From: Ophioderma brevispina
Lineage: Eukaryota > Echinodermata > Ophiuroidea > Amphilepidida > Ophiodermatidae
DNA length: 64,000 nt
Assembly (NCBI GenBank): GCA_023653785.1
Contig: JAMKCH010057072.1
Span: 1 to 64,000, forward strand
Direction: 5' to 3'
In this document: positions 1-64,000 of the stretch, one piece after another
How positions within the stretch are numbered: position 1 is the stretch's first letter
Layout: each line of letters begins with the position of its first letter
Notes under the pieces: model-generated
What the model was told of the DNA's origin: nothing
Databases searched by the model: none
Seen by the model: only the letters and a program-made list of their open reading frames with translations
Program-made: the position numbers and the translations under genes

Positions 1-825
1 CAACCGCTTGATTCAGCGAGTAACTTACTGCTGAACACAGTATTTCATGGAATAACACGTTTGGGCCAATGATGGTAAAATACTGCTGTTTTCTGGTAGT
101 AAGCTTTAATGAAGTTTCTGATAATATGCTGGTTGTCCAATGGGGAAGGAACAAAATCAACATTGATGATATTTTTGGTGGAGTTTTTTGGCACCATACA
201 TGATTCTTCATTTTTTGGTGAATTAACACATAACTACAAATGTTTTTTTTTCCAAATCTGACTATAAATAGGCCACACTCCTATGAAAATCTATGATCTG
301 TGTGGCATCAATTGAATTTTCTCCTGTTGATAATAAAATAAATGAGATTCTTTAGCTGAGGGCTACTATTACTGCAGCATTTATTTTTTAAGCATGAGCC
401 TCATTCTTAATTGTTTTCTGAACATCGTGTTTAAACAGCAAATGGTCCAATTCCCTAAGTTTTAATGTCAAGGGAGATGAAGTTGTGGATCATGAAATTG
501 CCCTTTATGATATCAACCTGAAATGGTATGTGTAGCATCATCAGTACACAAAAAAATTACAATTGCATATCATTCATATACTACTAATGTAAAAAAAGAG
601 ATCTTCGCTCTTACCCTCGCACAAACTTTTAAAATTAGATAGAGCTCGTAGCTATAGGCAGCAGCGGCGATTTTTACACTTCAATTTTTTTTTTTATTTA
701 GCAGTACTTTTTTCTTAACACAAAGTGTGTCTCGAAATTTGGGAACCAGCGATACTAAGGAAAACTCGTCACCCTAATTAGTCTTCCACAGAAGAGGAGG
801 TTCTTATCCCTGTACTGTGTGTTAA
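1..825. other. No gene seen
   Basis: AT-rich sequence with T and A runs and no recognised coding, RNA or bounded repeat. AAAACTCGTCACCCTAATTAG with CCACAGAAGAGGAG at 761-800 recurs at 1212-1252, a short interspersed duplicate. Confidence 0.6.
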
Positions 826-1100
826 AACAACAAAGAAATTAAACAAAAACAAAACAAAACAAAACAAAACTTCAATAAACCGATTGAAATAAAAATAAAA
901 CAATTCACACACACAACAAAAAAAAGTTAAATAAAAAAATGTTAAATAAAAAATTTTTTTTATTTTTTTTATTTTTTTTCTAAATATTAAAAAAAAAAGC
1001 ATTCCAGAAAACAAATCCCACTAAAATCCAAATAATAAGAGAAAAACTTCCAGAGAAAAATGGTATCAGTTGTATGGATCACTTGGCAATGCATATTCTA
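826..1100. repeat. AAAAC-rich repeat, copy without insertion
   Basis: The segment AACAAAGAAATTAAAC, (AAAAC)n, CACACACAACAAA, A/T runs, then CATTCCAGAAAACAAATCCC and CTTCCAGAGAAAAATGG recurs at 3515-3690 plus 4353-4440. In the latter it is split by the hairpin element at about 3682-4352. This copy is the empty site. Confidence 0.8.
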
Positions 1101-1846
1101 CAATCCGGGTAAAAAAGTGTTGGAACCTTAATCACTCAGTGTTAAAATATGTGCTTATTTTACAGTTGTGACTGTGTTTGACTGATGCCTTGTTTTTTAG
1201 ATACCCTAAGGAAACTCGTCACCCTAATTAGTCCTTCCACAGAAGAGGAGTTCGTATTCCCTGTACTGTGCGTTGTACATTCCGTAGAAAGCTTGATTAA
1301 CTAACCACGGTGACAATCTCTAAAAGTTTGATGTTTTTTGGAAGTTTCAGTGACACTGGCAATAAAAATATTTTGTAGATTGAGCAAGGACAAACACGTT
1401 TTCCTTCCTGCATTGAGGCCATTTATCTTCATTGCTGACCAGTGCGAGCAAAATGAGGATGACACTGGTTGGAGTCCCAATGAATTCACAGTTTCAGTAA
1501 GTCCATGTAGGTGAACGTTTACAAATTTGTCAATACGAGGTGCCAAATTTGCAAGGCATTTAAAGACATTGAACATACAAATAAAAAAAGTGAAACGTAT
1601 ATAGACTCTATAATGTTTTTACATCGTTACGTTTGTTTTATGCTTTGAATATGAGGAGTGATACTTACATCATGATATCTGTAATATTTCAACAACACCA
1701 AAAACTCAAAAGAAAAAAATTTGCCATAGTTCCGTAGGCTTATACAAAAAAAGCACAACACATAGCTTTTAGCCAAAGAAGCTGAGACAAATTTTTTTTT
1801 GGCATTAACTGCCACAATCACTTCCCTTGTTGATATATATAATTAA
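1101..1846. other. No gene seen
   Basis: Two minus-strand frames of 91 and 64 codons (1301-1576, 1627-1821) have no recognisable motif. Sequence is otherwise simple. Confidence 0.55.
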
Positions 1847-2201
1847 AGGTGCATGTTCTGATCGTCTTTGGGACCCCTCTGATTTACCCCGGAGTAGTAT
1901 GATTTGATATCAATTAAAGGCCGTATTTTTCTGCATTTCCCGTTTCCTGAAATTTGAGCCCTCAAATCCATTTCATTCCCCAGTTATAAACAAAAAAAAA
2001 CTGCCATTGTATTAATGGTTAACCATCAGTAGTAGCATAGTATTGAATAGGTGCTTTTTGACAAATATGGCGTTATTGCATCTACATCAAACCACAAGTT
2101 TGTTCCCCACGGTACTTGATGGGGCTATGTGCAAGTGTCATGCTCTCAGGCTCTCTACTATAAGTAGAGAACAAAATAGACATAAATCGGAACAAGCACC
2201 T
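1847..2201. mobile_element. TTAA-flanked MITE
   Basis: TTAA precedes AGGTGCATGTTCTGATCG and follows TAAATCGGAACAAGCACCT, so a 355 bp unit with imperfect inverted ends sits between TTAA target copies. TTAA targeting is known for piggyBac and Kolobok. The 3' portion is repeated at 2480-2607 within a local tandem duplication. Confidence 0.75.
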
Positions 2202-2890
2202 TTAAATCTGTCATAGAATACAAAATACAGCATTCACCGAACATGTTTGTGATGTTCTGCCGTCGTGGGTTTGTGATGGGGACAAAGGTCAAATGAGGTT
2301 ACCAAGTCCATGATATCAACTACGTAGACAACTACCCAGAGGACGATTTTACCCAGTAGCGACATATGTGATACACATGCAATAATGTTTGGTTAAATTT
2401 GGGTCAAAATGTGACCACAGACAGACACACAAACACACACACACTACTAAAAGAAATCCCTATGTGCTCTCGCGTTATTGCATCTACCATCAAAACCACA
2501 AGTTTGTTTCCCACGGTACTTGATGGGGCGTATGTGCAAGTGTCAGGCTCTCAGGCTCTCTACTATAAAGTAGAGAACAAAATAGACATAAATCGGAACA
2601 AGCACCTTTAAATCTGTTATAGAATACAAAATACAGCGTTCACCGAACATTTGTGATGTCTGCCGTCGTGGTTTGTGAATGGGGACAAAGGTCAAATGAG
2701 GTTACCAAGGTCACATGAGATCAACACGTAGGACACTACCCAAGGACGATTTTACCCAAGTAGCGACATATGTGGATACACCATGCAATAATGTTTATAG
2801 TTAACATTTGGGTCAACATTGTGACCACAGACAGACACACAAACACACACACACTACTAAAAGAAATCCCTATGTGCTCTCTTGCAGATG
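2070..2890. repeat. Local tandem duplication of about 410 bp
   Basis: The block from GCGTTATTGCATCTAC to the CTATGTGCTCTC sequence occurs at about 2070-2472 and again at 2473-2885, the copies differing largely by single-base indels. Each carries the 3' half of the TTAA MITE, then GGTCAAATGAGGTTACCAAG and an ACAGACAGACACACAAACAC microsatellite. Confidence 0.85.
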
Positions 2891-3514
2891 CCACAAAAAG
2901 TAGGTTATGTATTTGCTAACCTTGGCTTCTTTTCAGTATTTTGAATATATTTCTTTGCTGTACTCATCCTATAATACCCGGTAGATTAAACAAATGACAT
3001 CTTAGCGAACAGATTGCAGAAAAAAACCTTGACCAACTAACCCTTTTTTCGGACAGGATGTGGAGGAAAAACAAACATTTTCCTGCCCTAATTTACAGTA
3101 CCGACAAATGCAATGTGTACTTTAACATACTAATCTATATAATTTCAATGCCAGGATAGCAGGCAACTAAAAATAGCAGCACTTTGTAATAAACATCCAA
3201 GCATGATGAATTAAAGCAAGATTGGCACAAATTTCAAGAAAACAAAGATGAATTCATGTAACATTATCCTGTAACTTTACTTTAAGATGAAGTAACAAAC
3301 ACCCTAATTTCCAGCAAGTATGGCACACACAGCTGTTTTCCAAACAAAAAATGTTTACTTTTATTTTTGGAAGCATCTATACAAGTACGGTAATTGAGTT
3401 TCTTTGTTATTCCAGCCATTTGTAACAAATGCTATTAGGTGGTATGGGTTTTATAGCAACTGCATGTTCTAGTTTCAGGGACAGGTTCAGGGACAGGTAA
3501 AATCCACAAAAAAT

Positions 3515-4440
3515 CCATTAAAACAAAAAAGAAATCAAACTAAAAACAAAAACAAAACAAAAACAAAACTTCAAATAAACAAACTGAAATAAAAATAAAA
3601 CATTCCACACACACACAAACAAATTTTAAAATAAAAAATCAAAAGATTTTTTGGTTAAATTCCAAATTTATTTAAAAAAAAACACATCAGTCCTCAGACC
3701 GCTTGTGTCGCCTGCCGTCACGGTTTGTGAATGAAGTCCTCACATGACCTTTGACCTTTATATGTGACCTTTGACCTCATAAACAAATGAGGGATTGCAT
3801 GTAAGCTCCATAAACCAAGTTTGGTTCCAATTGTACTTCAACTTTTCAAATGAGGTCAATTTTACATTTTCAGCCTATTTTACAACCTTTGACCTTGGTA
3901 CGTCGAAAACGCAAATCGATTTGACGTCCTTCTTAAAACGTCGATTCAATTTGCATTTTCGACGTGAATTTATAAAACCGTCGACCTTTTTTCGACGTGC
4001 CAACGTTGTTTCGACATCGCTCTAAACAACTATGCCCGCTGGGTATCTTACAACTTGACCTCACATGACCTTTGACCTTGGTATGTGACCTTTGACCTCA
4101 TCAGCAAATGCGGGATCCCATGTTGTATCTATGACTGAAGTTTGATTTAAATCCAATCACACAATATGCGGACTATTCCCAAGCTGACCATATGTTACAC
4201 CCCCTGTTTTCACAACAACAGACCAACAACAGACTACAGGGGTATCGCAAGTGATCCGTATTTCAAATCTGTATGTGTCTACTCTCCTGCCTAAGGCAGG
4301 CGACAACAAAGTGATCCCGATGTGTCGTCTGCCTTAAGGCAGGCGACACAAAAACATTCCTGAAAAAACAAATCCCACTAAAAATCCAAATAATAATAGA
4401 AAAACTTCCAGATAAAAATGGTATCAGGTGGTATGGGATC
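3515..4440. repeat. AAAAC-rich repeat, copy carrying an insertion
   Basis: The left part (to about 3690) and the right part (from CATTCCTGAAAAAAC at about 4353) together match 826-1100. The intervening 670 bp is the family-B hairpin element described separately. Confidence 0.8.
3682..4352 (+). mobile_element. Helentron-like hairpin element, family B, complete copy
   Basis: The 5' part has GACCGCTTGTGTCGCCTGCC with subterminal motif GTGTCGCCTGCC (3705-3716). The body holds repeated TGACCTTTGACCT units with phrases such as TATGTGACC and GTTCCAATTG. Near the 3' end are an ACAACAACAGAC-type microsatellite and two hairpins of CTGCC..AAGGCAG type, the last running into GGCAGGCGACAC (4338-4349), the exact reverse complement of the 5' motif. 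The paralogous site at about 990-1001 lacks it. Confidence 0.8.
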
Positions 4441-4755
4441 TACTTGGCAAATGCATATTCTAGATTCAAGGAATCATAATCGCAAATTCCTTGTATGAAC
4501 AATTTTAAGTAGGGTAATACAAATTTTACAATTAAAAGTGCCTTTCAATAAAGTATATTTAACTTTAAGGTGATTACGTTGCTTTCTTCACCCTAGCGAG
4601 CATTTTTTAAAAATTACTTGTTTGAAAACTGGTTTTCGCAATACGTGGATCCTGGATCATTTTTTACCGAAATTCCTATCCCATATTGCACCAACGATGT
4701 ACGAGTAGATATGCATCACTCCATGCATGCTCGCAGTTTAGTGCACCTCCTTTAA

Positions 4756-6018
4756 AGTCACTATCAGCGATTTTTTTCCAAATGTAAACAAACAGCCCCC
4801 CTATTTCATCAAAGTGCATTTTTTTGCACTGTTGTGTTGGAAATTGTTGTAGTAAAGACCCCTGTAAGTGGCCGCAAACGAGTTTAGCTGGCCAATAATT
4901 CCGGTATACATACCTACCCAAATTCTCAATAATGTATGAGCTGCTTAGGTTTGTGCAAATTGACATTGTGAATGGTCATTTAACGTTTATTACTATGAAA
5001 TGAACTGATCCTTATTCTAGGTATGGTCATGGATTCATTGCAGGCCGGTTGACTTCTTAACACTATTTTAGTTAAAATATCATGTTATAGGCCTATCAGT
5101 TTCAAGAAGAAATCAAAACCCAACCCGAAACCCAGTGCATCTCATGATGCATTCCCGTGCATAGGCGTGTAGGCCATGTATACCACGTTACCATGTAAGG
5201 CTACGTGATAATGCTGAACATGTGGCCGTGACAGGCACGTCGTCATTGAAGGTCTGCCCGAAACTGTGGCAGAATAATGATAAACAACGTGTTTGTGTGA
5301 GCTCGCCGGTCTGTACCAGAGGTATCTTCTCTGCTGTGTATACCATCTCGTTAGAGTCCAAGTTGTTCCGCGCGTTGTGTGTATTGTGTATGGGGGTATG
5401 TTTAATATTAAAGCATAATCCAATTGTCATGCATTTGGGGGGGGGGAGACATTCTAAGCTTCCCGCGCTTGGAAAGTGCAGAGCAGGGGCAGCACCACGG
5501 GGAGGGTGCAAGTACAGGAACAGGAATTGGCCTGATATTAGTCACTGATATGTATACGTGAAAATGATTATCATAGGGATATTTTATTTAATGTGCATGT
5601 GATTTGCCTGACAGCGAGAGAGCAGAGTTGGCCGACTGTGACCATCGTACCTACCCACCCAAATTCCGTGGAACTAGGCGGTCCCATTGGGTCGAGTTGG
5701 CCTTTTCTATTTGGGTAGGTACGTAAAACCGGAATTATTAGCCAGCTTGACCCCTTACGCGTAAGTGGCTAAGCGTAACACGCTGTATTTGTCAAGAAAT
5801 GGAATTGTTATGCTTTGTTTATTGAAAATAAGGCGGGATCCAACTGTTTTTTAGGGGGCAGAGAACAGTCGTAAATGGCATCTTCAGGACCGCTTTACAA
5901 AATGGTAGTGGTTGTTTTCACAACAGTGAACATTAATAGAAGGTGTTGATAAGACCTAACACTAGCAATAGAGACCAAAAAATGGGCCTTTGATTTGGAA
6001 AAAATGACGATAGTGGCT
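4756..6018. mobile_element. TTAA-flanked element nested in the ACGTGG MITE
   Basis: TTAA precedes AGTCACTATCAGCG and follows CGATAGTGGCT; the inverted ends continue through TTTTTTCCAAAT. Removing this 1.26 kb restores a MITE like the copies at 10.2 and 13.3 kb. It contains a further inverted-repeat unit at about 4849-5775. I recognise no transposase. Confidence 0.75.
4849..5775. mobile_element. Inner inverted-repeat element, third nesting level
   Basis: The left arm has CCCCTGTAAGTGG, TTTAGCTGGCCAATAATTCCGG and TACCTACCCAAAT. The right arm has the same blocks in reverse order and complement: ATTTGGGTAGGTA, CCGGAATTATTAGCCAGCTT, GACCCCTTACGCGTAAGTGG. The interior at 5130-5550 has higher sequence complexity, with overlapping open frames on both strands of about 90-108 codons, none recognised. 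Confidence 0.65.
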
Positions 6019-6329
6019 TTAAAACTATGGCACTTTGTGGCGCAAAAATTACAAGGCAACAAAGAGTACTCGTTACTGGTAAAATTTATGTTTACAGCAA
6101 ACGGTTTTTGACAGTATGACAGACAAAATGACCCGTATGACACAAAAACATAGAATATTTATGCGCCATTTATTTAATCTATCTCGTACATGTACCTCTT
6201 GGTGCTGTGGGATAGGAATTCGTAAAAAAATGTTTAGTAGGACATCCAGGATCCACGTATTACCGGCTTTCACGATAAGGGGGCAGGACACGACTGCTCG
6301 CTTTGGGCCCTTTGGAATTCGCAACCACA

Positions 6330-6760
6330 GAGGAGAGAGAAGATTATGGATTCTTACGTGCATTTTCTCCAGCAGCCTCGGTCCCAGTAACATTTACAAA
6401 ATCACATCTTAAACATTTGTTCAAATATCTTAGTACTTTTTGAACAATTTATTGACTTCAAATGTTGGGGTTAGTGGATTAACCCCGCGCCAAAACAGTG
6501 TAATTTCCAAGAACGGTCATTAATTTAAATATTCATGACCAGATCCAGCCTTTAGTCAAGTCTTCCGTCCGATATGCTACGAGCGCCCTCCTACGGTAAG
6601 TCTTTCAAATAGACTGCACTCAGGGTCGCACGGATGTTCGATTTGCAGAGTTGAATCACTGTGGCTGTTGGAGGGCATGTCCTACCCCCCTGCACAGAGC
6701 TGTGTGAACTACAAGAAAAACTTATATTTGCCCATAATTAAATTTCGTAAAATTTGCACC
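6330..6760. repeat. Interspersed repeat G, copy 1
   Basis: Blocks AACATTTGTTCAAA, GGGTTAGTGGATTAACCCC, TCTTTAGTCAAGTC and ATGTTCTACCCCC-like sequence recur in the same order at 57130-57520. The short palindrome GGGTTAGTGGATTAACCC is in both. Function unknown. Confidence 0.7.
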
Positions 6761-7689
6761 AAAATAGCTAGTGGAATAATAATCAAAATCAGGTGTCAAA
6801 TTGGATGTGTTACTCTTAATATCTGGTTTATTCTGGTTTTGTCAAACAGCTGCACTCAATTTAATTAACAAACAAATAATATAATTTTTTCCAAGACCTC
6901 TATACAAGTCTTGTCTTGTCTATATTACAAGAATATTGTGAAGGCACCTGACACCTGGCAATGTCAATCACATCTTTTGTTATAAAGATTCTACAGAAAC
7001 TTTCCAAATCCCAGTTGCTCAAACAACATAATTAGCTGCTTTATAATAACAAACACTCTTTTGGACAATTTGCTATACTCTCATCCAGTGTCGACATTAA
7101 TTGCTATTACATGGCTCACGCATGCGTCTCTCAACATGTGCACCGCGCCTTCATGCATGGTGCGCCGTTTTGGCGGCGATGGCAAGCTACCGGGCCAAAA
7201 GGCAACAGGTAAATATGCCCTATGACATAGTTGTGGATTGTCTTCACAACCTCTGAGGAACCAATCAATATAGACCTTCTTAATTTGGACTTGGGCAAGG
7301 AACCATGAGAATATCCCCGTCCTTCGGAGGGGCTGGGGATGTTAAGCTGTCGGTCCTTGTACAGCGAGTCATAACTGTACATGCTATAACAGGTCAGTTC
7401 GAAAAGAGAGGCGTAACCCCAATGTCCCAAGCCGTCCCCTGGGTCAGTTTTGAGGATACTTTGTTAGAGTGGTTAATCAATGTTGGGGATGACTTCTGAG
7501 GGGCTTGGTCCTCTAAATCCTAAGAAATAAATAAAAGTCTGGGTGGACAAGCCAAACCAAGGCGAAGGCTTCGTCCAAGGATTACAACACTCAGACTCGA
7601 CCAGGGTTACAAAAACCACCAACCCTCTTTTTTTTTTTTGATCACAATCAATTGTGTGTATTGCCGTGTCACACATGCACCCTGCTTAA
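6761..7689. other. No gene seen
   Basis: A minus-strand frame of 99 codons (7131-7430) and a plus-strand shadow lie here; neither resembles a known family. No splice-bounded exon stands out. Confidence 0.5.
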
Positions 7690-8220
7690 AGGTGGGTGAC
7701 CGCCGATCATGATACTTTAGCCTCACAAGGAAGCATATCATCAAAAAACATAGGATTACAAACTTGAGAAATAAAATAGATTAAGCCCAAATTGGTCGAG
7801 CTAGAGTTGCAAAAAATATTGGGGCAAGACGCAGGTCGAGCCCAATATTTAGAAACTCATAGCGAGACCATTGATATTGGGTGAAAATCACCCAATTTTA
7901 TCATTATCATGTTTTGGATCCGATATTTTCCAACACTAGGACTCCCCAAAACATGATAATGAGTTAATCGGCCCAAAAAGGCCGTTGGATAGTTATATAG
8001 AAGCAATGTGTAATAAATTGGTCCATAGACAGTTGTGTTATAAATGTGGTTATACCAACACTTTTTGTTATATAATCAAAGAAACATTTCCTGGGCCTAA
8101 TATTTCACTGGTGGTTAATGAGAAAAATATGAACTTTCTTTTCTGATACCCAAATCTCCATTTTGGATGGGAAGTAAAGTGGGGGGACGAGGTGAGGTTG
8201 TTGATCGGTGTCACTCACCT
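7690..8220. mobile_element. TTAA-type MITE with internal hairpin
   Basis: TTAA precedes AGGTGGGTGACCGCCGATCA; the right end TTGATCGGTGTCACTCACCT is followed by TTAT, one base off. Internally ATTATCATGTTTTGG (7903-7917) and CCAAAACATGATAAT (7946-7960) form a perfect 15 bp stem. Part of its right half resembles the element at 15264-15607. Confidence 0.75.
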
Positions 8221-9397
8221 TTATTGTTAAAAACTACCATAAAAAAAAAGATAACTTACATTTTATATTAAAATTTGTTTAAAAAAAATTGGGATATTGT
8301 ACATTTAAACCAAAACAATGATTTAACCACACATTCTAAATGGTTACTTGTTTCAATTATGGAAGCTGAAGCTAATTATATAAATTTTCCCAGAAAGGGG
8401 AAAAAAAAAAAAAAAAACATCAAAACATATTTTGACAGTAATGTTTGTAAACAATGATATTTAAAAATATGAAAAGTCGGTTCTCAAAATTATTTGAGAA
8501 AAATAAGAAATTTGAAAACATGCAAACTAGCATTAATAAAATTTTGTCAAACTGATGGAAAACTCATTGATTTTTGTCAATGCACGAAAAACAATTAACT
8601 TCATTCATAAACAATGGATTAAGTCACTTTATTAACCAATCAAAGGTGAAATTCAATGCCAAAATATTATCCTAATTGATAGTGACAACAACCATGATCA
8701 ATCCATAAAATAATTCTGATGAATATGACTTCACTTTTCAATGCTTCATAGTGTACAGGATTCAGAATAGCAAGTAAGCAGGATCACTATGAGTTACAAT
8801 ATTGCTCATCCACCCAGGGCACAGTTCAAGTAGGTTGCACTGAAAGCCATGACATGCAACTGATCTTGTGTATTCTAGGTACTCATATCATACCCACAAC
8901 AACCAGAGGGTGTGCTTTCTAAATACACTGGTGAATTGAAAGCTATTGAAACTGTGCCATAGGAGTGATACTTCATTGCCTCTAGTGAATGACTATGGCA
9001 GTCATTCAAAACAACCTATTTACAACACCGGTGGGTTCCCTGGTCCCCCTGTGCCGGTACAAAACCATAGTTAAATGTAGTTGATTTGTAATACGTTCTT
9101 ACCCATGCTGTCCTCTACTCCCATATAAGTAATAAGCATCACATTGTCCACTCATCAATCAATTACAGATAAGTGACTTCACAGGAAGAAGGGTCTATTA
9201 GTCATCTTCAGGTCTGTTAAGTGGCAGCAATTGACACGCCAGCTTTAAACTCCTAACAATGACCTGAAGTTGTTCCTTTCTGATTTCCGTACTGATAGTA
9301 TAAGGTAAGCATCCTCACTAATTTAGCTCGGGAAAAATTTCAAACTTTTGTAGATCGTCGTTTCAACATTGTACCTGGTATGATTTGTCGTTGTTAA

Positions 9398-9552
9398 TCA
9401 TTTATGCTTGACGCAGATGCATTGGTTCTGGTAGTACTCTATGGAACTCCTTTGCTCCTTCCATTCCCACCACCGGATGCTTCATTCCACCAAAAGTGGC
9501 ATGTTTATAATCTCGGACCATCCAACCGTTTGTCCACACGTTGCCAGCCTGC
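9398..9552 (-). pseudogene. ALDH8A1: Second, frame-broken copy of the ALDH8A1-like terminal exon
   Basis: This stretch repeats the 12482-12631 exon, with the same order WTNGWMVRDY, FGGMK, VGMEGAKEF and the same flanking intron and 3' sequence. It differs mainly by single-base insertions and losses that break the frame several times (net +5 nt), for example an extra GCCT at the acceptor and lost bases in the TEAKC segment. No continuous reading reaches the stop in frame. The copy sits in the left unit of the 8.27-13.8 kb duplication. Because the differences are mostly indels and run through intronic sequence equally, I cannot tell a true tandem duplicate from an uncorrected second haplotype or a noisy read left in the assembly. 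Confidence 0.85.
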
Positions 9553-9999
9553 CTAGTTGTGGAGACCGACCAATGAAGAATATTAATTCTGGATACTTGC
9601 ATATTCTTTCTGAAGCCAGACTTTTGTTTTTTTGTTTTTTTGACAAGCACTAGAAAGTTACTGACCTTCACTATCCAATATATGGTTTTCAACCAACATT
9701 ATGCCGACTCTTAACGTTTATTTGTCTTATCGAGGGTGACAAACAGAAGAACGTATCAGCACTGAAAGAAATTATAAAGAATTTCTTTAATCTCGCTGTG
9801 CATAATTAAAAATTAAAAAAAGAAAAATATAATGTTTGCTTACAGTGCCATATATGAGCTTTATGAGTGTTTACATTTTGTGTAAGAATAGATTTGCTTA
9901 GTAGAAAATATTAACATCACATTTCTCAAAAGCAGTATGTACAGGAGAATTCAGTGCTGAGTTACTTCTTCTGTTTGTCAAACACTAGTTATTATAAAA

Positions 10000-10135
10000 A
10001 TATTGCGTTGCTCGGACCGCTTGTCGCCTGCCATTGCGATTAGTGAACGATAGGCTCATGTGACCTTTGACCTTAACATGGACCTTTGACTCCCAAAGAA
10101 ATGAGTTTGCGAGGGGGACTGAGGGAGGTATTTTC
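10000..10135 (+). repeat. Family-B hairpin element, 5' fragment
   Basis: It has CTCGGACCGCTTGTCGCCTGCC then TGACCTTTGACCT. No 3' hairpin follows. It is duplicated at 13085-13235, where GCGGT-GCTCGG-ACCGC forms the 5' hairpin and GTGTCGCCTGCC is intact. Confidence 0.75.
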
Positions 10136-10205
10136 ATAACATGTTTTAATGGATGAATTAAAGTAATCCATAAAGACAGATTCCGTGACATGAAACATAC
10201 TCAAG

Positions 10206-10583
10206 ACGTGGATCCTGGGTTTCTACCGGAAATCATTTTACCGAAATTCCTATCCAACGATGTACGAGTAGATATGCATCACTCCATGCATGCTCACAGT
10301 TTAGTGCGCCTCCTTTAAATCACGCGAAAATTTTGTGGTTCAAAAATTACAAGGCAATCAAGAGTACCGTTACTGGTTAAAATTTAAGTGACAGCAACGG
10401 TTTCGAACACATTTTATGACAGAAAAAATGACGTAGACCCCAAAACACATGAATATATATGCGCTATTATTTTATCTACTCGTACATCGTTGGGGCATTG
10501 TGGATAGGAATTCTGGTTTTTGTTTTTATTCGGTAGGTAAAAACTGATTTCCGGTAGGTAGGTAGGAAACCCAGGATCCACGT
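10206..10583. mobile_element. MITE with ACGTGGATCCTGG ends, uninterrupted
   Basis: It runs from ACGTGGATCCTGGGTTTC to GGAAACCCAGGATCCACGT, with long inverted ends containing ACCGGAAATCA and TGATTTCCGGT. There are no coding frames of note. It belongs to the left unit of the local duplication. Confidence 0.85.
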
Positions 10584-11877
10584 TATTATTACATGTTCAC
10601 AGATCATGCACCCAATTGCAAAGATTTATTATTTTGTACCAGTACCCAGGACATAATAACCACATTTTACTCATTCCAGCTAAGTCTGAGCAGATCCGAT
10701 CAAGTAATAACATTTCCCATATCATTTAGGCATTATCGATATTATTTGGAAAATAAGAAATCTTGAAAACATTGCAACTAGCATTATAAAATTTGTCAAA
10801 CTGATGAAAACTCATTGATTTTTGTCAATGCACGAAAAACAATTAACTTCATTCATAAAACAATGGATTAGCCACTTTTTACCAATCAAATGTGAACTTC
10901 AATGCCAAAAGATATCCTTAATGATAATGACAACACCCATGATCAATCCATTAAAATAATTCTGATGAATATGACTTCACTTTTCAATTGACATTCATAC
11001 ACGTACATGATCTCAGAATGTAAGCACGGATGGCTATGACAGTCAATTCAACACATATTTACAAACCGGTGGGTTCCCCTGTGCCAGGTACAAAAACAAA
11101 GTTAAATGTAGTTGATGTAATACGTTCTTACCCCGCTCAATCCTCTACTCAATATAAGTGATGAAGCATCCATTGGTCACTCAATCAAATCAATACAGCT
11201 AAGTGACTTCACAGGAAAAAAGGTCTATAGTCATCTTCAGGGTCTGTTAAGTTGAGCATCAATGACACAGCAGCTTAAACTCCTAACAAATGACCTGAAG
11301 TTGTTGCTTTCTGATTTCCGTACTGATAGTTAAGTGTAGCAATCCTTCACATAATTTAGCTCGGTAAAAATTTCAAACAAAAAAAAAAAAAAAAAAAATA
11401 ATAAGTTTGTTAAATTTGGATATTGTACCTATTTAAACAAAACAATGATTTAACCACACATTCTAAATGGTTACTGTTTCAATTATGGAAGTGAAGCTAT
11501 TTATATAAATGTTCCCAGAAAACACAAAACATTTTGACATTAATGTTTGTAAAATGATATAAAAATATGAAAAGTCGGTTCTCAAAATTATTTGGAAAAT
11601 AAGAAATCTTGAAAACATTGCAACTAGCATTATAAAATTTGTCACACTGATGAAAACTCATTGATTTTTGTCAATGCACGAAAAACAATTAACTTCATTC
11701 ATAAAACAATGGATTAGCCACTTTTTACCAATCAAATGTGAACTTTAATGCCAAAAGATATCCTTAATGATAATGACAACACCCATGATCAATCCATTAA
11801 AATAATTCTGATGAATATGACTTCACTTTTCAATTGACATTCATACGTGTACATGATCTCAGAATGTAAGCACGGAT

Positions 11878-12078
11878 CACTATGAGTTACAATATGCTCA
11901 TCCACCAAGGGCACAGTTCAGTAGGTTGTACTTGTACATGCATTGACATGAACTGATCTTGTGTATTCTAGGTATCATATATCATACACAAAAACCAGAG
12001 GGTGTGTTTCTAAATACACTGGTAAATGAAAGCTATTGAACTGTGCCATAGGAGTTGATACTTCATTGCCTCATAGTG
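11878..12078. mobile_element. 201 bp MITE with CACTATGAG ends, present in units 1 and 3
   Basis: It starts CACTATGAGTTAC and ends TTGCCTCATAGTG, 9 bp perfect inverted ends. Unit 1 has it at 8785-8987. The middle unit (about 11027) lacks it and reads CACGGATGGCTATGACAG, an empty site. A diverged relative begins at 47645. Confidence 0.8.
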
Positions 12079-12481
12079 AATGACTATGGCAGTCAATTCA
12101 ACACCTATTTACAAACCGGTGGGTTCCCCTGTGCCAGGTACAAAAACAAAGTTAAATGTAGTTGATGTAATACGTTCTTACCCCGCTCAATCCTCTACTC
12201 AATATAAGTGATGAAGCATCCATTGGTCACTCAATCAAATCAATACAGCTAAGTGACTTCACAGGAAAAAAGGTCTATAGTCATCTTCAGGGTCTGTTAA
12301 GTTGAGCATCAATGACACAGCAGCTTAAACTCCTAACAAATGACCTGAAGTTGTTGCTTTCTGATTTCCGTACTGATAGTTAAGTGTAGCAATCCTTCAC
12401 ATAATTTAGCTCGGTAAAAATTTCAAACTTTTGTAGATCGTCGTTTCAACATTGTACATGTGTAGATTTTGTCGTTGTTAA

Positions 12482-12631
12482 TCATTTATGCTTGACGCAG
12501 ATGCATTTGGCTTCTGTGTAGTACTCTATGGACTCCTTTGCTCCTTCCCTTCCCACACCGGATGCTTTCATTCCACCAAATGGCATGTTTAAATCTCGGA
12601 CCATCCAACAGTTTGTCCACACTGTTCCAGC
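12482..12631 (-). CDS. ALDH8A1: ALDH8A1-like terminal exon (intact copy)
   Basis: The last exon runs from acceptor CAACTAG to a TGA stop, exactly 50 codons including the stop. It reads AGTVWTNCWMVRDLNMPFGG and then MKASGVGREGAKESIEYYTE, ending KCICVKHK. This is the aldehyde dehydrogenase C-terminus with the FGGxKxSGxGRE motif; ALDH8A1 has SGLVWTNCWLIRELNLPFGGMKSSGIGREGAKDSYDFFTE...VKH. WTNCW and the C-terminal VKH are features of this subfamily. The exon is intact and joins in phase 0 to the exon at 16045-16140. A second, damaged copy lies about 3.1 kb further 3' at 9398-9552, in a duplicated block. Confidence 0.94.
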   Translation of the reverse strand, partial: AGTVWTNCWMVRDLNMPFGGMKASGVGREGAKESIEYYTEAKCICVKHK

Positions 12632-13084
12632 CTAGTTGTGGAGACAGACAAATGAAGAATATTAATTCTGGATACTTTGCATATTCTTTCTGAAGTCAAG
12701 ACTTTGTTTTTTGTTTTTTTTTGACAAGCACTTAGAAAGTTACTGACCTTCACTATCCAATATATGTTTTCAAACACATTAATGCATATCTTAACTGTTT
12801 ATTGCTCTTTATCGAGGGTTGACAAACAGAAAGACGTAACTCAGCACTGAAAGAAATATTAAAGAATTTCTTTAATTCTGCATAATTAAAAATTGTTCTT
12901 TGTATATATAATGTTTGCTTACAGTGCCATATATGAGCTTTATGAGATGTTTACATTTTGAGTAATGAATAGATTTGCTTAGTAGAAAATATTAAATATC
13001 ACATTTCTCAAAAGCAGTAGTAATTACAGGAGAATTCAGTGCTGAGTTACATCCTTCTGTTTGTCAACACTCGTTATATTATTA

Positions 13085-13235
13085 CAAAATATTGCGGTGC
13101 TCGGACCGCTTGTGTCGCCTGCCATCACAATTTGTGAATGATAGGCCTCATGTGACCTTTGACCTTAAAACGTGACCTTTGACCTCCCAAAGAAATGAGG
13201 GTTTGCGAGGGGAGGGAGGTCATTTTCCATAACAT
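13085..13235 (+). repeat. Family-B hairpin element, 5' fragment, better copy
   Basis: The 5' hairpin GCGGT/ACCGC, then GTGTCGCCTGCC, then two TGACCTTTGACCT units are visible. The element is truncated before its microsatellite. Confidence 0.75.
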
Positions 13236-13300
13236 TTTTTAATGGATAATTAAAGTCATCCATAAAAGACAGTTCCTTGACATGAAACATACTCAATAAG

Positions 13301-13659
13301 GTAGATCCTGGGTTTCCTACCGGAAGGCATTTTTTACCGAAATCCTAATCCAACGAGTACGAGAGAATGATCTCATGCATGCTCGTGGTTTAGTGCGCCT
13401 CTTTTAAACTACGCGCACATTTAATTTGTGGCGCAAAAATTACAAGGCAATCAAAGAGTACTCGTTTATGGTAAAATTTAAAGTACAGCAAACGGTTTTC
13501 GCACAGTTATGACAGAAAATGGGAGCCGTATGACACAAAACACCACGGAATATATATGCGCTATTGATTTTATTACTAGTAATAGTTGGTGCATTGTGGG
13601 ATAGGAATTGCCGGTAAAAAAATGATTTCCGGTAGCCATAGGAAACCCAGGATCCACAT
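13301..13659. mobile_element. MITE with GGATCCTGG-type ends, duplicate copy
   Basis: This is the right-unit counterpart of 10206-10583, with GATCCTGGGTTTCC at the left and GGAAACCCAGGATCC at the right. It differs by indels and a few substitutions. Confidence 0.82.
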
Positions 13660-13878
13660 ATTGACATGCTTCCCGATCCATGATCACCAATTGACAAGAG
13701 ATTTATCATCTTTTTTACCAGTACCCAGCAGGACATAATAACCACATTTTACTCATTCCCAGCTAAGTCTGAGCAGATCCGATCAGGTAATTAAACATTT
13801 ACATATCATTAATAGGATTATCAGATATTACATTCTCCAACAATAATCACCTAAAATCACTTTTATGCAAACAATTAA

Positions 13879-14533
13879 GGCACTATCAGAGTGAATTTGC
13901 TTAATCACAAAATAAAAAAATACTGCAAGTAAAACTTGCGGTCATCCCCCTGGCAAGTTGGCAGTATGGAACATGACATCTGGACCGTGGTCCATGACCT
14001 TGGAATCCATGCTCATATGAGGGAACCCCTATTGAACCTAACACCAAGTCTGGTTCAATAGGACTTCAACTTTGCGAGGAGAACTGAAAAACGAAAACCG
14101 ACCTTGGTTCAGAACGCAACCAAACTCGGGCACCACACAGACACATACCTCCGGACATGCGGCGCCCCTCACAATATCCCCCTCTGCTTTTCAAGCCAGG
14201 GGGATAAAGGGGAGGTAAAAAAATCAAAACTAAAATTTTGGCATCTTTGCAACAAGTATGGTTCCTACCACACTCCACAACGTGATACGACAAGAGCAGA
14301 CATATAAAGCAAAATTGGGTATTTTAGTTATTACGGTCCGAACGGACACTTACTAAAACACATAATTGAATGGAGTTCATATCTTTGAATACTGCTGTTT
14401 TCTTTCTTTTTATCAGTTTTTCCAGTTGAAAAAAATAACTTATAAGATTTCTACGGACTTATCCTACACTTTTTTTAGCTATTCCTGCAAATTCAAAAAT
14501 TTTGACGCTTTTGGACGGATCACTGATAGTGCC
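13879..14533. mobile_element. TTAA-type MITE F carrying a nested hairpin element
   Basis: The left end is GGCACTATCAG after TTAA, the right end CACTGATAGTGCCT. It matches 35209-35579 (371 bp) once the 284 bp family-D4 insertion at about 13921-14218 is removed. Confidence 0.78.
13921..14218 (+). mobile_element. Helentron-like hairpin element, family D4, complete
   Basis: The 5' hairpin is GCAAGT-AAA-ACTTGC (13925-13939), then subterminal ATCCCCCTGGC (13944-13954). The body has CATGACCTTGGAA and a short ACACAGACACATAC tract. The 3' hairpin TATCCCCCT..AGGGGGATA spans 14175-14206 and includes GCCAGGGGGAT (14195-14205), the exact complement of the 5' motif. It lies inside MITE F. TAAAAAAAT occurs on both flanks, either a 9 bp target duplication or chance in an A-rich site. 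Confidence 0.8.
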
Positions 14534-15263
14534 TTTCAGTGAAACTCGGTTCATCCAATAAGAAACTTCACTGAACATCTTTGCTAGTTTTATATCTTAT
14601 GTTTTTCTAATTTTTTTGTTTAAATTACATCTTTGTTAGTTTTATATCTTTATTTTTTTTTTAAATTCGTTAACAACATATACAAATTCAGAATTTTTCG
14701 TCAAGATTTTGTTTTTACGTGTTAACCAATGGCGACGTCCTGAAATCGGAATTTCTGGCTGCCCTCCCCTGCCTATAACTTAAAATAGAAACACTCTAGT
14801 GTAAAGATAACAACTGAAGGTCATTGTTTTGATTTGCTTTTAAGACACCTTATTTGTTAAGACTGAAGGTGTTTCTCAACCATTTTTAAAAATAGATTCT
14901 TAGTATTTCTAGGCAAAAATGGGCTTCCTAGTATTTCCAGGAAAAAATCAAATTTTGATTTATACAAAATTGTGAGTTTAAAAAAGTTTACCATGTCAAA
15001 AATACTCTCGGCATACTTTATAGGAAACTTCTGATCAGAGTGGGAGAATGTGATAGCGGTAATTGTTGGCCTTGAGGCAAGATGGAACCAATGACTTGCC
15101 AGGATTAAACTGGGTTCTCGTTTTGGATTATTGGTAAAGATTTATGGATTAAATATGAGGATTCCGCTCTCCCCGTGGGTCATTTGGAGTTGGGCATATA
15201 ACTATGAAAGCCCTTGTCTTTTGGAGGGGATGTAAAACTGTGGCTCCCCTGTATAGAGCTTAA
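14534..15263. other. No gene seen
   Basis: T-rich repeat-like sequence with TTTTATATCTT twice (14588, 14640). It lies beyond MITE F and before the TTAA MITE. Confidence 0.5.
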
Positions 15264-15607
15264 AGGGGGATGGCCCGATTAAGGATATGAGTTTTCATCT
15301 TGATAGTTGGCCTTCACTCCAAAACCCCATCTGTAAAGTTTCGCGCCGATATTTCAATCCATTTTGATGTGAGAGCTAAAAACATGATTTTGTAAGCCCC
15401 ATAGAGTACTGTGTAAAATTAATATTGGTCGACCAAAATGTAGCACATTTTCGCTCATAACTTCCAAACCAAACATCCTTTGGTTCTAAGATTTCACAGG
15501 GTAAATGAGAAAAATAGTAGCTTTCTTCTGATACCAAAATTTTGACCACTTCCAGTAAAATCTGGGGCATCTGGGGATGAGGCTATTAGCAATCGGGCCA
15601 TGGACCT
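15264..15607. mobile_element. TTAA-flanked MITE (AGGGGGATGGCCC ends)
   Basis: TTAA (15260-15263) precedes AGGGGGATGGCCCGATT, and AATCGGGCCATGGACCT is followed by TTAA (15608-15611). The length is 344 bp, with no coding. A second copy starts at 34960 and is itself interrupted by MITE F. Confidence 0.88.
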
Positions 15608-15868
15608 TTAATCCCCAACTGTAAAAATACTTCCCAGTGCCCTAAATACAGTACACTTCCTATAGATAATAACTTAGAGGCAGCAGCTTAATCAGTGCCA
15701 AGTTGCAACATCCGAACTAACCAAACACACACACAATGAGAAGTGAGAGCTTTCATGATTCATTTGCCCATATCAAATGAACCATGAGGAGAGTAGTAAA
15801 TTTTGAGTTTAATCAATATCACCTATACAAATTAAACCCAGAATTGGATATCTAGCATAAATCCAGCA

Positions 15869-15950
15869 AGTATCCCTCTGAGATTTGAACCGGGGACACT
15901 TGGGTCCAACGGCAAGCTCTCTATCCATTAGACCATGCCCCTCCATGGTG
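15869..15950 (-). mobile_element. tRNA-derived SINE head
   Basis: The minus strand reads GGCATGGTCTAATGGATAG, matching the RNA polymerase III A box (TRGCnnARYnGG-like), and about 35 bases later GGTTCAAATCTC, a B box. The acceptor stem does not close properly, so this is a tRNA-derived SINE promoter or tRNA pseudogene rather than a working tRNA. The SINE body would extend towards about 15.66 kb, but I could not define its end. Confidence 0.6.
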
Positions 15951-16044
15951 CGGGTTTCTTAGGTGATCCAAGAAGGAATAATGCATCAGAATAATTAAAT
16001 CACAAAGCCATTCAACAAGATCATCTTACATAGCGACTACCTAC

Positions 16045-16140
16045 CTGTAGCTTTTGTGCCACCCTGTGTGTTTTTCCTACATCATTTGTCCACACACATG
16101 CTGCCAAGCCATATTTTACATCATTAGCTCTTCTAATAGC
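16045..16140 (-). CDS. ALDH8A1: ALDH8A1-like penultimate exon
   Basis: A clean 32-codon exon on the minus strand reads AIRRANDVKYGLAACVWTN followed by DVGKTHRVAQKLQ. It aligns residue by residue with ALDH8A1 VIERANNVKYGLAATVWSS...NVGRVHRVAKKLQ, the segment after the EEIFGPV motif in aldehyde dehydrogenases. Acceptor TTTTTAG precedes GCTATTAG and donor GTAGGTAG follows CTACAG, so both junctions are phase 0. There are no indels. The next exon (12482-12631) also starts in phase 0. The preceding exon or exons, which should encode about 90-100 residues including EEIFGPV, were not found between here and 34.39 kb. Confidence 0.93.
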
Positions 16141-17225
16141 CTAAAAATATAAAAGAAAACAAATTGCAACTACATCAATGTCAAACCAAAATCGACAAGA
16201 AAACAAGTGCGGGAGGGAATGGTCATTTCATCTATCGAAATGTTAGCTCCCAATGATTGATTTTTTTGTGCAAAAGCAATATTTAAAAATACAATAAAAA
16301 TAATAAAATGATTAATAAGGGGAAGTTCGATGTTTTTTACAATGTTTAATAAAATAATAGTACAAATATGACTCAAATGACTCAGTGATTGATAAAGGGA
16401 GTAGCACAAAGTATAATTTCATTATTAGTAACCTTTTAATATTTCAAGTTATGTATACGACAGTGATCAATTACCGTACCTATATATTGAGAGCGAACAG
16501 GTTGTGAGCACGCAATATTGATAAATATTACATGTGGAGTTGGCACATCACTGAAAAAAAGGTTAAAGGACAAGGCCGGGCATGATTGTCTGAATATGAT
16601 AATAAATACCAATTCTTCAGTGTCAACGGAATAAAAAGAGAATACCTACTGTATTATTGTATCAATGCTGCCACATTTTGATTGGACCACAGTGGTACGT
16701 ACCTGTTTGTGCTTTCCTAAGAAGCCTTTGAAAATATCAACCAATATAGCTGGTCAATTTATGGGAAAAAATACCCACCTTAACCAATGCATACACCGCT
16801 GCATCCTGACCTGGATTTTTGAAGGGCCCCTGGGGTGGACCTCTAATAGCCAAAATTGACACCAGGAATAACATGTTAAAGTCTAATACAAGTGAACCCC
16901 TAGAAAGCTTTTACAGTATAGACAAATCCGACCAGCCAAATGATGATCAGAATTGATCCGCCATTACTGGGGGGCACCCAACCCAAAACCTACCCAAATC
17001 TTTTGTACGTCTGTACCACGCTTGATTAAGTATAATTCAAAAGCTATACTTAATCTGCACATTTGGGTGAATTCAAGCAGGATGCACCCCAGCTATGGCT
17101 GCCAGTGAGGTGTTGGAATGCGCGAAATCAGATTGGTGTATAGTGGGAAATTTTCTAGCCATTTTATTTTCACACTTTTCGAGGTGAACAATGTATCTGT
17201 AATTTTAAATCTTGTATCCATAGGG

Positions 17226-17514
17226 CAGGATTTTCAACCTTTATTCCCTGTGACCCTCTTTTTAAATCTTTATCACAGGGCGACCCCCGACACTTTACAA
17301 CACTCACCCCCCCCCCCCCCCCCCCCCTAAAAAAAAAAAAAAAAAAAACCCCCCCCCCCACCACACTTGTTACTCCGTATTGTGCCCAAATCTACAAATT
17401 AATGTTCCTCACAAATAGGACAGTTTAAATGAAAATTGAGATTTTTTAAAATTTAGCTTTGCAACCCCTTTCTCATTTGCCCATGACGCCGGCCCCAAAG
17501 GTTGAGAAACGCTG
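17226..17514. mobile_element. hAT (Charlie-like) MITE with 8 bp target duplication
   Basis: The element starts CAGGATTTTCAACCTTT and ends AAAGGTTGAGAAACGCTG, inverted repeats of the Charlie type (CAGxGGTTCTCAACC). It is flanked on both sides by the same 8 bp, CCATAGGG (17218-17225 and 17515-17522), as hAT transposases make. No transposase is encoded in the 289 bp. It contains an uninterrupted run of about 20 C, then about 20 A, then 11 C (17307-17359). Confidence 0.9.
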
Positions 17515-18049
17515 CCATAGGGTTTAATGCAGAGATGGTAAAAAAAAAATTGTGTGAAAAGGTACCGGTAGTTCCAAGAACCCCCCCGAACATCCATTAT
17601 ACAATTCCTCCTAATATATTAATGAGCGCATGTTGTTGATCACGAATGAACCCAAACTTGCCATGTCTATGCACTGTGCAATAGTTCTGGATGTGTGATG
17701 CTTATGACATATATTAGGACTCAGCTCATTGTCACACATTTGGTTTCTTGATGCGTTTGTTTTAAATTGTTGTGGACGTGCAGGATTCAACAAATGGAGA
17801 GAAGGTTTATTGGTAATTTTGAAAACTTTTTGATAAATGAAATTGATATTTAAACAAGGCGGTTCTCGAACCACAAAGGTCCCCCGCCCGTCGCGATAGT
17901 AAATGGAGGGAAATATAATTTTAAGATCACAGGGAGAATTGTGATGGAAATAAGTGGTTCTCAAACCACAGAGGCTGCTGCCATAGCAGTTGCAATTTGA
18001 TGGTATCAAATGTTGACTACATTGACCATACAACTATTTGTAGTTATTT

Positions 18050-18835
18050 GACCTTAAATGACCCTACTTGACCTTGAAATGACCTTCACAATTTTCGGTT
18101 TAGAAATGTTGATCACATCCACAAAGTTTCATGACCTACCACGTTGAGTTGACCTACCATGTTGAGTTAGTTGTCCTTGAATAACCCCATGACCTTGAAA
18201 TGACCTTCAAAATTTTCGGCAATGAATGGTATGATTTGACATTGGATGACCCCCCACAGACCCTTGGAAATGGACCATAAAATTTTGGCACTGATGCTTG
18301 GACCACACCCTCCAGTTTCACGCAATCTCCTACCACAACTTAGTGATTTGACCTTGGATGACCCCGCATGACCTTGAAATGACCTTGAAATTTTTTGGCA
18401 CTGAATGCTGACCACACCCACCAAGTTTCATCATCCTACCACCTACTTAGTGGTTTTGGACCTTGGATGACCCCGCCTGACCTTGAAATTTTTTCAAGCA
18501 CTGAACTTTTGACCACACCCACCAAGTTTCAGCATCCTACCACATTGACAAGGGCTATAGCAATTTAATTCCATTTGACCTTGAATGACCCCGCATGACC
18601 TTGAAATGACCTTCAAATTTTTTGGCACTGAATGTTGACCACAACCACCAAGTTTCATCATCCTACCACATTTGACAAGGGTTATAGCAATATTATCCCA
18701 TATGACCTTGAATGACCCCGTATGACCTTGAAATGACCTTCAAATTTTTCGGCGCTGAAAAGTTGACCACACCCACCAAGTTTCATCATCCTGCCACAAT
18801 TACCAAGGCTTATAGTAATTTAATCCCATTTTTGA
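18050..18835 (+). repeat. Tandem array, unit about 115-120 bp
   Basis: About seven degenerate units contain CATGACCTTGAAATGACC, TTTTTGGCACTGAATG, GACCACACCCACCAAGTTTC and ATCCTACCAC. The array makes up the centre of family C. Confidence 0.85.
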
Positions 18836-19290
18836 CCGCATTTGACCTTTGACCCATGCCATATGCCCCACCTCCGAACTCATCCACCGTCTACTTGGGT
18901 GACATCTATGGTGCGAAGATGGGCACCCATACTTGCTTAGATCAAAATATATTGTGTTTACAAGGCTTATAACAATATATCCTATTTTTGACCAAATTTG
19001 ACCCTTTTTTTGACCATATTTGACCTTTGACCCATGCCACATGCCCCACCTCCGAACTCATCCACCGTCTACTTGGGTGACATCTATGGTGCGAAGATGG
19101 ACACCCATACTTGCTTAGATCAAAATATATTGTGTTTACAAGGCTTATAACAATATATCCTATTTTTGACCAAATTTGACCTTTGATCTATGTCACATGA
19201 CCCACTTTACATCCCAACCAATGCCTACTTGAGATGCTTGTATGTTGCGGAAGATGGACACCCAAACTTGCTTAGATCCAGAGATATTGC
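18836..19290 (+). repeat. Tandem array, unit about 190 bp
   Basis: Two nearly identical units and a third diverged one carry CATGCCCCACCTCCGAACTC, TCTACTTGGGTGACATC and CTTGCTTAGATCAAAATA. Confidence 0.88.
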
Positions 19291-19295
19291 GTGGG

Positions 19296-19344
19296 ACGCA
19301 CGCACGCACACACGCACGCACACACGCACGCACACACGCACGCA
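19296..19344 (+). repeat. CACGCA/CACACG microsatellite
   Basis: A CACGCACGCACACACGCACG-type run lies immediately before the 3' hairpin of family C. Similar CA-rich runs lie at the same position in the other hairpin families. Confidence 0.9.
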
Positions 19345-19574
19345 GGGCATTTCTATAGCCCCCCTTTGCCAACTAAAGTTGGCGGGGGACCAACAAAATA
19401 ATTGCAAAAGAGAAACATCTTTTTGTTTTTTATTGTTGTTTCCCCTCTGGCTCAAAAGCAGGGACAAAATGGACCGAATTTGTATTTTCATCTCTCTTTT
19501 TTGGAGAGTTTTGACCAATTTTTAGCCTAAATTTGGGCCAAATTAATGAAAAGGGGGCATTTTCACACATATTT

Positions 19575-20209
19575 CGTCGCCCGCATCACATACTGTCGTA
19601 TTTCACATTTTTGAGGTTTTTGCGAAATTCCGCCTACTTACTTTGTTCATCGAGTTCTTGCCATCCACAAAGTTTGAAAATGTGAGAATGCCTAATTAAT
19701 TACAGATTTTTGTCATTTTCCTCAAAATCATCATATCCGAATTTCACATACTGTCGTATTTTGAAATCGCCATTCATTTACATGTGGTTTGATATACCGT
19801 TGTATTTTGCCGATCCGAAAATAAACGATTTCACATACAGACCTATTTTGACGTATTTCCATCGTTATTTCGTAAACAAGTTTTCACATAGTGATCTATT
19901 TTACGCACATTGAAAAACCACGGCGTAATATGCGTCGTATTTTGCAATATACATTATTTGTGATTTTACATACAGACTTATAACTTTGTAGCCTAATTAA
20001 GATAATATAATTGCAGTATTAAGTTGGATTTATGGTTTATATTGGACCTTAAAAATGTTTTTCTTCTCTCTTCCAAAATAGTAAAGTGTAGATGTTTCTT
20101 TTATGCTTCGTTCTACCGTATAGACATGAAATGTCGCGGTAGATTTTGAATTGCGATTTTCTTGGAAAACGTGTTTTGTAAAATACGACAGTATGTGATG
20201 TGGGCGACG
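19575..20209. mobile_element. TIR element J with internal copies of its own terminal motif
   Basis: The left end CGTCGCCCGCATCACATACT and right end GTATGTGATGTGGGCGACG are inverted repeats of about 29 bp with one mismatch. ATTT flanks both sides (19571-19574 and 20210-20213). Inside, TTTCACATACTGTCGTATTT or near variants recur at about 19742, 19830, 19882 and 19968. Confidence 0.85.
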
Positions 20210-20399
20210 ATTTGGTCCTGTTCAGGATTCGTTGGATGAAATTACCCTGACAACTTGAGATTGTTGCCCCACACCCACTATGTGACAAGAAATATTTTGA
20301 AAATGTGGACATATATATGACCAGGTCACTACATCCCTATCACATAGCTCTACAGATTGCATTTATTACTGAGCTAAACATTAGTCAAGCTTAATTTAA

Positions 20400-21162
20400 A
20401 GGTAAGGTGCAACGAGAGATTTCACAACAGGTGTCCCTAACAAAATTGAAAGCTCTGATTTTTGCCCTGATGTAAAGCTTTCCAGCAAAAATATCCCCAT
20501 CTGAAAGGATTAAGCTGATAAATGTTTCTTAGATACAAAAAATGTGAAATTCCTAATTTCGTATAGGAGCAAATACGAAATTTAGCCTATGTTTTATATT
20601 GAAATATGAGCAAATCAAATCACTTTTTTCTCTCTTTTAACATTTCTGTAGCAAAATACATGGTAAGAATTCTATTGAGTGTCTAATCTATATGAAACTA
20701 GAATTTCGCGGTTCTCGGCTTTCGCGCTCGCTATATTCAAAGAATATAAACTGTGGGCCGCCCCATGACCTTTTGACCTGGCACGTGACCTTTGATCTCA
20801 TCAACATATGAGGGATCGCATGGTGCACCTATGACATAAGTTTGGTTCCAATTGAACTTCAAGTTTTCAATTTAGATCAATTTTACATTTTTAGCCCATT
20901 TTTCAACTTAACCTCACATGACCTTTGACCTTTCAACATGACTTTGACCTTTCAACAGAAGTTTGGTTCCAATTGAAGTTAAATTTTTTAATTGAGGTCA
21001 ATTTAAAAAAAACTTAACAATTTTTGACACACACATTCACACAAACACACACACATACACACGCACAACGGATTGCTAAGTGGTCCTGCCAGCTATAGCT
21101 GGCAGCCCACAATTACTATTATGACACAATATTTGGGTGCTTCAAAATCTCTTGTTGCATCT
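20400..21162. mobile_element. TTAA-flanked MITE H carrying a family-A insertion
   Basis: TTAA precedes AGGTAAGGTGCAACGAGAG and follows AAATCTCTTGTTGCATCT. The second copy, 53180-53520, is uninterrupted, which shows that about 420 bp at 20697-21115 is an insertion. Confidence 0.85.
20697..21115 (+). mobile_element. Helentron-like hairpin element, family A, copy 1
   Basis: It starts ACTAGAATTTCGCGG with CGCG pairing CGCG across GTTCTCGGCTTT, followed by GTGGGCCGCC. The body has TGACCTTTGACCT-type units and GTTTGGTTCCAATTG. Then come an ACACACACATACACACGCAC run and the perfect palindrome TGCCAGCTATAGCTGGCA, overlapping GGCAGCCCAC, a 9/10 complement of the 5' motif. Other copies are at 44551-45025 and 45626-46092. 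Confidence 0.85.
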
Positions 21163-22009
21163 TTAATTTAATATTGTTATATTTGCTTTTGCAAATAAAG
21201 CACATTACAAAGATGTCATAACACCCTCTCTAAATTTTAACAACTCATATAAAATACCAAATGTGATACAGCATAAATGTGAGGGCACTATGAGCATCTC
21301 AATAACAGGCCAGGTGCTATAACTGAGTGTGCTAAAGAGGGCGCTATAACAGCTTTGCATGTGCTTTTCTCAGAACAAACCTGTGGGTCATTTAGGCCCC
21401 ATTTAGGATGCCATCTATGAATTCACACTAACCCAAGACTATGCTTGTTAGGACTCATTTAAATGCATTTTTCATGCTGAATCTGAAAATGGTTATGAAA
21501 ATACATAATGTGTAAAGGCTGACTCATATTTCGCGATGAGGGCGCACTCATTTTTCAAACAAATCATGTTTTTTGAATATACATAAAGCTTGTCCATATA
21601 CTAATCACTGTGTGAAATAACTAAGCTAAAAACAAAGTCCTTCATATAGAAAATCACAACTTTGTTAAAAACTCCGCGGATCCAGAATCTTCTTTATACA
21701 CTGTATCCTAAGGCATTGTTACACTGCGCATAAATATTTACTGCATGAAAACGAAAACCCCAATTTATCTGTAACTTTCGATTAACATTTTAGGTGCCTA
21801 TCTTTATTCCAGATGACTATTTTTAATTACTGCATAAAAATTAGATCTTTCAAATCTCTGAATTTCCTGTTTTAAACCGGTCGCTTAGCTTATTTCCTGG
21901 CCAGACCCAGGGGATGGGGGAAATCTGTAACGCTTAATATCATTGATATTTTAGGAATATTACTAACGCAGTTGTACGGATTAGGTAACGGTTCTTTATA
22001 AAATAACAA
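21163..22009. other. No gene seen
   Basis: Unremarkable AT-rich intronic sequence of the ALDH8A1-like gene; no repeats of known type recognised. Confidence 0.5.
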
Positions 22010-22470
22010 ATGAGGGTTTGTATGTAATCTCCATAAACTAAGTTTGATTCCAATTGAATTTAACTTTTCAGCCTATCTTAACACGTCCCTTACAGGACCT
22101 TTGACCTTGCTATTTGGAACCTTTGACTTCATCGACAAGTGAGGAATCCCATGTTGCACCTATGACTCAAGTTTTGGTTCCAATTGACATCAACTTTTCA
22201 TTGAAGTCAATTGTTTACATTTGTCAGTCCTACCTTCCTGTTGACCCACATGACCTTTGCCTTGGTATGTGACCACTGACCTCATCAACAAATGGGGGAT
22301 CCCATGTTGCAACTTTGGTCACAGTTTGGTTTAAATCCAAAATCTATCAAAGTAATGCATTTTACACGCAATGTTAACCTTTTCACAACAACAACAACAG
22401 ACATCAACAACAGTTGACAAAAGTGATCCCTATGTGTGTCTTCCTGCCTTAAAAGGCAGGCGACACAAAC
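22010..22470 (+). mobile_element. Family-B hairpin element, 5'-truncated
   Basis: The body phrases of family B (CAAATGAGG, GTTCCAATTG, TGACCTTGG) lead to AACAACAACAACAGAC and the hairpin CTGCCTT-AA-AAGGCAG followed by GCGACACAAAC at 22461. No 5' GTGTCGCCTGCC is present. Confidence 0.8.
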
Positions 22471-23109
22471 AAACGTTATTATAATAGTATAGATGACCGT
22501 AACTCAATGGCTTTGCGCTGTAGACGTTAAGAATTATACAGCCGTGGTCATAATATTTTTGTGGCAGTCTTTCTGTTAATTTACCTTATCTACAATATGG
22601 GAATGGGTAAACTTTCGATTTTTTAACAAAGATATTTAATATTTTTCTTTTTTTAATTAAGTTTCAAGACTTGTACTTATAGGGTGTTGTTACTACATTA
22701 TATCTTTGGTTTGTTCATATGTTTTTTATAGGTGGGGAAATATTAAGCTCAACCTTGCTCCTGGAAAGAAAACTCTGTTCCACCTAACAATTTTATAATT
22801 GAATGGTTAAGGCTTCTGCTCCATCAACCGATTATGATTGAGGAATTTCCTTTCCATAAAAGAGAGCTTCGAATCATCAGTAATAATAATCCTGTTCAAA
22901 CTAACTCCAACCCTCCTCATCCCCCCACCATAAAGGTTGTTGTTTTCATACCTACCCTCGCTGCACTGTGGTCTTAGCAGTCCGATTATATCGATCCTGC
23001 TGCACAACTCACCGACCTGCAACCTGCTGCAGCTGCAGTTAAAACAAGGCAAACTCGTATTACGCGATGCGTAAATAATGTCCCCCGCCGTATGTCGCGA
23101 TCAATAACA

Positions 23110-23685
23110 GGCAATAAATGCACTACAACAACACCCCACCCCCTCCCCAATACCACTCAAAAACAACCCCACCCCCTCCCCAACAACCCGCCAAACCCCA
23201 ACCCCCTCCCCAACACCCCCCCGCACACCCACCCCCTCCCCAACAGCCCACAACTCCCCCCCACCTCAACACCCCAAGCCCTCACCCCCACCCCACCCCC
23301 AACCACCTACCCCTTAACCACGCCTCTCTCCTTCCCCAACACGCCACTACCCCTTCCCCACACCCCTCAACACCCTCCCCCTCCCCACACCCCGCAACAG
23401 CATACCCCCAACACCCCCTCCCAAACAAACTATACAATGCCCTCCCAACAAACATGGCAACCCCCCACCCTTCCCAACATGCTGCAACACAACATCCCCC
23501 AAAACCCTGCAAACACCCCACCCCACTCCCAAATCATTCTCACATCCAACCTTCCCAACACCCTGCAACACACCACCACCTCCCCAACACTCCGCAACAG
23601 CCCACCCCCTCCCCAACAACGCAACACAGCCATCCCTACCCAACACCCTGCAAACACCCACCCCCTTCCCCGATGGCCATAGTAG
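23110..23685 (+). repeat. C-rich, G-poor minisatellite
   Basis: About 575 bases are almost free of G on the plus strand, made of variants of CCACCCCCTCCCCAACA spaced about 20 bp. The long open frames on both strands here (rich in Pro/Thr/Asn or Gly/Val/Trp/Cys) follow from the base bias and are not taken as genes. Confidence 0.92.
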
Positions 23686-23868
23686 TCTCATATATCCGAC
23701 ATGACGTTTCAGAGATACAGCAATTATTGCATCATAATTAGCTAATTGGAATACATATGGCCGCATATATTCACATACTTTCATATTGCAAATCCCCTAG
23801 TGGCAATAGTAGTCTCATGTAGCGAAGGAATTTTGCATATTCACAACGTACCGTTTAGAGATACAGCA

Positions 23869-23870
<2 letters not shown>

Positions 23871-23903
<33 letters not shown>
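23871..23903 (+). repeat. Poly-A run inside family E
   Basis: An uninterrupted run of 33 A between GATACAGCAAT and TTATGCATATTTAAT. It is absent from the equivalent position in the 49.6 kb relative. Confidence 0.9.
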
Positions 23904-23910
<7 letters not shown>

Positions 23911-24799
23911 TATTTAATAGCTCATTTGCATAAACCTATGCCACATATCTCACATACTTTCATATTGCAAAAAAGATGTGCCCCATGAATTCTTCATGCA
24001 GCGCAGGGTTTGGAGTATCCGAAGTACTGTTTGAAAAATATAGCAATTCGATATTTTTGCATATTAATTAGCTCATGTGCATACTCAATTTGCCCGAACT
24101 ACACCCAAAATCTTAATCAGGTTGAGAACTAATCAGCTCCCTTCATTCCACCAAGTACAAAATTATACGCCTTACAGAACTCGGAAAACTTGTTACACGG
24201 CCTTGAAGGAAAATCTTTCATATAAGTATGCAAAGTAAAGATTAATTATCATATTTTAAGACAAAATCTAATCAGGTCAAGAACTCATCACCCGCTTCTT
24301 TCCACCAAGTTGCATCATTGTCACCCTTACGGAACTCCAGATAAATCGTGTACAACATGGGTTAACATTGTTATCACAGACGGATGGACGGACGCTGCTC
24401 ATTTCGTAGTCCCTGTTCCGAACTCGTTCGGCGGGGACAATAAATTTAACTCGGTTGCACTACCGCAATGCAGTATACTGGACAGAGACTGTAATTCGAG
24501 CACTGCAACTTACCGCAATGCACGTTGCAGTGTAGTATGAACGAACCTTAAGTAAGGAGCAGTTGACAGTAATGTTTGTAAACATGTTAATGGGCCTGTA
24601 TGTTGAAATTAATTGGCCCCACTATTACACATTTGGCTACTGAATACCTTTTGGAATGTATAACGATTCAGGCCCATATACGCGGGGGAGGTTGTTTTGG
24701 TTCTCTTTCCACAAAAGGGGGCCAAAGGTACACTTCTTTTGTTTTTATTTTTTATATAAGAAGGTCCAGAATTTAGAGACAAAAATGACAATAAAGTTC

Positions 24800-24960
24800 A
24801 CTTGGTGATGAGATGTTAAATAGTCCAAAAAGGACCACTTGTAGGGAGGAGGGCTGGGGTATGTCCACTTTAACAACTTAAGGTCAAATTTCCAAAAAAG
24901 GGCCACTTGTATAGCGGGGTTAGTTCCACTTTTACTTAAGGCCAAACTTTTGAAGTTGCG
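24800..24960 (+). repeat. Two-copy degenerate tandem repeat of about 75 bp
   Basis: AAAAGGACCACTTGTAG...CCACTTTAACAACTTAAGG is followed by AAAAGGGCCACTTGTAT...CCACTTTTACTTAAGG. The open frame on the minus strand here reflects this repeat. Confidence 0.6.
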
Positions 24961-25369
24961 ACCCACTCCCCCAAAGAAATCCTGTGTATGACGGTCCTGT
25001 AACAATTCGCAGGAGGGATTCTCACCCAAGAAGTCTTTCATTTGTAGCTCCTTTGCTGGTGGAAATGGGTAAATGCTTGCATCATGCATGTATCGCCCAA
25101 GTCAACAGTTTAATACATCGATATGTGGGCCTGTATAATTCCAGAACTCCATAATATTTATGTATTCTGTATTGATAGAAAAAAAATGTTTGTTTCAACT
25201 AACTTCCCAATGTATTTCTCTTTTGCTGGAAGTTTACCGCATTTCGGTTTTTATTTGAGAAATCATAAAAATGTGATATTTTATGGCAAAATTTGTGAAC
25301 CAATGGAAACTTTTTTTCTCTTACAGGCCTATATTTTGTTCACAAACGATCTAAGAGTCAGCAAATTTA

Positions 25370-25605
25370 ATGCACTTGTCAATTTCAATCCCGGCCCTGG
25401 GGGTCCCGGGACTAGCGGGGACTTAGCCGGGAATGTACATTTTGCTGTCGTGACACCCCTGCCTTTGTCCCCGCTAAAGTAGCATGAAATCCCGGGTAGC
25501 CGGGCTTACATTTTTTGTACATCACCCGCTTTGTACATCCCCCGCTATGTCCCGGCCCCTACTAGCCGGGCTTCGGTGTGACAATCCCCTATATTCTCTT
25601 CCAAT
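25370..25605 (+). repeat. CCCGG-rich interspersed repeat, copy 1
   Basis: It begins GCACTTGTCAATTTCAATCC and CGGCCC, with GACTAGCGGGGACTTAG and many CCCGC/CCGGG words. The same opening appears reversed at 30740. The short proline/glycine-rich frames here are composition effects. Confidence 0.75.
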
Positions 25606-26684
25606 GGGGGCGGGGACTGATTTAAAACTCTGTACAATCCGGCTTGGCCGGCTTGCGACAACAGGTCAGCTATATACAAATCATCCTACTTTGGATCGCC
25701 GAGTGTCAGAACCGAGCCGAAATTTAAAACCACATCGGAAGTTATGTTTGAGCAACAAACCGCGTTAGTTTGGTTTGTTAAATATCACATTATCACACGG
25801 CGATATTCCGACCACGAGAACATAGCCGATAAATTCTAAAACCTGCATCATATCTTCCAACGGAAACTTCAGCAACAAGAAAAAAAAAAAAAACAAAAAT
25901 CTCTGGTGATTGTCGCTTTTGGTCTGCCTACCTCTGTGCTAGTGACTTGCTAAAATAAAATTGAAATTAGCCTATCCCCTGCCGTACTCTGTCCAGTGGG
26001 TACACTATATTGCGACCCCTGCCCCAGGGGGAGGGTACTCAAGCATCTTTGTTGGATGCATGATGGGTTGCATCTAGCCGCATATAAGGCCAAAAAATAT
26101 GTTGCTCCAAGGTGACGCCGCGCCGTTTGTAAATTCTGTGATAAATTTAAAAAAAGTTATGCAGAACTTTTTTTATTTTTTTAATTTTCCAAAAAAAAAA
26201 AATGTTGAACTATCCTGATTTTTTTGTTGAAAACTAAACACCCGATTCAAGCGATTTGCAGCTCTCGGCAACATAATTCATCCTGCCACTAGTACGTTTT
26301 CGCCGTATTTTGTCCGTTTCCCGAGTCCCTAAAGTGCTTAAAAAAGTAACTTTTCCATAAAAAATTTTAAAAAAAGAAAAAACCTAAAAAATTAAAAAAA
26401 AAAAAAACCCATAAAATTCTGAAATTTTGTCCATCTTTTAAATGATATTTTTTTTCTTGAATTGGCCAAAATATTGGGCATCACAATATCAATGATTAAC
26501 AAACCCCGACTTTTATTCCCGACAATTTTCCTGTTACCAACATTTGTTTTTATGCTGTTTCAATATAGCCCTATATTAATGCACTCAAGCCCTCAGTTAT
26601 TATTGTGTAAGCCAATGGTGCATTCTCCTGAAATCATCACAATGCATAAGAAAAAAGGCACATTATGATTTTACTCTCACTATA

Positions 26685-27000
26685 ATTTTTTGTCTCCACT
26701 TAAGTAAAATACTAAAGATATTCTATAGATGATCCATGCCGCCTCTGATCAGCTCCTAGGCGCCACCTAACTGCCCGAATGGAGCTTTGTCGAGGTTTGG
26801 GTCCAGCCAATTCGTTTGCAAGTGCCATCTCCCATGCAGCCGACCTGGCTTATGGCCTTTTTTTTATCTCCACTTAGGTAAAATACTGAAAGGATATAAT
26901 AAGTAATAGAATAGATCCTGGCCATCTAATTCAGCTCCTCATGTGAGCATTCAACTGTCGGAGCTTTGTTGTGTTGGGTCAGTCGGTATTGTATCATGTG
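26685..27000 (+). repeat. Two-copy tandem repeat of about 170 bp
   Basis: TCTCCACTTAAGTAAAATACT, TCAGCTCCT, GGAGCTTTGT and GGGTC blocks appear twice in order (26.69-26.85 and 26.86-27.00 kb). Confidence 0.65.
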
Positions 27001-27517
27001 TTGTTTGAACAGAAGCACTTTGATATTTATGAGTGACTAATGAGTTTTGTCATAAAAAATAATTAAAAATGGGCGTACCGCATTAGTTCTCAAAACACTC
27101 ATCAGCTTTGAGGCAACTATATTTTTTTGGCCTAACAAGCGAAAAACGTGCATAAACACATATATTTTTTTGTAGTTGCAATCCCCATTTTTCGGCTCCA
27201 TTGAAAATCGTATTGACACTTGCCCCGTTTTTTTTGAGGACGGTTTGCATCTTCCTGAAAATTATGAACACAACATCACTTATTAGGCATAACCACAAGT
27301 CTCATGCTATAGTCCTAAATTTTGATTTGAATTTTCCATGTATTTCGTGAACTGAAGATTTTTTGTGGGATCCCAAAGTTACTTGGGCACGCAATTGCGA
27401 ATTATATCCCTCATTCGTGAGACTCACCCATTGTGTGAGAGTTGAACAACCCGAATTATTTTCCTCTGTATCCCGACACCTGTTTCAAGAGGATTGCCAT
27501 CTTGCGCGCATTTGAAT

Positions 27518-27695
27518 CAGTGGCAGATTTAAGAGTCGCAGGGTCAGCAGCTGCTGACAGGGGCCCCCTAAAATTGCTCTCAGGCCCCCTCCGACACCCT
27601 CTAGTCGGCACTAAAGTGCAACATTGCTCTGCGAAAGCGACGCTATAGGCCCCACCTAAGCTGCTACAGGGCCCTTTCCTTCATATCCGCCACTG
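27518..27695. mobile_element. hAT-type MITE
   Basis: The 178 bp unit starts CAGTGGCAGATTTAAG and ends CATATCCGCCACTG, so the ends are inverted repeats of the CAGTGGCGGAT type. TTTGAAT flanks it on both sides (27511-27517 and 27696-27702); hAT normally gives 8 bp, so one base may be lost. Its GC-rich centre has GGGGCCCCC. There is no coding capacity. Confidence 0.85.
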
Positions 27696-28884
27696 TTTGA
27701 ATAGTTGTTTGTTCTTACAGGAACCATGGTTAACACTAAGGTTTGGTTGAGTATTTTTGTTATGTTATCTTTTTTTGTTGCCGAATTGTTATTTGTACTA
27801 GTGATTTTTCTCAAATAACATAATAATAACTTCCTTCAGGCTGAGTCTGTTTTGTGACTTGTTTAAAGGCGAATATATGATATTACTCATCTGTACAATT
27901 ATATTTCTACGGCCTGGGAAAAAGGGGAATTTATTATTTTCATTAAAGTTGTAATACACTGACCAATTATGAGAAAAACAGTAGTTTTGGGTAACTTTTT
28001 TCAAATTAAAAGACAACGTTAGTAAATATTTGATTTGAAACATTGTTAAAATATTAACACTTATAAAAAAAATAAACCATTTCCAAGATCTTATTGCCCA
28101 AGCAACCAAACCCACTCTCATATTAAATGGTTAAAATTTTACTAAAATCTTTCTTTCTTCACATTTCCCAAATAAAAAAAGGAAATTTATGGGCATTAAA
28201 TTAGATTTGTTATACTTTTTAGATTCTTGAGCAATCTTCAATTTCCCCCGTTCTCTAATTATAAATGGTTAGACCCGAGGGCCGGGGACCTCAGCTCGGC
28301 GCGCCTTGTGGTAAATTGAGCTGACATTAACGCAGAGACCTGGACAAAAGGCTTTACTCTGGCTGAACGGTGCGTTGGTTGCAAAAAAACTTGCAATTGA
28401 TCCCACTAAAATTGTAAATTTGAATGGGAATAACACTGCCAAAACAAGTTTGGAAATTGCGATTACCGTACATTTAATTTTGATTTATTAAAATTAAAAT
28501 TAATCATAGAGTTTTTTTTTACTTTTTTTATTTTTTTCAGTTTTTTAATTTTTTGTAATATTTGCATTTTCATATTAAAAATGCTCCAGTTCTGACTTTC
28601 AATGAATGACAATATTCTGGCATTAGTCAAGAAATATCAAATAGCTTGACTATTTACCTACGGCGATTTTATTATGAATTAAATGAATCAGACAACTTAT
28701 ATTAATTTCTTGTGATTCAATTGAATATTAATTGTTTAAACATTTTTCCGTTGATTTTTGATGTTTTTCTGGCGATTTTACGTTGAAAAATATCAATCCT
28801 CGGATTAGTTGATAATCTCGTCGTTCGACAGACGTGCGTTTGTGTGCTACAGATCGGACTGCAATGGTATTCTAATAAACTGTG

Positions 28885-30340
28885 ATAGGGTCTATCCATG
28901 TCAACACTTGAAGCAATAGTTGCACCACAGCATGTCATGGATATAATTTTTCTTTTTTGGGTGTGAAGATAGATATGATGAGAAATGAAATCCTGAAATT
29001 TTGAGCTTCATACCACCTTCCGTTTTCCCACAGGAAATTCAGAAATTTAGGGGGGGGGGTCACCATCAACTGCTGTGCGATGCGAAAGACAATTTTGAGA
29101 GGGCCATAAACCTGTAATGGGACCCTCCCCAACTTTGAAATCACTATCTGGGGATTTTTGTGTGTAGAATTCAAATCTGGCATCACAAATGTGATGCTCC
29201 TTACTAATTCAAGTTAATTTGGGTGTCAAAATGCAATATCGTCCTCTGGGACCAAGTTTTGGGGGTCAGACCCGTAAGTAGCAATATTTTTAATGTCAAT
29301 TTTCTTGTTAATCCAAGTCACACTGCAGGACTTTTCTACCAGTACAAATCATAATGTTACATTTGGTAAGTAATAGTGAGTATACAGCCTATTTAAAATC
29401 CCAATTTTGCATTTGACATAAAGTGGCCCCCCTGAAAATCAATGGTTGCCATATGACATCACCCTCTACTTCAGATAGTTGAGATACATCATCAAAGAAC
29501 TATTCTTGAAAGAACAAGCTTGGTGTTTTGATGTCTTCATTGTTTTCGCAGCACAAGACCCTTTTGCTGATATCCCCATAGAATGTATAATAGTGAATAA
29601 CACTGTCATGTGTACAATTGACCCCTTGGTCACATATACCTTTGTGTGGTAACTTTGAGTGTGGAATTTTTGCTGTGAAAAATAAAGACAAAAACCAAGC
29701 TAGTTTTTTGCAAGGAAGTTTTTTAATAAATGATATATCTTCAACATATCTGAAGTAGAGGGTGGTTCGATTGTCAACATGGTGTTCAGGGGGGTCAAAA
29801 TGTGTCCAAAAAAGTACATGCCATTTTCAAGGGGCTGTAACCTCACTTATTACTTTTCTATGTTGTTCTAATTGTAAATGGTTTAAAGGTCTACATGTAC
29901 TTCTGATTGACCAAAAGATGGACAGTAAAAATGTTCTTACTTTTGGTGTTAGACCCCTCCAGCCTTGGCCCCGCATGAACAAAGGCGAGCATATTGAGGC
30001 CTCATTAACTCTAAAAGTAAACACGCTATGACCTTTCTGATGCCAGATTTGAATTCTACATCTACAAACCAAAATTACCCTTAGAAGTGATTTCAAAGTG
30101 TGGAGCTCCCTTACTAATGGTGTGACCCTCTCAACATGAGTCTTTCACATGTTGGGCGGCACTTTTGATGATGACCCCCCTACTTTCCAATTGCTCTAGT
30201 GGAAAACAAATGGACTATGACGCTCAAATTTCAGGATTTTATAATCCATCAATGTCTCCACCACACTTAAAGAGTGAAAAAAATCCCATTGACGTTCTGC
30301 TGTGCACAATCTCGAAATGTTGACATGGAATAGGCCATAT
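28885..30340. repeat. Large imperfect palindrome, about 1.45 kb
   Basis: Left-arm blocks CCATGTCAACACTTG (about 28895), AATCCTGAAATTTTGAGC (28990), GAATTCAAATCTGGCATCAC (29167), ACCCTCTACTTCAGATA (29461) and CAAGCTTGGTGTTTTGATG (29515) recur as reverse complements at about 30325, 30230, 30040, 29750 and 29690. The centre is near 29612. Arms differ by substitutions and small gaps. No coding is recognised. Confidence 0.88.
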
Positions 30341-30409
30341 ACTACAGATGTGACGGGCGATACTGCTCACTGATAGCCTGATTTTATATGGTGGTGACAC
30401 ATGCGTTAA

Positions 30410-30740
30410 AAGTCACCCGTTTTTGTACCTCCCGGTTTAAGTCCCTATCATCATGATTGTCCCGGCAGGGCGGGGACAAGCTAACGTACATTCCCGCGGA
30501 AGATTTAGTATCTGCCACAGGATACGAATTCAGCAACGTTAACTGAATAAAACCGCATTTTAAAGGTGCCAAATTTTTAAGTGTGGCAGAATTAACTAAC
30601 TTCATTCCAACCCTCCCGCCAAGTCCCGTCTAACATCCCGGCTTGCGGGGGCAATACTTTTTTGGGTACATGCCCGGATAAATTCCCGGCATATACCCCG
30701 CTTATCCCGGACTCCAAGGGCCGGGATTGAAATTGACAAG
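30410..30740 (-). repeat. CCCGG-rich interspersed repeat, copy 2, with nested foldback MITE
   Basis: Read from 30740 downwards it gives GCACTTGTCAATTTCAATCC, CGGCCCTTGGAGTCCGGGA and AAGCGGGG, matching 25370 onward. The 100 bp foldback MITE K (30501-30600) interrupts it. Confidence 0.75.
30501..30600. mobile_element. Foldback MITE K, copy 2
   Basis: The same hairpin plan: CTGCCACAGGATACGAATTC, GCAACGTTAACTG, CCGCATTTTAAAGGTGCC and TGTGGCAG. Inserted in the CCCGG-rich repeat. Confidence 0.82.
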
Positions 30741-31307
30741 TGCATAATGAAAAACAACGTTCCGATCTATTCATTCTGCAACTGATAAAAATATAAACAG
30801 TGAAATAAAATCCACACCACAATTTCCATTCTTTTTTGCCTATAGACCCGCTCTAGACGCATTGTGAAAATCCATAATTGCCATTATGCTTATATAAACG
30901 ATATGTATACGAAACAAAACAAACATAGCATTATAAGCAGGATTGGACTGACTTACTATAGGGTTTGCTCAAGAAATTTTCATAGATATTTTTGTTTGTA
31001 AATAGCCTTACCTTCCAGCCAGACTGACGTCACTCGAACATCGTCTTGGATGAATGGACTTTCAGTGATGAATATTTGTGGGGTGTAATAATCTTTGATA
31101 ACTTACACACACAGTCGCACACATTGTGCGACTTTTGATTGTGTAGGGCCTAACTTTTTGTTTGTTTGTCTTGTGTGACTTTAAATATCTTTTAACTGCT
31201 AAAATGCCATCTATAGGCTACCCCCTCTCCCTAAGAGAAACCCTTGCTTCTATGGCCAGACAAACAAGAAAAATGTACACAAAGTAACAATACTGTAATG
31301 AAGACAC

Positions 31308-31640
31308 ACACACATACACATTTTCACCGACAACCGAGGACATGTGTACAAGACCTGACTTTTCACAGCAGAACTGACGACACACACATCTGACAGTTAA
31401 TCGCCTCACCGTGGACTTTTACACAGAAATTTGACTTTTCATGGAGAAGTGCGGACATGACTGTAGACCTACAACTGCGGACCCCTACCTATGGGTTTTA
31501 ACAGTTTTACGTCTCTATGGCACTGTCTGCCAACCGAGGACGTCCTTCAAAATTTATGTGTTCTCGGTTTATGGGGAAAAGTCAAGGGTGTGTCCTCATT
31601 TGTCGGTGAAAACAAACTCACACACACACACCAAAAAAAC
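31308..31640. repeat. Inverted repeat with CA-rich ends
   Basis: The left arm CATTTTCACCGACAACCGAGG pairs with the right arm CCTCATTTGTCGGTGAAAAC; CTGACTTTTC and GAAAAGTCAAG pair further in. CA runs flank both arms (31300-31320, 31619-31640). CCGAGGAC words recur inside. Confidence 0.6.
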
Positions 31641-31869
31641 TTGCCTATATAGAGTCAAATTTATTTATTGTGCAATGCATTTTATGCTATACAAAAGCCG
31701 CAACAATGAATATCAGTCGGATGAAATTAACACACGTCAATGTCCTTTAAACGCAGCAAACACAACATGTTTGATGCCTGCGTATTAGCGTTTCAAGCCA
31801 TCACATTTACTGTTTGCCTTGCCTGCATCAACCATTTAACTGGACTTGTTTTTTTTAGAATTCTGTGCA

Positions 31870-32285
31870 CTAATTACAAAAGTGCAATCTTTAGTTGCTC
31901 GTAAAGAATTTCCCCAAAGCCGATTTTGGCCAATTTTAGATATGTGTGATAGACAATAAAAAGCTGCATCCGACAGTACCAAAATTTGTTGCCGAGAATT
32001 AATTGTGACCTGCTCCCACAAACCGGACAAGTCGCCAGAAAGCACTTAGTATAGGAGAAGAGATTCATAAAACTTTGTTAAAAAATCAATAGAAAACAAG
32101 AATTTTCAAGGCCTATATTGATTTTTGATGGACAAAAGAAAGTGCAATCTTTTACAAGTTATACATCATTTCAAGTGTTTTCTCATCATTTCAAATCTGG
32201 ACATATCTCAAAATGAAAATTTTTCCACGACTTTATCCAGGTTTCGTGGGAGCAGTCACAATTTAATTCCAGCTGATGGCCTCAC
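31870..32285. repeat. Degenerate inverted duplication
   Basis: GAATTAATTGTGACCTGCTCCC at 31998-32019 corresponds, reversed, to GGGAGCAGTCACAATTTAATTC at 32248-32269, with GACAAGTC versus GACTTTATC next to it. The origin is unclear. Confidence 0.5.
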
Positions 32286-32565
32286 CATTGCTCTCACGAC
32301 TGAACTACTTATGGGTCTCATGGAGGAATCTGCTACTCTTACCTCTCCTCAGTCCTTGAAATTATAATGCAAAACCACTGTACCAAAGGATTTCGATCCT
32401 GCAATGCTTGCAGAACTGTCGGGACATGGAATCACTGTTTGGCCTCATGTATAACCCTTATAGCGATGGGTAGAATAATGCTAACATTTTACTTCCTAAA
32501 ATTAAGGTATATTCCAGATGATATTGTTAATGTGTGTGTAACAAAGTTTTATCTGCTAAGCAAAA

Positions 32566-33060
32566 ATGCACATTTTTGAAGAGTGCCCCCATTTTAAAAA
32601 ATTTGATATTTTGGCACAGTTACGTTGTAATTGTCTAGAAACTATAACTGCGAACGAGAATCCTAAAAATGTGTATTTATCATAAAATACGCGATTTTGT
32701 AATTAGAATTGGGATCCCAGATTGGACTTAACGGCAGAGCTGCAAATGCTATGTTTATGTCCGTCCATGATGAAATAGTGCCACCACGAGACAATACCTT
32801 TAACTTTTTACTGCCTGAATCAATAAAACAACTAATGATGAGCGTAGACACGTCCAGAGGCGACTATTGTCCATTCCCTTCCCCCGGCTATTTCCCATTG
32901 GAAGGCCGTTTCCACAGTGGTTTTAATATTGGAGATCTCCGATAATAATTATTCTAATTACAAAATTCCTCCTTCTTTTGAATACACAGAATTTTCGAGT
33001 TTACCATTCACAAGGTTAGTTTACTAGCCAGTTACCATGCAAACCATTAAAAATCTCAAA
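32566..33060 (+). repeat. Interspersed repeat L, copy 1
   Basis: About 490 bp from CACATTTTTGAAGAGTGCCC through TAGAATTGGGATCCCAG and AAACAACTAATG to CTAGCCAGTTACCA recurs at 41556-42010. It includes the palindrome GGAGATCTCC. Frames in this stretch are not treated as genes because the match continues through stops. Confidence 0.82.
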
Positions 33061-34395
33061 TTTTTTGGTTGAAAATTGGAGGCGCCTTCAAACAATGTGC
33101 TATTCTTTGCTTTAAGGGGCATCAACTCGATCCTCGCCTCACCCCAAGCTTTCCACCCTATCAAACATAAGCTTTTGGAAACCACAAGAAACCGTGTATT
33201 TTTCTTCGATCCCTTCATCCTGCAAATCTTTGGACTTTGTTCCCCATTGTGATGCTACAGGCTAAAATGAGGTTTGTTTACAGTAAACCGTCAAAATAGT
33301 TTTTGTACAGTACTCTGTGGACTATTTAATACAACCATTTACCACCCATTTAAAATGGGATGTCAGACGAAATGAAAATTTTGCACTTATTTTGGTGATG
33401 GCCCTTCCTAAGAAGCACGAAAATACATGTTGTAATCAGGTTAGGGCACCTTTTAAAAAATGCACTAACTGGTGAGTACACTGAGAGTTTGTAATTTGAC
33501 ATTTGGCAAAATAATTAAGTTGTAAAGTTCTCTAGGTAAAAAGGATCTAATTTTGCTTTGTTTTTTGTTGATGCACACATGGTTGATTCACTGTGAATTA
33601 TGCATATTAATATGCCATTGTGATGCTCTCCACAGATAGCGCTTTCCAGTAGGTAATGTGATGAACCTCTTTTGGACATCTACGTCTGGATTTTAATTAT
33701 CGCTCTTTTCCTCTATACCGCCAACCATGATTTTTGGGGGCCTGACTTGCTCAAATATAATACAGTGAAACATAAGATCTCAGGTGTAGTTGGCCTCAAG
33801 TAGGGAACTTTCAATCTGTTTCAGCATTCTCTCTCCAGCCCTTCAGCTTAAAATATTGAGAACCCCTGTTATATTATCTAAGATCCAGTCTAGTAATTCC
33901 TATCTTCTTTTTCTAAATTGAAAAAAAATTTAATTTTGTCTTTTTTTCTAGGATCAGGACAATCAAAAAGCTCTAACCACTTTTTAATAAATGAGTCGTT
34001 ACACAATGAGATTCAAGTTAGATTTCTTACTCTTTTTCCACCTGGAAGCTCTATACTCTCATTTCCACACATCATTATTCCACCATCCTTCACAGCACTG
34101 CCAATATCTTTAACTTATTGCGATGTTGCTGACTGATTAGGGCGCCCATTCTTGTGTTTGGAGGGCATCAGGAGAACAACAGTTATTTCCTGTACAGTAG
34201 AACGCCAATAATTGTTATGTAACATCTGTACAATAAGATATTGAATAAAATTTAAAAGTGTTTGAGGAAGGTAGTAGCTACCGAAAAGAGCCAATATCTA
34301 TCTCAACCTCAAAGTAGACCTAGAGAATCGGACATGTAGGCATTCAATGGACACAACCGTATGTCTTTGTTTTATAGGGTTAGTGAGACACTTAC
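33061..34395. other. Intronic, nothing recognised
   Basis: A plus-strand frame at 33918-34136 follows a good acceptor-like CTTTTTTTCTAG, but its sequence shows no family motif. Confidence 0.45.
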
Positions 34396-34566
34396 TTTGT
34401 CTCTTCCACATCACTTCTCAACAAATTTGTCAAATATGTTTGTCTGTACTAGATGCGACGCTACCGAAGACAGATCGCTCCTTGATTTGAGAAACTGGAT
34501 CGGATACACGTCTCTATCAATCATCCAGATCGATGTGCTCCAAACCTATGTGGCTGGATTCTTTCC
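34396..34566 (-). CDS. ALDH8A1: ALDH8A1-like exon with the catalytic cysteine, indel-damaged
   Basis: Minus-strand reading gives GKNPA (one frame), then IRSSFSNQGAICL, then fragments equivalent to SRIYVQTNIFDKFVEK. This is the aldehyde dehydrogenase active-site block, compare ALDH8A1 GGKNPAIIFEDANLDE...VRSSFANQGEICLCTSRIFVQKSIYSEFLKRFVE. The catalytic cysteine codon TGT is present (plus-strand aca at 34470-34472). The residue two before it reads Ala rather than Glu, which is unusual for this motif and may be an error. At least three frame shifts and two stops interrupt the exon. The donor GTAAGT at 34391-34395 is good; the acceptor is probably TTGGAG before GAAAGAATCC, giving a phase-1 join. 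The plus-strand open frame here is only a shadow. Confidence 0.8.
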
Positions 34567-34959
34567 TCCAAGCTGTCAATGAGACGAATTGTAGGTGATG
34601 ATCACTATGGTGTTATATTAGATGGAAGCCTTCCCCTTCTGTTTTTAGGACCGGAGTGAAGAGCGAAGGAACGGGAGCGAAAGTTAATGGTATATGAAAA
34701 ACTGAATAAACCTCAATATCACATTGGCTTTATCCGTAATGATTACAAAATAGTGTCTAATCGACCTTCCTTTGCTCTTCGTTTCGGTCCTCAAACGGAA
34801 CGAAGGCTCATCTTCGCACTCCCGGTCCTAAAACATTTCCCGTCTATATAAATCCAAAAATCACATGTGTCACTTTAATGGTATCAATGTACAAAGAAAG
34901 ATTGTTTCTAACATTTGGTCACCAAGCAGAACCCCATATGCTACTGCAGTGCTATTTAA

Positions 34960-35640
34960 AGGGGGATGGCCCAATTTAAGGATATGAAGCTTTCCATCTT
35001 GCATAATTGACCTTCAATCCAAAACCCCATCCCGTAAAGTTTTGCGTCCAATATTTAATCTGTTTTGATGTGATAGCTAAAAATTTCGACTTTGCAAGCC
35101 CCATACAGTACTGTGTAAATTAAATATTGGTCAACCAAAATGGGGCACATTTTCGCCTCATAACTCTTCCAACCCAAACTCTTTGGCTCCAAGATTTTCA
35201 TAGGTTGAAGGCATCTACCAGTGAATTTGATAACTCATAAAAATGAAAAATCATCAAAACAATAAGATTTCTGCATGTTTGTAACATATAAGGTATCCTA
35301 ACATACCCCTGCAAATTCATAAGATCAAAAGCAACTAAATAAAGACAAATCCGGATATTTTTTAGGTCATTACTGTCCGTACGCACACTTACTACAAAAC
35401 ACTATTTGATGGAAAAATCAAATCTCTGAACACTGCTGTTTTTCTTTACTTTTTCTGTAGATTTTTCAGTTGAAAAGATAACTTATGATAATTCTATATG
35501 ACTTATCCTTCCCTTATAAGCTATTCCTCATGCAAATAAAATATTTTGACTCTATTTGGTGGATCACTGATGATGGCCTTTAAATTAAAAAATAGTAGCT
35601 TTCTTGTCATACCTTTAAATTCACAAGGTGCCACCCATCA
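34960..35640. mobile_element. Second AGGGGGATGGCCC MITE, interrupted
   Basis: TTAA then AGGGGGATGGCCCAATT begins this copy. The match to 15264-15607 runs to about 35204, breaks for 371 bp, and resumes at ATAGTAGCTTTCTTG (about 35593). Its right terminus is not clear. Confidence 0.75.
35209..35579. mobile_element. TTAA-type MITE F inserted in another MITE
   Basis: TTGA precedes AGGCATCTACCAGTGAA and TTAA follows ATCACTGATGATGGCCT. Relative to the uninterrupted host MITE at 15264-15607 the insertion falls exactly where that copy reads GGTAAATGAG. Relatives lie at 13879-14533, 57715-57950 and, reversed, 54580-54910. Confidence 0.78.
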
Positions 35641-35724
35641 GGGCCCGTGGTTTTTTTTTCTGTTGGCTGTTCCTCTAACCATTTCTATAAGATTAATTTT
35701 AAACCGGATTTACAACTTTGGTAT

Positions 35725-35762
35725 AACTAACATAACTAACTAACTAACTAACTAACTAACTA
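35725..35762 (+). repeat. CTAA microsatellite
   Basis: AACTAACTAACTAACTAACT run of about eight units after ACATAACTAAC. Confidence 0.9.
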
Positions 35763-36500
35763 CAAGTAAACCTACTAACATGATCGTCTTCATGATTAAA
35801 ATTTCAGTGTAGCCATTTGAAAAGGCTCCATATTTGACCTTCAGAGCCCACAAGCTGTGAACAAGCTATTTCAAAATTCCCTGGAACCCTGACTTAAGAG
35901 ACACTCGATACAGTTTGAAAATAGTGGCGCCACTAGATTTTTCAAAATTTGATATTTGCATGGTTATAAAGCTTTTTTTATATCCATTGGGCCCTCAACT
36001 GAAATTAATTAAGCCAATCAGTGTCGCTTCGTGGGGGGGGGGATGTTAAACCTAAGAACGATTTTTAAAAAATTGATTGTCGCCGGTGACATTAATTCAG
36101 TCAGCAGACGACAAGGAAATGGCATGTAACGCAGAAAACACCCTCAGAGTGGATTCTCATGCATTTCAACCTTTTTGGGACCATCTGTGACCCTTGTTGT
36201 ACAGTCTATGAATATTCATGTAATAGGCACATTTGTTGATTACGTTATGGCAACTTAAAAGTTAACCCACAAATTATCCTTGGATGTCTTTAGCCTATTA
36301 AGTCCCATCTGCTTTTGGGTATCATGGCCTAGACTATCATTTGCGAGAACTTGAAGAAATTTAATATTATTTCTGAAAATGTGCCAGTGCCCGCTTTACT
36401 AGGCCCCACTAAACAAAAATTACAGTAAATTGCCAGAGTATCCCACAATTTTTTTTTACTAGATTGAGGCACCTCGTGAAAATAATCCCGATCAGCTTAC

Positions 36501-36674
36501 CCTCCCCAGCGATCACTTCTTACAGTATGGTGCACTGGACCTTATGATATTCTATTCTGAGCTGTTTGCCGTCCCGCCATAAATGACAGCATCGACCATC
36601 AGGATGTTCAACCAATGCCTGGCCTGCTTTGTTGCCATAGCCAAACACAATGTTCACCACACCTGGAGGTAGAC
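36501..36674 (-). CDS. ALDH8A1: ALDH8A1-like exon (NAD-binding GxxxxG region), indel-damaged
   Basis: Minus-strand translation begins LPPGVVNIVFGYGNKAGQALVEHPD, printed here in parts: LPPGVVNIVFG, GNKAGQALVEHP. It matches the Rossmann segment VPPGVVNIVFGTGPRVGEALVSHP of ALDH8A1. After a frame change it continues DAVIYGGTANSSE and RSSAPYCKK, corresponding to the FTGS turn and the SAPHCKKLSLEL stretch that leads to the catalytic glutamate. One in-frame stop follows NSSE and another follows CKK, both of which vanish with single-base shifts. The acceptor is TTGATAG before GTCTACC, splitting a glycine codon as expected if the preceding exon ends with G. The donor is GTAAGC at 36495-36500. The exon lies in the correct order between the 42.7 kb and 34.4 kb exons. 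Confidence 0.82.
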
Positions 36675-37084
36675 CTATCAACCCAAGAACAAAGAAGATT
36701 TTATAAAGTTTAAGGGAAATAAAGTACGAATCCCACCCACAGCAGGGGTGATTAATTAGTTAAAGTGGAAATAAAAACAGTGGACATGTCCCAAATAGGT
36801 TGTGCAACCCCCGATTATGTGGTCGAAGAAAATGTCTACTCAGTATCATACTATATTTGGCTAATGTTAGTATGTAGGTATGTGTGTAATGTCGCAAAAG
36901 GCTCCCGCCATTTTCGATCCATATTGCGGCCAAATTCGCATGAAAGGTGCGTGATGATACCGGACGGTTTTCCTACCTTCCTCGGCTATAATTTGGACAA
37001 AATCGGTTCAAATGGCTGAAAAAATTAGCGAAAATAATGGGTCGGTTGCTACGGGAAAAGGACCATTTTGTTGTACGCTTTACT

Positions 37085-37190
37085 AAGCATCGCGTACGCG
37101 TGGTGCGTTGCGACGTGTGGTTAGCGGCGCGTACGCGTGGTGCGTTGCGACGGGTTGTTACGCGTGGCAAACGGCGTTACGCGCAAGACG
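37085..37190 (+). repeat. CpG-dense patch with a 24 bp direct repeat
   Basis: GCGTACGCGTGGTGCGTTGC followed by GACG occurs twice (about 37092 and 37130), 38 bp apart, within a stretch rich in CGCG and TACGCG. The long plus-strand frame 37108-37455 overlaps it and is not recognised. Confidence 0.75.
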
Positions 37191-37299
37191 CTATACATGC
37201 TATAATGCGGTATACGCAAAAAAACAGGCTCCTTTAGTGCAAACGGTGTATGGAAAGAACAGAACGGCCAGAACACGTCATGTTATTTTTCGCTTTAGT

Positions 37300-37900
37300 T
37301 GTGTAGTTATATGGATATACGGGTTACCCTACAGAGATTTGAGAAGAAAAAATACAATACATGGAAAATTACTGGATGAAATATTGGAACGTTTTAATTT
37401 AGAATATGACTTTATAGGCCATAAGATATGCTGCAATGCAACCTACGAGGAATAAAAATACGAATTTTTACGGGAGTTGTAATTCGGGGGAGGGCATATG
37501 GATACCTCGGGTTACCCCACACAGAGTTTTTGAGAAAAACAATAAAATATACGGAAATAGGGGATGAATATTGACGGTTTACTATTTATAGAAAATAGGA
37601 CTTAAGGCCGAAGCTACAGGAATCTGGCAAACTACATCTAACGGATGACGAGACTTTATATGGGAGGTTTGAGAGTTATGAGAACTATGTGGAAAATACG
37701 TTGATTAACGGCTTACCCCGCGGGGAGTACTTTTGAGGAAAAAAGTCACGGAAACTTATACGGGAATAAATATTGGATTTATTATTTAAAAAAAAATTAT
37801 ACAGGTTAAATAAATTCATAGGGTCAATTTGACATTCTAATAAACAAAAAAATCAGTAACTACATGGCTATAGGATATGATAGTACGGGAATTTGAGTTA
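37300..37900 (+). repeat. Degenerate tandem repeat of about 190-200 bp
   Basis: Three units share GGGTTACCCYACAGAG-like, TTTGAGAAAAA, TACGGAAA and GGAATAAATATTGG-like words (about 37318, 37508 and 37710). AT-rich with scattered CG. Confidence 0.55.
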
Positions 37901-40429
37901 TTAAAAAGTGTGTTTAAAAATTTGCGACTCGTGGAGTCCTAAAGTTCAGGGAGACGGGTTTGGTTACGGTGGTCTTGCAATAGTGTAACTGTTTCACTTC
38001 TTTAGTGATCGCTTCAGTTTCAATGATCGCTCCCGTTTCCTCAACTAACGGGAGCCTGCGCGAAGCACGGGCCTCCCTCTATTCCATATAATGACCTTAA
38101 GTTTACCCTTGAATGACCTTTAACCTCCTCATCTGTTCCCCCACCACAGAAGACCCCTTGTTCTCAATTATAAACCATACCAGTCTGAACTTGATCATTG
38201 TCCATATTGAATCATATTTTTTTATATTTGATATATTCGGATAGATTATTACTGTAGAATAGGGCCTAGAAATTTTTTGGTCACCCTAGATGTTAATATA
38301 CCAGAAATGTGGAGTCGGTCATTTCTTCCATCCCACCAGTGAACCATATGTATGATGATATGTCCTTTGGTTCCATCTAGAAGCAAGTTCATTCTGCCCT
38401 GCTTTTGTTATTGTTCTGTATTTACCTTACTCTGGGTTGAATAAAGCAGCCCATGTTTTGATACCATTGCATTAATATGAAAAGCATGACAAAGTATTGT
38501 TAAACATGTGGTATCTCTTCTTGTGCTGTATTATGCAAATCTTTCATCAATCAGCAGGGGAAAGTGGCTGCAGCAAGATTTTTCTCCTTTCAACATCCTT
38601 GGAATGAGTGTCATGACCATTGCTTAGTGTCTGTGGCCGAGCAAAATGTTTTGGGTTTATTTTCAATCATGGGGTGCAGGTTGCAATAAGGTTTGCAATT
38701 TAAATCTGTATAAAGAATGGGCCAGTGAAATGTTTAATAAGCTGGTGCACTGCGATAGCTGCTTTATTTGGAAGCCCACTGTTTTAGTATGATATTCTGG
38801 ATAGAGCATTAAGTCAGAAAGTTCCAAGGATGGAGGTCCATCCAGTACACACGGCCAATTTCTTCATGGTAGTTACACACAGCTACCACCGAGTATGACA
38901 ATGGATTACCTCCCACTAGACGTACACTCGACGGCCAGGATTCTGTGTATTTTTTGCCGCATAGACGGATAGTGTACACCAAGGCGGCTGTCTGCATTGT
39001 CGTGGAGTAGCTACGTGGTTACACCGGCTCTCAGCGTGCACGGTATTTCTCATGGCCATTTTTTGGTTTTTTTTTTTGATATTTTTTGCATATATTTCAT
39101 TTTTTTATTACAGTGGCGTGAATATGGGGTTTTTTGATGTGCCCGATTTATTCGTAATGATTTTTCCTAAAAAACGTTCAAGAAACGCTAAACGGAGCCC
39201 AAGTAGTGTATAGTGCCCTCATGTTCATGAAATTTTTCATCCACTCTCAAAATGGCGTCGGGGTAACCGCGGGAGTAGACATGTGGTAGCTGCGTGTCTA
39301 CTCCAGTATTGTCTACTCAACATCCACCTTCTCTCCACCTAGTGGGCCACTACAGGGTTAGCCTTTGGTAAGGTAAAGCCGGGACCACATTACTGTATAC
39401 CTAATAATTGTGTAACTTAGTAAGCCCTATCTTGCAGCTACCGCCGTCGCATTAGCCAAGTGTGTACATGTGCAGGTAGCTGCCGCGTAACATGGTAGCT
39501 GGCCGTATAGCATACCACGTGAGTAAGAACCGGGCCTTGTAGACTAAGCTTTACTGTGAGCTTGTAGGAGCCCATGAATATGGCAGTGAAATTGTAAGTA
39601 AAATATTATCATGCTTAATTTACTTAAACAGTGTCTAATGCTTTATGGTCAGCTTTCAGGGCTTTAAAGGAATTTCTTTCGGAATTAGAATTTTCATATT
39701 TTGGGTAAAGGTGCACCTTATCTAGTTGTAAAATTAATTGTAGAATATTGGGATAAATTAAATACCATGCAAGAAGATGATGTTGAAATTGTCAGCATTA
39801 ACTTGCAAATTTTAATTTAAGATGTTTTAATCGTTGCTTATCCAGTTAGTCTTGAATATTATTTTTTTAATTTTTTAATTTCAGAACTAAACTGTGAAAG
39901 TAAGATGCTAACAAAACTTCTTGTCGGCACTTTGGATTAGCCTTATTTGGACTTTCAAACTTATTTTCTCCAAACAGAAATACCTAGTTACTACCTTATG
40001 TGCATCTTGGTTTTGGGAACTCTCATACAATACCTTACAAAACATAGACCAAATTGTGAATGAAATGAGGAAAATGCCTTGAAGCTGAGAATCAGCCATA
40101 CCTTGTATGAATCGCAAAGAATTTTAAGTAAAACTTTGTCTTCGAGAATGTTATCACCTAGAACTTTGAGAACTCTTACCATGCACGTACTGGAATTCAT
40201 ACATCAAAGACTGTAACGTTTTATAAATCACGAAGACTGCCATTGAGAATTCCTTGAGATATGATTATGATATTACAACAGTGTCAACAGTATGTGAAAT
40301 TTAAACAATTTTCAAAAAGTGTTTTATTTTTTTTATTTTTTTTATTTTTTTTATGTATTTTTTAACTTTCATTTAAGAACAAATGTGTTGCCGCTTCTGA
40401 TCCACCTTTCTTTTACCCCCATTTTATAA
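37901..40429. other. Intronic, nothing recognised apart from the possible SRCR fragment
   Basis: GGTAGCT and GTAGCTGC words recur at 38.87-39.5 kb in both orientations. (ATTTTTTTT) runs lie at 40323-40360. No exon seen. Confidence 0.45.
38813..38960 (-). pseudogene. Possible SRCR-domain fragment
   Basis: On the minus strand an open stretch reads SSVRLVGGNPLSYS, then VAVCNYHEEIGRVYWMDLHP and a stop soon after. VRLVGGN followed about ten residues later by a short strand and YHEE resembles the start of a scavenger receptor cysteine-rich domain, which typically opens VRLVGGxxxxEGRVEVYHxGxWGTVCDDxW. The expected GRV after the glycines and the WGTVCDD core are not cleanly present, so the piece is broken or the match is weak. 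No splice acceptor stands out. It lies in an intron of the ALDH8A1-like gene on the same strand. It may be a stray exon relic or chance similarity; I see no neighbouring SRCR repeats. Confidence 0.35.
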
Positions 40430-41430
40430 CTTGCACTCATATGACTTTGATCTGCGTATGTGATGCCTTCATCCTTTTCCTGATCATACGAAAGGTTGCA
40501 AAGGGGCATCTAATACCCAAGGTCTGTAGCAATTGAACTTTTTGATGTTTTTAAGCCTTTTAAACTTGACTGCAATGACCTTTGACCTTGGTATGTGGCC
40601 CTTGCGATCATTACCATATGAAGGATCCCAAGGTGCATCTATGATTCAAGTTTTTTTTTAAAAAAAAGTAGAAAACTTCATCATGTATGAGACCATTTAA
40701 AATTGACTGCATATGACCACTTGACCTGGTGATATGGCCCTTGGATCATTACCGATGAAGCGATCCCAAGGGGCATCTATGATCCAAGTCCTGCAGCAAT
40801 TGGACTTTTCCTTCTTGTATGAGACCAATTTGATGTTTTTAGCCCATTTTAAATTTGACTGCATATGACCCTTAAACCTTGGTATGTACCCCTGACCTCA
40901 TCATATGACGGATCCCAAGGGGCATTTGTGATCCAAGTTCTGTAGCAATTGGTCTTTTATTTCTTGAATGCAGCCAATTTGATTTTTTCAGCCCATTTGA
41001 AACTTGACTGCATATTACCTTTGACCTTGGTATGCCCCCTCGACCTCATTATCAATATCATATGAAGGTTGCCAAAAGGCATCTATGATCCAAGTCCTGT
41101 AGCAATTGGCCTTTTACTTCTTGAATGAGACCAATTTGATGTTTTTAGCCCATTTTAAATTTGACTGCATATGACCTTTAACCTTGGTATGTACCCCTGA
41201 CCTCATCATATGAAGGATCCCAAGGGGCATTTGTGATCCAAGTTCTGCAGCAATTGGACTTTTACTTCTCAAAAAATGAGGCCAATTTGATGTTTTCAGC
41301 CCATTCTATAACTTGACTTCATATTACTTTTGACCTTGATCAAAAGTATGAAGGTTCCCATGGGACATCTATAACCCAATTTCTGTAGCAATTGGACTTT
41401 TACTTCTCGAATAAGATACTTTTTTTCGAA
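40430..41430 (+). repeat. Tandem array, unit about 150-160 bp
   Basis: About six units contain ATGACCTTTGACCTTGGTAT, GATCCCAAGGGGCATCTATG, ATCCAAGTTCTGTAGCAATT, TGGACTTTTACTTC and GATGTTTTTAGCCCATTT. It resembles the body of families A and B but has no terminal hairpin at either end. Confidence 0.85.
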
Positions 41431-41555
41431 ACTTCAAAACACGGCCAGACATAATTAAGGACTGGTAGGTGCCTCCTGGAAATCCTTGCAGATGACACAA
41501 GAATGCCATCATATTTCTTGAGAAATCACACATTATTGCCTTAAAGCAATAACAG

Positions 41556-42010
41556 CACATTTTTGAAGAGTGCCCCCAATTTTCAAAATTTGATAATGTT
41601 GGTAATTATCTAGAAAACTATACCTGCAAACGAGAATGCTCAAAAAATGTGTATTTATCATAAAATAAGCAATTTTGCAATTAGAATTGGGATCCCAGGT
41701 TGTACTTAATGGCAGGGCTGGAAATGCTAAGTTTATGTTCGTTCATGATGAAAATAGTGCCACCTCAAGAAAATTACCTCTAACTTGACTTGCCTGAACC
41801 AATAAAACAACTAATGGATGAGCGTAGACACACACATGGTTATTTCATATTGGAAGGCCTTTTCTAACAGCTGTTGATTTATTATCGGAGATATCCGATA
41901 TTAATTAGTCTAATTATAAAATTCCTTCACTTGCAACACATAGACCATTTTCGAGCTTAACCATTCACAGGTATAGTTTATTACTAGCCAGTTACCAATG
42001 CAACTGTGTA
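41556..42010 (+). repeat. Interspersed repeat L, copy 2
   Basis: The copy of 32566-33060 in the same orientation, with TATCGGA-GATA-TCCGATA at the palindrome position. Confidence 0.82.
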
Positions 42011-42713
42011 ATAAAAACCACAACATTTTTGGAAAATTGGGGGTGCTCTTCAAAAAAATTGCTATTATTGGTTTATTAAAGGGCCCTTGGTGAAGGCCAG
42101 GGGCAAAGCCCCAGAAATGACTCGGGAAGAAGCACCCCTGGCTTGGAAGCTCATTTTTTTTTCATTTTTTGCACACTGCCATTGCATAAGAATTAGAGAA
42201 TAGAAAGATATGATTTGTGTTTTGCTATCTAATATCGTGTCATATTGGAGGGCAGCATCCAATATTTTTGAGTAGTGGATGCGGCCAGCGTATCTCACTA
42301 CGATAAAAATTGGACTGCCCATCCAATCTGACAAGATATTAGATCGGCAAAAGAACAAATCCTATCTTTTATTTCATTCTTATTTAGTTTTTGTTTGTTT
42401 TAATCACGCGAAATAGTTTCATCATTTCAATAATATTAGTTACAAAAAACACAAAATAATTCACCTTGCTGGCCAAACTGAACTAACCCTACTTACTAAC
42501 CCTGCGTGCCCGCGTAACCTTATACACGCCGCGTAAACCCTTGCAGGCGATGCACTATCTATATCGTCTCATATACATATAGGCAAAACGCAATGATATG
42601 CGTGTTTGCTGTTCTAAAACACCCCGCCCACTGGAATACGAATGTACTATACCGATGTTATAATATCTTATAGACGATTGGTGATAACAAGTGATGGACA
42701 AAGACATCCTGAC

Positions 42714-42912
42714 CGTCTTCAAATGAACAACCTGGGCCAGCCTCCCCGAGGTCACTGAAGTCATCTCACTTGGCTTACACACACAAGTGTTTACCGTGGC
42801 GATACACGGTGCAATCCTTGAATGTGAGGAGGTACAACGGTAGATTCCATGGACTCATCGACCGGCTACTCCAATGGGAACTGTCGCATTGTGTATTCAA
42901 GCACCGACTTTC
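42714..42912 (-). CDS. ALDH8A1: ALDH8A1-like exon (PWN cofactor-binding region), indel-damaged
   Basis: On the minus strand, three short frames in succession spell LEYTMR, then IGVAG, then [13 protein letters not shown], and finally CKPSEMTSVTSGRLAQVVH. This order matches ALDH8A1 [26 protein letters not shown]...AKPSELTSVTAWML. SPWN is the conserved aldehyde dehydrogenase motif near the substrate and NAD site, and KPSE carries the lysine and glutamate that contact the cofactor ribose. The stretch needs at least three single-base corrections to read through. The acceptor is probably TATTAG at about 42913; the donor is unclear because GACGGTCAGG lacks a good GTRAG. The damage could be sequencing error or pseudogenisation. 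As the flanking exons are partly perfect, I favour assembly error. Ends are accurate to perhaps 10 bases. Confidence 0.82.
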
Positions 42913-44550
42913 CTAATATAGAATAGCTGGAAAATTAGTGCAAAATTTATGATACCATCCAACTAGAATTTGATCGTAATGTATATTATAAACTATAATC
43001 TAAAAATCACAGAAATGACTGTGGTTCTAATAACACAAGGGCCACCAACAATCAAAGATCAGGATTGAAAACATTAAAAAAAAAAAAAAAAAAAAAAAAA
43101 CATACTTATAATACCACCAAAAAATGGTTTGATTCATAGTATGTATTGGTATCAATGTAAACTCTGCATGAAAGCAGTAATTGGAAAACCGTATGATTTT
43201 ATACAAATTGGGCATAATATCATTTGTTTTGGACAAGCTTTTCAAAGGAAATTTCCACAATGAAAAGGTATCGCGCTGGCAAGCCGTGACCCTGAAGTGA
43301 CTTCCGAGAACAATACGCGATACGCATACGCATCATGATCTACATCGTGGAACGGACGTGCGCGTGGTGGCCCAGTTCTCTTGCATACATAACCATTGAC
43401 CTTCTCGTGATATGCGTCGTACGTGTTTTATCATATGGCATAATTTTGCTTGATTTGATGATGCCTTAAAATTAAACATTATAATGTGCTGTATGGCGAC
43501 GGCGGTGCACCAGCGGTGACGTCTACCCCGCCGGCAATGAGAATCAGAACAGATAGCTTATTCAAGTTTCCCGGAGACAAAGAAACCCGACAAGGAGAGA
43601 TATATGGAGTGTGCGGTGCGGTTAGAGCCCACGTTTGATCTTTGTTACAACTTGTTACTCTGACTTCATTAAACGGGGGTCAAATCCAACTCCAACAATC
43701 CGATAACGCGTTCGCGAAAACAGGAGATGGCCCTATCAGTTTGGGTATATTTAATCCTTGAAATTTAACACTTTGCGATGTTCCTTTTAAATCTGTGTTT
43801 GCGATATGATCAGGATCTGGTTGAGGTACGAAAATGTAGAAATTAAGAATGTCTACTCATCCATGTCCATGGACCGGTTAAGCAAAATAAAATAAATAAT
43901 CAAATAAAACTGACTTACGGATGATACCTAAATAAGATATGAGGGATAGGCTACGAGTTTGAATAATATTCTTTCTTGGCCCCACTAATAAACAAAATAT
44001 AATAAATTTTAATGATATAGAGACAAGAATGTTGAGTGTATTCCCTTTTTTAAAAAAAGTAAATACTTTTTTTTATATATTTTTTCTGATGTCAGTCTCT
44101 GCAACTATTCCACAGGTACGGTCCGTCTTTTGATCGTAATGTCTGCAAGGTCCGTGCTAAAGTAAAGTTCTAGGCGTAACAAGTGTGCAATTCCTCGTAG
44201 CGTATGTGGTGGAAGAGTATGCGTTTGACATATAATTATTACAAATTTAAGAAAGATGATTATAATAAATGGTCACAATAAACACGCTTTAAATACAATT
44301 TATTACTATATAAATAGTAAGAGTATTAACTGGTGGGGAGTACGCAAGCCATGATGAAGCATTGTGTACAGAGTTGAATTATAATTCTTCTGTTTGATAT
44401 ATTACTTTTCATGTTATAATTCTTAGAATCGCCCAAACATGTTACAATCCATACAGGGATGTAGGGGGTCCTGAAGAGAAAAGCCTGAACGCTTGAAAAA
44501 GTGTGGGTGAAAATTCAGTTAAAGCCTCCAAAACGGTCTGAAAAATAAAC
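42913..44550. other. Intronic, nothing recognised
   Basis: A 23-base A run at about 43077-43100 and a slightly CG-richer patch at 43260-43720 without a recognised exon. Confidence 0.45.
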
Positions 44551-45025
44551 TAGAAACTTTCGCGGTTCTCGGCTCTTCCGCGGCTCGCTATAATATTCCC
44601 AGAAATCAGCTATGGGCCTCGCGCCATGACCTTTTGAAAATTAGCCCTGGCACGTGACCTTTGATCTCATCAACATATGAGGGATCGCAGGTGCACCTAT
44701 GACAAAGTTTGGGTTCAATTGAACTCAATTTTTCAATTTAGATCAATTTTAATCCATTTTTAGCCGATTTTTTTTTCAACCTTGCCACCACCTCACATAC
44801 CTTTGACCTTTCAACTGACCTTTGACCTCATCAACATATGAGGGATCCCATTGTGGCCAACTCTATGACGAAGTTTGGGTTTCCAATTGAAGTTAAACTT
44901 TTCAATTGAAGGTCAATTTAAAAAAAAAAAAAAAAAACTAACAATTTTGACCAAAACACAAACACACATACACACGCACAACGGATTGCTAAGTGGTCCC
45001 GCCAGCTATAGCTGGCCGGCCCAAA
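44551..45025 (+). mobile_element. Helentron-like hairpin element, family A, copy 2
   Basis: It starts ACTAGAAACTTTCGCGG, has TGACCTTTGACCTCATC units, then CACACATACACACGCAC and the 3' palindrome GCCAGCTATAGCTGGC. Small insertions relative to copy 1 blur the subterminal pairing. Confidence 0.82.
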
Positions 45026-45625
45026 TCAATTGGTGGAAATTGGAGTAACTGAAGGCCTGAATTCAAGCTATAGCCTGAAAACTTACATCCCTGAAACTGA
45101 AGACACAGAAGGCACTTGCCCTATACAGAGAAAATAGTGTATCATTAGGTAGGGAGTGCTTTAATATAAAACAATACCAGAATACTTTGGATATTATATT
45201 TGGTCCTATCAATCAAGGCACTGGTAAATAAATATACCAAGAAATTTAGTGTGAGTTAACCTGGGGATGGTAATGTTCTCAATCTTGATATTCAAATGAT
45301 GATAACTAACAGTTGCTTTATCTGTTTTTAAACAAAACATCATGAAATTGGTAAAATACTAATCTTAAAAAAATTTATTACATTTAAAAGTTTAAAAAAA
45401 CACGCAAGTTGCAATATTCATGAAGCTCATATTAACAAAGTAATAAGTTGATCCACATTCGATCAGATATTATCAATATAGTATTGTCGTCAGCATAGAT
45501 AAACACAAGGCGGTTTTCTCGACCCAAGTGTCGCCTGGTTGCGCGGTCACTTGCTTTATGATGAATTTTGCAAATGATGATTAAAAGAGAACAAAGGCAC
45601 TGGAGAACAAGTGTTTATAACAAAA

Positions 45626-46092
45626 CTAGAATTTTCGCGGTTCTTCCTGGCTTTCCGCGCTCAGCTATATTCAAAGAATTATCATCCGTGTGGGCCGCCA
45701 TGGACCTTTGAAACACCTGGCACTGGCCTTTGATCTCAATCAACATAATGAGGGATCGCATGGTGCAACCTAGACAACATTTGGCTTGCCAATTGAACTT
45801 CAATTTCAATTTAGATGAATCTTTTACAATTTTATTAGCCCATTTTCACTTGACCTCACCTGACCTTGACCTTTCAACTGACCTTTGACCTCTCAACATT
45901 GACGGAACACATGTTGCACCTATGACAGAGTTTGGTTCCAATTGAAGTTAAAAACTTTTCAAATTAGTCAATTTAAAAAAAACTTAACATTTGGATACAA
46001 CACATCCACACATACACACATCCAACCAACACATACACACGCACAACGGATTGCTAAGTGTCCTGCCAGCATAGCTGGCGTCCCACAATTAA
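45626..46092 (+). mobile_element. Helentron-like hairpin element, family A, copy 3
   Basis: It starts ACTAGAATTTTCGCGG, with TGTGGGCCGCC, TGACCTTTGACCT, CACATACACACGCACAACGG, and GCCAGC-AT-AGCTGGC at the 3' end followed by GTCCCACAATTA. It lies 0.6 kb from copy 2 in the same orientation. Confidence 0.82.
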
Positions 46093-46164
46093 CGAATTTG
46101 AAGTAAATCGGGCATGTTTAGCCACATAGCATTTTTTCAAAAAATTGTAACCAAAATGTAATGA

Positions 46165-47090
46165 AAATACATCGCGGTCCAACCGCTAGTGTCATCTGCT
46201 ATTGCGTTTGTGAAAAGTAATGAGGTCACCAAGGTCACATGGGTTGCAAAGGTCGCATGGTATCACAAGGGTCACAATGGTTCACCAAGGCACATGGGTC
46301 CTGAGGTCACATATGGTCACAAAGGTCACATGGGTTAAAAGGTCACATGGGATCACCAAGTTCCAAGGGATCACCAAGGTCACATGGGATCACCAAGGTC
46401 ACATGGGGTCACCAAGGTCACCTGGGGGTCACCAAGGTCCATGGGGTCACCAAGGTCACATGTGGCACCAGGTCACATGGGGCACCAAGTCACCTGGGGT
46501 CACCAAGGTCACATGGTTCACAAAGGTCGCATAGGGTCACAAAGTCCATAGAAGTCACAAAGTCGCATAGGGTCACAAAGGTGCACATGGGGTCACCAAG
46601 GTCACACAAGGTCACCCCACCCCGCAACCGATGCACCCCACCCACCCGCCCCCGATGCACCCCCCCCGACCTTTACCCCTCCCTGACACCACCCCCACCC
46701 CCCGTCTCATATTTCCTAACCCTACCTCTGTCCCCTTCACAGCCCAATTTTTGCATGCGCTAAAGGTGAGGGAGGTCAGCAGGTCATGTGCGGTCAACCA
46801 ATGTCCGCATGGGTTCACAAAGTCACAGAGTTCCACCATGGTCACAAGAAGTCACAAGGTCCACAAGGTCACCAAGGTCACTAGGTCACCCCGCCCCCCT
46901 CGCCTACCGCTCCCACCTTTCCCCGACTTCCAGCCCTACCGACCAATTCGTGTCCCCCCGCCGATCCGCTCAACCCCGATTCACACGCACCAGGCGTCCC
47001 TACCGCCCTCCCGGATTGCCCCCTCCTTCCCCCTCCCCCGGCACTCCCCCCCCTCGAGGGGTTAACACCCTGCCGCCCGTCGAGATTGTG
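46165..47090 (+). repeat. AGGTCAC array and C-rich tract (family B/D-type 5' end)
   Basis: CGCGGTCCAACCGCTAGTGTC resembles a family-B start. From 46215 to 46600, GGTCACCAAGGTCACATGGG units repeat about 20 bp apart. C-rich sequence (46615-46700), a second shorter array (46770-46885) and more C-rich sequence follow. No 3' hairpin was found. Long Pro/Ser/Gly-rich frames here are composition effects. Confidence 0.82.
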
Positions 47091-47850
47091 GCCCGAAATC
47101 AGCTCCAGGACCATGACCAGTCTTAGTATCTCATAAGGCAGCTATTCAATATTTGTTCTACTTCAATCCACAACTCTGATGTTTTTATGATTCCATCTCC
47201 AACTCTAAAATTACGAACCAAAAAAAAACACAAGACAACCACGCATCAATGATGCTGAAGCCTATCAATTGATGATATTCAAAGAGGACATGTTTTGGGA
47301 CAACCTTACTTACCATACAATGGGAACTTTACTCTGATAAACCAATTAACTTGGTATAAAAATTTTGGTACTTAAGAACCACGGTGGTTCTCAAACCACA
47401 AGTCTTGCCCCTCTTTGTGAATCACAAAATTTTACATTGTGATGATGGGTTTAAAAGGTCATATAAGGGTCCCCAATTGGTGTACATTCTCTAACTCCAC
47501 CGACCCATGAGTCCTGGCTTTTTTCTGCCCAAAGCTACTGGCAATCGTACTCTTGTTTAGGACAGAAGAGAAACCAATTATATAAAGTTACAAAACTGCA
47601 AAATGCCCCTTTAATGGCAGACACATAGCTTTGAACCAATCTCACTATGAGTTTGCAATATGCTCATCCACCAAAGACCAGTTCATTGGGTTGTAATTGT
47701 ACATAAAATTACATGAAACTGACCTGGTGTGATCTGGGTACAATAGTCATCAAAAAAATATGCGCAACTGATATTTAGGCAATTGCAAAATACAAATTTG
47801 GGAAAATGATTGACCATTAAAACATGGCAACAACAAAAACCACGTGGACC

Positions 47851-47867
47851 CCCCCCCCCCCCCCCAT
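47851..47867 (+). repeat. Poly-C run
   Basis: About 17 C between GTGGA and ATAACACTTAAG. A matching run of G occurs at 57054-57069. Confidence 0.9.
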
Positions 47868-48239
47868 AACACTTAAGTGTTAATTGGGCCCCATCTGTGA
47901 ACAAACGTGTACCCTCCTTCCTCTTCTTGACCAAGGGTTTCTGAACCCCTATTTTTGGTTGAAATTGGCCTCAAGAGCTTGTGCAGGAGAGAAACCAATT
48001 GGCAAAACATTTTTAAACCAAAATGACCGGACAGACATAATACACAAACATTTAAGCGTTTTTAACACCTATAAAAATATGTCTAAAAACTAGTACAAAA
48101 AAAATTAAAAACCTAAGATTCACTCTTGCTATCATTTATATAGGTTTTTATCTGTTAACAAAGCTCAAAAAGTGTGAGACAAGGATCACTTTCAAAGTCC
48201 ACTAATTAGGTTACTTAGCTAAATTGGTACTCCCCGCTA

Positions 48240-48365
48240 CATTAACTAATATGTATGCATGCATGCAATACATGCATACATGCACACCACGCAACACATG
48301 CATACACCACACACTACATTCATACTTACATACAATACATACTTACATACCCACACTGCATGCTT
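48240..48365 (+). repeat. ATGC/CATA-rich simple repeat
   Basis: ATGTATGCATGCATGCAATA, ACATGCATACATGCACACC and further CATACA words form a degenerate simple sequence repeat. Confidence 0.8.
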
Positions 48366-49320
48366 CACATACAAATTGGTTTCTTGGGCTTGCTCTGAGC
48401 AAACATTGTTCAATTGTTAATTCTTTTTGTTCCACATTTGTTTACAACACCAGCACACTACACTTGGTGGCACAACACTATACACCCTGATGACATAGCC
48501 AAAGAGAGACGGGCACAGATAGGCATAGATATGGACACGCATACACGGACAGACACGATACAACGACAGACACCTACAACACAGGGAAATTCCAGACATT
48601 TATTTTAAATTGAGAAAGAAATAATTTGTATTTTTTAAAGGGTAGAGGATATTATATATTAGCAGTCCACTTAGTGTCGAAATTCTATTGATAGGGTGCA
48701 TGCACTGGGCTTATATAGAAAATACACATTTTAAAAAGTTCTTGAGGACTATAAAAAACATTTATTTTAAATTACCACGTACAGAAATGTTACATTAGAT
48801 TATGTCTATAACATAATCATCTTAAAACTACTATACTGCAGCATACTGCAAAATGTACCTGGCTAGAGGTACTGAGTGTGTTACATCAAACAGACATGGG
48901 ATGTGTCCTTTTGGTAAGTCTGTTGACCCTAGCTAAACATTCCAGCACACTGGACAAACACAACTAAGGTCGAAACATAGACCGCAAATGCATCCAGGCT
49001 AGCATTATTAACAATAACAGCTATGGACAAGTGATGCTGTCATGCAAAAAAAATGCCTACTATTGTCACCTTGGCAATCAGGCAAAAATACAAAAATAAC
49101 CCTCCCCAAAAAACAATTTGAAACTCAAAATTTCAAAATTTTTGTAACATAGAAAGCACCAGCAATTTCAATACTTTGCATAACGGCAATTTTCACAAGA
49201 ATTGAACCAGATACAAAAGACTAGGTCGATTTTTATTGGCTGCCCCTTGACAGAAATCCTTCTACTTGATGGGAAAAGCATCTATTGATAGGCTGATAAA
49301 ATCAAAACTAAATTTTTGTT

Positions 49321-49400
49321 ATCCTGAGTGGGATTCGAACCCACGACCTTTAGATAACAAGACGAGCGCCCACATGACACACAATGCCACGCATCCGCGC
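49321..49400 (-). mobile_element. tRNA-derived sequence (SINE head or tRNA pseudogene)
   Basis: The minus strand holds GGGTTCGAATCCCACTCAGG, a perfect T-arm and B box, preceded by GCGCTCGTCTTGTTATCTAA in the position of the D and anticodon arms. The 5' side lacks bases to pair with the 3' acceptor strand, and the A box is poor. A functional tRNA is unlikely; a tRNA-derived SINE is the better reading. Confidence 0.6.
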
Positions 49401-49539
49401 CGGCAGGAAGTCGTTCTTATGTCATACTTCATATAACCTTAACGGAATAAAGCGCACACATAATTAATAATGAATAGCGCCCCTAGGAGAACCTAGTTGA
49501 AAATATATGCTCCTAGAGCATAATTTCGGGCCAAATATC

Positions 49540-50430
49540 TCCAAGAATCTACCCTGCCCCCTCACCCATCATCACAAACCCTTCCATATGATTCACAACA
49601 CAAATGTATGGTAAATAGTACTTTTTTCATGTAGCAAAGGAATTTTGCATATCCGATGTACCATTTAGCGATACAGCATTATGCATATTTAATTAGCTCA
49701 TTTGCATACCTAAGCTGCAGTCTCAGGAACTTTCAAATGGCAAAGATGCGCACAATAATGGGGTTTTTGTGCTGTGAGGAATTTTGCATATCCGAAGTAC
49801 CGTTTCAAAAATATAGCAATACGCTTATTTTTGCATATCAATTAGCTCATTTGCAATATGTAATTCGCCTGAAATATGCCCAACATCTAATCATGGTCGA
49901 TTACTATTAACCACCTGCTTTCCTTCCACCATTACATACATCATACTCCCTTACGGACTCCATATAACTTGCACACAATCCTTGCGGGAAAGGGTTGTAT
50001 TTTGACCGGGCCAAAATAAGCTAATTAGATTCAGGAATGCAAATAATGCAAGCCAAAAGCTACACAAAAATAATATTGGGCCCTCACTTATCACCCTAAA
50101 GACCCTACACCCATGTGAAGGAATCGGGATTTAGCGTTTAACCACGAGCCTGCCAAAAAGGTTCTACCGAAATGTCGAAAAATATGCCAATAAGCTAATT
50201 AAAGATCAATGAATAATGCAAATAATGCAGCCAAAAGCTTCACTCATTGCGGAACCTCACTCTAAGCATCCTATCAAGTTTTAAATAAAAGTAAATCCGG
50301 GGTAGCGCTTAGCCTGCAGAGCATTTAAAAAAGGTTAACCGAGGTCATACGGACGGACATACGGACAGACAACACAGAATTTGGACTAGTGGGTGGTGCC
50401 TCATGAGACATTCGTTCAGAGGCGACACAA
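49540..50430 (+). repeat. Family-E-like body, copy at 49.5 kb
   Basis: GGAATTTTGCATATCCGA, TACCGTTT, ATATAGCAATACG, TTAGCTCATTTGCATA and CTTACGGACTCCATATAAC match 23.8-24.35 kb and 53.9-54.15 kb. The end has ACGGACGGACATACGGACAG, then GTGCCTCATGAGACA and GAGGCGACACAAAAA, a hairpin and family-type 3' end. Confidence 0.75.
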
Positions 50431-50439
50431 AAATTAACA

Positions 50440-51430
50440 TTTTTGGGAAGAGTAAACAATATCAAGGTAAATAATAAGAAAGCGCAGAAGGTCCCAAAAT
50501 TGAACCCTGTGGGACTCTGCAGATACTAGTATTCATGTCAGACTCATGATATCACCTGAAAAACATTGTTTTTTCTATGGAATAAGTAAACTCCTTAACC
50601 ACTCAAAGGCAACCACGAAGACCATAATTTTTGTCAGGAGAATAGAGTGCTTTACAATATCAAATGCCTTCGAGAGGTCCAAAAATTCCCCACATCCCAC
50701 AGTAGATGTTGGTTTGTCAAGTCTTTGTGGCAATATCACATAAGCTTCTAAAACACTATAATTTCGATGATTAATCTTCTAAAGCCATATTGCCTACAAT
50801 GCGTAAATTCTGATGTGAAATAAAAATCATAAAGGCGTTTATGAAACACGCTCGAATAATTAGAAATTGCTGGGAGTACAGATATAAGGCGAAATTACCA
50901 AGCAAATTTAGGATCACCTGATATTAATATAGGAACCACCTAACAATTTTAAGTTGTGAAGGAAATATACCAGCATGAAAATATGACACGATGGCGTTTA
51001 TAGAATTAATAACACTTTTAATAATACCAAGTTTCAAACCATCGTAACCAGGACTTGAACCTGAGTTGAGTAATTTACAAGTATCCAACATTTCATTATG
51101 ATCAATGGGTAGGAAAAATAGTGAGTTAACAGGCGATTTATTTACATGTTATTCATATAGTTCATAAAACCAGTATTTTCTGCAGGAATTTCGTCAGCAA
51201 GATTGAGACCCATATTAGTAAAGTAATTGTTGAACTATTTGCAATTACACTCGGATCCTTTTGTTCTCTGTTGTTTATAATTTTGTATTAGGGAGTGTTT
51301 TTGTGCGAACAGCCCAAGAGCCCATTTAGAATGTACCATGTTTGTTTAAGGTTGTGTTTATGTTCATCGAGTATATCGGTATAATTTTTTTTTTGGTATT
51401 TCTAATTAGAGTGGTCAGGGTATTACGGTA
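50440..51430 (-). mobile_element. Non-LTR reverse transcriptase remnant, a second family
   Basis: On the minus strand, from high to low coordinate, broken frames read YRNTLTTLIRN, LDEHKHNLKQTWYILNGLL, SSGPGYDGLKLGIIKSVINS, HAGIFPSQLKIVRW, NFALYLYS (usual NxRPISVLP), CRQYGFRRL (usual xQYGFRKxxST), DLSKAFDIVKHS and CRVPQGSILGP. This is the standard order of reverse transcriptase blocks in Jockey/CR1/L2-like elements, and wording such as GIFPxxLKIAxVxPIYKSGD marks a lineage different from the copy at 59.9 kb. The copy lacks a visible endonuclease and the FADD box, so it is truncated at both ends. It lies in an ALDH8A1 intron on the same strand. The interspersed repeat ending at 50.43 kb abuts it. 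Confidence 0.88.
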
Positions 51431-52427
51431 GCATGACAATTTATTTTTATTAGCAATTGTTGAGGAGGAGATATATTTTTTATAAAGTTTTTTTTTTATA
51501 AAGATATGTCACCTAATGCATTTTTAAATTCCCATACACTTTGTACTGGGACTGATTTTGGCAGTATAAAAAGTGGATGAAAATGGGGCAATTTTGTGAA
51601 AAACTACACATTTTATTTTGTTTGTTTCTCGAGTAGTTGATGAGTTATAAGATTGGTGTTTGTTTTTTATGGTTAGAGAAAATCAAATATCCATAACATT
51701 TTTTATTTTTCTGTGTTGTGTATCATCAAAGACATAACAGGTGGTTGCAACACCTTTTTTGGTTGAGTATTTCTAGAAATACTGAAGTATCCACATTTCA
51801 AAAATTTCCTAGAAGGAACTATAACTCCCTTGGTGATGAGTAAGGTGTCATATGAAAGGAAATCAAATTTAGAAAATTCTCCCATTAGATTTTGTAGATT
51901 GAATGTTTCTATTTGAAATAACAGGTGTTTTTAATTTTCCCCAAATTATTTTCCCTAAGATTATTTTCCTAAAGAATTAAACACTTGATTTTATAAAAAG
52001 CCAACGTGAGATTTTACTAGTATTTTGTTTATACGCACATTCCAGGAGTTTTAGCTTAAAAAGGACATTCCATCTAGACTGGGAAAAAATATTTATTGGA
52101 AAAAAAATAAATAAAAACACCAACACATATCTACCTTCTGGAAACTCCCAAAATATGTGCAGAAAAGTTTAACTCTTATTAAATATTGGACTAAATCAAT
52201 TTAGCAGACTTGACTTTATAGTTACTTGTCTGTAACACCATTTTATCCAGTGATCCTACCTTAAGGCCAAACCAACAACAACAAAAAAACAAGATAAAAA
52301 AATGCAATGGTGAGGCTTGCACAACTATAGGAAACATCCACAAAAAATTAAAGTTAAAGGTGTTAGGTGGCTCATAGTTTACTTACTGGACATGTACGTA
52401 TAGACTGGATTTTACTTAAATTGGAAA

Positions 52428-52528
52428 GAATTTAGTATTCTGCCACAGGCTACGAATTCGGCAACGTTAACGGAATAAACCGCATGTTAAAATTGCCAAA
52501 TTTTAAGTGGTTGCAGAATACTAAATTC
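52428..52528. mobile_element. Foldback MITE K, copy 1 (101 bp near-perfect hairpin)
   Basis: The left end GAATTTAGTATTCTGCCAC and right end GCAGAATACTAAATTC are inverted, and pairing continues inside through AATTCGGCAACGTTAACGG and CCGCATGTTAAAATTGCC. Only about 9 bases remain unpaired at the centre. It lies 15 bases past the donor of the ALDH8A1 exon 52544-52744. A second copy is at 30501-30600. Confidence 0.85.
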
Positions 52529-52543
52529 ATCCCCTTAAATTAC

Positions 52544-52744
52544 CTGTTTGTTGAATGCAGTATGGCCGAGGCAAAGAAACGAAAGTTGTAAGCAACTCGT
52601 GGCATATCGACAGCCCTGGCCAGGGCAACTGGTTTGCCCTGGTCTCTGGACTCCAGTTTGGCAATTTCCTCACTGTGTGATTCAAATACATCGGCAATCT
52701 TGTAGAGAATGCGTGAACGTTCCTCTGCACTCTTGGAAGACCAT
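52544..52744 (-). CDS. ALDH8A1: ALDH8A1-like exon (N-terminal part of catalytic fold)
   Basis: This exon encodes part of an aldehyde dehydrogenase of the ALDH8A1 type, the NAD-dependent cytosolic enzyme that oxidises 2-aminomuconic semialdehyde in tryptophan breakdown. Read on the minus strand it is fully open for 66 codons, beginning WSSKSAEERSRILYKIAD and including SRDQGKPVALARAVDMPR and NFRFFASAILH, which aligns without gaps to the ALDH8A1 segment WSSRSPQERSR...SKDQGKTLALART...FRFFASSSLH. The borders are clean: acceptor ...CCACAG before ATGG, and donor GTAATT after AACAG. Its 201 nt are one leading base, 66 codons and two trailing bases. It is the best preserved exon of the gene and shows that the locus is not a processed copy. 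The exon before it, with the initiator methionine, was not found. A foldback MITE begins 15 bases into the following intron. Confidence 0.93.
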
Positions 52745-52869
52745 CTGTGGATGCATTAGTTTTTTTAAAAATATAATCAAATTTCACATACAAATTTATG
52801 TATTGCTAAATTAGTCCTAGGTATTGTGCGATTCCAAACTACAACCAATTGAAATCATCAACAATACCT

Positions 52870-54425
52870 CGCGTGATCGTTGGACCGCTTTTGTCTCCTG
52901 CCGTCGCGGTTTTTGTGTCTGTGGGGGCCAAAGGTGATATGAGGTCACCAGTTCACATGAGGTCACCAAGGCATATTGGTCGCCAGGTCACATGGGTCAA
53001 CAAAGGTCACGAGGTCACAAGGTCACATGAACTTCATCCCACCTGTCCATTTCCTCAACGCACCCTGTCCATTCCCAAACCAACCCGTCCCCTCTCCAAT
53101 GCACCCCACCCTTCCCCCTCCCCAGGATTCAACTCGTCAGAGTTTGCGAGAATCAAATTCTTTCAATGACAACACTTAAGGTGCAACGGAGATTTCAAAT
53201 ACAGTGTCCCTTAAAATGTGAACATTGCTGATTTTTTGTCCCTGATGTAAGATTTCCATCAAAAATATCGCCATCTGAAAAGGATTAAGCTGAGAAATGT
53301 TTCTCTTTGGACAAAAATTGTGAAATTTCTATTTCGTATAGGAGTCCAATACGAAATTCAACCTATATTTTATATTGAATTAAGCAGTCAATTACTTTTT
53401 ACTCTCTTTAAAGACATGTCTGTAGCCATACAGGTAAGAGCTCTAATGGAATGTCTAATCCTATGAAAATCACAATTATACACATATCTGGGTGCCCCTC
53501 TCCAAAATCCTCGTTGCCCTTTAATATATGATTCATCAATGAGAAAATCATTCTCATAACATGGATGCTACGAGAATCCATGCAAGAATCGATTCTGTGA
53601 TTGGCTGCGTTAAGTTTCCTCCCGCTCCCTGATGCACCCCTCCCTGATGTACCCTACCCCTCCCCATCACCCCACATCCCCCTCCCTGATCACCCTCACC
53701 GACCGCAGCCTCCCCAACCCCCACCCCTACCCCTCCCCAACCCACCCACCGCCTGCCCCCCTCCCCACACCCCGGCCCTTTCCCCCCTTCGTATGATTCA
53801 CACACAAGATGTTGGGCCTATGGCATAACAGTTTTTCATTATGTATGTTTAACTTGTCTATTTGCCTACTAAGCCGCATGTCTGAGGAACTTTCAATGGC
53901 AAAGAATGCGCACCATGAATGGGTTTTCGTGCAGTGAAATTTTGCATATCGAATGTTACCGTTTCAAAAATAATAGCGAATTATCTATTTTTTGCATATT
54001 ATTAAGCTCATTTGCATATGCTATTTGCTGAAATATGCCCAAACATCTTTCAGTCGCGAACTCTTTTACTCACTTCCGGTATCCTTCCACCAAGTTACAA
54101 TCATTATAAGCCTTACATAACTCCAGATAAAACTTGTACCCAAGCCTTGCGGGAAAGGTTAACATTTTGACCCGCCAAAGGACATGAGTCAACCAAGGTC
54201 ACATGAGGTCACCAATATGTCACCCCATCCCAACCCCTCCTTTACACCAAAGTTACTCATCGTAGCCCTTACGGAACTCATATGGCATGCATATATTAAG
54301 GGTTAACACTTTTGACCACAGACACAAACACCACACAGAACACAACCAACCCTGACATACGCCAGATTAATCCCTATGTGCCCTTCTGCAATTCTTGCAG
54401 ATACACAAAAAGGTCTCACTGGCAT
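52870..54425 (+). repeat. Mixed hairpin-element copy (B-type start, E-type body) split by MITE H
   Basis: GGACCGCTTTTGTCTCCTGCC begins it, followed by AGGTCACCA units, C-rich tracts (53.03-53.13 and 53.62-53.78 kb) and the ATTTGCAT body (53.83-54.15 kb). At the end are CACAGACACAAACACC and CTGCAATTCTTGCAG as the 3' hairpin. MITE H sits at 53180-53520. Confidence 0.65.
53180..53520. mobile_element. TTAA-flanked MITE H, uninterrupted copy
   Basis: TTAA precedes GGTGCAACGGAGATTTC and follows CCAAAATCCTCGTTGCCCT; the ends are imperfect inverted repeats. Length about 341 bp. It serves as the empty site for family A at 20697. Confidence 0.85.
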
Positions 54426-55539
54426 AAATATTTTTATGTGCCAATGTTCCTGCTGTTAAACGAAAACAAAGCTTTACAAAGAATTACTGATTGTTATGAA
54501 AGAATACTCTTCTGAGCAGAAACACCTAATTAAATTCAATTCAAACATTAAATGGGTTTAGCAATGAAATCCTCTTAAAGACCTTTCAGTGATAGCTTCA
54601 AAAGAGTCAAAATTTTAGAATTTACAGGATATTTTTTTAGCTTAAATGTGATAGATAAGTCAGTAGAATTCTTATAAGTTATTTTTTCCACACTGGAAAT
54701 TTAACAGAACGGCAGACAGCAGTTTTCAAACGATGATTTCAAAAAGATCATTTATGGTATGTTAATAATGTAATGTACAGACAGTAATTACTAAATTCTG
54801 ATTTTGTCTCATTTTAGGTTGCTTTTGATCGTACCATTTTGTAGATATTTTATTATACCTTATACTCAATTTACAACTGCAAAATTTGATTTTTTGATGA
54901 TTTTTTCTGATAAGCAATTTATATCACTGATGCTGCCTTTAATTGCACATACTTGGGTTTTTATATTATTTTATGCGTAAATGATTAAACAAAACATTTT
55001 TAAATGATGGCCCAACAATGTCCCAAAATAAGCCCTTTTTTCTTCATCACACTTTGACACAAATGCTTTGACTTGCGAAAACGGGCAAGAAAATTGGCCC
55101 ATGAAGTTTTTCTTTTGTTACGTAAAAGTACTCTTTGCTTTTGGATATATCAGCTACAAATCCTGGCGGTCTAAAACTCCTGCATAAAAGAGTCACATGC
55201 AGATATAGCCGAAATTTTCAGGTGAACCAGGTGCAATTTATTAAGTTCTTCTCATGCTTGGAAGATCTGGAAGGCAAACAAAACAACATTCATTGATTAC
55301 TACCTTTTCCATGAAAGGACAATCCATTTGGTATCTATACCACAGTAACTGTATATTAGATGGTGTATCCAACACATAATGGCATTCCAGAGACACCTGT
55401 TTTAACAAAAGTGTCTATCTCGGATGCCTGTTGTAGGGAATGCCATCCCATGCGTGCAACTTTAAATACAGAGCTCACCCCAACTGGTTTGCATCTGTAT
55501 TAGTAAGTTATTATGGCCACATTTTAATAGGAACACATT
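54426..55539. other. Upstream of the first recognised ALDH8A1 exon, nothing recognised
   Basis: A reversed MITE F remnant lies at 54580-54910. The N-terminal ALDH8A1 exon was sought here and not found. Confidence 0.45.
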
Positions 55540-56810
55540 TTGTGTAAAGGACCAAATGCTAACCTTCCTGCGTGGGCTCGTTGGCAGTCTGCGCCACAAG
55601 TTGTCGTACCTTGTTACGTCATCGCGAGTTGTCAGGGTCGTGGCTTTTCAAAAAGCGTTTTGGTCATACCATTGGGTGGCTTTTGTTTTTTTGCACTATT
55701 AGTAATTATTCTTCACTTGGTAAATGAACCGGCACCTTGTTTTCTTGATTTTTTTTTGCTTTATTGGATGAACACTTGTGATTCCATTGCCGAAATCCTA
55801 AAACAGGTTTCCTCTTAGAAAGCATGGGATCACAGGCCTCAATAGAGCAGCATAATTGGGTAATATTGGTAAAATAACAGTTGTTTCGATCTTGCTGGAA
55901 ATGGACAACTATGTGTTGTCAGAAAAAAGTGTATCAGATGGCATCAGGTTCAGAGAAATTCCCTTCAGCCTTGTGTGGGCCATATCGCTTGCGGGCAAGC
56001 TGGGCATACTTAATGCTTTTGGCTTTGCAGGCCAACAATATTCGGTTGGAGGAACTGATGTCTATTTCTGTTTGTTTTGCTAGCAAAAAAGGTTGACGTT
56101 ATTGGATAACATGATCTCTAATTCTAAAAGAATTTGGGTTATACATGTTATCACCAAAACAGGCAAGACTATTCCCACCAGCGAATTGAAATAGAATGGT
56201 GCGGTGATGTAAAATGCAAGCCACAACCACCGCAGCAGACGCAGTGCATGATGTACTCGCAGTGCATGCTTGTGGCAAGGAGGCGATGTGTGAAACGGAA
56301 GTACGTCATGAGGGATAAAAGCAAATATTTTTGCCCAAAGGCGATGAACAAAGTATCAAAATATAACAATTCTTTGTTGCATACAAGGGCATTGCATGGC
56401 TCTGGAGAGGTGTGGGACTATGTGCAAAATGGCATTATTGGGCGTTTGGGTTGAGGAAAAATGATTTTGTGAAACATTTTGAACCCATTGCTGGCAACAC
56501 TTAATTTTCACACTTGTAGTATTGCACCATTACCTTTTTTCATTGTTTTGCAGTGGGTGTCATTGTTTCCAGAAAATCATTAACTGGTTCTCTCCTTGCC
56601 ACATTTTTATCCAAATTCTTCCCCACCATTTCAACATTGGTTCCAATCATAAAAACAATTTCTTCCACCAAAGGACCTAGAGACCAAAACCTATTCCCAC
56701 CTACAGGGCGGAATAAGGAAATTGACACCCCCTGCTGTCCTAATGACCCTCCCACACTGACCCACTGGGAAAAAGAGAAACAAACCTACCTTCTAAAAAC
56801 CAAAATTTGA
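55540..56810. other. Unrecognised stretch with several medium open frames
   Basis: Plus-strand frames of 92, 75, 106 and 85 codons and minus-strand frames of 66 and 71 codons lie close together in sequence of higher complexity than its surroundings. The plus frame at 56134-56454 is Cys- and Lys/Arg-rich (CMMYSQCMLVARRRCVKRK); the minus frame at 56540-56755 has no low-complexity tract. I match none of them to a family. It may be an old transposon reading frame. Confidence 0.3.
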
Positions 56811-57129
56811 AAATATACATCGCGGTCCCATGGACTGCCAAAGTCATGGCAGCCGTTTGAGTGTTTGCATAATGCATTTATTTATATAACGAGATTTAAA
56901 ACACAAAAATATCAAACAGCGACACAGTTTTAAGACTAATTTGGATTAATTATACACTGACTTCATCATGTGTAAAATTTTGACAAATTTCAAACTGCGG
57001 GGCGGCAAATAGGATTTTTCTTAAAAATTTACCTTTAACACGTCCTCTATGGCGGGGGGGGGGGGGGGGTTGTAGGAAAATTGCTGGTGATTTGGGCTAT
57101 TGGGCGATTCAAAACGGTAATGTGTGGAA

Positions 57130-57520
57130 CGGCTACGTGAGTACTATGGCAGTCTTCGGTCCCAGAGTAACATTAAAAAAATCATCTATTTAACATTTGT
57201 TCAAAAAGATCTTAGTAATATCATTATAAATAAGAAAAAAATATGGAGTTCTTCAAAAATCCGTCGTGGGTTAGTGGATTAACCCCTTTGCAAACTAGTT
57301 GTAATTTCGAATAACGTCATTTAGATTTAAAATATTCGTGGACCATGCCTAAGTCTTTAGTCAAGTCAAGTTGTGTGTAACCGTTCGATATGCGTAAGAA
57401 ACAGAGCCACCCTTCTACCGTTACGTCTTTGAACCAGACTAGCACCCGGAAGTTGAGCCGTTTTGAATTTGTTGTTGCAGTTGGGTTAGCATGTTCTACC
57501 CCCTGCTCTATGGAGAATGG
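57130..57520. repeat. Interspersed repeat G, copy 2
   Basis: Same order of blocks as 6330-6760: AACATTTGTTCAAAAAG, GGGTTAGTGGATTAACCCC, TCTTTAGTCAAGTC. The 119-codon minus-strand frame and the 71-codon plus-strand frame over it are not recognised. Confidence 0.7.
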
Positions 57521-57949
57521 ACATATGAGGGCGCCTATAACGTACGGAATCATGACCGGGAGGCCTATTGGCAAGATGCCAGCAATGGATTTTTTGATTT
57601 TTTGAGAGGTAATATGTGAATTCCAAGGCGGTTTGTGTAATTGTGATTCTTGCAGACTACACACAACGAGGACCACTCCCTAATAATTTTTTTTTAATGA
57701 AACTTTTGAAATATCTCCTCCTGTTTAACGCCACTATCAGCGATTTGATCATAAAAAAATCAATCAAAAATCATATTTTTTGCCTTTTTGTTAAGTATGA
57801 GGCCATCCTAATATACCCTGCAAGAGATAAGTTTAAAACAACCTAATAAGGGCAAACATCGTTTATTTCAGTCGTTACTAGTAAGAACAACACTTACTAC
57901 AACAAGCAATTCTAAGTGGGGATTCATATCTTTGAACACTGCTGTTACC

Positions 57950-59879
57950 CTCGGGAGCCATCAAGCTAAAAGGCTCAATAAGGTTTGAACCCACCTAAAA
58001 GGATCTGAGAGGTGTTTTTAGGTCAATTCGAGGATGTTGAGTTCAAATCTGCTGCATTCAAAAATTGATAATTTGGGTGAAAGTTGTTGAAATGCTTGTT
58101 TTAAAAAGGGCACTACCTATTTTAATGATGAAACATAGCTTTTTTTTTAATACGATACAAATACGTACATCTTCAAGAAATTTCAATGTCACATTGACGG
58201 TCGGATATTAATTTGTTTGATTTTATTAAAATGTATGGAAACCTCTACCGCTAAATAATTAAAGGGGTACTCCTGATTTAAGAGCTAGTTAAGTAAAGCA
58301 CCATGTGGGTGGAATATTATGTGCACCTTTAAACCTTTCAATGTGGGTGAATATATGTGCACCTTAAACCTTACACCGGATGTGACAACTTTGTACATGG
58401 CAGCATCAGTACGAGTAATCGTAGCACAATAATTCTTTTCATAAACTATAAGTTCTAATTTTACAAGTCAAGTATAGTACTTGAACTCCAGTCCTGTCTT
58501 TCACGTAGGCAGCATTTAGTTAACGCTCTTTACCGTTATAACAAACGAGTCTTAATTTGCTATGACCAATTTCAAGGACATGATCTTCAGTCTAAAGGTC
58601 TGGTTTGCACTGCCTATCATGAATTGACGTTATGGTCCCTCGGCCATCAGTTGAAAGGAGGGCCCTTCAGGTAAATAAGTACCAACATAAGTGTCGTTCA
58701 ATACACAGCCTGAATAATAATGGGTGTCATTCAGTATGTCAGTTTAAGAAGGGTAAGTTGAGATCGCGGTGCCGGGTGGACGTGTTTTTGTTTTGGCTTG
58801 CAATATTTTTATCAAAATTTTTAACTTTTTAGCGTCAATATTGACTTTTAATCGACTAGTTATCGTCTTTTTAACTTTTGAGTGTCTTCTGATTTAAAAT
58901 TTTGGTGTTTTTGGTTGTTCGGGTACGCGGAAATATGGATTTTGTGCACAACTCAAGCAGCTTTCAGTCGCCAAGAAACTTGTGGGCAAGTCAAGCATTC
59001 TGAATTCTCCCGCGACCAAACCATTTGTGTTTGTCGGCCACTTTGATTTTGGTACGCAGGTAACTAATGTGCAGGTCGAGTTTTGCAATGCACTGGAACT
59101 TTGGGAATAAGAGACCATGTTAAAAAGGGAGGGGAAAAAAAGCAGGGGTGGGCATTAAAAGCACGCCGTCGGGGGTAAATAAATGTGGAATAACGAAAGC
59201 GTACTGTCCCATGACCGTATAATATATGAAAGGGGTGTGGGAGGTCAGAGGTATAGGAGAGAAATCGAAGGAGCAAGGGGAGAAAAAAGACCGAAACACT
59301 TGGTATGAGCCACCAATCCTGTGAATCATCTATGATACGAATTGATAACGAGTGTCAACGACGCAATGCGGGACTGGAACCCTTTTTTCACACTTAAATA
59401 GTTCATGGAATTCCCGGTAAGGGTTTTTTAGGATTTGATAACATTGCGATGATGAGAGGCCGACGACTAGTTTCAGTTTATGCCGGGAATTATTCAATTT
59501 CATTCACACTCCAAACAATAATCATCGTGTTAACTGAAAATTACTTGGTCATTTTGTTTTGGAATATACATAAAAAGTCCTATCTGGGATCATCCACTTG
59601 GATCTGAAGAACTGGGTTGTCTCAACCAAGCGGGATGTAACTCAGCCACTTGAAGAAAATATTCTTCTAGACAACTCTGTTTATGTCTATCTTCTTAGTG
59701 GGGATGTGTAGAAGTAAATCCCGGACTGATGGCAAATGACTCTGTGACATTCTTGGATTGTGGGAACCTTTTTCGTAAAAATGGCAAGACAATCATTTTG
59801 TAGTGACTGTGGGGCCCTGGCGGCATTTCAAATGTGCAGGGATTACAGAAAGTTTCTACCTTAAAAAACTAAAAAGGGA
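57950..59879. other. Possible 5' region of the non-LTR element; no gene assigned
   Basis: TTAAAGGGGTACTCCTGATTT at 58259 looks like one end of another TTAA MITE. The frame TKPFVFVGHFDFGTQVTNV near 59020-59075 and a 69-74 codon minus set are not recognised; 58.6-59.7 kb could be untranslated or ORF1 sequence of the retroelement. Confidence 0.4.
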
Positions 59880-59913
59880 TGATGGTAAATTTTTATTGCA
59901 CAAATTGTAGCTC

Positions 59914-60075
59914 CATGTGCTGAGTGTATGGAACCCTCCGTGAATGTCACCGTGGTATACAATGCGATGGAGTGTGATCATTGGTTTCACGCAGACTGTG
60001 TCAACGTATCTGAGAATTTGTACTTACACTTACGAATCCAAATCGTCATTGGCACTGTCCATCTTGCCAAAGTAA
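59914..60075 (+). pseudogene. PHD-like finger of the non-LTR element
   Basis: The frame reads CAECMEPSV, MECDHWFHADCVNVSE and, after a shift, the equivalent of HWHCPSC. Spacing of C-x2-C, C-x-x-W-x-H-x2-C and a final C-x2-C is that of the PHD finger found before the endonuclease in CR1-like elements (compare CxxC...IQCDxCxxWxHxxC...W.C..C). It probably served nucleic-acid or chromatin binding in the parent element. An initiator is present in frame at 59928, inside the finger, so the true start lies upstream. Confidence 0.75.
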
Positions 60076-60229
60076 TGAGTAGTATTTCATCTGAAGATTT
60101 GATGTGTAGCGACCTTAACTCGGATGAAACCTTACCAGTAATGAAAATCTTAAGATAATCTGAGATAAATGCACGTCAGAAAAACAAACTTAGAATTCCT
60201 TCTATTGAATTTTCAGAGTGTCATTCTAA

Positions 60230-60980
60230 GGTGCTGATATAGCCTCCCTGATTGAGCTTATCAACCCCGTATTTCTGTGGAGGAAACCTGCTAACAAAGA
60301 TAGTCAGCAGTAGTGAGATATTCCCCGACTCTTACGTGGTCTTTAGAACAGATGCAAAGTAAATCATGCCGGTGTGTTTTTGCATGCCATTAATGAAGAA
60401 TTGAAAAAAAAAGGTTAACACACCAATTCAGATCCATCTGATTGGTGAACTAGTAAGGTCATAGATTCACTTAAGGGAGGCAGCCACTTATGTTGTTACT
60501 CTACTAACTCAAGAAGATAATGAATGTATCCGTATTGAGGAGCTTTCCGCCGCAGTTGGTAGAATGGGTGATAAAATTAATACCCATCATATTATAGTTA
60601 ATGGGGACTTTAATCTTGCCATGTAAATGGTGTTGGTTCCGCTAAGTCAACGTTTTCAAAAAGCGGTTTACAGGCCAAAGCAGCTGACACTTTGATCAAA
60701 TTTCCTGACGATCATGGCTTCACGCAGTTAGTTACTGAACCAACCCGAATCCAAGGGGACACAAAAAGCATTTGATTTGATTTTTTCAAATATGTTCCGT
60801 CAATGCATAATCATCTGCTTTTGTTGGGACAGCTGAATCACCAGGTGTTTTGGTGGACATCAATGTTACCCCACAAGAAAAAGAAGGATAAAAAATAAGG
60901 TTTTTCTTCAGACAAAGCAAATGTTGATGTCATCGCAAACGCCTCAGTACTTTTTCCAATATTCAGCTGTAACGGCTGGT
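60230..60980 (+). pseudogene. Apurinic-type endonuclease domain of the non-LTR element
   Basis: Broken frames contain LTKIVSSSEIFPDSYVVFRTD, quoted in part as KIVSSSEIFP and SYVVFRTD, then GVFLAINEELKK-like sequence, and IIVNGDFNLA at about 60590. GDFN is the conserved metal-binding and catalytic block of this endonuclease family, which nicks target DNA to prime reverse transcription. Further on are FTQLVTEPTRIQGDT and DLIFSN, the usual QLVTxPTR and DLIFTN blocks. There are at least four frame changes. Confidence 0.85.
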
Positions 60981-61279
60981 CAAGGGGTCGAGTTCAAGTG
61001 GCATTAATTTCACCAAAATATACTTCAAATCATGGATGACTTTGTGCCGCATAAACCCTCTCGATATAATCTTCCTTGGTTCAACCGCCCACTCACTTTT
61101 GCGTAAGACAGAGCTTTCACAGCAAAAGCTCTCGCCTAGAAGTCGACTGGGACAATTATCATAAATGTCGAAGTTTGTCCAACGCAAACTCCGTTCTACA
61201 AGATCTACCTATCTCAGATATACCCTGGGTGTCAGCAACAGGATACCCCAAAAGTCTTCTGGATTCTTATTGAGAAACT

Positions 61280-62175
61280 TTGAGAAAGGCAAGATAGTGG
61301 AATTTGCCGATCTGCTTCACAATGGTGCGATGATTAGTGACAGTGGGAAAAAGGCTATATATTAAATCAACAGTTTGCCAGTGTATTCACCACTTAGGAC
61401 CCTGGTGAGTTACCAGACCTTGGGATGATTCACCACAAATTTCACCACTTGTCATTTCAAATGACGGCATTTTGAAACAGCTGAAAGAACTTGATACTTC
61501 CAAAGCTTCATGGGCCCCTGATGAGATACCGCCATGGTTTTTGAAATTGGCTGCAGTGGATATCTCTCCATATCTCACAGATTCTTCCAGACATCAATTG
61601 ACAGGGAGAGTACCAGAAAGGTTGGAAGAAGGCAAACATCATCCCTGTTTTTAAGAAAGGCAGTAGATCCGAAGCATCTAACTACAGACCCGTTTCTCTA
61701 TACTGTGTCATTGTAAGATCTGGAACATATCGCGCACGTCAATCATTCTCATGAGAATCCTCCAAGTATCCGAATGACAAATCATCATGGGCTTTCAGAC
61801 CACGCAATCAACTGAAACCCAATAACCGTACCGTTGATAGATTGCAAAACAGCTTATGAGGGCAAGCTGGTATACATGGTCCATTTTTATATTTGCAAAA
61901 GCCTTTGACAAAGTGCCACACAAATGTCTTGTGCATAACTCCGCCATTAAGGGATGTCAGGTCAGATTGCTAATTGGATACAATACTTCCTCACTGGGCG
62001 AACCAGCATGTTTTGTTGAGGGGAAGTAATCGAAGGAAGCCGGTGTTGTCTGAGTGCCTCAGGGAACTTGTCCAATTGGCCCAATTAGTTTTCTCTTTTA
62101 TATTAACGACCTGGCTTCAGATATCTCTTCTAGTGGTTCCATCTGTTTTTGCAGGGAGGACTGTTTATCCTACAG
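61280..62175 (+). pseudogene. Reverse transcriptase domain of the non-LTR element
   Basis: Recognisable blocks in order are NFEKGKIVEFADLL, LKELDTSKASWAPDEIPPWF (usual LNTSKASGPDEIPPRFL), RVPERLEE (usual GKVPEDWKKA), FAKAFDKVPHKCL (usual DFSKAFDKVPH), and VPQGTCPIGPISFLFYINDL (usual VPQGxxLGPLLFLxYINDL), followed by a shifted remnant of FADDC at about 62145. The aspartate of the A motif (SKAFD) survives; the FADD pair is frame-broken. The FGFRxxxST block lies in the broken stretch near 61.79 kb. Confidence 0.88.
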
Positions 62176-62259
62176 CCCAGTAACCCCAGGAGAGCCCATC
62201 TTTCTACACTTGGCAGGTGAGCTTTTTAAAGTTGGAGAATGGCAAGCTAAGTGGTTGCT

Positions 62260-62960
62260 GTCTTGCAACCCAGAAATGCGTCACCATGACAATTGGAATG
62301 AGAAACCAACATAAGCAACACCTACAGGTTCCGTGGACAGGAAATGGACACAGTGGAATCGCATCCGTATTTGGGAGTTTGCTTCAATAATACTCTGACA
62401 TGGGGAGCAACCATATTTCTGAAGTGTGCTCTAAAGCCCACTGTCCTTGGACTGATTCGCCTTAACCTGGTGGTCATGTGATTAGCATGTCAAGTCAACA
62501 GCATATACAACACGTTAGACCTTTGTTGGAATATGCATCCACGGCATGGATTTTCCAAACCAGTAAATAATAATAGGCTTAATAGGATTCAACGACAAGC
62601 AGCAAGGTTCTGCAGAGGGAATATAGGTCGCGAAGAAGGCACGGTCACCAGAATCTTGCAAGAATTGGAGTGGGTCCACTAAAACCGCAGGCGGAGGCAA
62701 GAAAGTCACATGCTATATAAATAGACATGGACTTGTGGATATTCCGTTGGGTAGTCATCTTACCTATCAAGTCAACAAGTTTAACCAGAGGTCATGGTTT
62801 ATAATTTTCGGCAGATTATACAGAACTAATAGTATATGGGGAACATTTTCCCCTTCAAAATCCCCATTTGGAATAATTACCAAGTAATATCATTGAATGC
62901 CTTGACATTGATTCCCTTACAGTGGCTTTAAATAGCTACACATTCCATGAACAATTAATT
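62260..62960 (+). pseudogene. C-terminal region of the non-LTR element
   Basis: Frames read KWLLSCNPE (usual KWxMxFNxxKC), VRPLLEYASTAW (usual VRPxLEYAS.VW), RIQRQAARFCRGN (usual VQRRAARFV.ND), ILQELEWV (usual MLQxLGWxxL) and LPSNIIECLDIDS (usual WNxLPxxIIxAxSIDSF). This ordered series is typical of the thumb and C-terminus of CR1/L2 polyproteins. Several stops and shifts are present. Confidence 0.85.
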
Positions 62961-63517
62961 TTTTTCCATGTCCACCCGTGTATCTCAACATATACATGTT
63001 TTTGTTCTGGCGCTATCGAAGTGGTGATGTTGCTTCGAATGGAGCTTTACCGACGATGAAGGGACGTAACGTAAGACCTGTATGTGTGAAATCTGGGTGG
63101 GAAGTGGGTTTTCTAAACTTTTATTTGGTTTTGAACCTTTAGTTTGTGTGCATGTACTGTGTCAACAAACAAGAATAAAGTACCAATTGATGCAATGTGT
63201 GGTTAGAAAAAAAAATATTATGGGACTTTATATTTTTTGGAAAATAAAGATGCAAAGTAAGTGTAAACTTGATACAAGAGTAAAAAACCGAGGCATTTTT
63301 TTTCAGTGGACATGTTCCCCCAAAAATTTTGGTGCATCCGTTGTTTGAAAATGCAACCACTGGCGTGTTGGTTTTAAAAAACCTGGTTTTACGGTGCAAT
63401 CGATACACCGCAACACGCTAATTCACACAACAGTTGTGTAAATCCTTTGCCTTGTGAGTCCCAATTATAAATATTTCATGTCCTTAACAGTTCCTTTCTT
63501 CTGTCTTGTCACACCAG

Positions 63518-63581
63518 CTCTGCCACAAATCAAATCATCCTTGCTAAGGATCATGCCTCCATCCAGATCAACATAGGGGAG
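63518..63581 (+). CDS. RPS21: Ribosomal protein eS21 (RPS21) internal exon
   Basis: A 64 nt exon reads SATNQIILAKDHASIQINIGE after one leading base that completes the previous codon (quoted as SATNQIILAKDH and ASIQINIGE). It matches the middle of the small-subunit ribosomal protein eS21, CSA(S/T)NRIIGAKDHASIQ(M/I)N(V/I)(A/G)EV. eS21 sits on the solvent side of the 40S subunit near uS2. The exon has a strong acceptor, a pyrimidine tract ending TCACACCAG, and a consensus donor GTAAGT. Two substitutions, R to Q and G to L in NRIIGAKD, are unexpected in such a conserved protein and might mean a paralogue, a pseudogene or sequence error. The first coding exon (MQND...) was not found upstream; the next exon should lie beyond the window. 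Confidence 0.8.
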
Positions 63582-64000
63582 GTAAGTTGGTTCTAAGTTG
63601 GTATATTGCGGTGATTTCAGTTAAATTGTACTTGAATACAGTAGGAGATCAGATTCGCGCTATGTTGCCATTCTTGTGTGTTGTTTCATTGCATTTGACA
63701 TAGAAAGAACAGGTTATTACTCAAAACTATAGTTACTGTCAATTTCAAGGAGGTTGCAGAGCAATACTCCAAATCAGGAGACCTTTGTGATAAAAAGTCT
63801 GTAAAATGTGTACACAATCAATTTGCTGTATCTGTAATGGGCTCTGATCTAAAGATGAGCTTATCACTCAGTGTATACATGTATTAAATGAGCAATTTCT
63901 GATGCGGAATAGTTCAATTCAGAAGCAATCTCTCATGGTTTGACTTTGAATACAGAGTTTTTGAAAGCAGAAATTTCATCTTGAGAGAAGTGACACAATT
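63582..64000. other. Intron after the RPS21 exon
   Basis: Begins with the donor GTAAGT. No further exon is seen before the window ends. Confidence 0.6.

What the first reader, a model, noticed from the sequence alone, without database searches (positions are those of the whole stretch)
13921..24440. A superfamily of non-autonomous elements with one shared hairpin plan across five sequence families
Seen in sequence: families A (20697), B (3682), C (17850), D4 (13921) and E (23060) have unrelated terminal words yet the same order: 5' hairpin, 10-12 nt subterminal motif, tandem array, CA/GAC-rich microsatellite, and a 3' hairpin fused to the complement of the 5' motif. Exact pairs: GTGTCGCCTGCC/GGCAGGCGACAC, GGTCCCCCGCC/GGCGGGGGACC, ATCCCCCTGGC/GCCAGGGGGAT; near pairs: GTGGGCCGCC/GGCAGCCCAC, TGTCCCCCGCCG/CGGCGGGGACA. 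Established knowledge: helentrons and their HINE/DINE-1 derivatives have subterminal inverted repeats, central minisatellites and a 3' stem-loop. Inference: several terminal families here evolved in parallel under the same rolling-circle machinery, with the motif pair coevolving by compensatory change.
Basis: partly seen in the sequence, partly recalled or inferred. Interest (0 to 1): 0.88.

Follow-up and report, generated by a model that had tools for sequence, protein, structure and literature searches.

The report
Tandem-repeat-bearing Helentron passengers (HINEs)
These are non-coding passenger copies of a known class of rolling-circle jumping gene, present in many copies in this animal's genome and built on an already described plan; the new details are the members themselves and how their matched end sequences differ between families.

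Summary
The motif pairs and hairpins are real. The class guess (Helentron derivatives, HINEs) is right, but the elements were read backwards. On the minus strand each reads as a published HINE: T-run, 5' subTIR + inverted repeat (hairpin), microsatellite, interior (often a tandem array), 3' subTIR, palindrome, T-run.

End-word counts in the genome, against the word read backwards: B 9,615 vs 45, D 8,561 vs 232, C 3,122 vs 1,518. Both ends found in 13 of 20 fetched B loci, 12 of 12 C, 4 of 4 D. Paralogous empty sites for A, B and D lie in A/T-rich sequence without target duplication (D's left flank is weak). The genome has Helentron-type Rep-PIF1 proteins, but none of ten loci showed an A-E pair around the gene, so the partner is unproven.

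The families are not all unrelated: C and E are homologous, and B, C and E share a block at the 3' subTIR. Matched changes were compared by eye only. A purine-rich bulge recurs in the 5' hairpin.

Verdict: new members of a known kind.

The parts
13921..14205 (-). D element (HINE). 5' terminus at 14205 (ATCCCCCTGGC, hairpin with AGGGGGAT), 3' subTIR 13944-13954, 3' palindrome GCAAGT-TTT-ACTTGC 13925-13939. No tandem array.
   Evidence: both words and the 5' hairpin in 4 of 4 fetched genome copies, one of them with another interior and palindrome; word 8,561 vs 232 control
17854..19391 (-). C element (HINE). 5' subTIR 19381-19391 + IR hairpin; CA/GC microsatellite 19296-19344; tandem array 18232-19181; 3' subTIR 17878-17888; palindrome GGTTC-GA-GAACC
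   Evidence: 12 of 12 fetched genome pairs show the same order
20697..21110 (-). A element copy 1 (HINE) with empty-site paralog at 53425-53548
44547..45020 (-). A element copy 2 (ends approximate)
45625..46086 (-). A element copy 3, lying beside a 3' end of another HINE-like element (45528)
3683..4349 (-). B element copy 1 (HINE) with a duplicated 5' end (4306 and 4349); near-empty-site paralog at 881-1040
   Evidence: word 9,615 vs 45 control; 13 of 20 fetched loci show both ends
22005..22466 (-). B element, 5' end intact (GTGTCGCCTGCC + hairpin), no 3' end seen
23043..24439 (-). E element (HINE): 5' end 24428-24439 homologous to C; microsatellite GTCCGTCCATCCGTCTG; CCCCAC-rich array 23121-23671; 3' subTIR 23079-23090; palindrome TTACGC-ATC-GCGTAA
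   Evidence: One copy only; genome count not obtained
10021..10032 (-). B 3' subTIR (one mismatch) inside a segmental duplication (8286-10744 ~ 11412-13830); no 5' partner within 3.5 kb
13112..13123 (-). B 3' subTIR, second copy of the same duplication; no 5' partner within 3.5 kb
52891..52902 (-). Decayed B-like 3' subTIR (two mismatches) next to an AGGTCA array (52939-53030); no good 5' partner

Best explanation
The elements are HINEs: non-coding derivatives of Helentrons (endonuclease-bearing, Helitron-like rolling-circle transposons), all five named ones lying on the minus strand here. Shown: a 5' subTIR that starts after a T-run and folds with its own IR into a bulged hairpin, a matching 3' subTIR, then a palindrome and (B, D) a T-run; insertion into A/T-rich sequence without target duplication at three paralogous empty sites. 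Inferred mechanism: a Helentron Rep(HUH)-helicase-endonuclease acts in trans, nicks at the T/subTIR junction, peels off one strand, stops at the 3' palindrome and inserts into T-runs. The 5' subTIR can pair either with its IR (local hairpin) or with the 3' subTIR (ends together), which would explain why the three words stay matched in each family. The families are most simply read as diverged lineages of one ancestral element whose end words drifted by matched changes, with some swapping of modules.
For: Order and parts equal the HINE definition in the passages read. Word number against the word read backwards: B 9,615 vs 45, C 3,122 vs 1,518, D 8,561 vs 232. Pairs in the expected order within 2.5 kb among the 100 places listed: B 18 (opposite order 0), C 17 (opposite 1), D 12 (opposite 1). 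Both ends in 13 of 20 B, 12 of 12 C and 4 of 4 D fetched loci. 5' junction: 13 of 13 B and 4 of 4 D end in at least TT; C 11 of 12, the twelfth being TTTTTG. Empty sites for A1, B1, D. Helentron-type proteins: 60 PF14214 matches, several at one locus in places; DUF6570 beside the Rep domain in 6 of 10 frames scanned, one of them (L017) under Pfam's cut-off; one frame open for 2,044 aa continues into PIF1 and a weak endonuclease match, E 4e-4, under the cut-off.
Against: No RepHel gene with an A-E pair around it was found at ten loci, scanned about 4.5-7 kb either side of the Rep domain; lone words with one mismatch occur there or in the other RepHel loci (L009, L021, L052, L058, L060, L065), of which those in L052 and L060 look like 3' ends of separate HINEs. 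The C word is only twofold over its control. 3' palindromes are short, not significant alone, and often damaged: stem CGGTCC/GGACCG intact in 7 of 13 B, exact GGTTCGAGAACC in 7 of 12 C. D has no array, and the inner hairpin stem is missing in one copy (L087). Empty site D has a weak left flank (2, 5 and 0 of 500 shuffles reach it for three paralogs), and B1's junction lies in a low-complexity tract. The window copy of D has about 11 extra bases between T-run and subTIR. A was seen in three copies, E in one.
Confidence: 0.93

Rival explanations
1. Five independent families reached the same plan in parallel under one machinery.
For: subTIR words differ; the 5' word of each family matches its own 3' word best in 5 of 5 rows of the cross-family table, narrowly for A, C and E. 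A and D have little sequence in common with the rest.
Against: C and E 5' ends align with 26 invariant columns; CGCGAC stands before the 3' subTIR in 10 of 13 B copies, 4 of 12 C copies and the window's C and E; typical B and C palindromes differ by one matched change (GGTCC-GA-GGACC / GGTTC-GA-GAACC), by eye. L089 joins D subTIRs to a C/A-type palindrome.
Confidence: 0.2
2. Terminal-inverted-repeat or foldback elements (MITE-like) moved by a cut-and-paste transposase.
For: Inverted terminal words; several DINE-1-like elements were once annotated as MITEs (PMC4067079 passages).
Against: The two ends differ (IR at one, palindrome at the other); no target duplication at three empty sites; 5' junctions are T-runs.
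Confidence: 0.03
3. Non-autonomous canonical Helitrons (5' TC, 3' CTRR, insertion between A and T).
For: The genome also holds RepHel frames with a strong Rep match and no DUF6570 (L009, L010, L011).
Against: Ends start GTG/GGT/ATC, and B and D finish in T-runs; subTIRs and a 5' hairpin are present; canonical Helitrons have other ends (PMC4067079 passages).
Confidence: 0.04

Closest known systems
Cg_HINE elements of the Pacific oyster (PMC7492417; passages read)
   Same: 5' subTIR 11-12 bp + complementary IR + microsatellite, satellite-like array, 3' subTIR + palindrome, T-rich insertion, no target duplication, several groups in one genome; GTCC/GTCY microsatellites as in element E
   Different: Sequences were not compared; D here has no array; an asymmetric purine bulge is not described in the passages I saw
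DINE-1 and mite/Culex HINEs (PMC4067079; passages read)
   Same: subTIRs near the 5' end, IR (DINE-1), 3' stem-loop, T-run junctions, tandem repeats in some; the paper notes such elements in sea urchin and molluscs
   Different: There partner Helentrons with shared ends are known; here none was found
Pearl / CvA / DTC84 modular elements of bivalves (PMC5139131 passages)
   Same: Array-bearing modular elements; array flanks of some bivalve satellites assigned to the Helitron superfamily
   Different: Not compared by sequence here

Membership tests
HINE (non-autonomous Helentron) | subTIR pair of about 11-15 bp | tested here: met
   exact in B (12), C (11), D (11); A and E near pairs
HINE (non-autonomous Helentron) | IR complementary to the 5' subTIR, close by (DINE-1 / Cg_HINE type) | tested here: met
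   folds; 12 of 12 C loci with a stem of 5-7 bp; 13 of 20 B loci, two of them damaged
HINE (non-autonomous Helentron) | 3' palindrome shortly after the 3' subTIR | tested here: met
   sequence, damaged in many copies (intact stem 7 of 13 B; exact 7 of 12 C); not significant as a fold on its own
HINE (non-autonomous Helentron) | microsatellite and/or central tandem array | tested here: met
   TRF arrays in C and E, short one in A; D has a GTATG-type microsatellite but no array
HINE (non-autonomous Helentron) | insertion in T-rich sequence, T-runs at junctions, no target duplication | tested here: met
HINE (non-autonomous Helentron) | no coding capacity | tested here: met
   the four frames of 150 aa or more in the window are low-complexity array frames, two of them in E
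HINE (non-autonomous Helentron) | shares ends with an autonomous Helentron in the same genome | tested here: inconclusive
   Helentron-type genes exist but none of ten loci had an A-E pair around the gene in the stretches fetched
HINE (non-autonomous Helentron) | rolling-circle movement | not testable with these tools
   needs a transposition assay
canonical Helitron | 5' TC, 3' CTRR, insertion between A and T | tested here: not met
   ends GTG/GGT/ATC after T-runs
TIR transposon / MITE | constant target-site duplication | tested here: not met
   three empty-site alignments, clearest for A1

The most novel reading that the evidence does not exclude
The 5' hairpin is a switch: in all five families it is an outer stem, then a break with more unpaired bases (12 of 13 of them A or G: GA, AA, AG, AAA, AACA) on the 3' arm, then an inner stem. 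The subTIR can pair with its IR or with the 3' subTIR. The bulge would mark the strand and site for Rep, while the words are a swappable address code: element L089 carries the D words on another palindrome and interior.
Probability: 0.25. Interest if true: 0.55.

Novelty: new member of a known kind. Interest (0 to 1): 0.36.

Why it matters
It extends the array-bearing HINE plan with sequence detail, gives several coexisting families in one genome with matched end words (a natural mutagenesis of the ends), and offers precise, testable hairpin substrates for Helentron Rep proteins, whose end recognition has not been worked out biochemically as far as I know (recalled; PMC4067079 also calls for biochemical studies, passage).

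Tried and rejected
Simple inverted-word grammar without folding energy: too permissive. One search gave 25 merged hits on + and 22 on -, against 5-12 in ten shuffles scanned on one strand; most are AT-rich words or look like other repeats, and I did not use it as evidence. One search, tightened, gave 2 in the window against a mean of 0.9. The mirror control is invalid, because complementing a sequence keeps the grammar, and I do not use it.

Autonomous partner: 20 RepHel loci of about 3.5 kb were scanned for the A-E words and the flanks of ten for A-E words and for any new matched pair of ends (for the first two). The pairs reported at C16489 and C20739 look like other repeats, not HINE ends. 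A comparison of related RepHel copies did not show clear 3' ends.

Rfam: 0 matches in the window at gathering scores. tRNA: 0. B 5' end, exact 20-base pattern, in viral contigs and genome contigs: 0 and 0. Helitron plus nuclear receptor literature: of the 15 papers shown of 274, none held 'helitron'. For the asymmetric bulge I ran no search of its own; the Helentron searches were (listings).

Not obtained: genome counts for the A and E words and for AGGTCAAAGGTCA; the tool did not complete. No statistical covariation test (count of structure pairs, fold_alignment) was run.
Full report
What was checked. The hairpins fused to the right-hand motif are stronger than dinucleotide shuffles for A-D (z -2.96 to -5.95) and marginal for E (-1.67); the left-hand hairpins alone are not significant. 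A scan that demands the folded hairpin, an inverted 11-base word and a palindrome finds three elements in both strands of the window, A, C and D, all on the minus strand; 58 of 60 local shuffles give none and 2 give one. The thresholds were chosen after seeing the folds, and a simpler scan was not above chance, so the statistics in the window support but do not carry the case. The same scan gave one hit in 60 kb of arbitrary genome, not HINE-like, none in 164 kb of RepHel loci and flanks (30 shuffles of those two sets: 27 with none, 3 with one), and 14 hits in the 28 B loci, of which 13 are B ends (L001 and L048 are the same place) and one, L043, is another repeat.

Orientation. Read on the minus strand, the order is T-run, 5' subTIR, complementary IR, microsatellite, array, 3' subTIR, palindrome, T-run. 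That is the HINE definition given for oyster and mite elements and DINE-1 (PMC7492417 and PMC4067079, passages read).

Copies. The window lies in a 2.51-Gb genome of 65,844 contigs. Exact word counts, both strands, against the word read backwards: B 9,615 vs 45, D 8,561 vs 232, C 3,122 vs 1,518, only twofold. These count words, not elements. In the 100 places listed by each call, pairs in the expected order within 2.5 kb number 18, 12 and 17 for B, D and C; in the opposite order 0, 1 and 1. I fetched 20 B loci (the 18 pairs and 2 others): 13 show the exact 5' word followed by GGCAG, and the exact 3' word; 7 failed that filter, and two of the 13 (L040, L046) have damaged hairpins. Of 17 C pairs I fetched 12; all 12 have both words, an IR hairpin with a stem of 5-7 bp on one strand only, and a palindrome in place, exact in 7 of 12. 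Of 12 D pairs I fetched 4; all 4 have both words and the hairpin. Family A is known from three copies in the window, E from one. Genome counts for A and E were not obtained because the tool was busy.

Ends (typical forms). B: T-run | GTGTCGCCTGCC CTAA GGCAGG AA GACAC ATAGGGATCAC ... CGCGAC GGCAGGCGACAC AAG CGGTCC GA GGACCG ATGTA T-run. C: T-run | GGTCCCCCGCCAAC TTTA GTTGGC AAA GGGGGAC TATAGAAATG ... CGCGACG GGCGGGGGACC TTTGTGGTTC GA GAACCGCCTTGT. D: T-run | ATCCCCCTGGCTT GAA AAGCAG AGGGGGAT ATTGCGAGGG ... ATCTT GCCAGGGGGAT GAC GCAAGT TT ACTTGC TGTA T-run.

Empty sites. A1: the paralog at 53425-53548 runs on across the insertion point (left and right flanks each beat all 500 shuffles); the junction is GAAA^A, a T-run in element sense, with about one base of ambiguity by my reading. 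B1: flanks match 843-945 and 981-1085, each beating all 500 shuffles; the junction falls in an A/T tract. D: right flank clear, left flank weak (2, 5 and 0 of 500 shuffles reach it for three paralogs). None shows a target duplication.

Families and covariation. The 5' word matches its own family's 3' word best in 5 of 5 rows, narrowly for A, C and E. C and E are homologous at the 5' end (26 invariant columns among 4 C and 1 E sequence). If their inner stems are lined up from the loop, they differ by two matched changes (GCCAAC/GTTGGC against CCGAAC/GTTCGG); the MAFFT alignment does not line them up that way, so this rests on my reading. Typical B and C palindromes differ by one matched change. 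One D-word element (L089) has a different interior and a C/A-type palindrome, which points to module exchange. In the five hairpins folded, the break in the stem has more unpaired bases on the 3' arm, 12 of 13 of them A or G; one D copy, L087, lacks the inner stem. No statistical covariation test was run.

Machinery. A profile search found 60 Helitron Rep matches in the genome, some of them several to a locus. Ten frames were scanned: 6 carry DUF6570 beside the Rep domain, one of these (L017) under the cut-off. One frame, open for 2,044 aa, continues into a PIF1 helicase and a weak endonuclease match under the cut-off. Among the 120 of 381 relatives listed, the named ones are from sea cucumbers, an acorn worm, bivalves and a coral, among others, so the host is probably a marine invertebrate. 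Flanks of ten such loci hold no A-E pair around the gene; lone words with one mismatch occur. The partner link is therefore inference.

Mechanism. Shown: ends, junctions, lack of duplication at three sites, matched words, presence of Helentron-type genes. Inferred: trans mobilisation by Helentron Rep-helicase-endonuclease, nicking at the T/subTIR junction, termination at the palindrome, and a switch between the local hairpin and end-to-end pairing.

Verdict. Ordinary in kind, well supported, with some useful new detail.

Noticed in passing
window 3741, 20916-20965, 22088, 40755-41338, 44790, 45854 and other array sites: Arrays carry AGGTCAAAGGTCA-like repeats (DR1-type nuclear-receptor half-site pair; name recalled). 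Exact counts: 46 in 33.9 kb of B loci, 4 in 16.2 kb of C loci, 3 in 60 kb of arbitrary genome, 11 in the window; reversed word 0 in all four sets. Genome count not obtained.
   Followed up: partly
window, whole: Of the HINE ends recognised in the 64 kb, A x3, B x2, C, D, E and the orphan 3' ends at 10021, 13112, 45528 and 52891 lie on the minus strand; a C-like 3' end at 28280 is on the plus strand. Those at 10021 and 13112 belong to one duplication.
   Followed up: no
window 4295-4349: B copy 1 has two 5' ends in tandem, as could come from rolling-circle read-through or nested insertion.
   Followed up: no
window 8286-10744 and 11412-13830: Segmental duplication, 84.6% identical over 2,558 aligned columns, with further high-identity blocks (97-99%) between 10733-11378 and 11579-12428.
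   Followed up: no
L089 1-367: D subTIR words on a different interior and a C/A-type 3' palindrome: a module swap or second subfamily.
   Followed up: partly
L043, L069:4250-4660: Other palindrome-rich repeat clusters that pass the grammar scan but do not look like HINEs.
   Followed up: no
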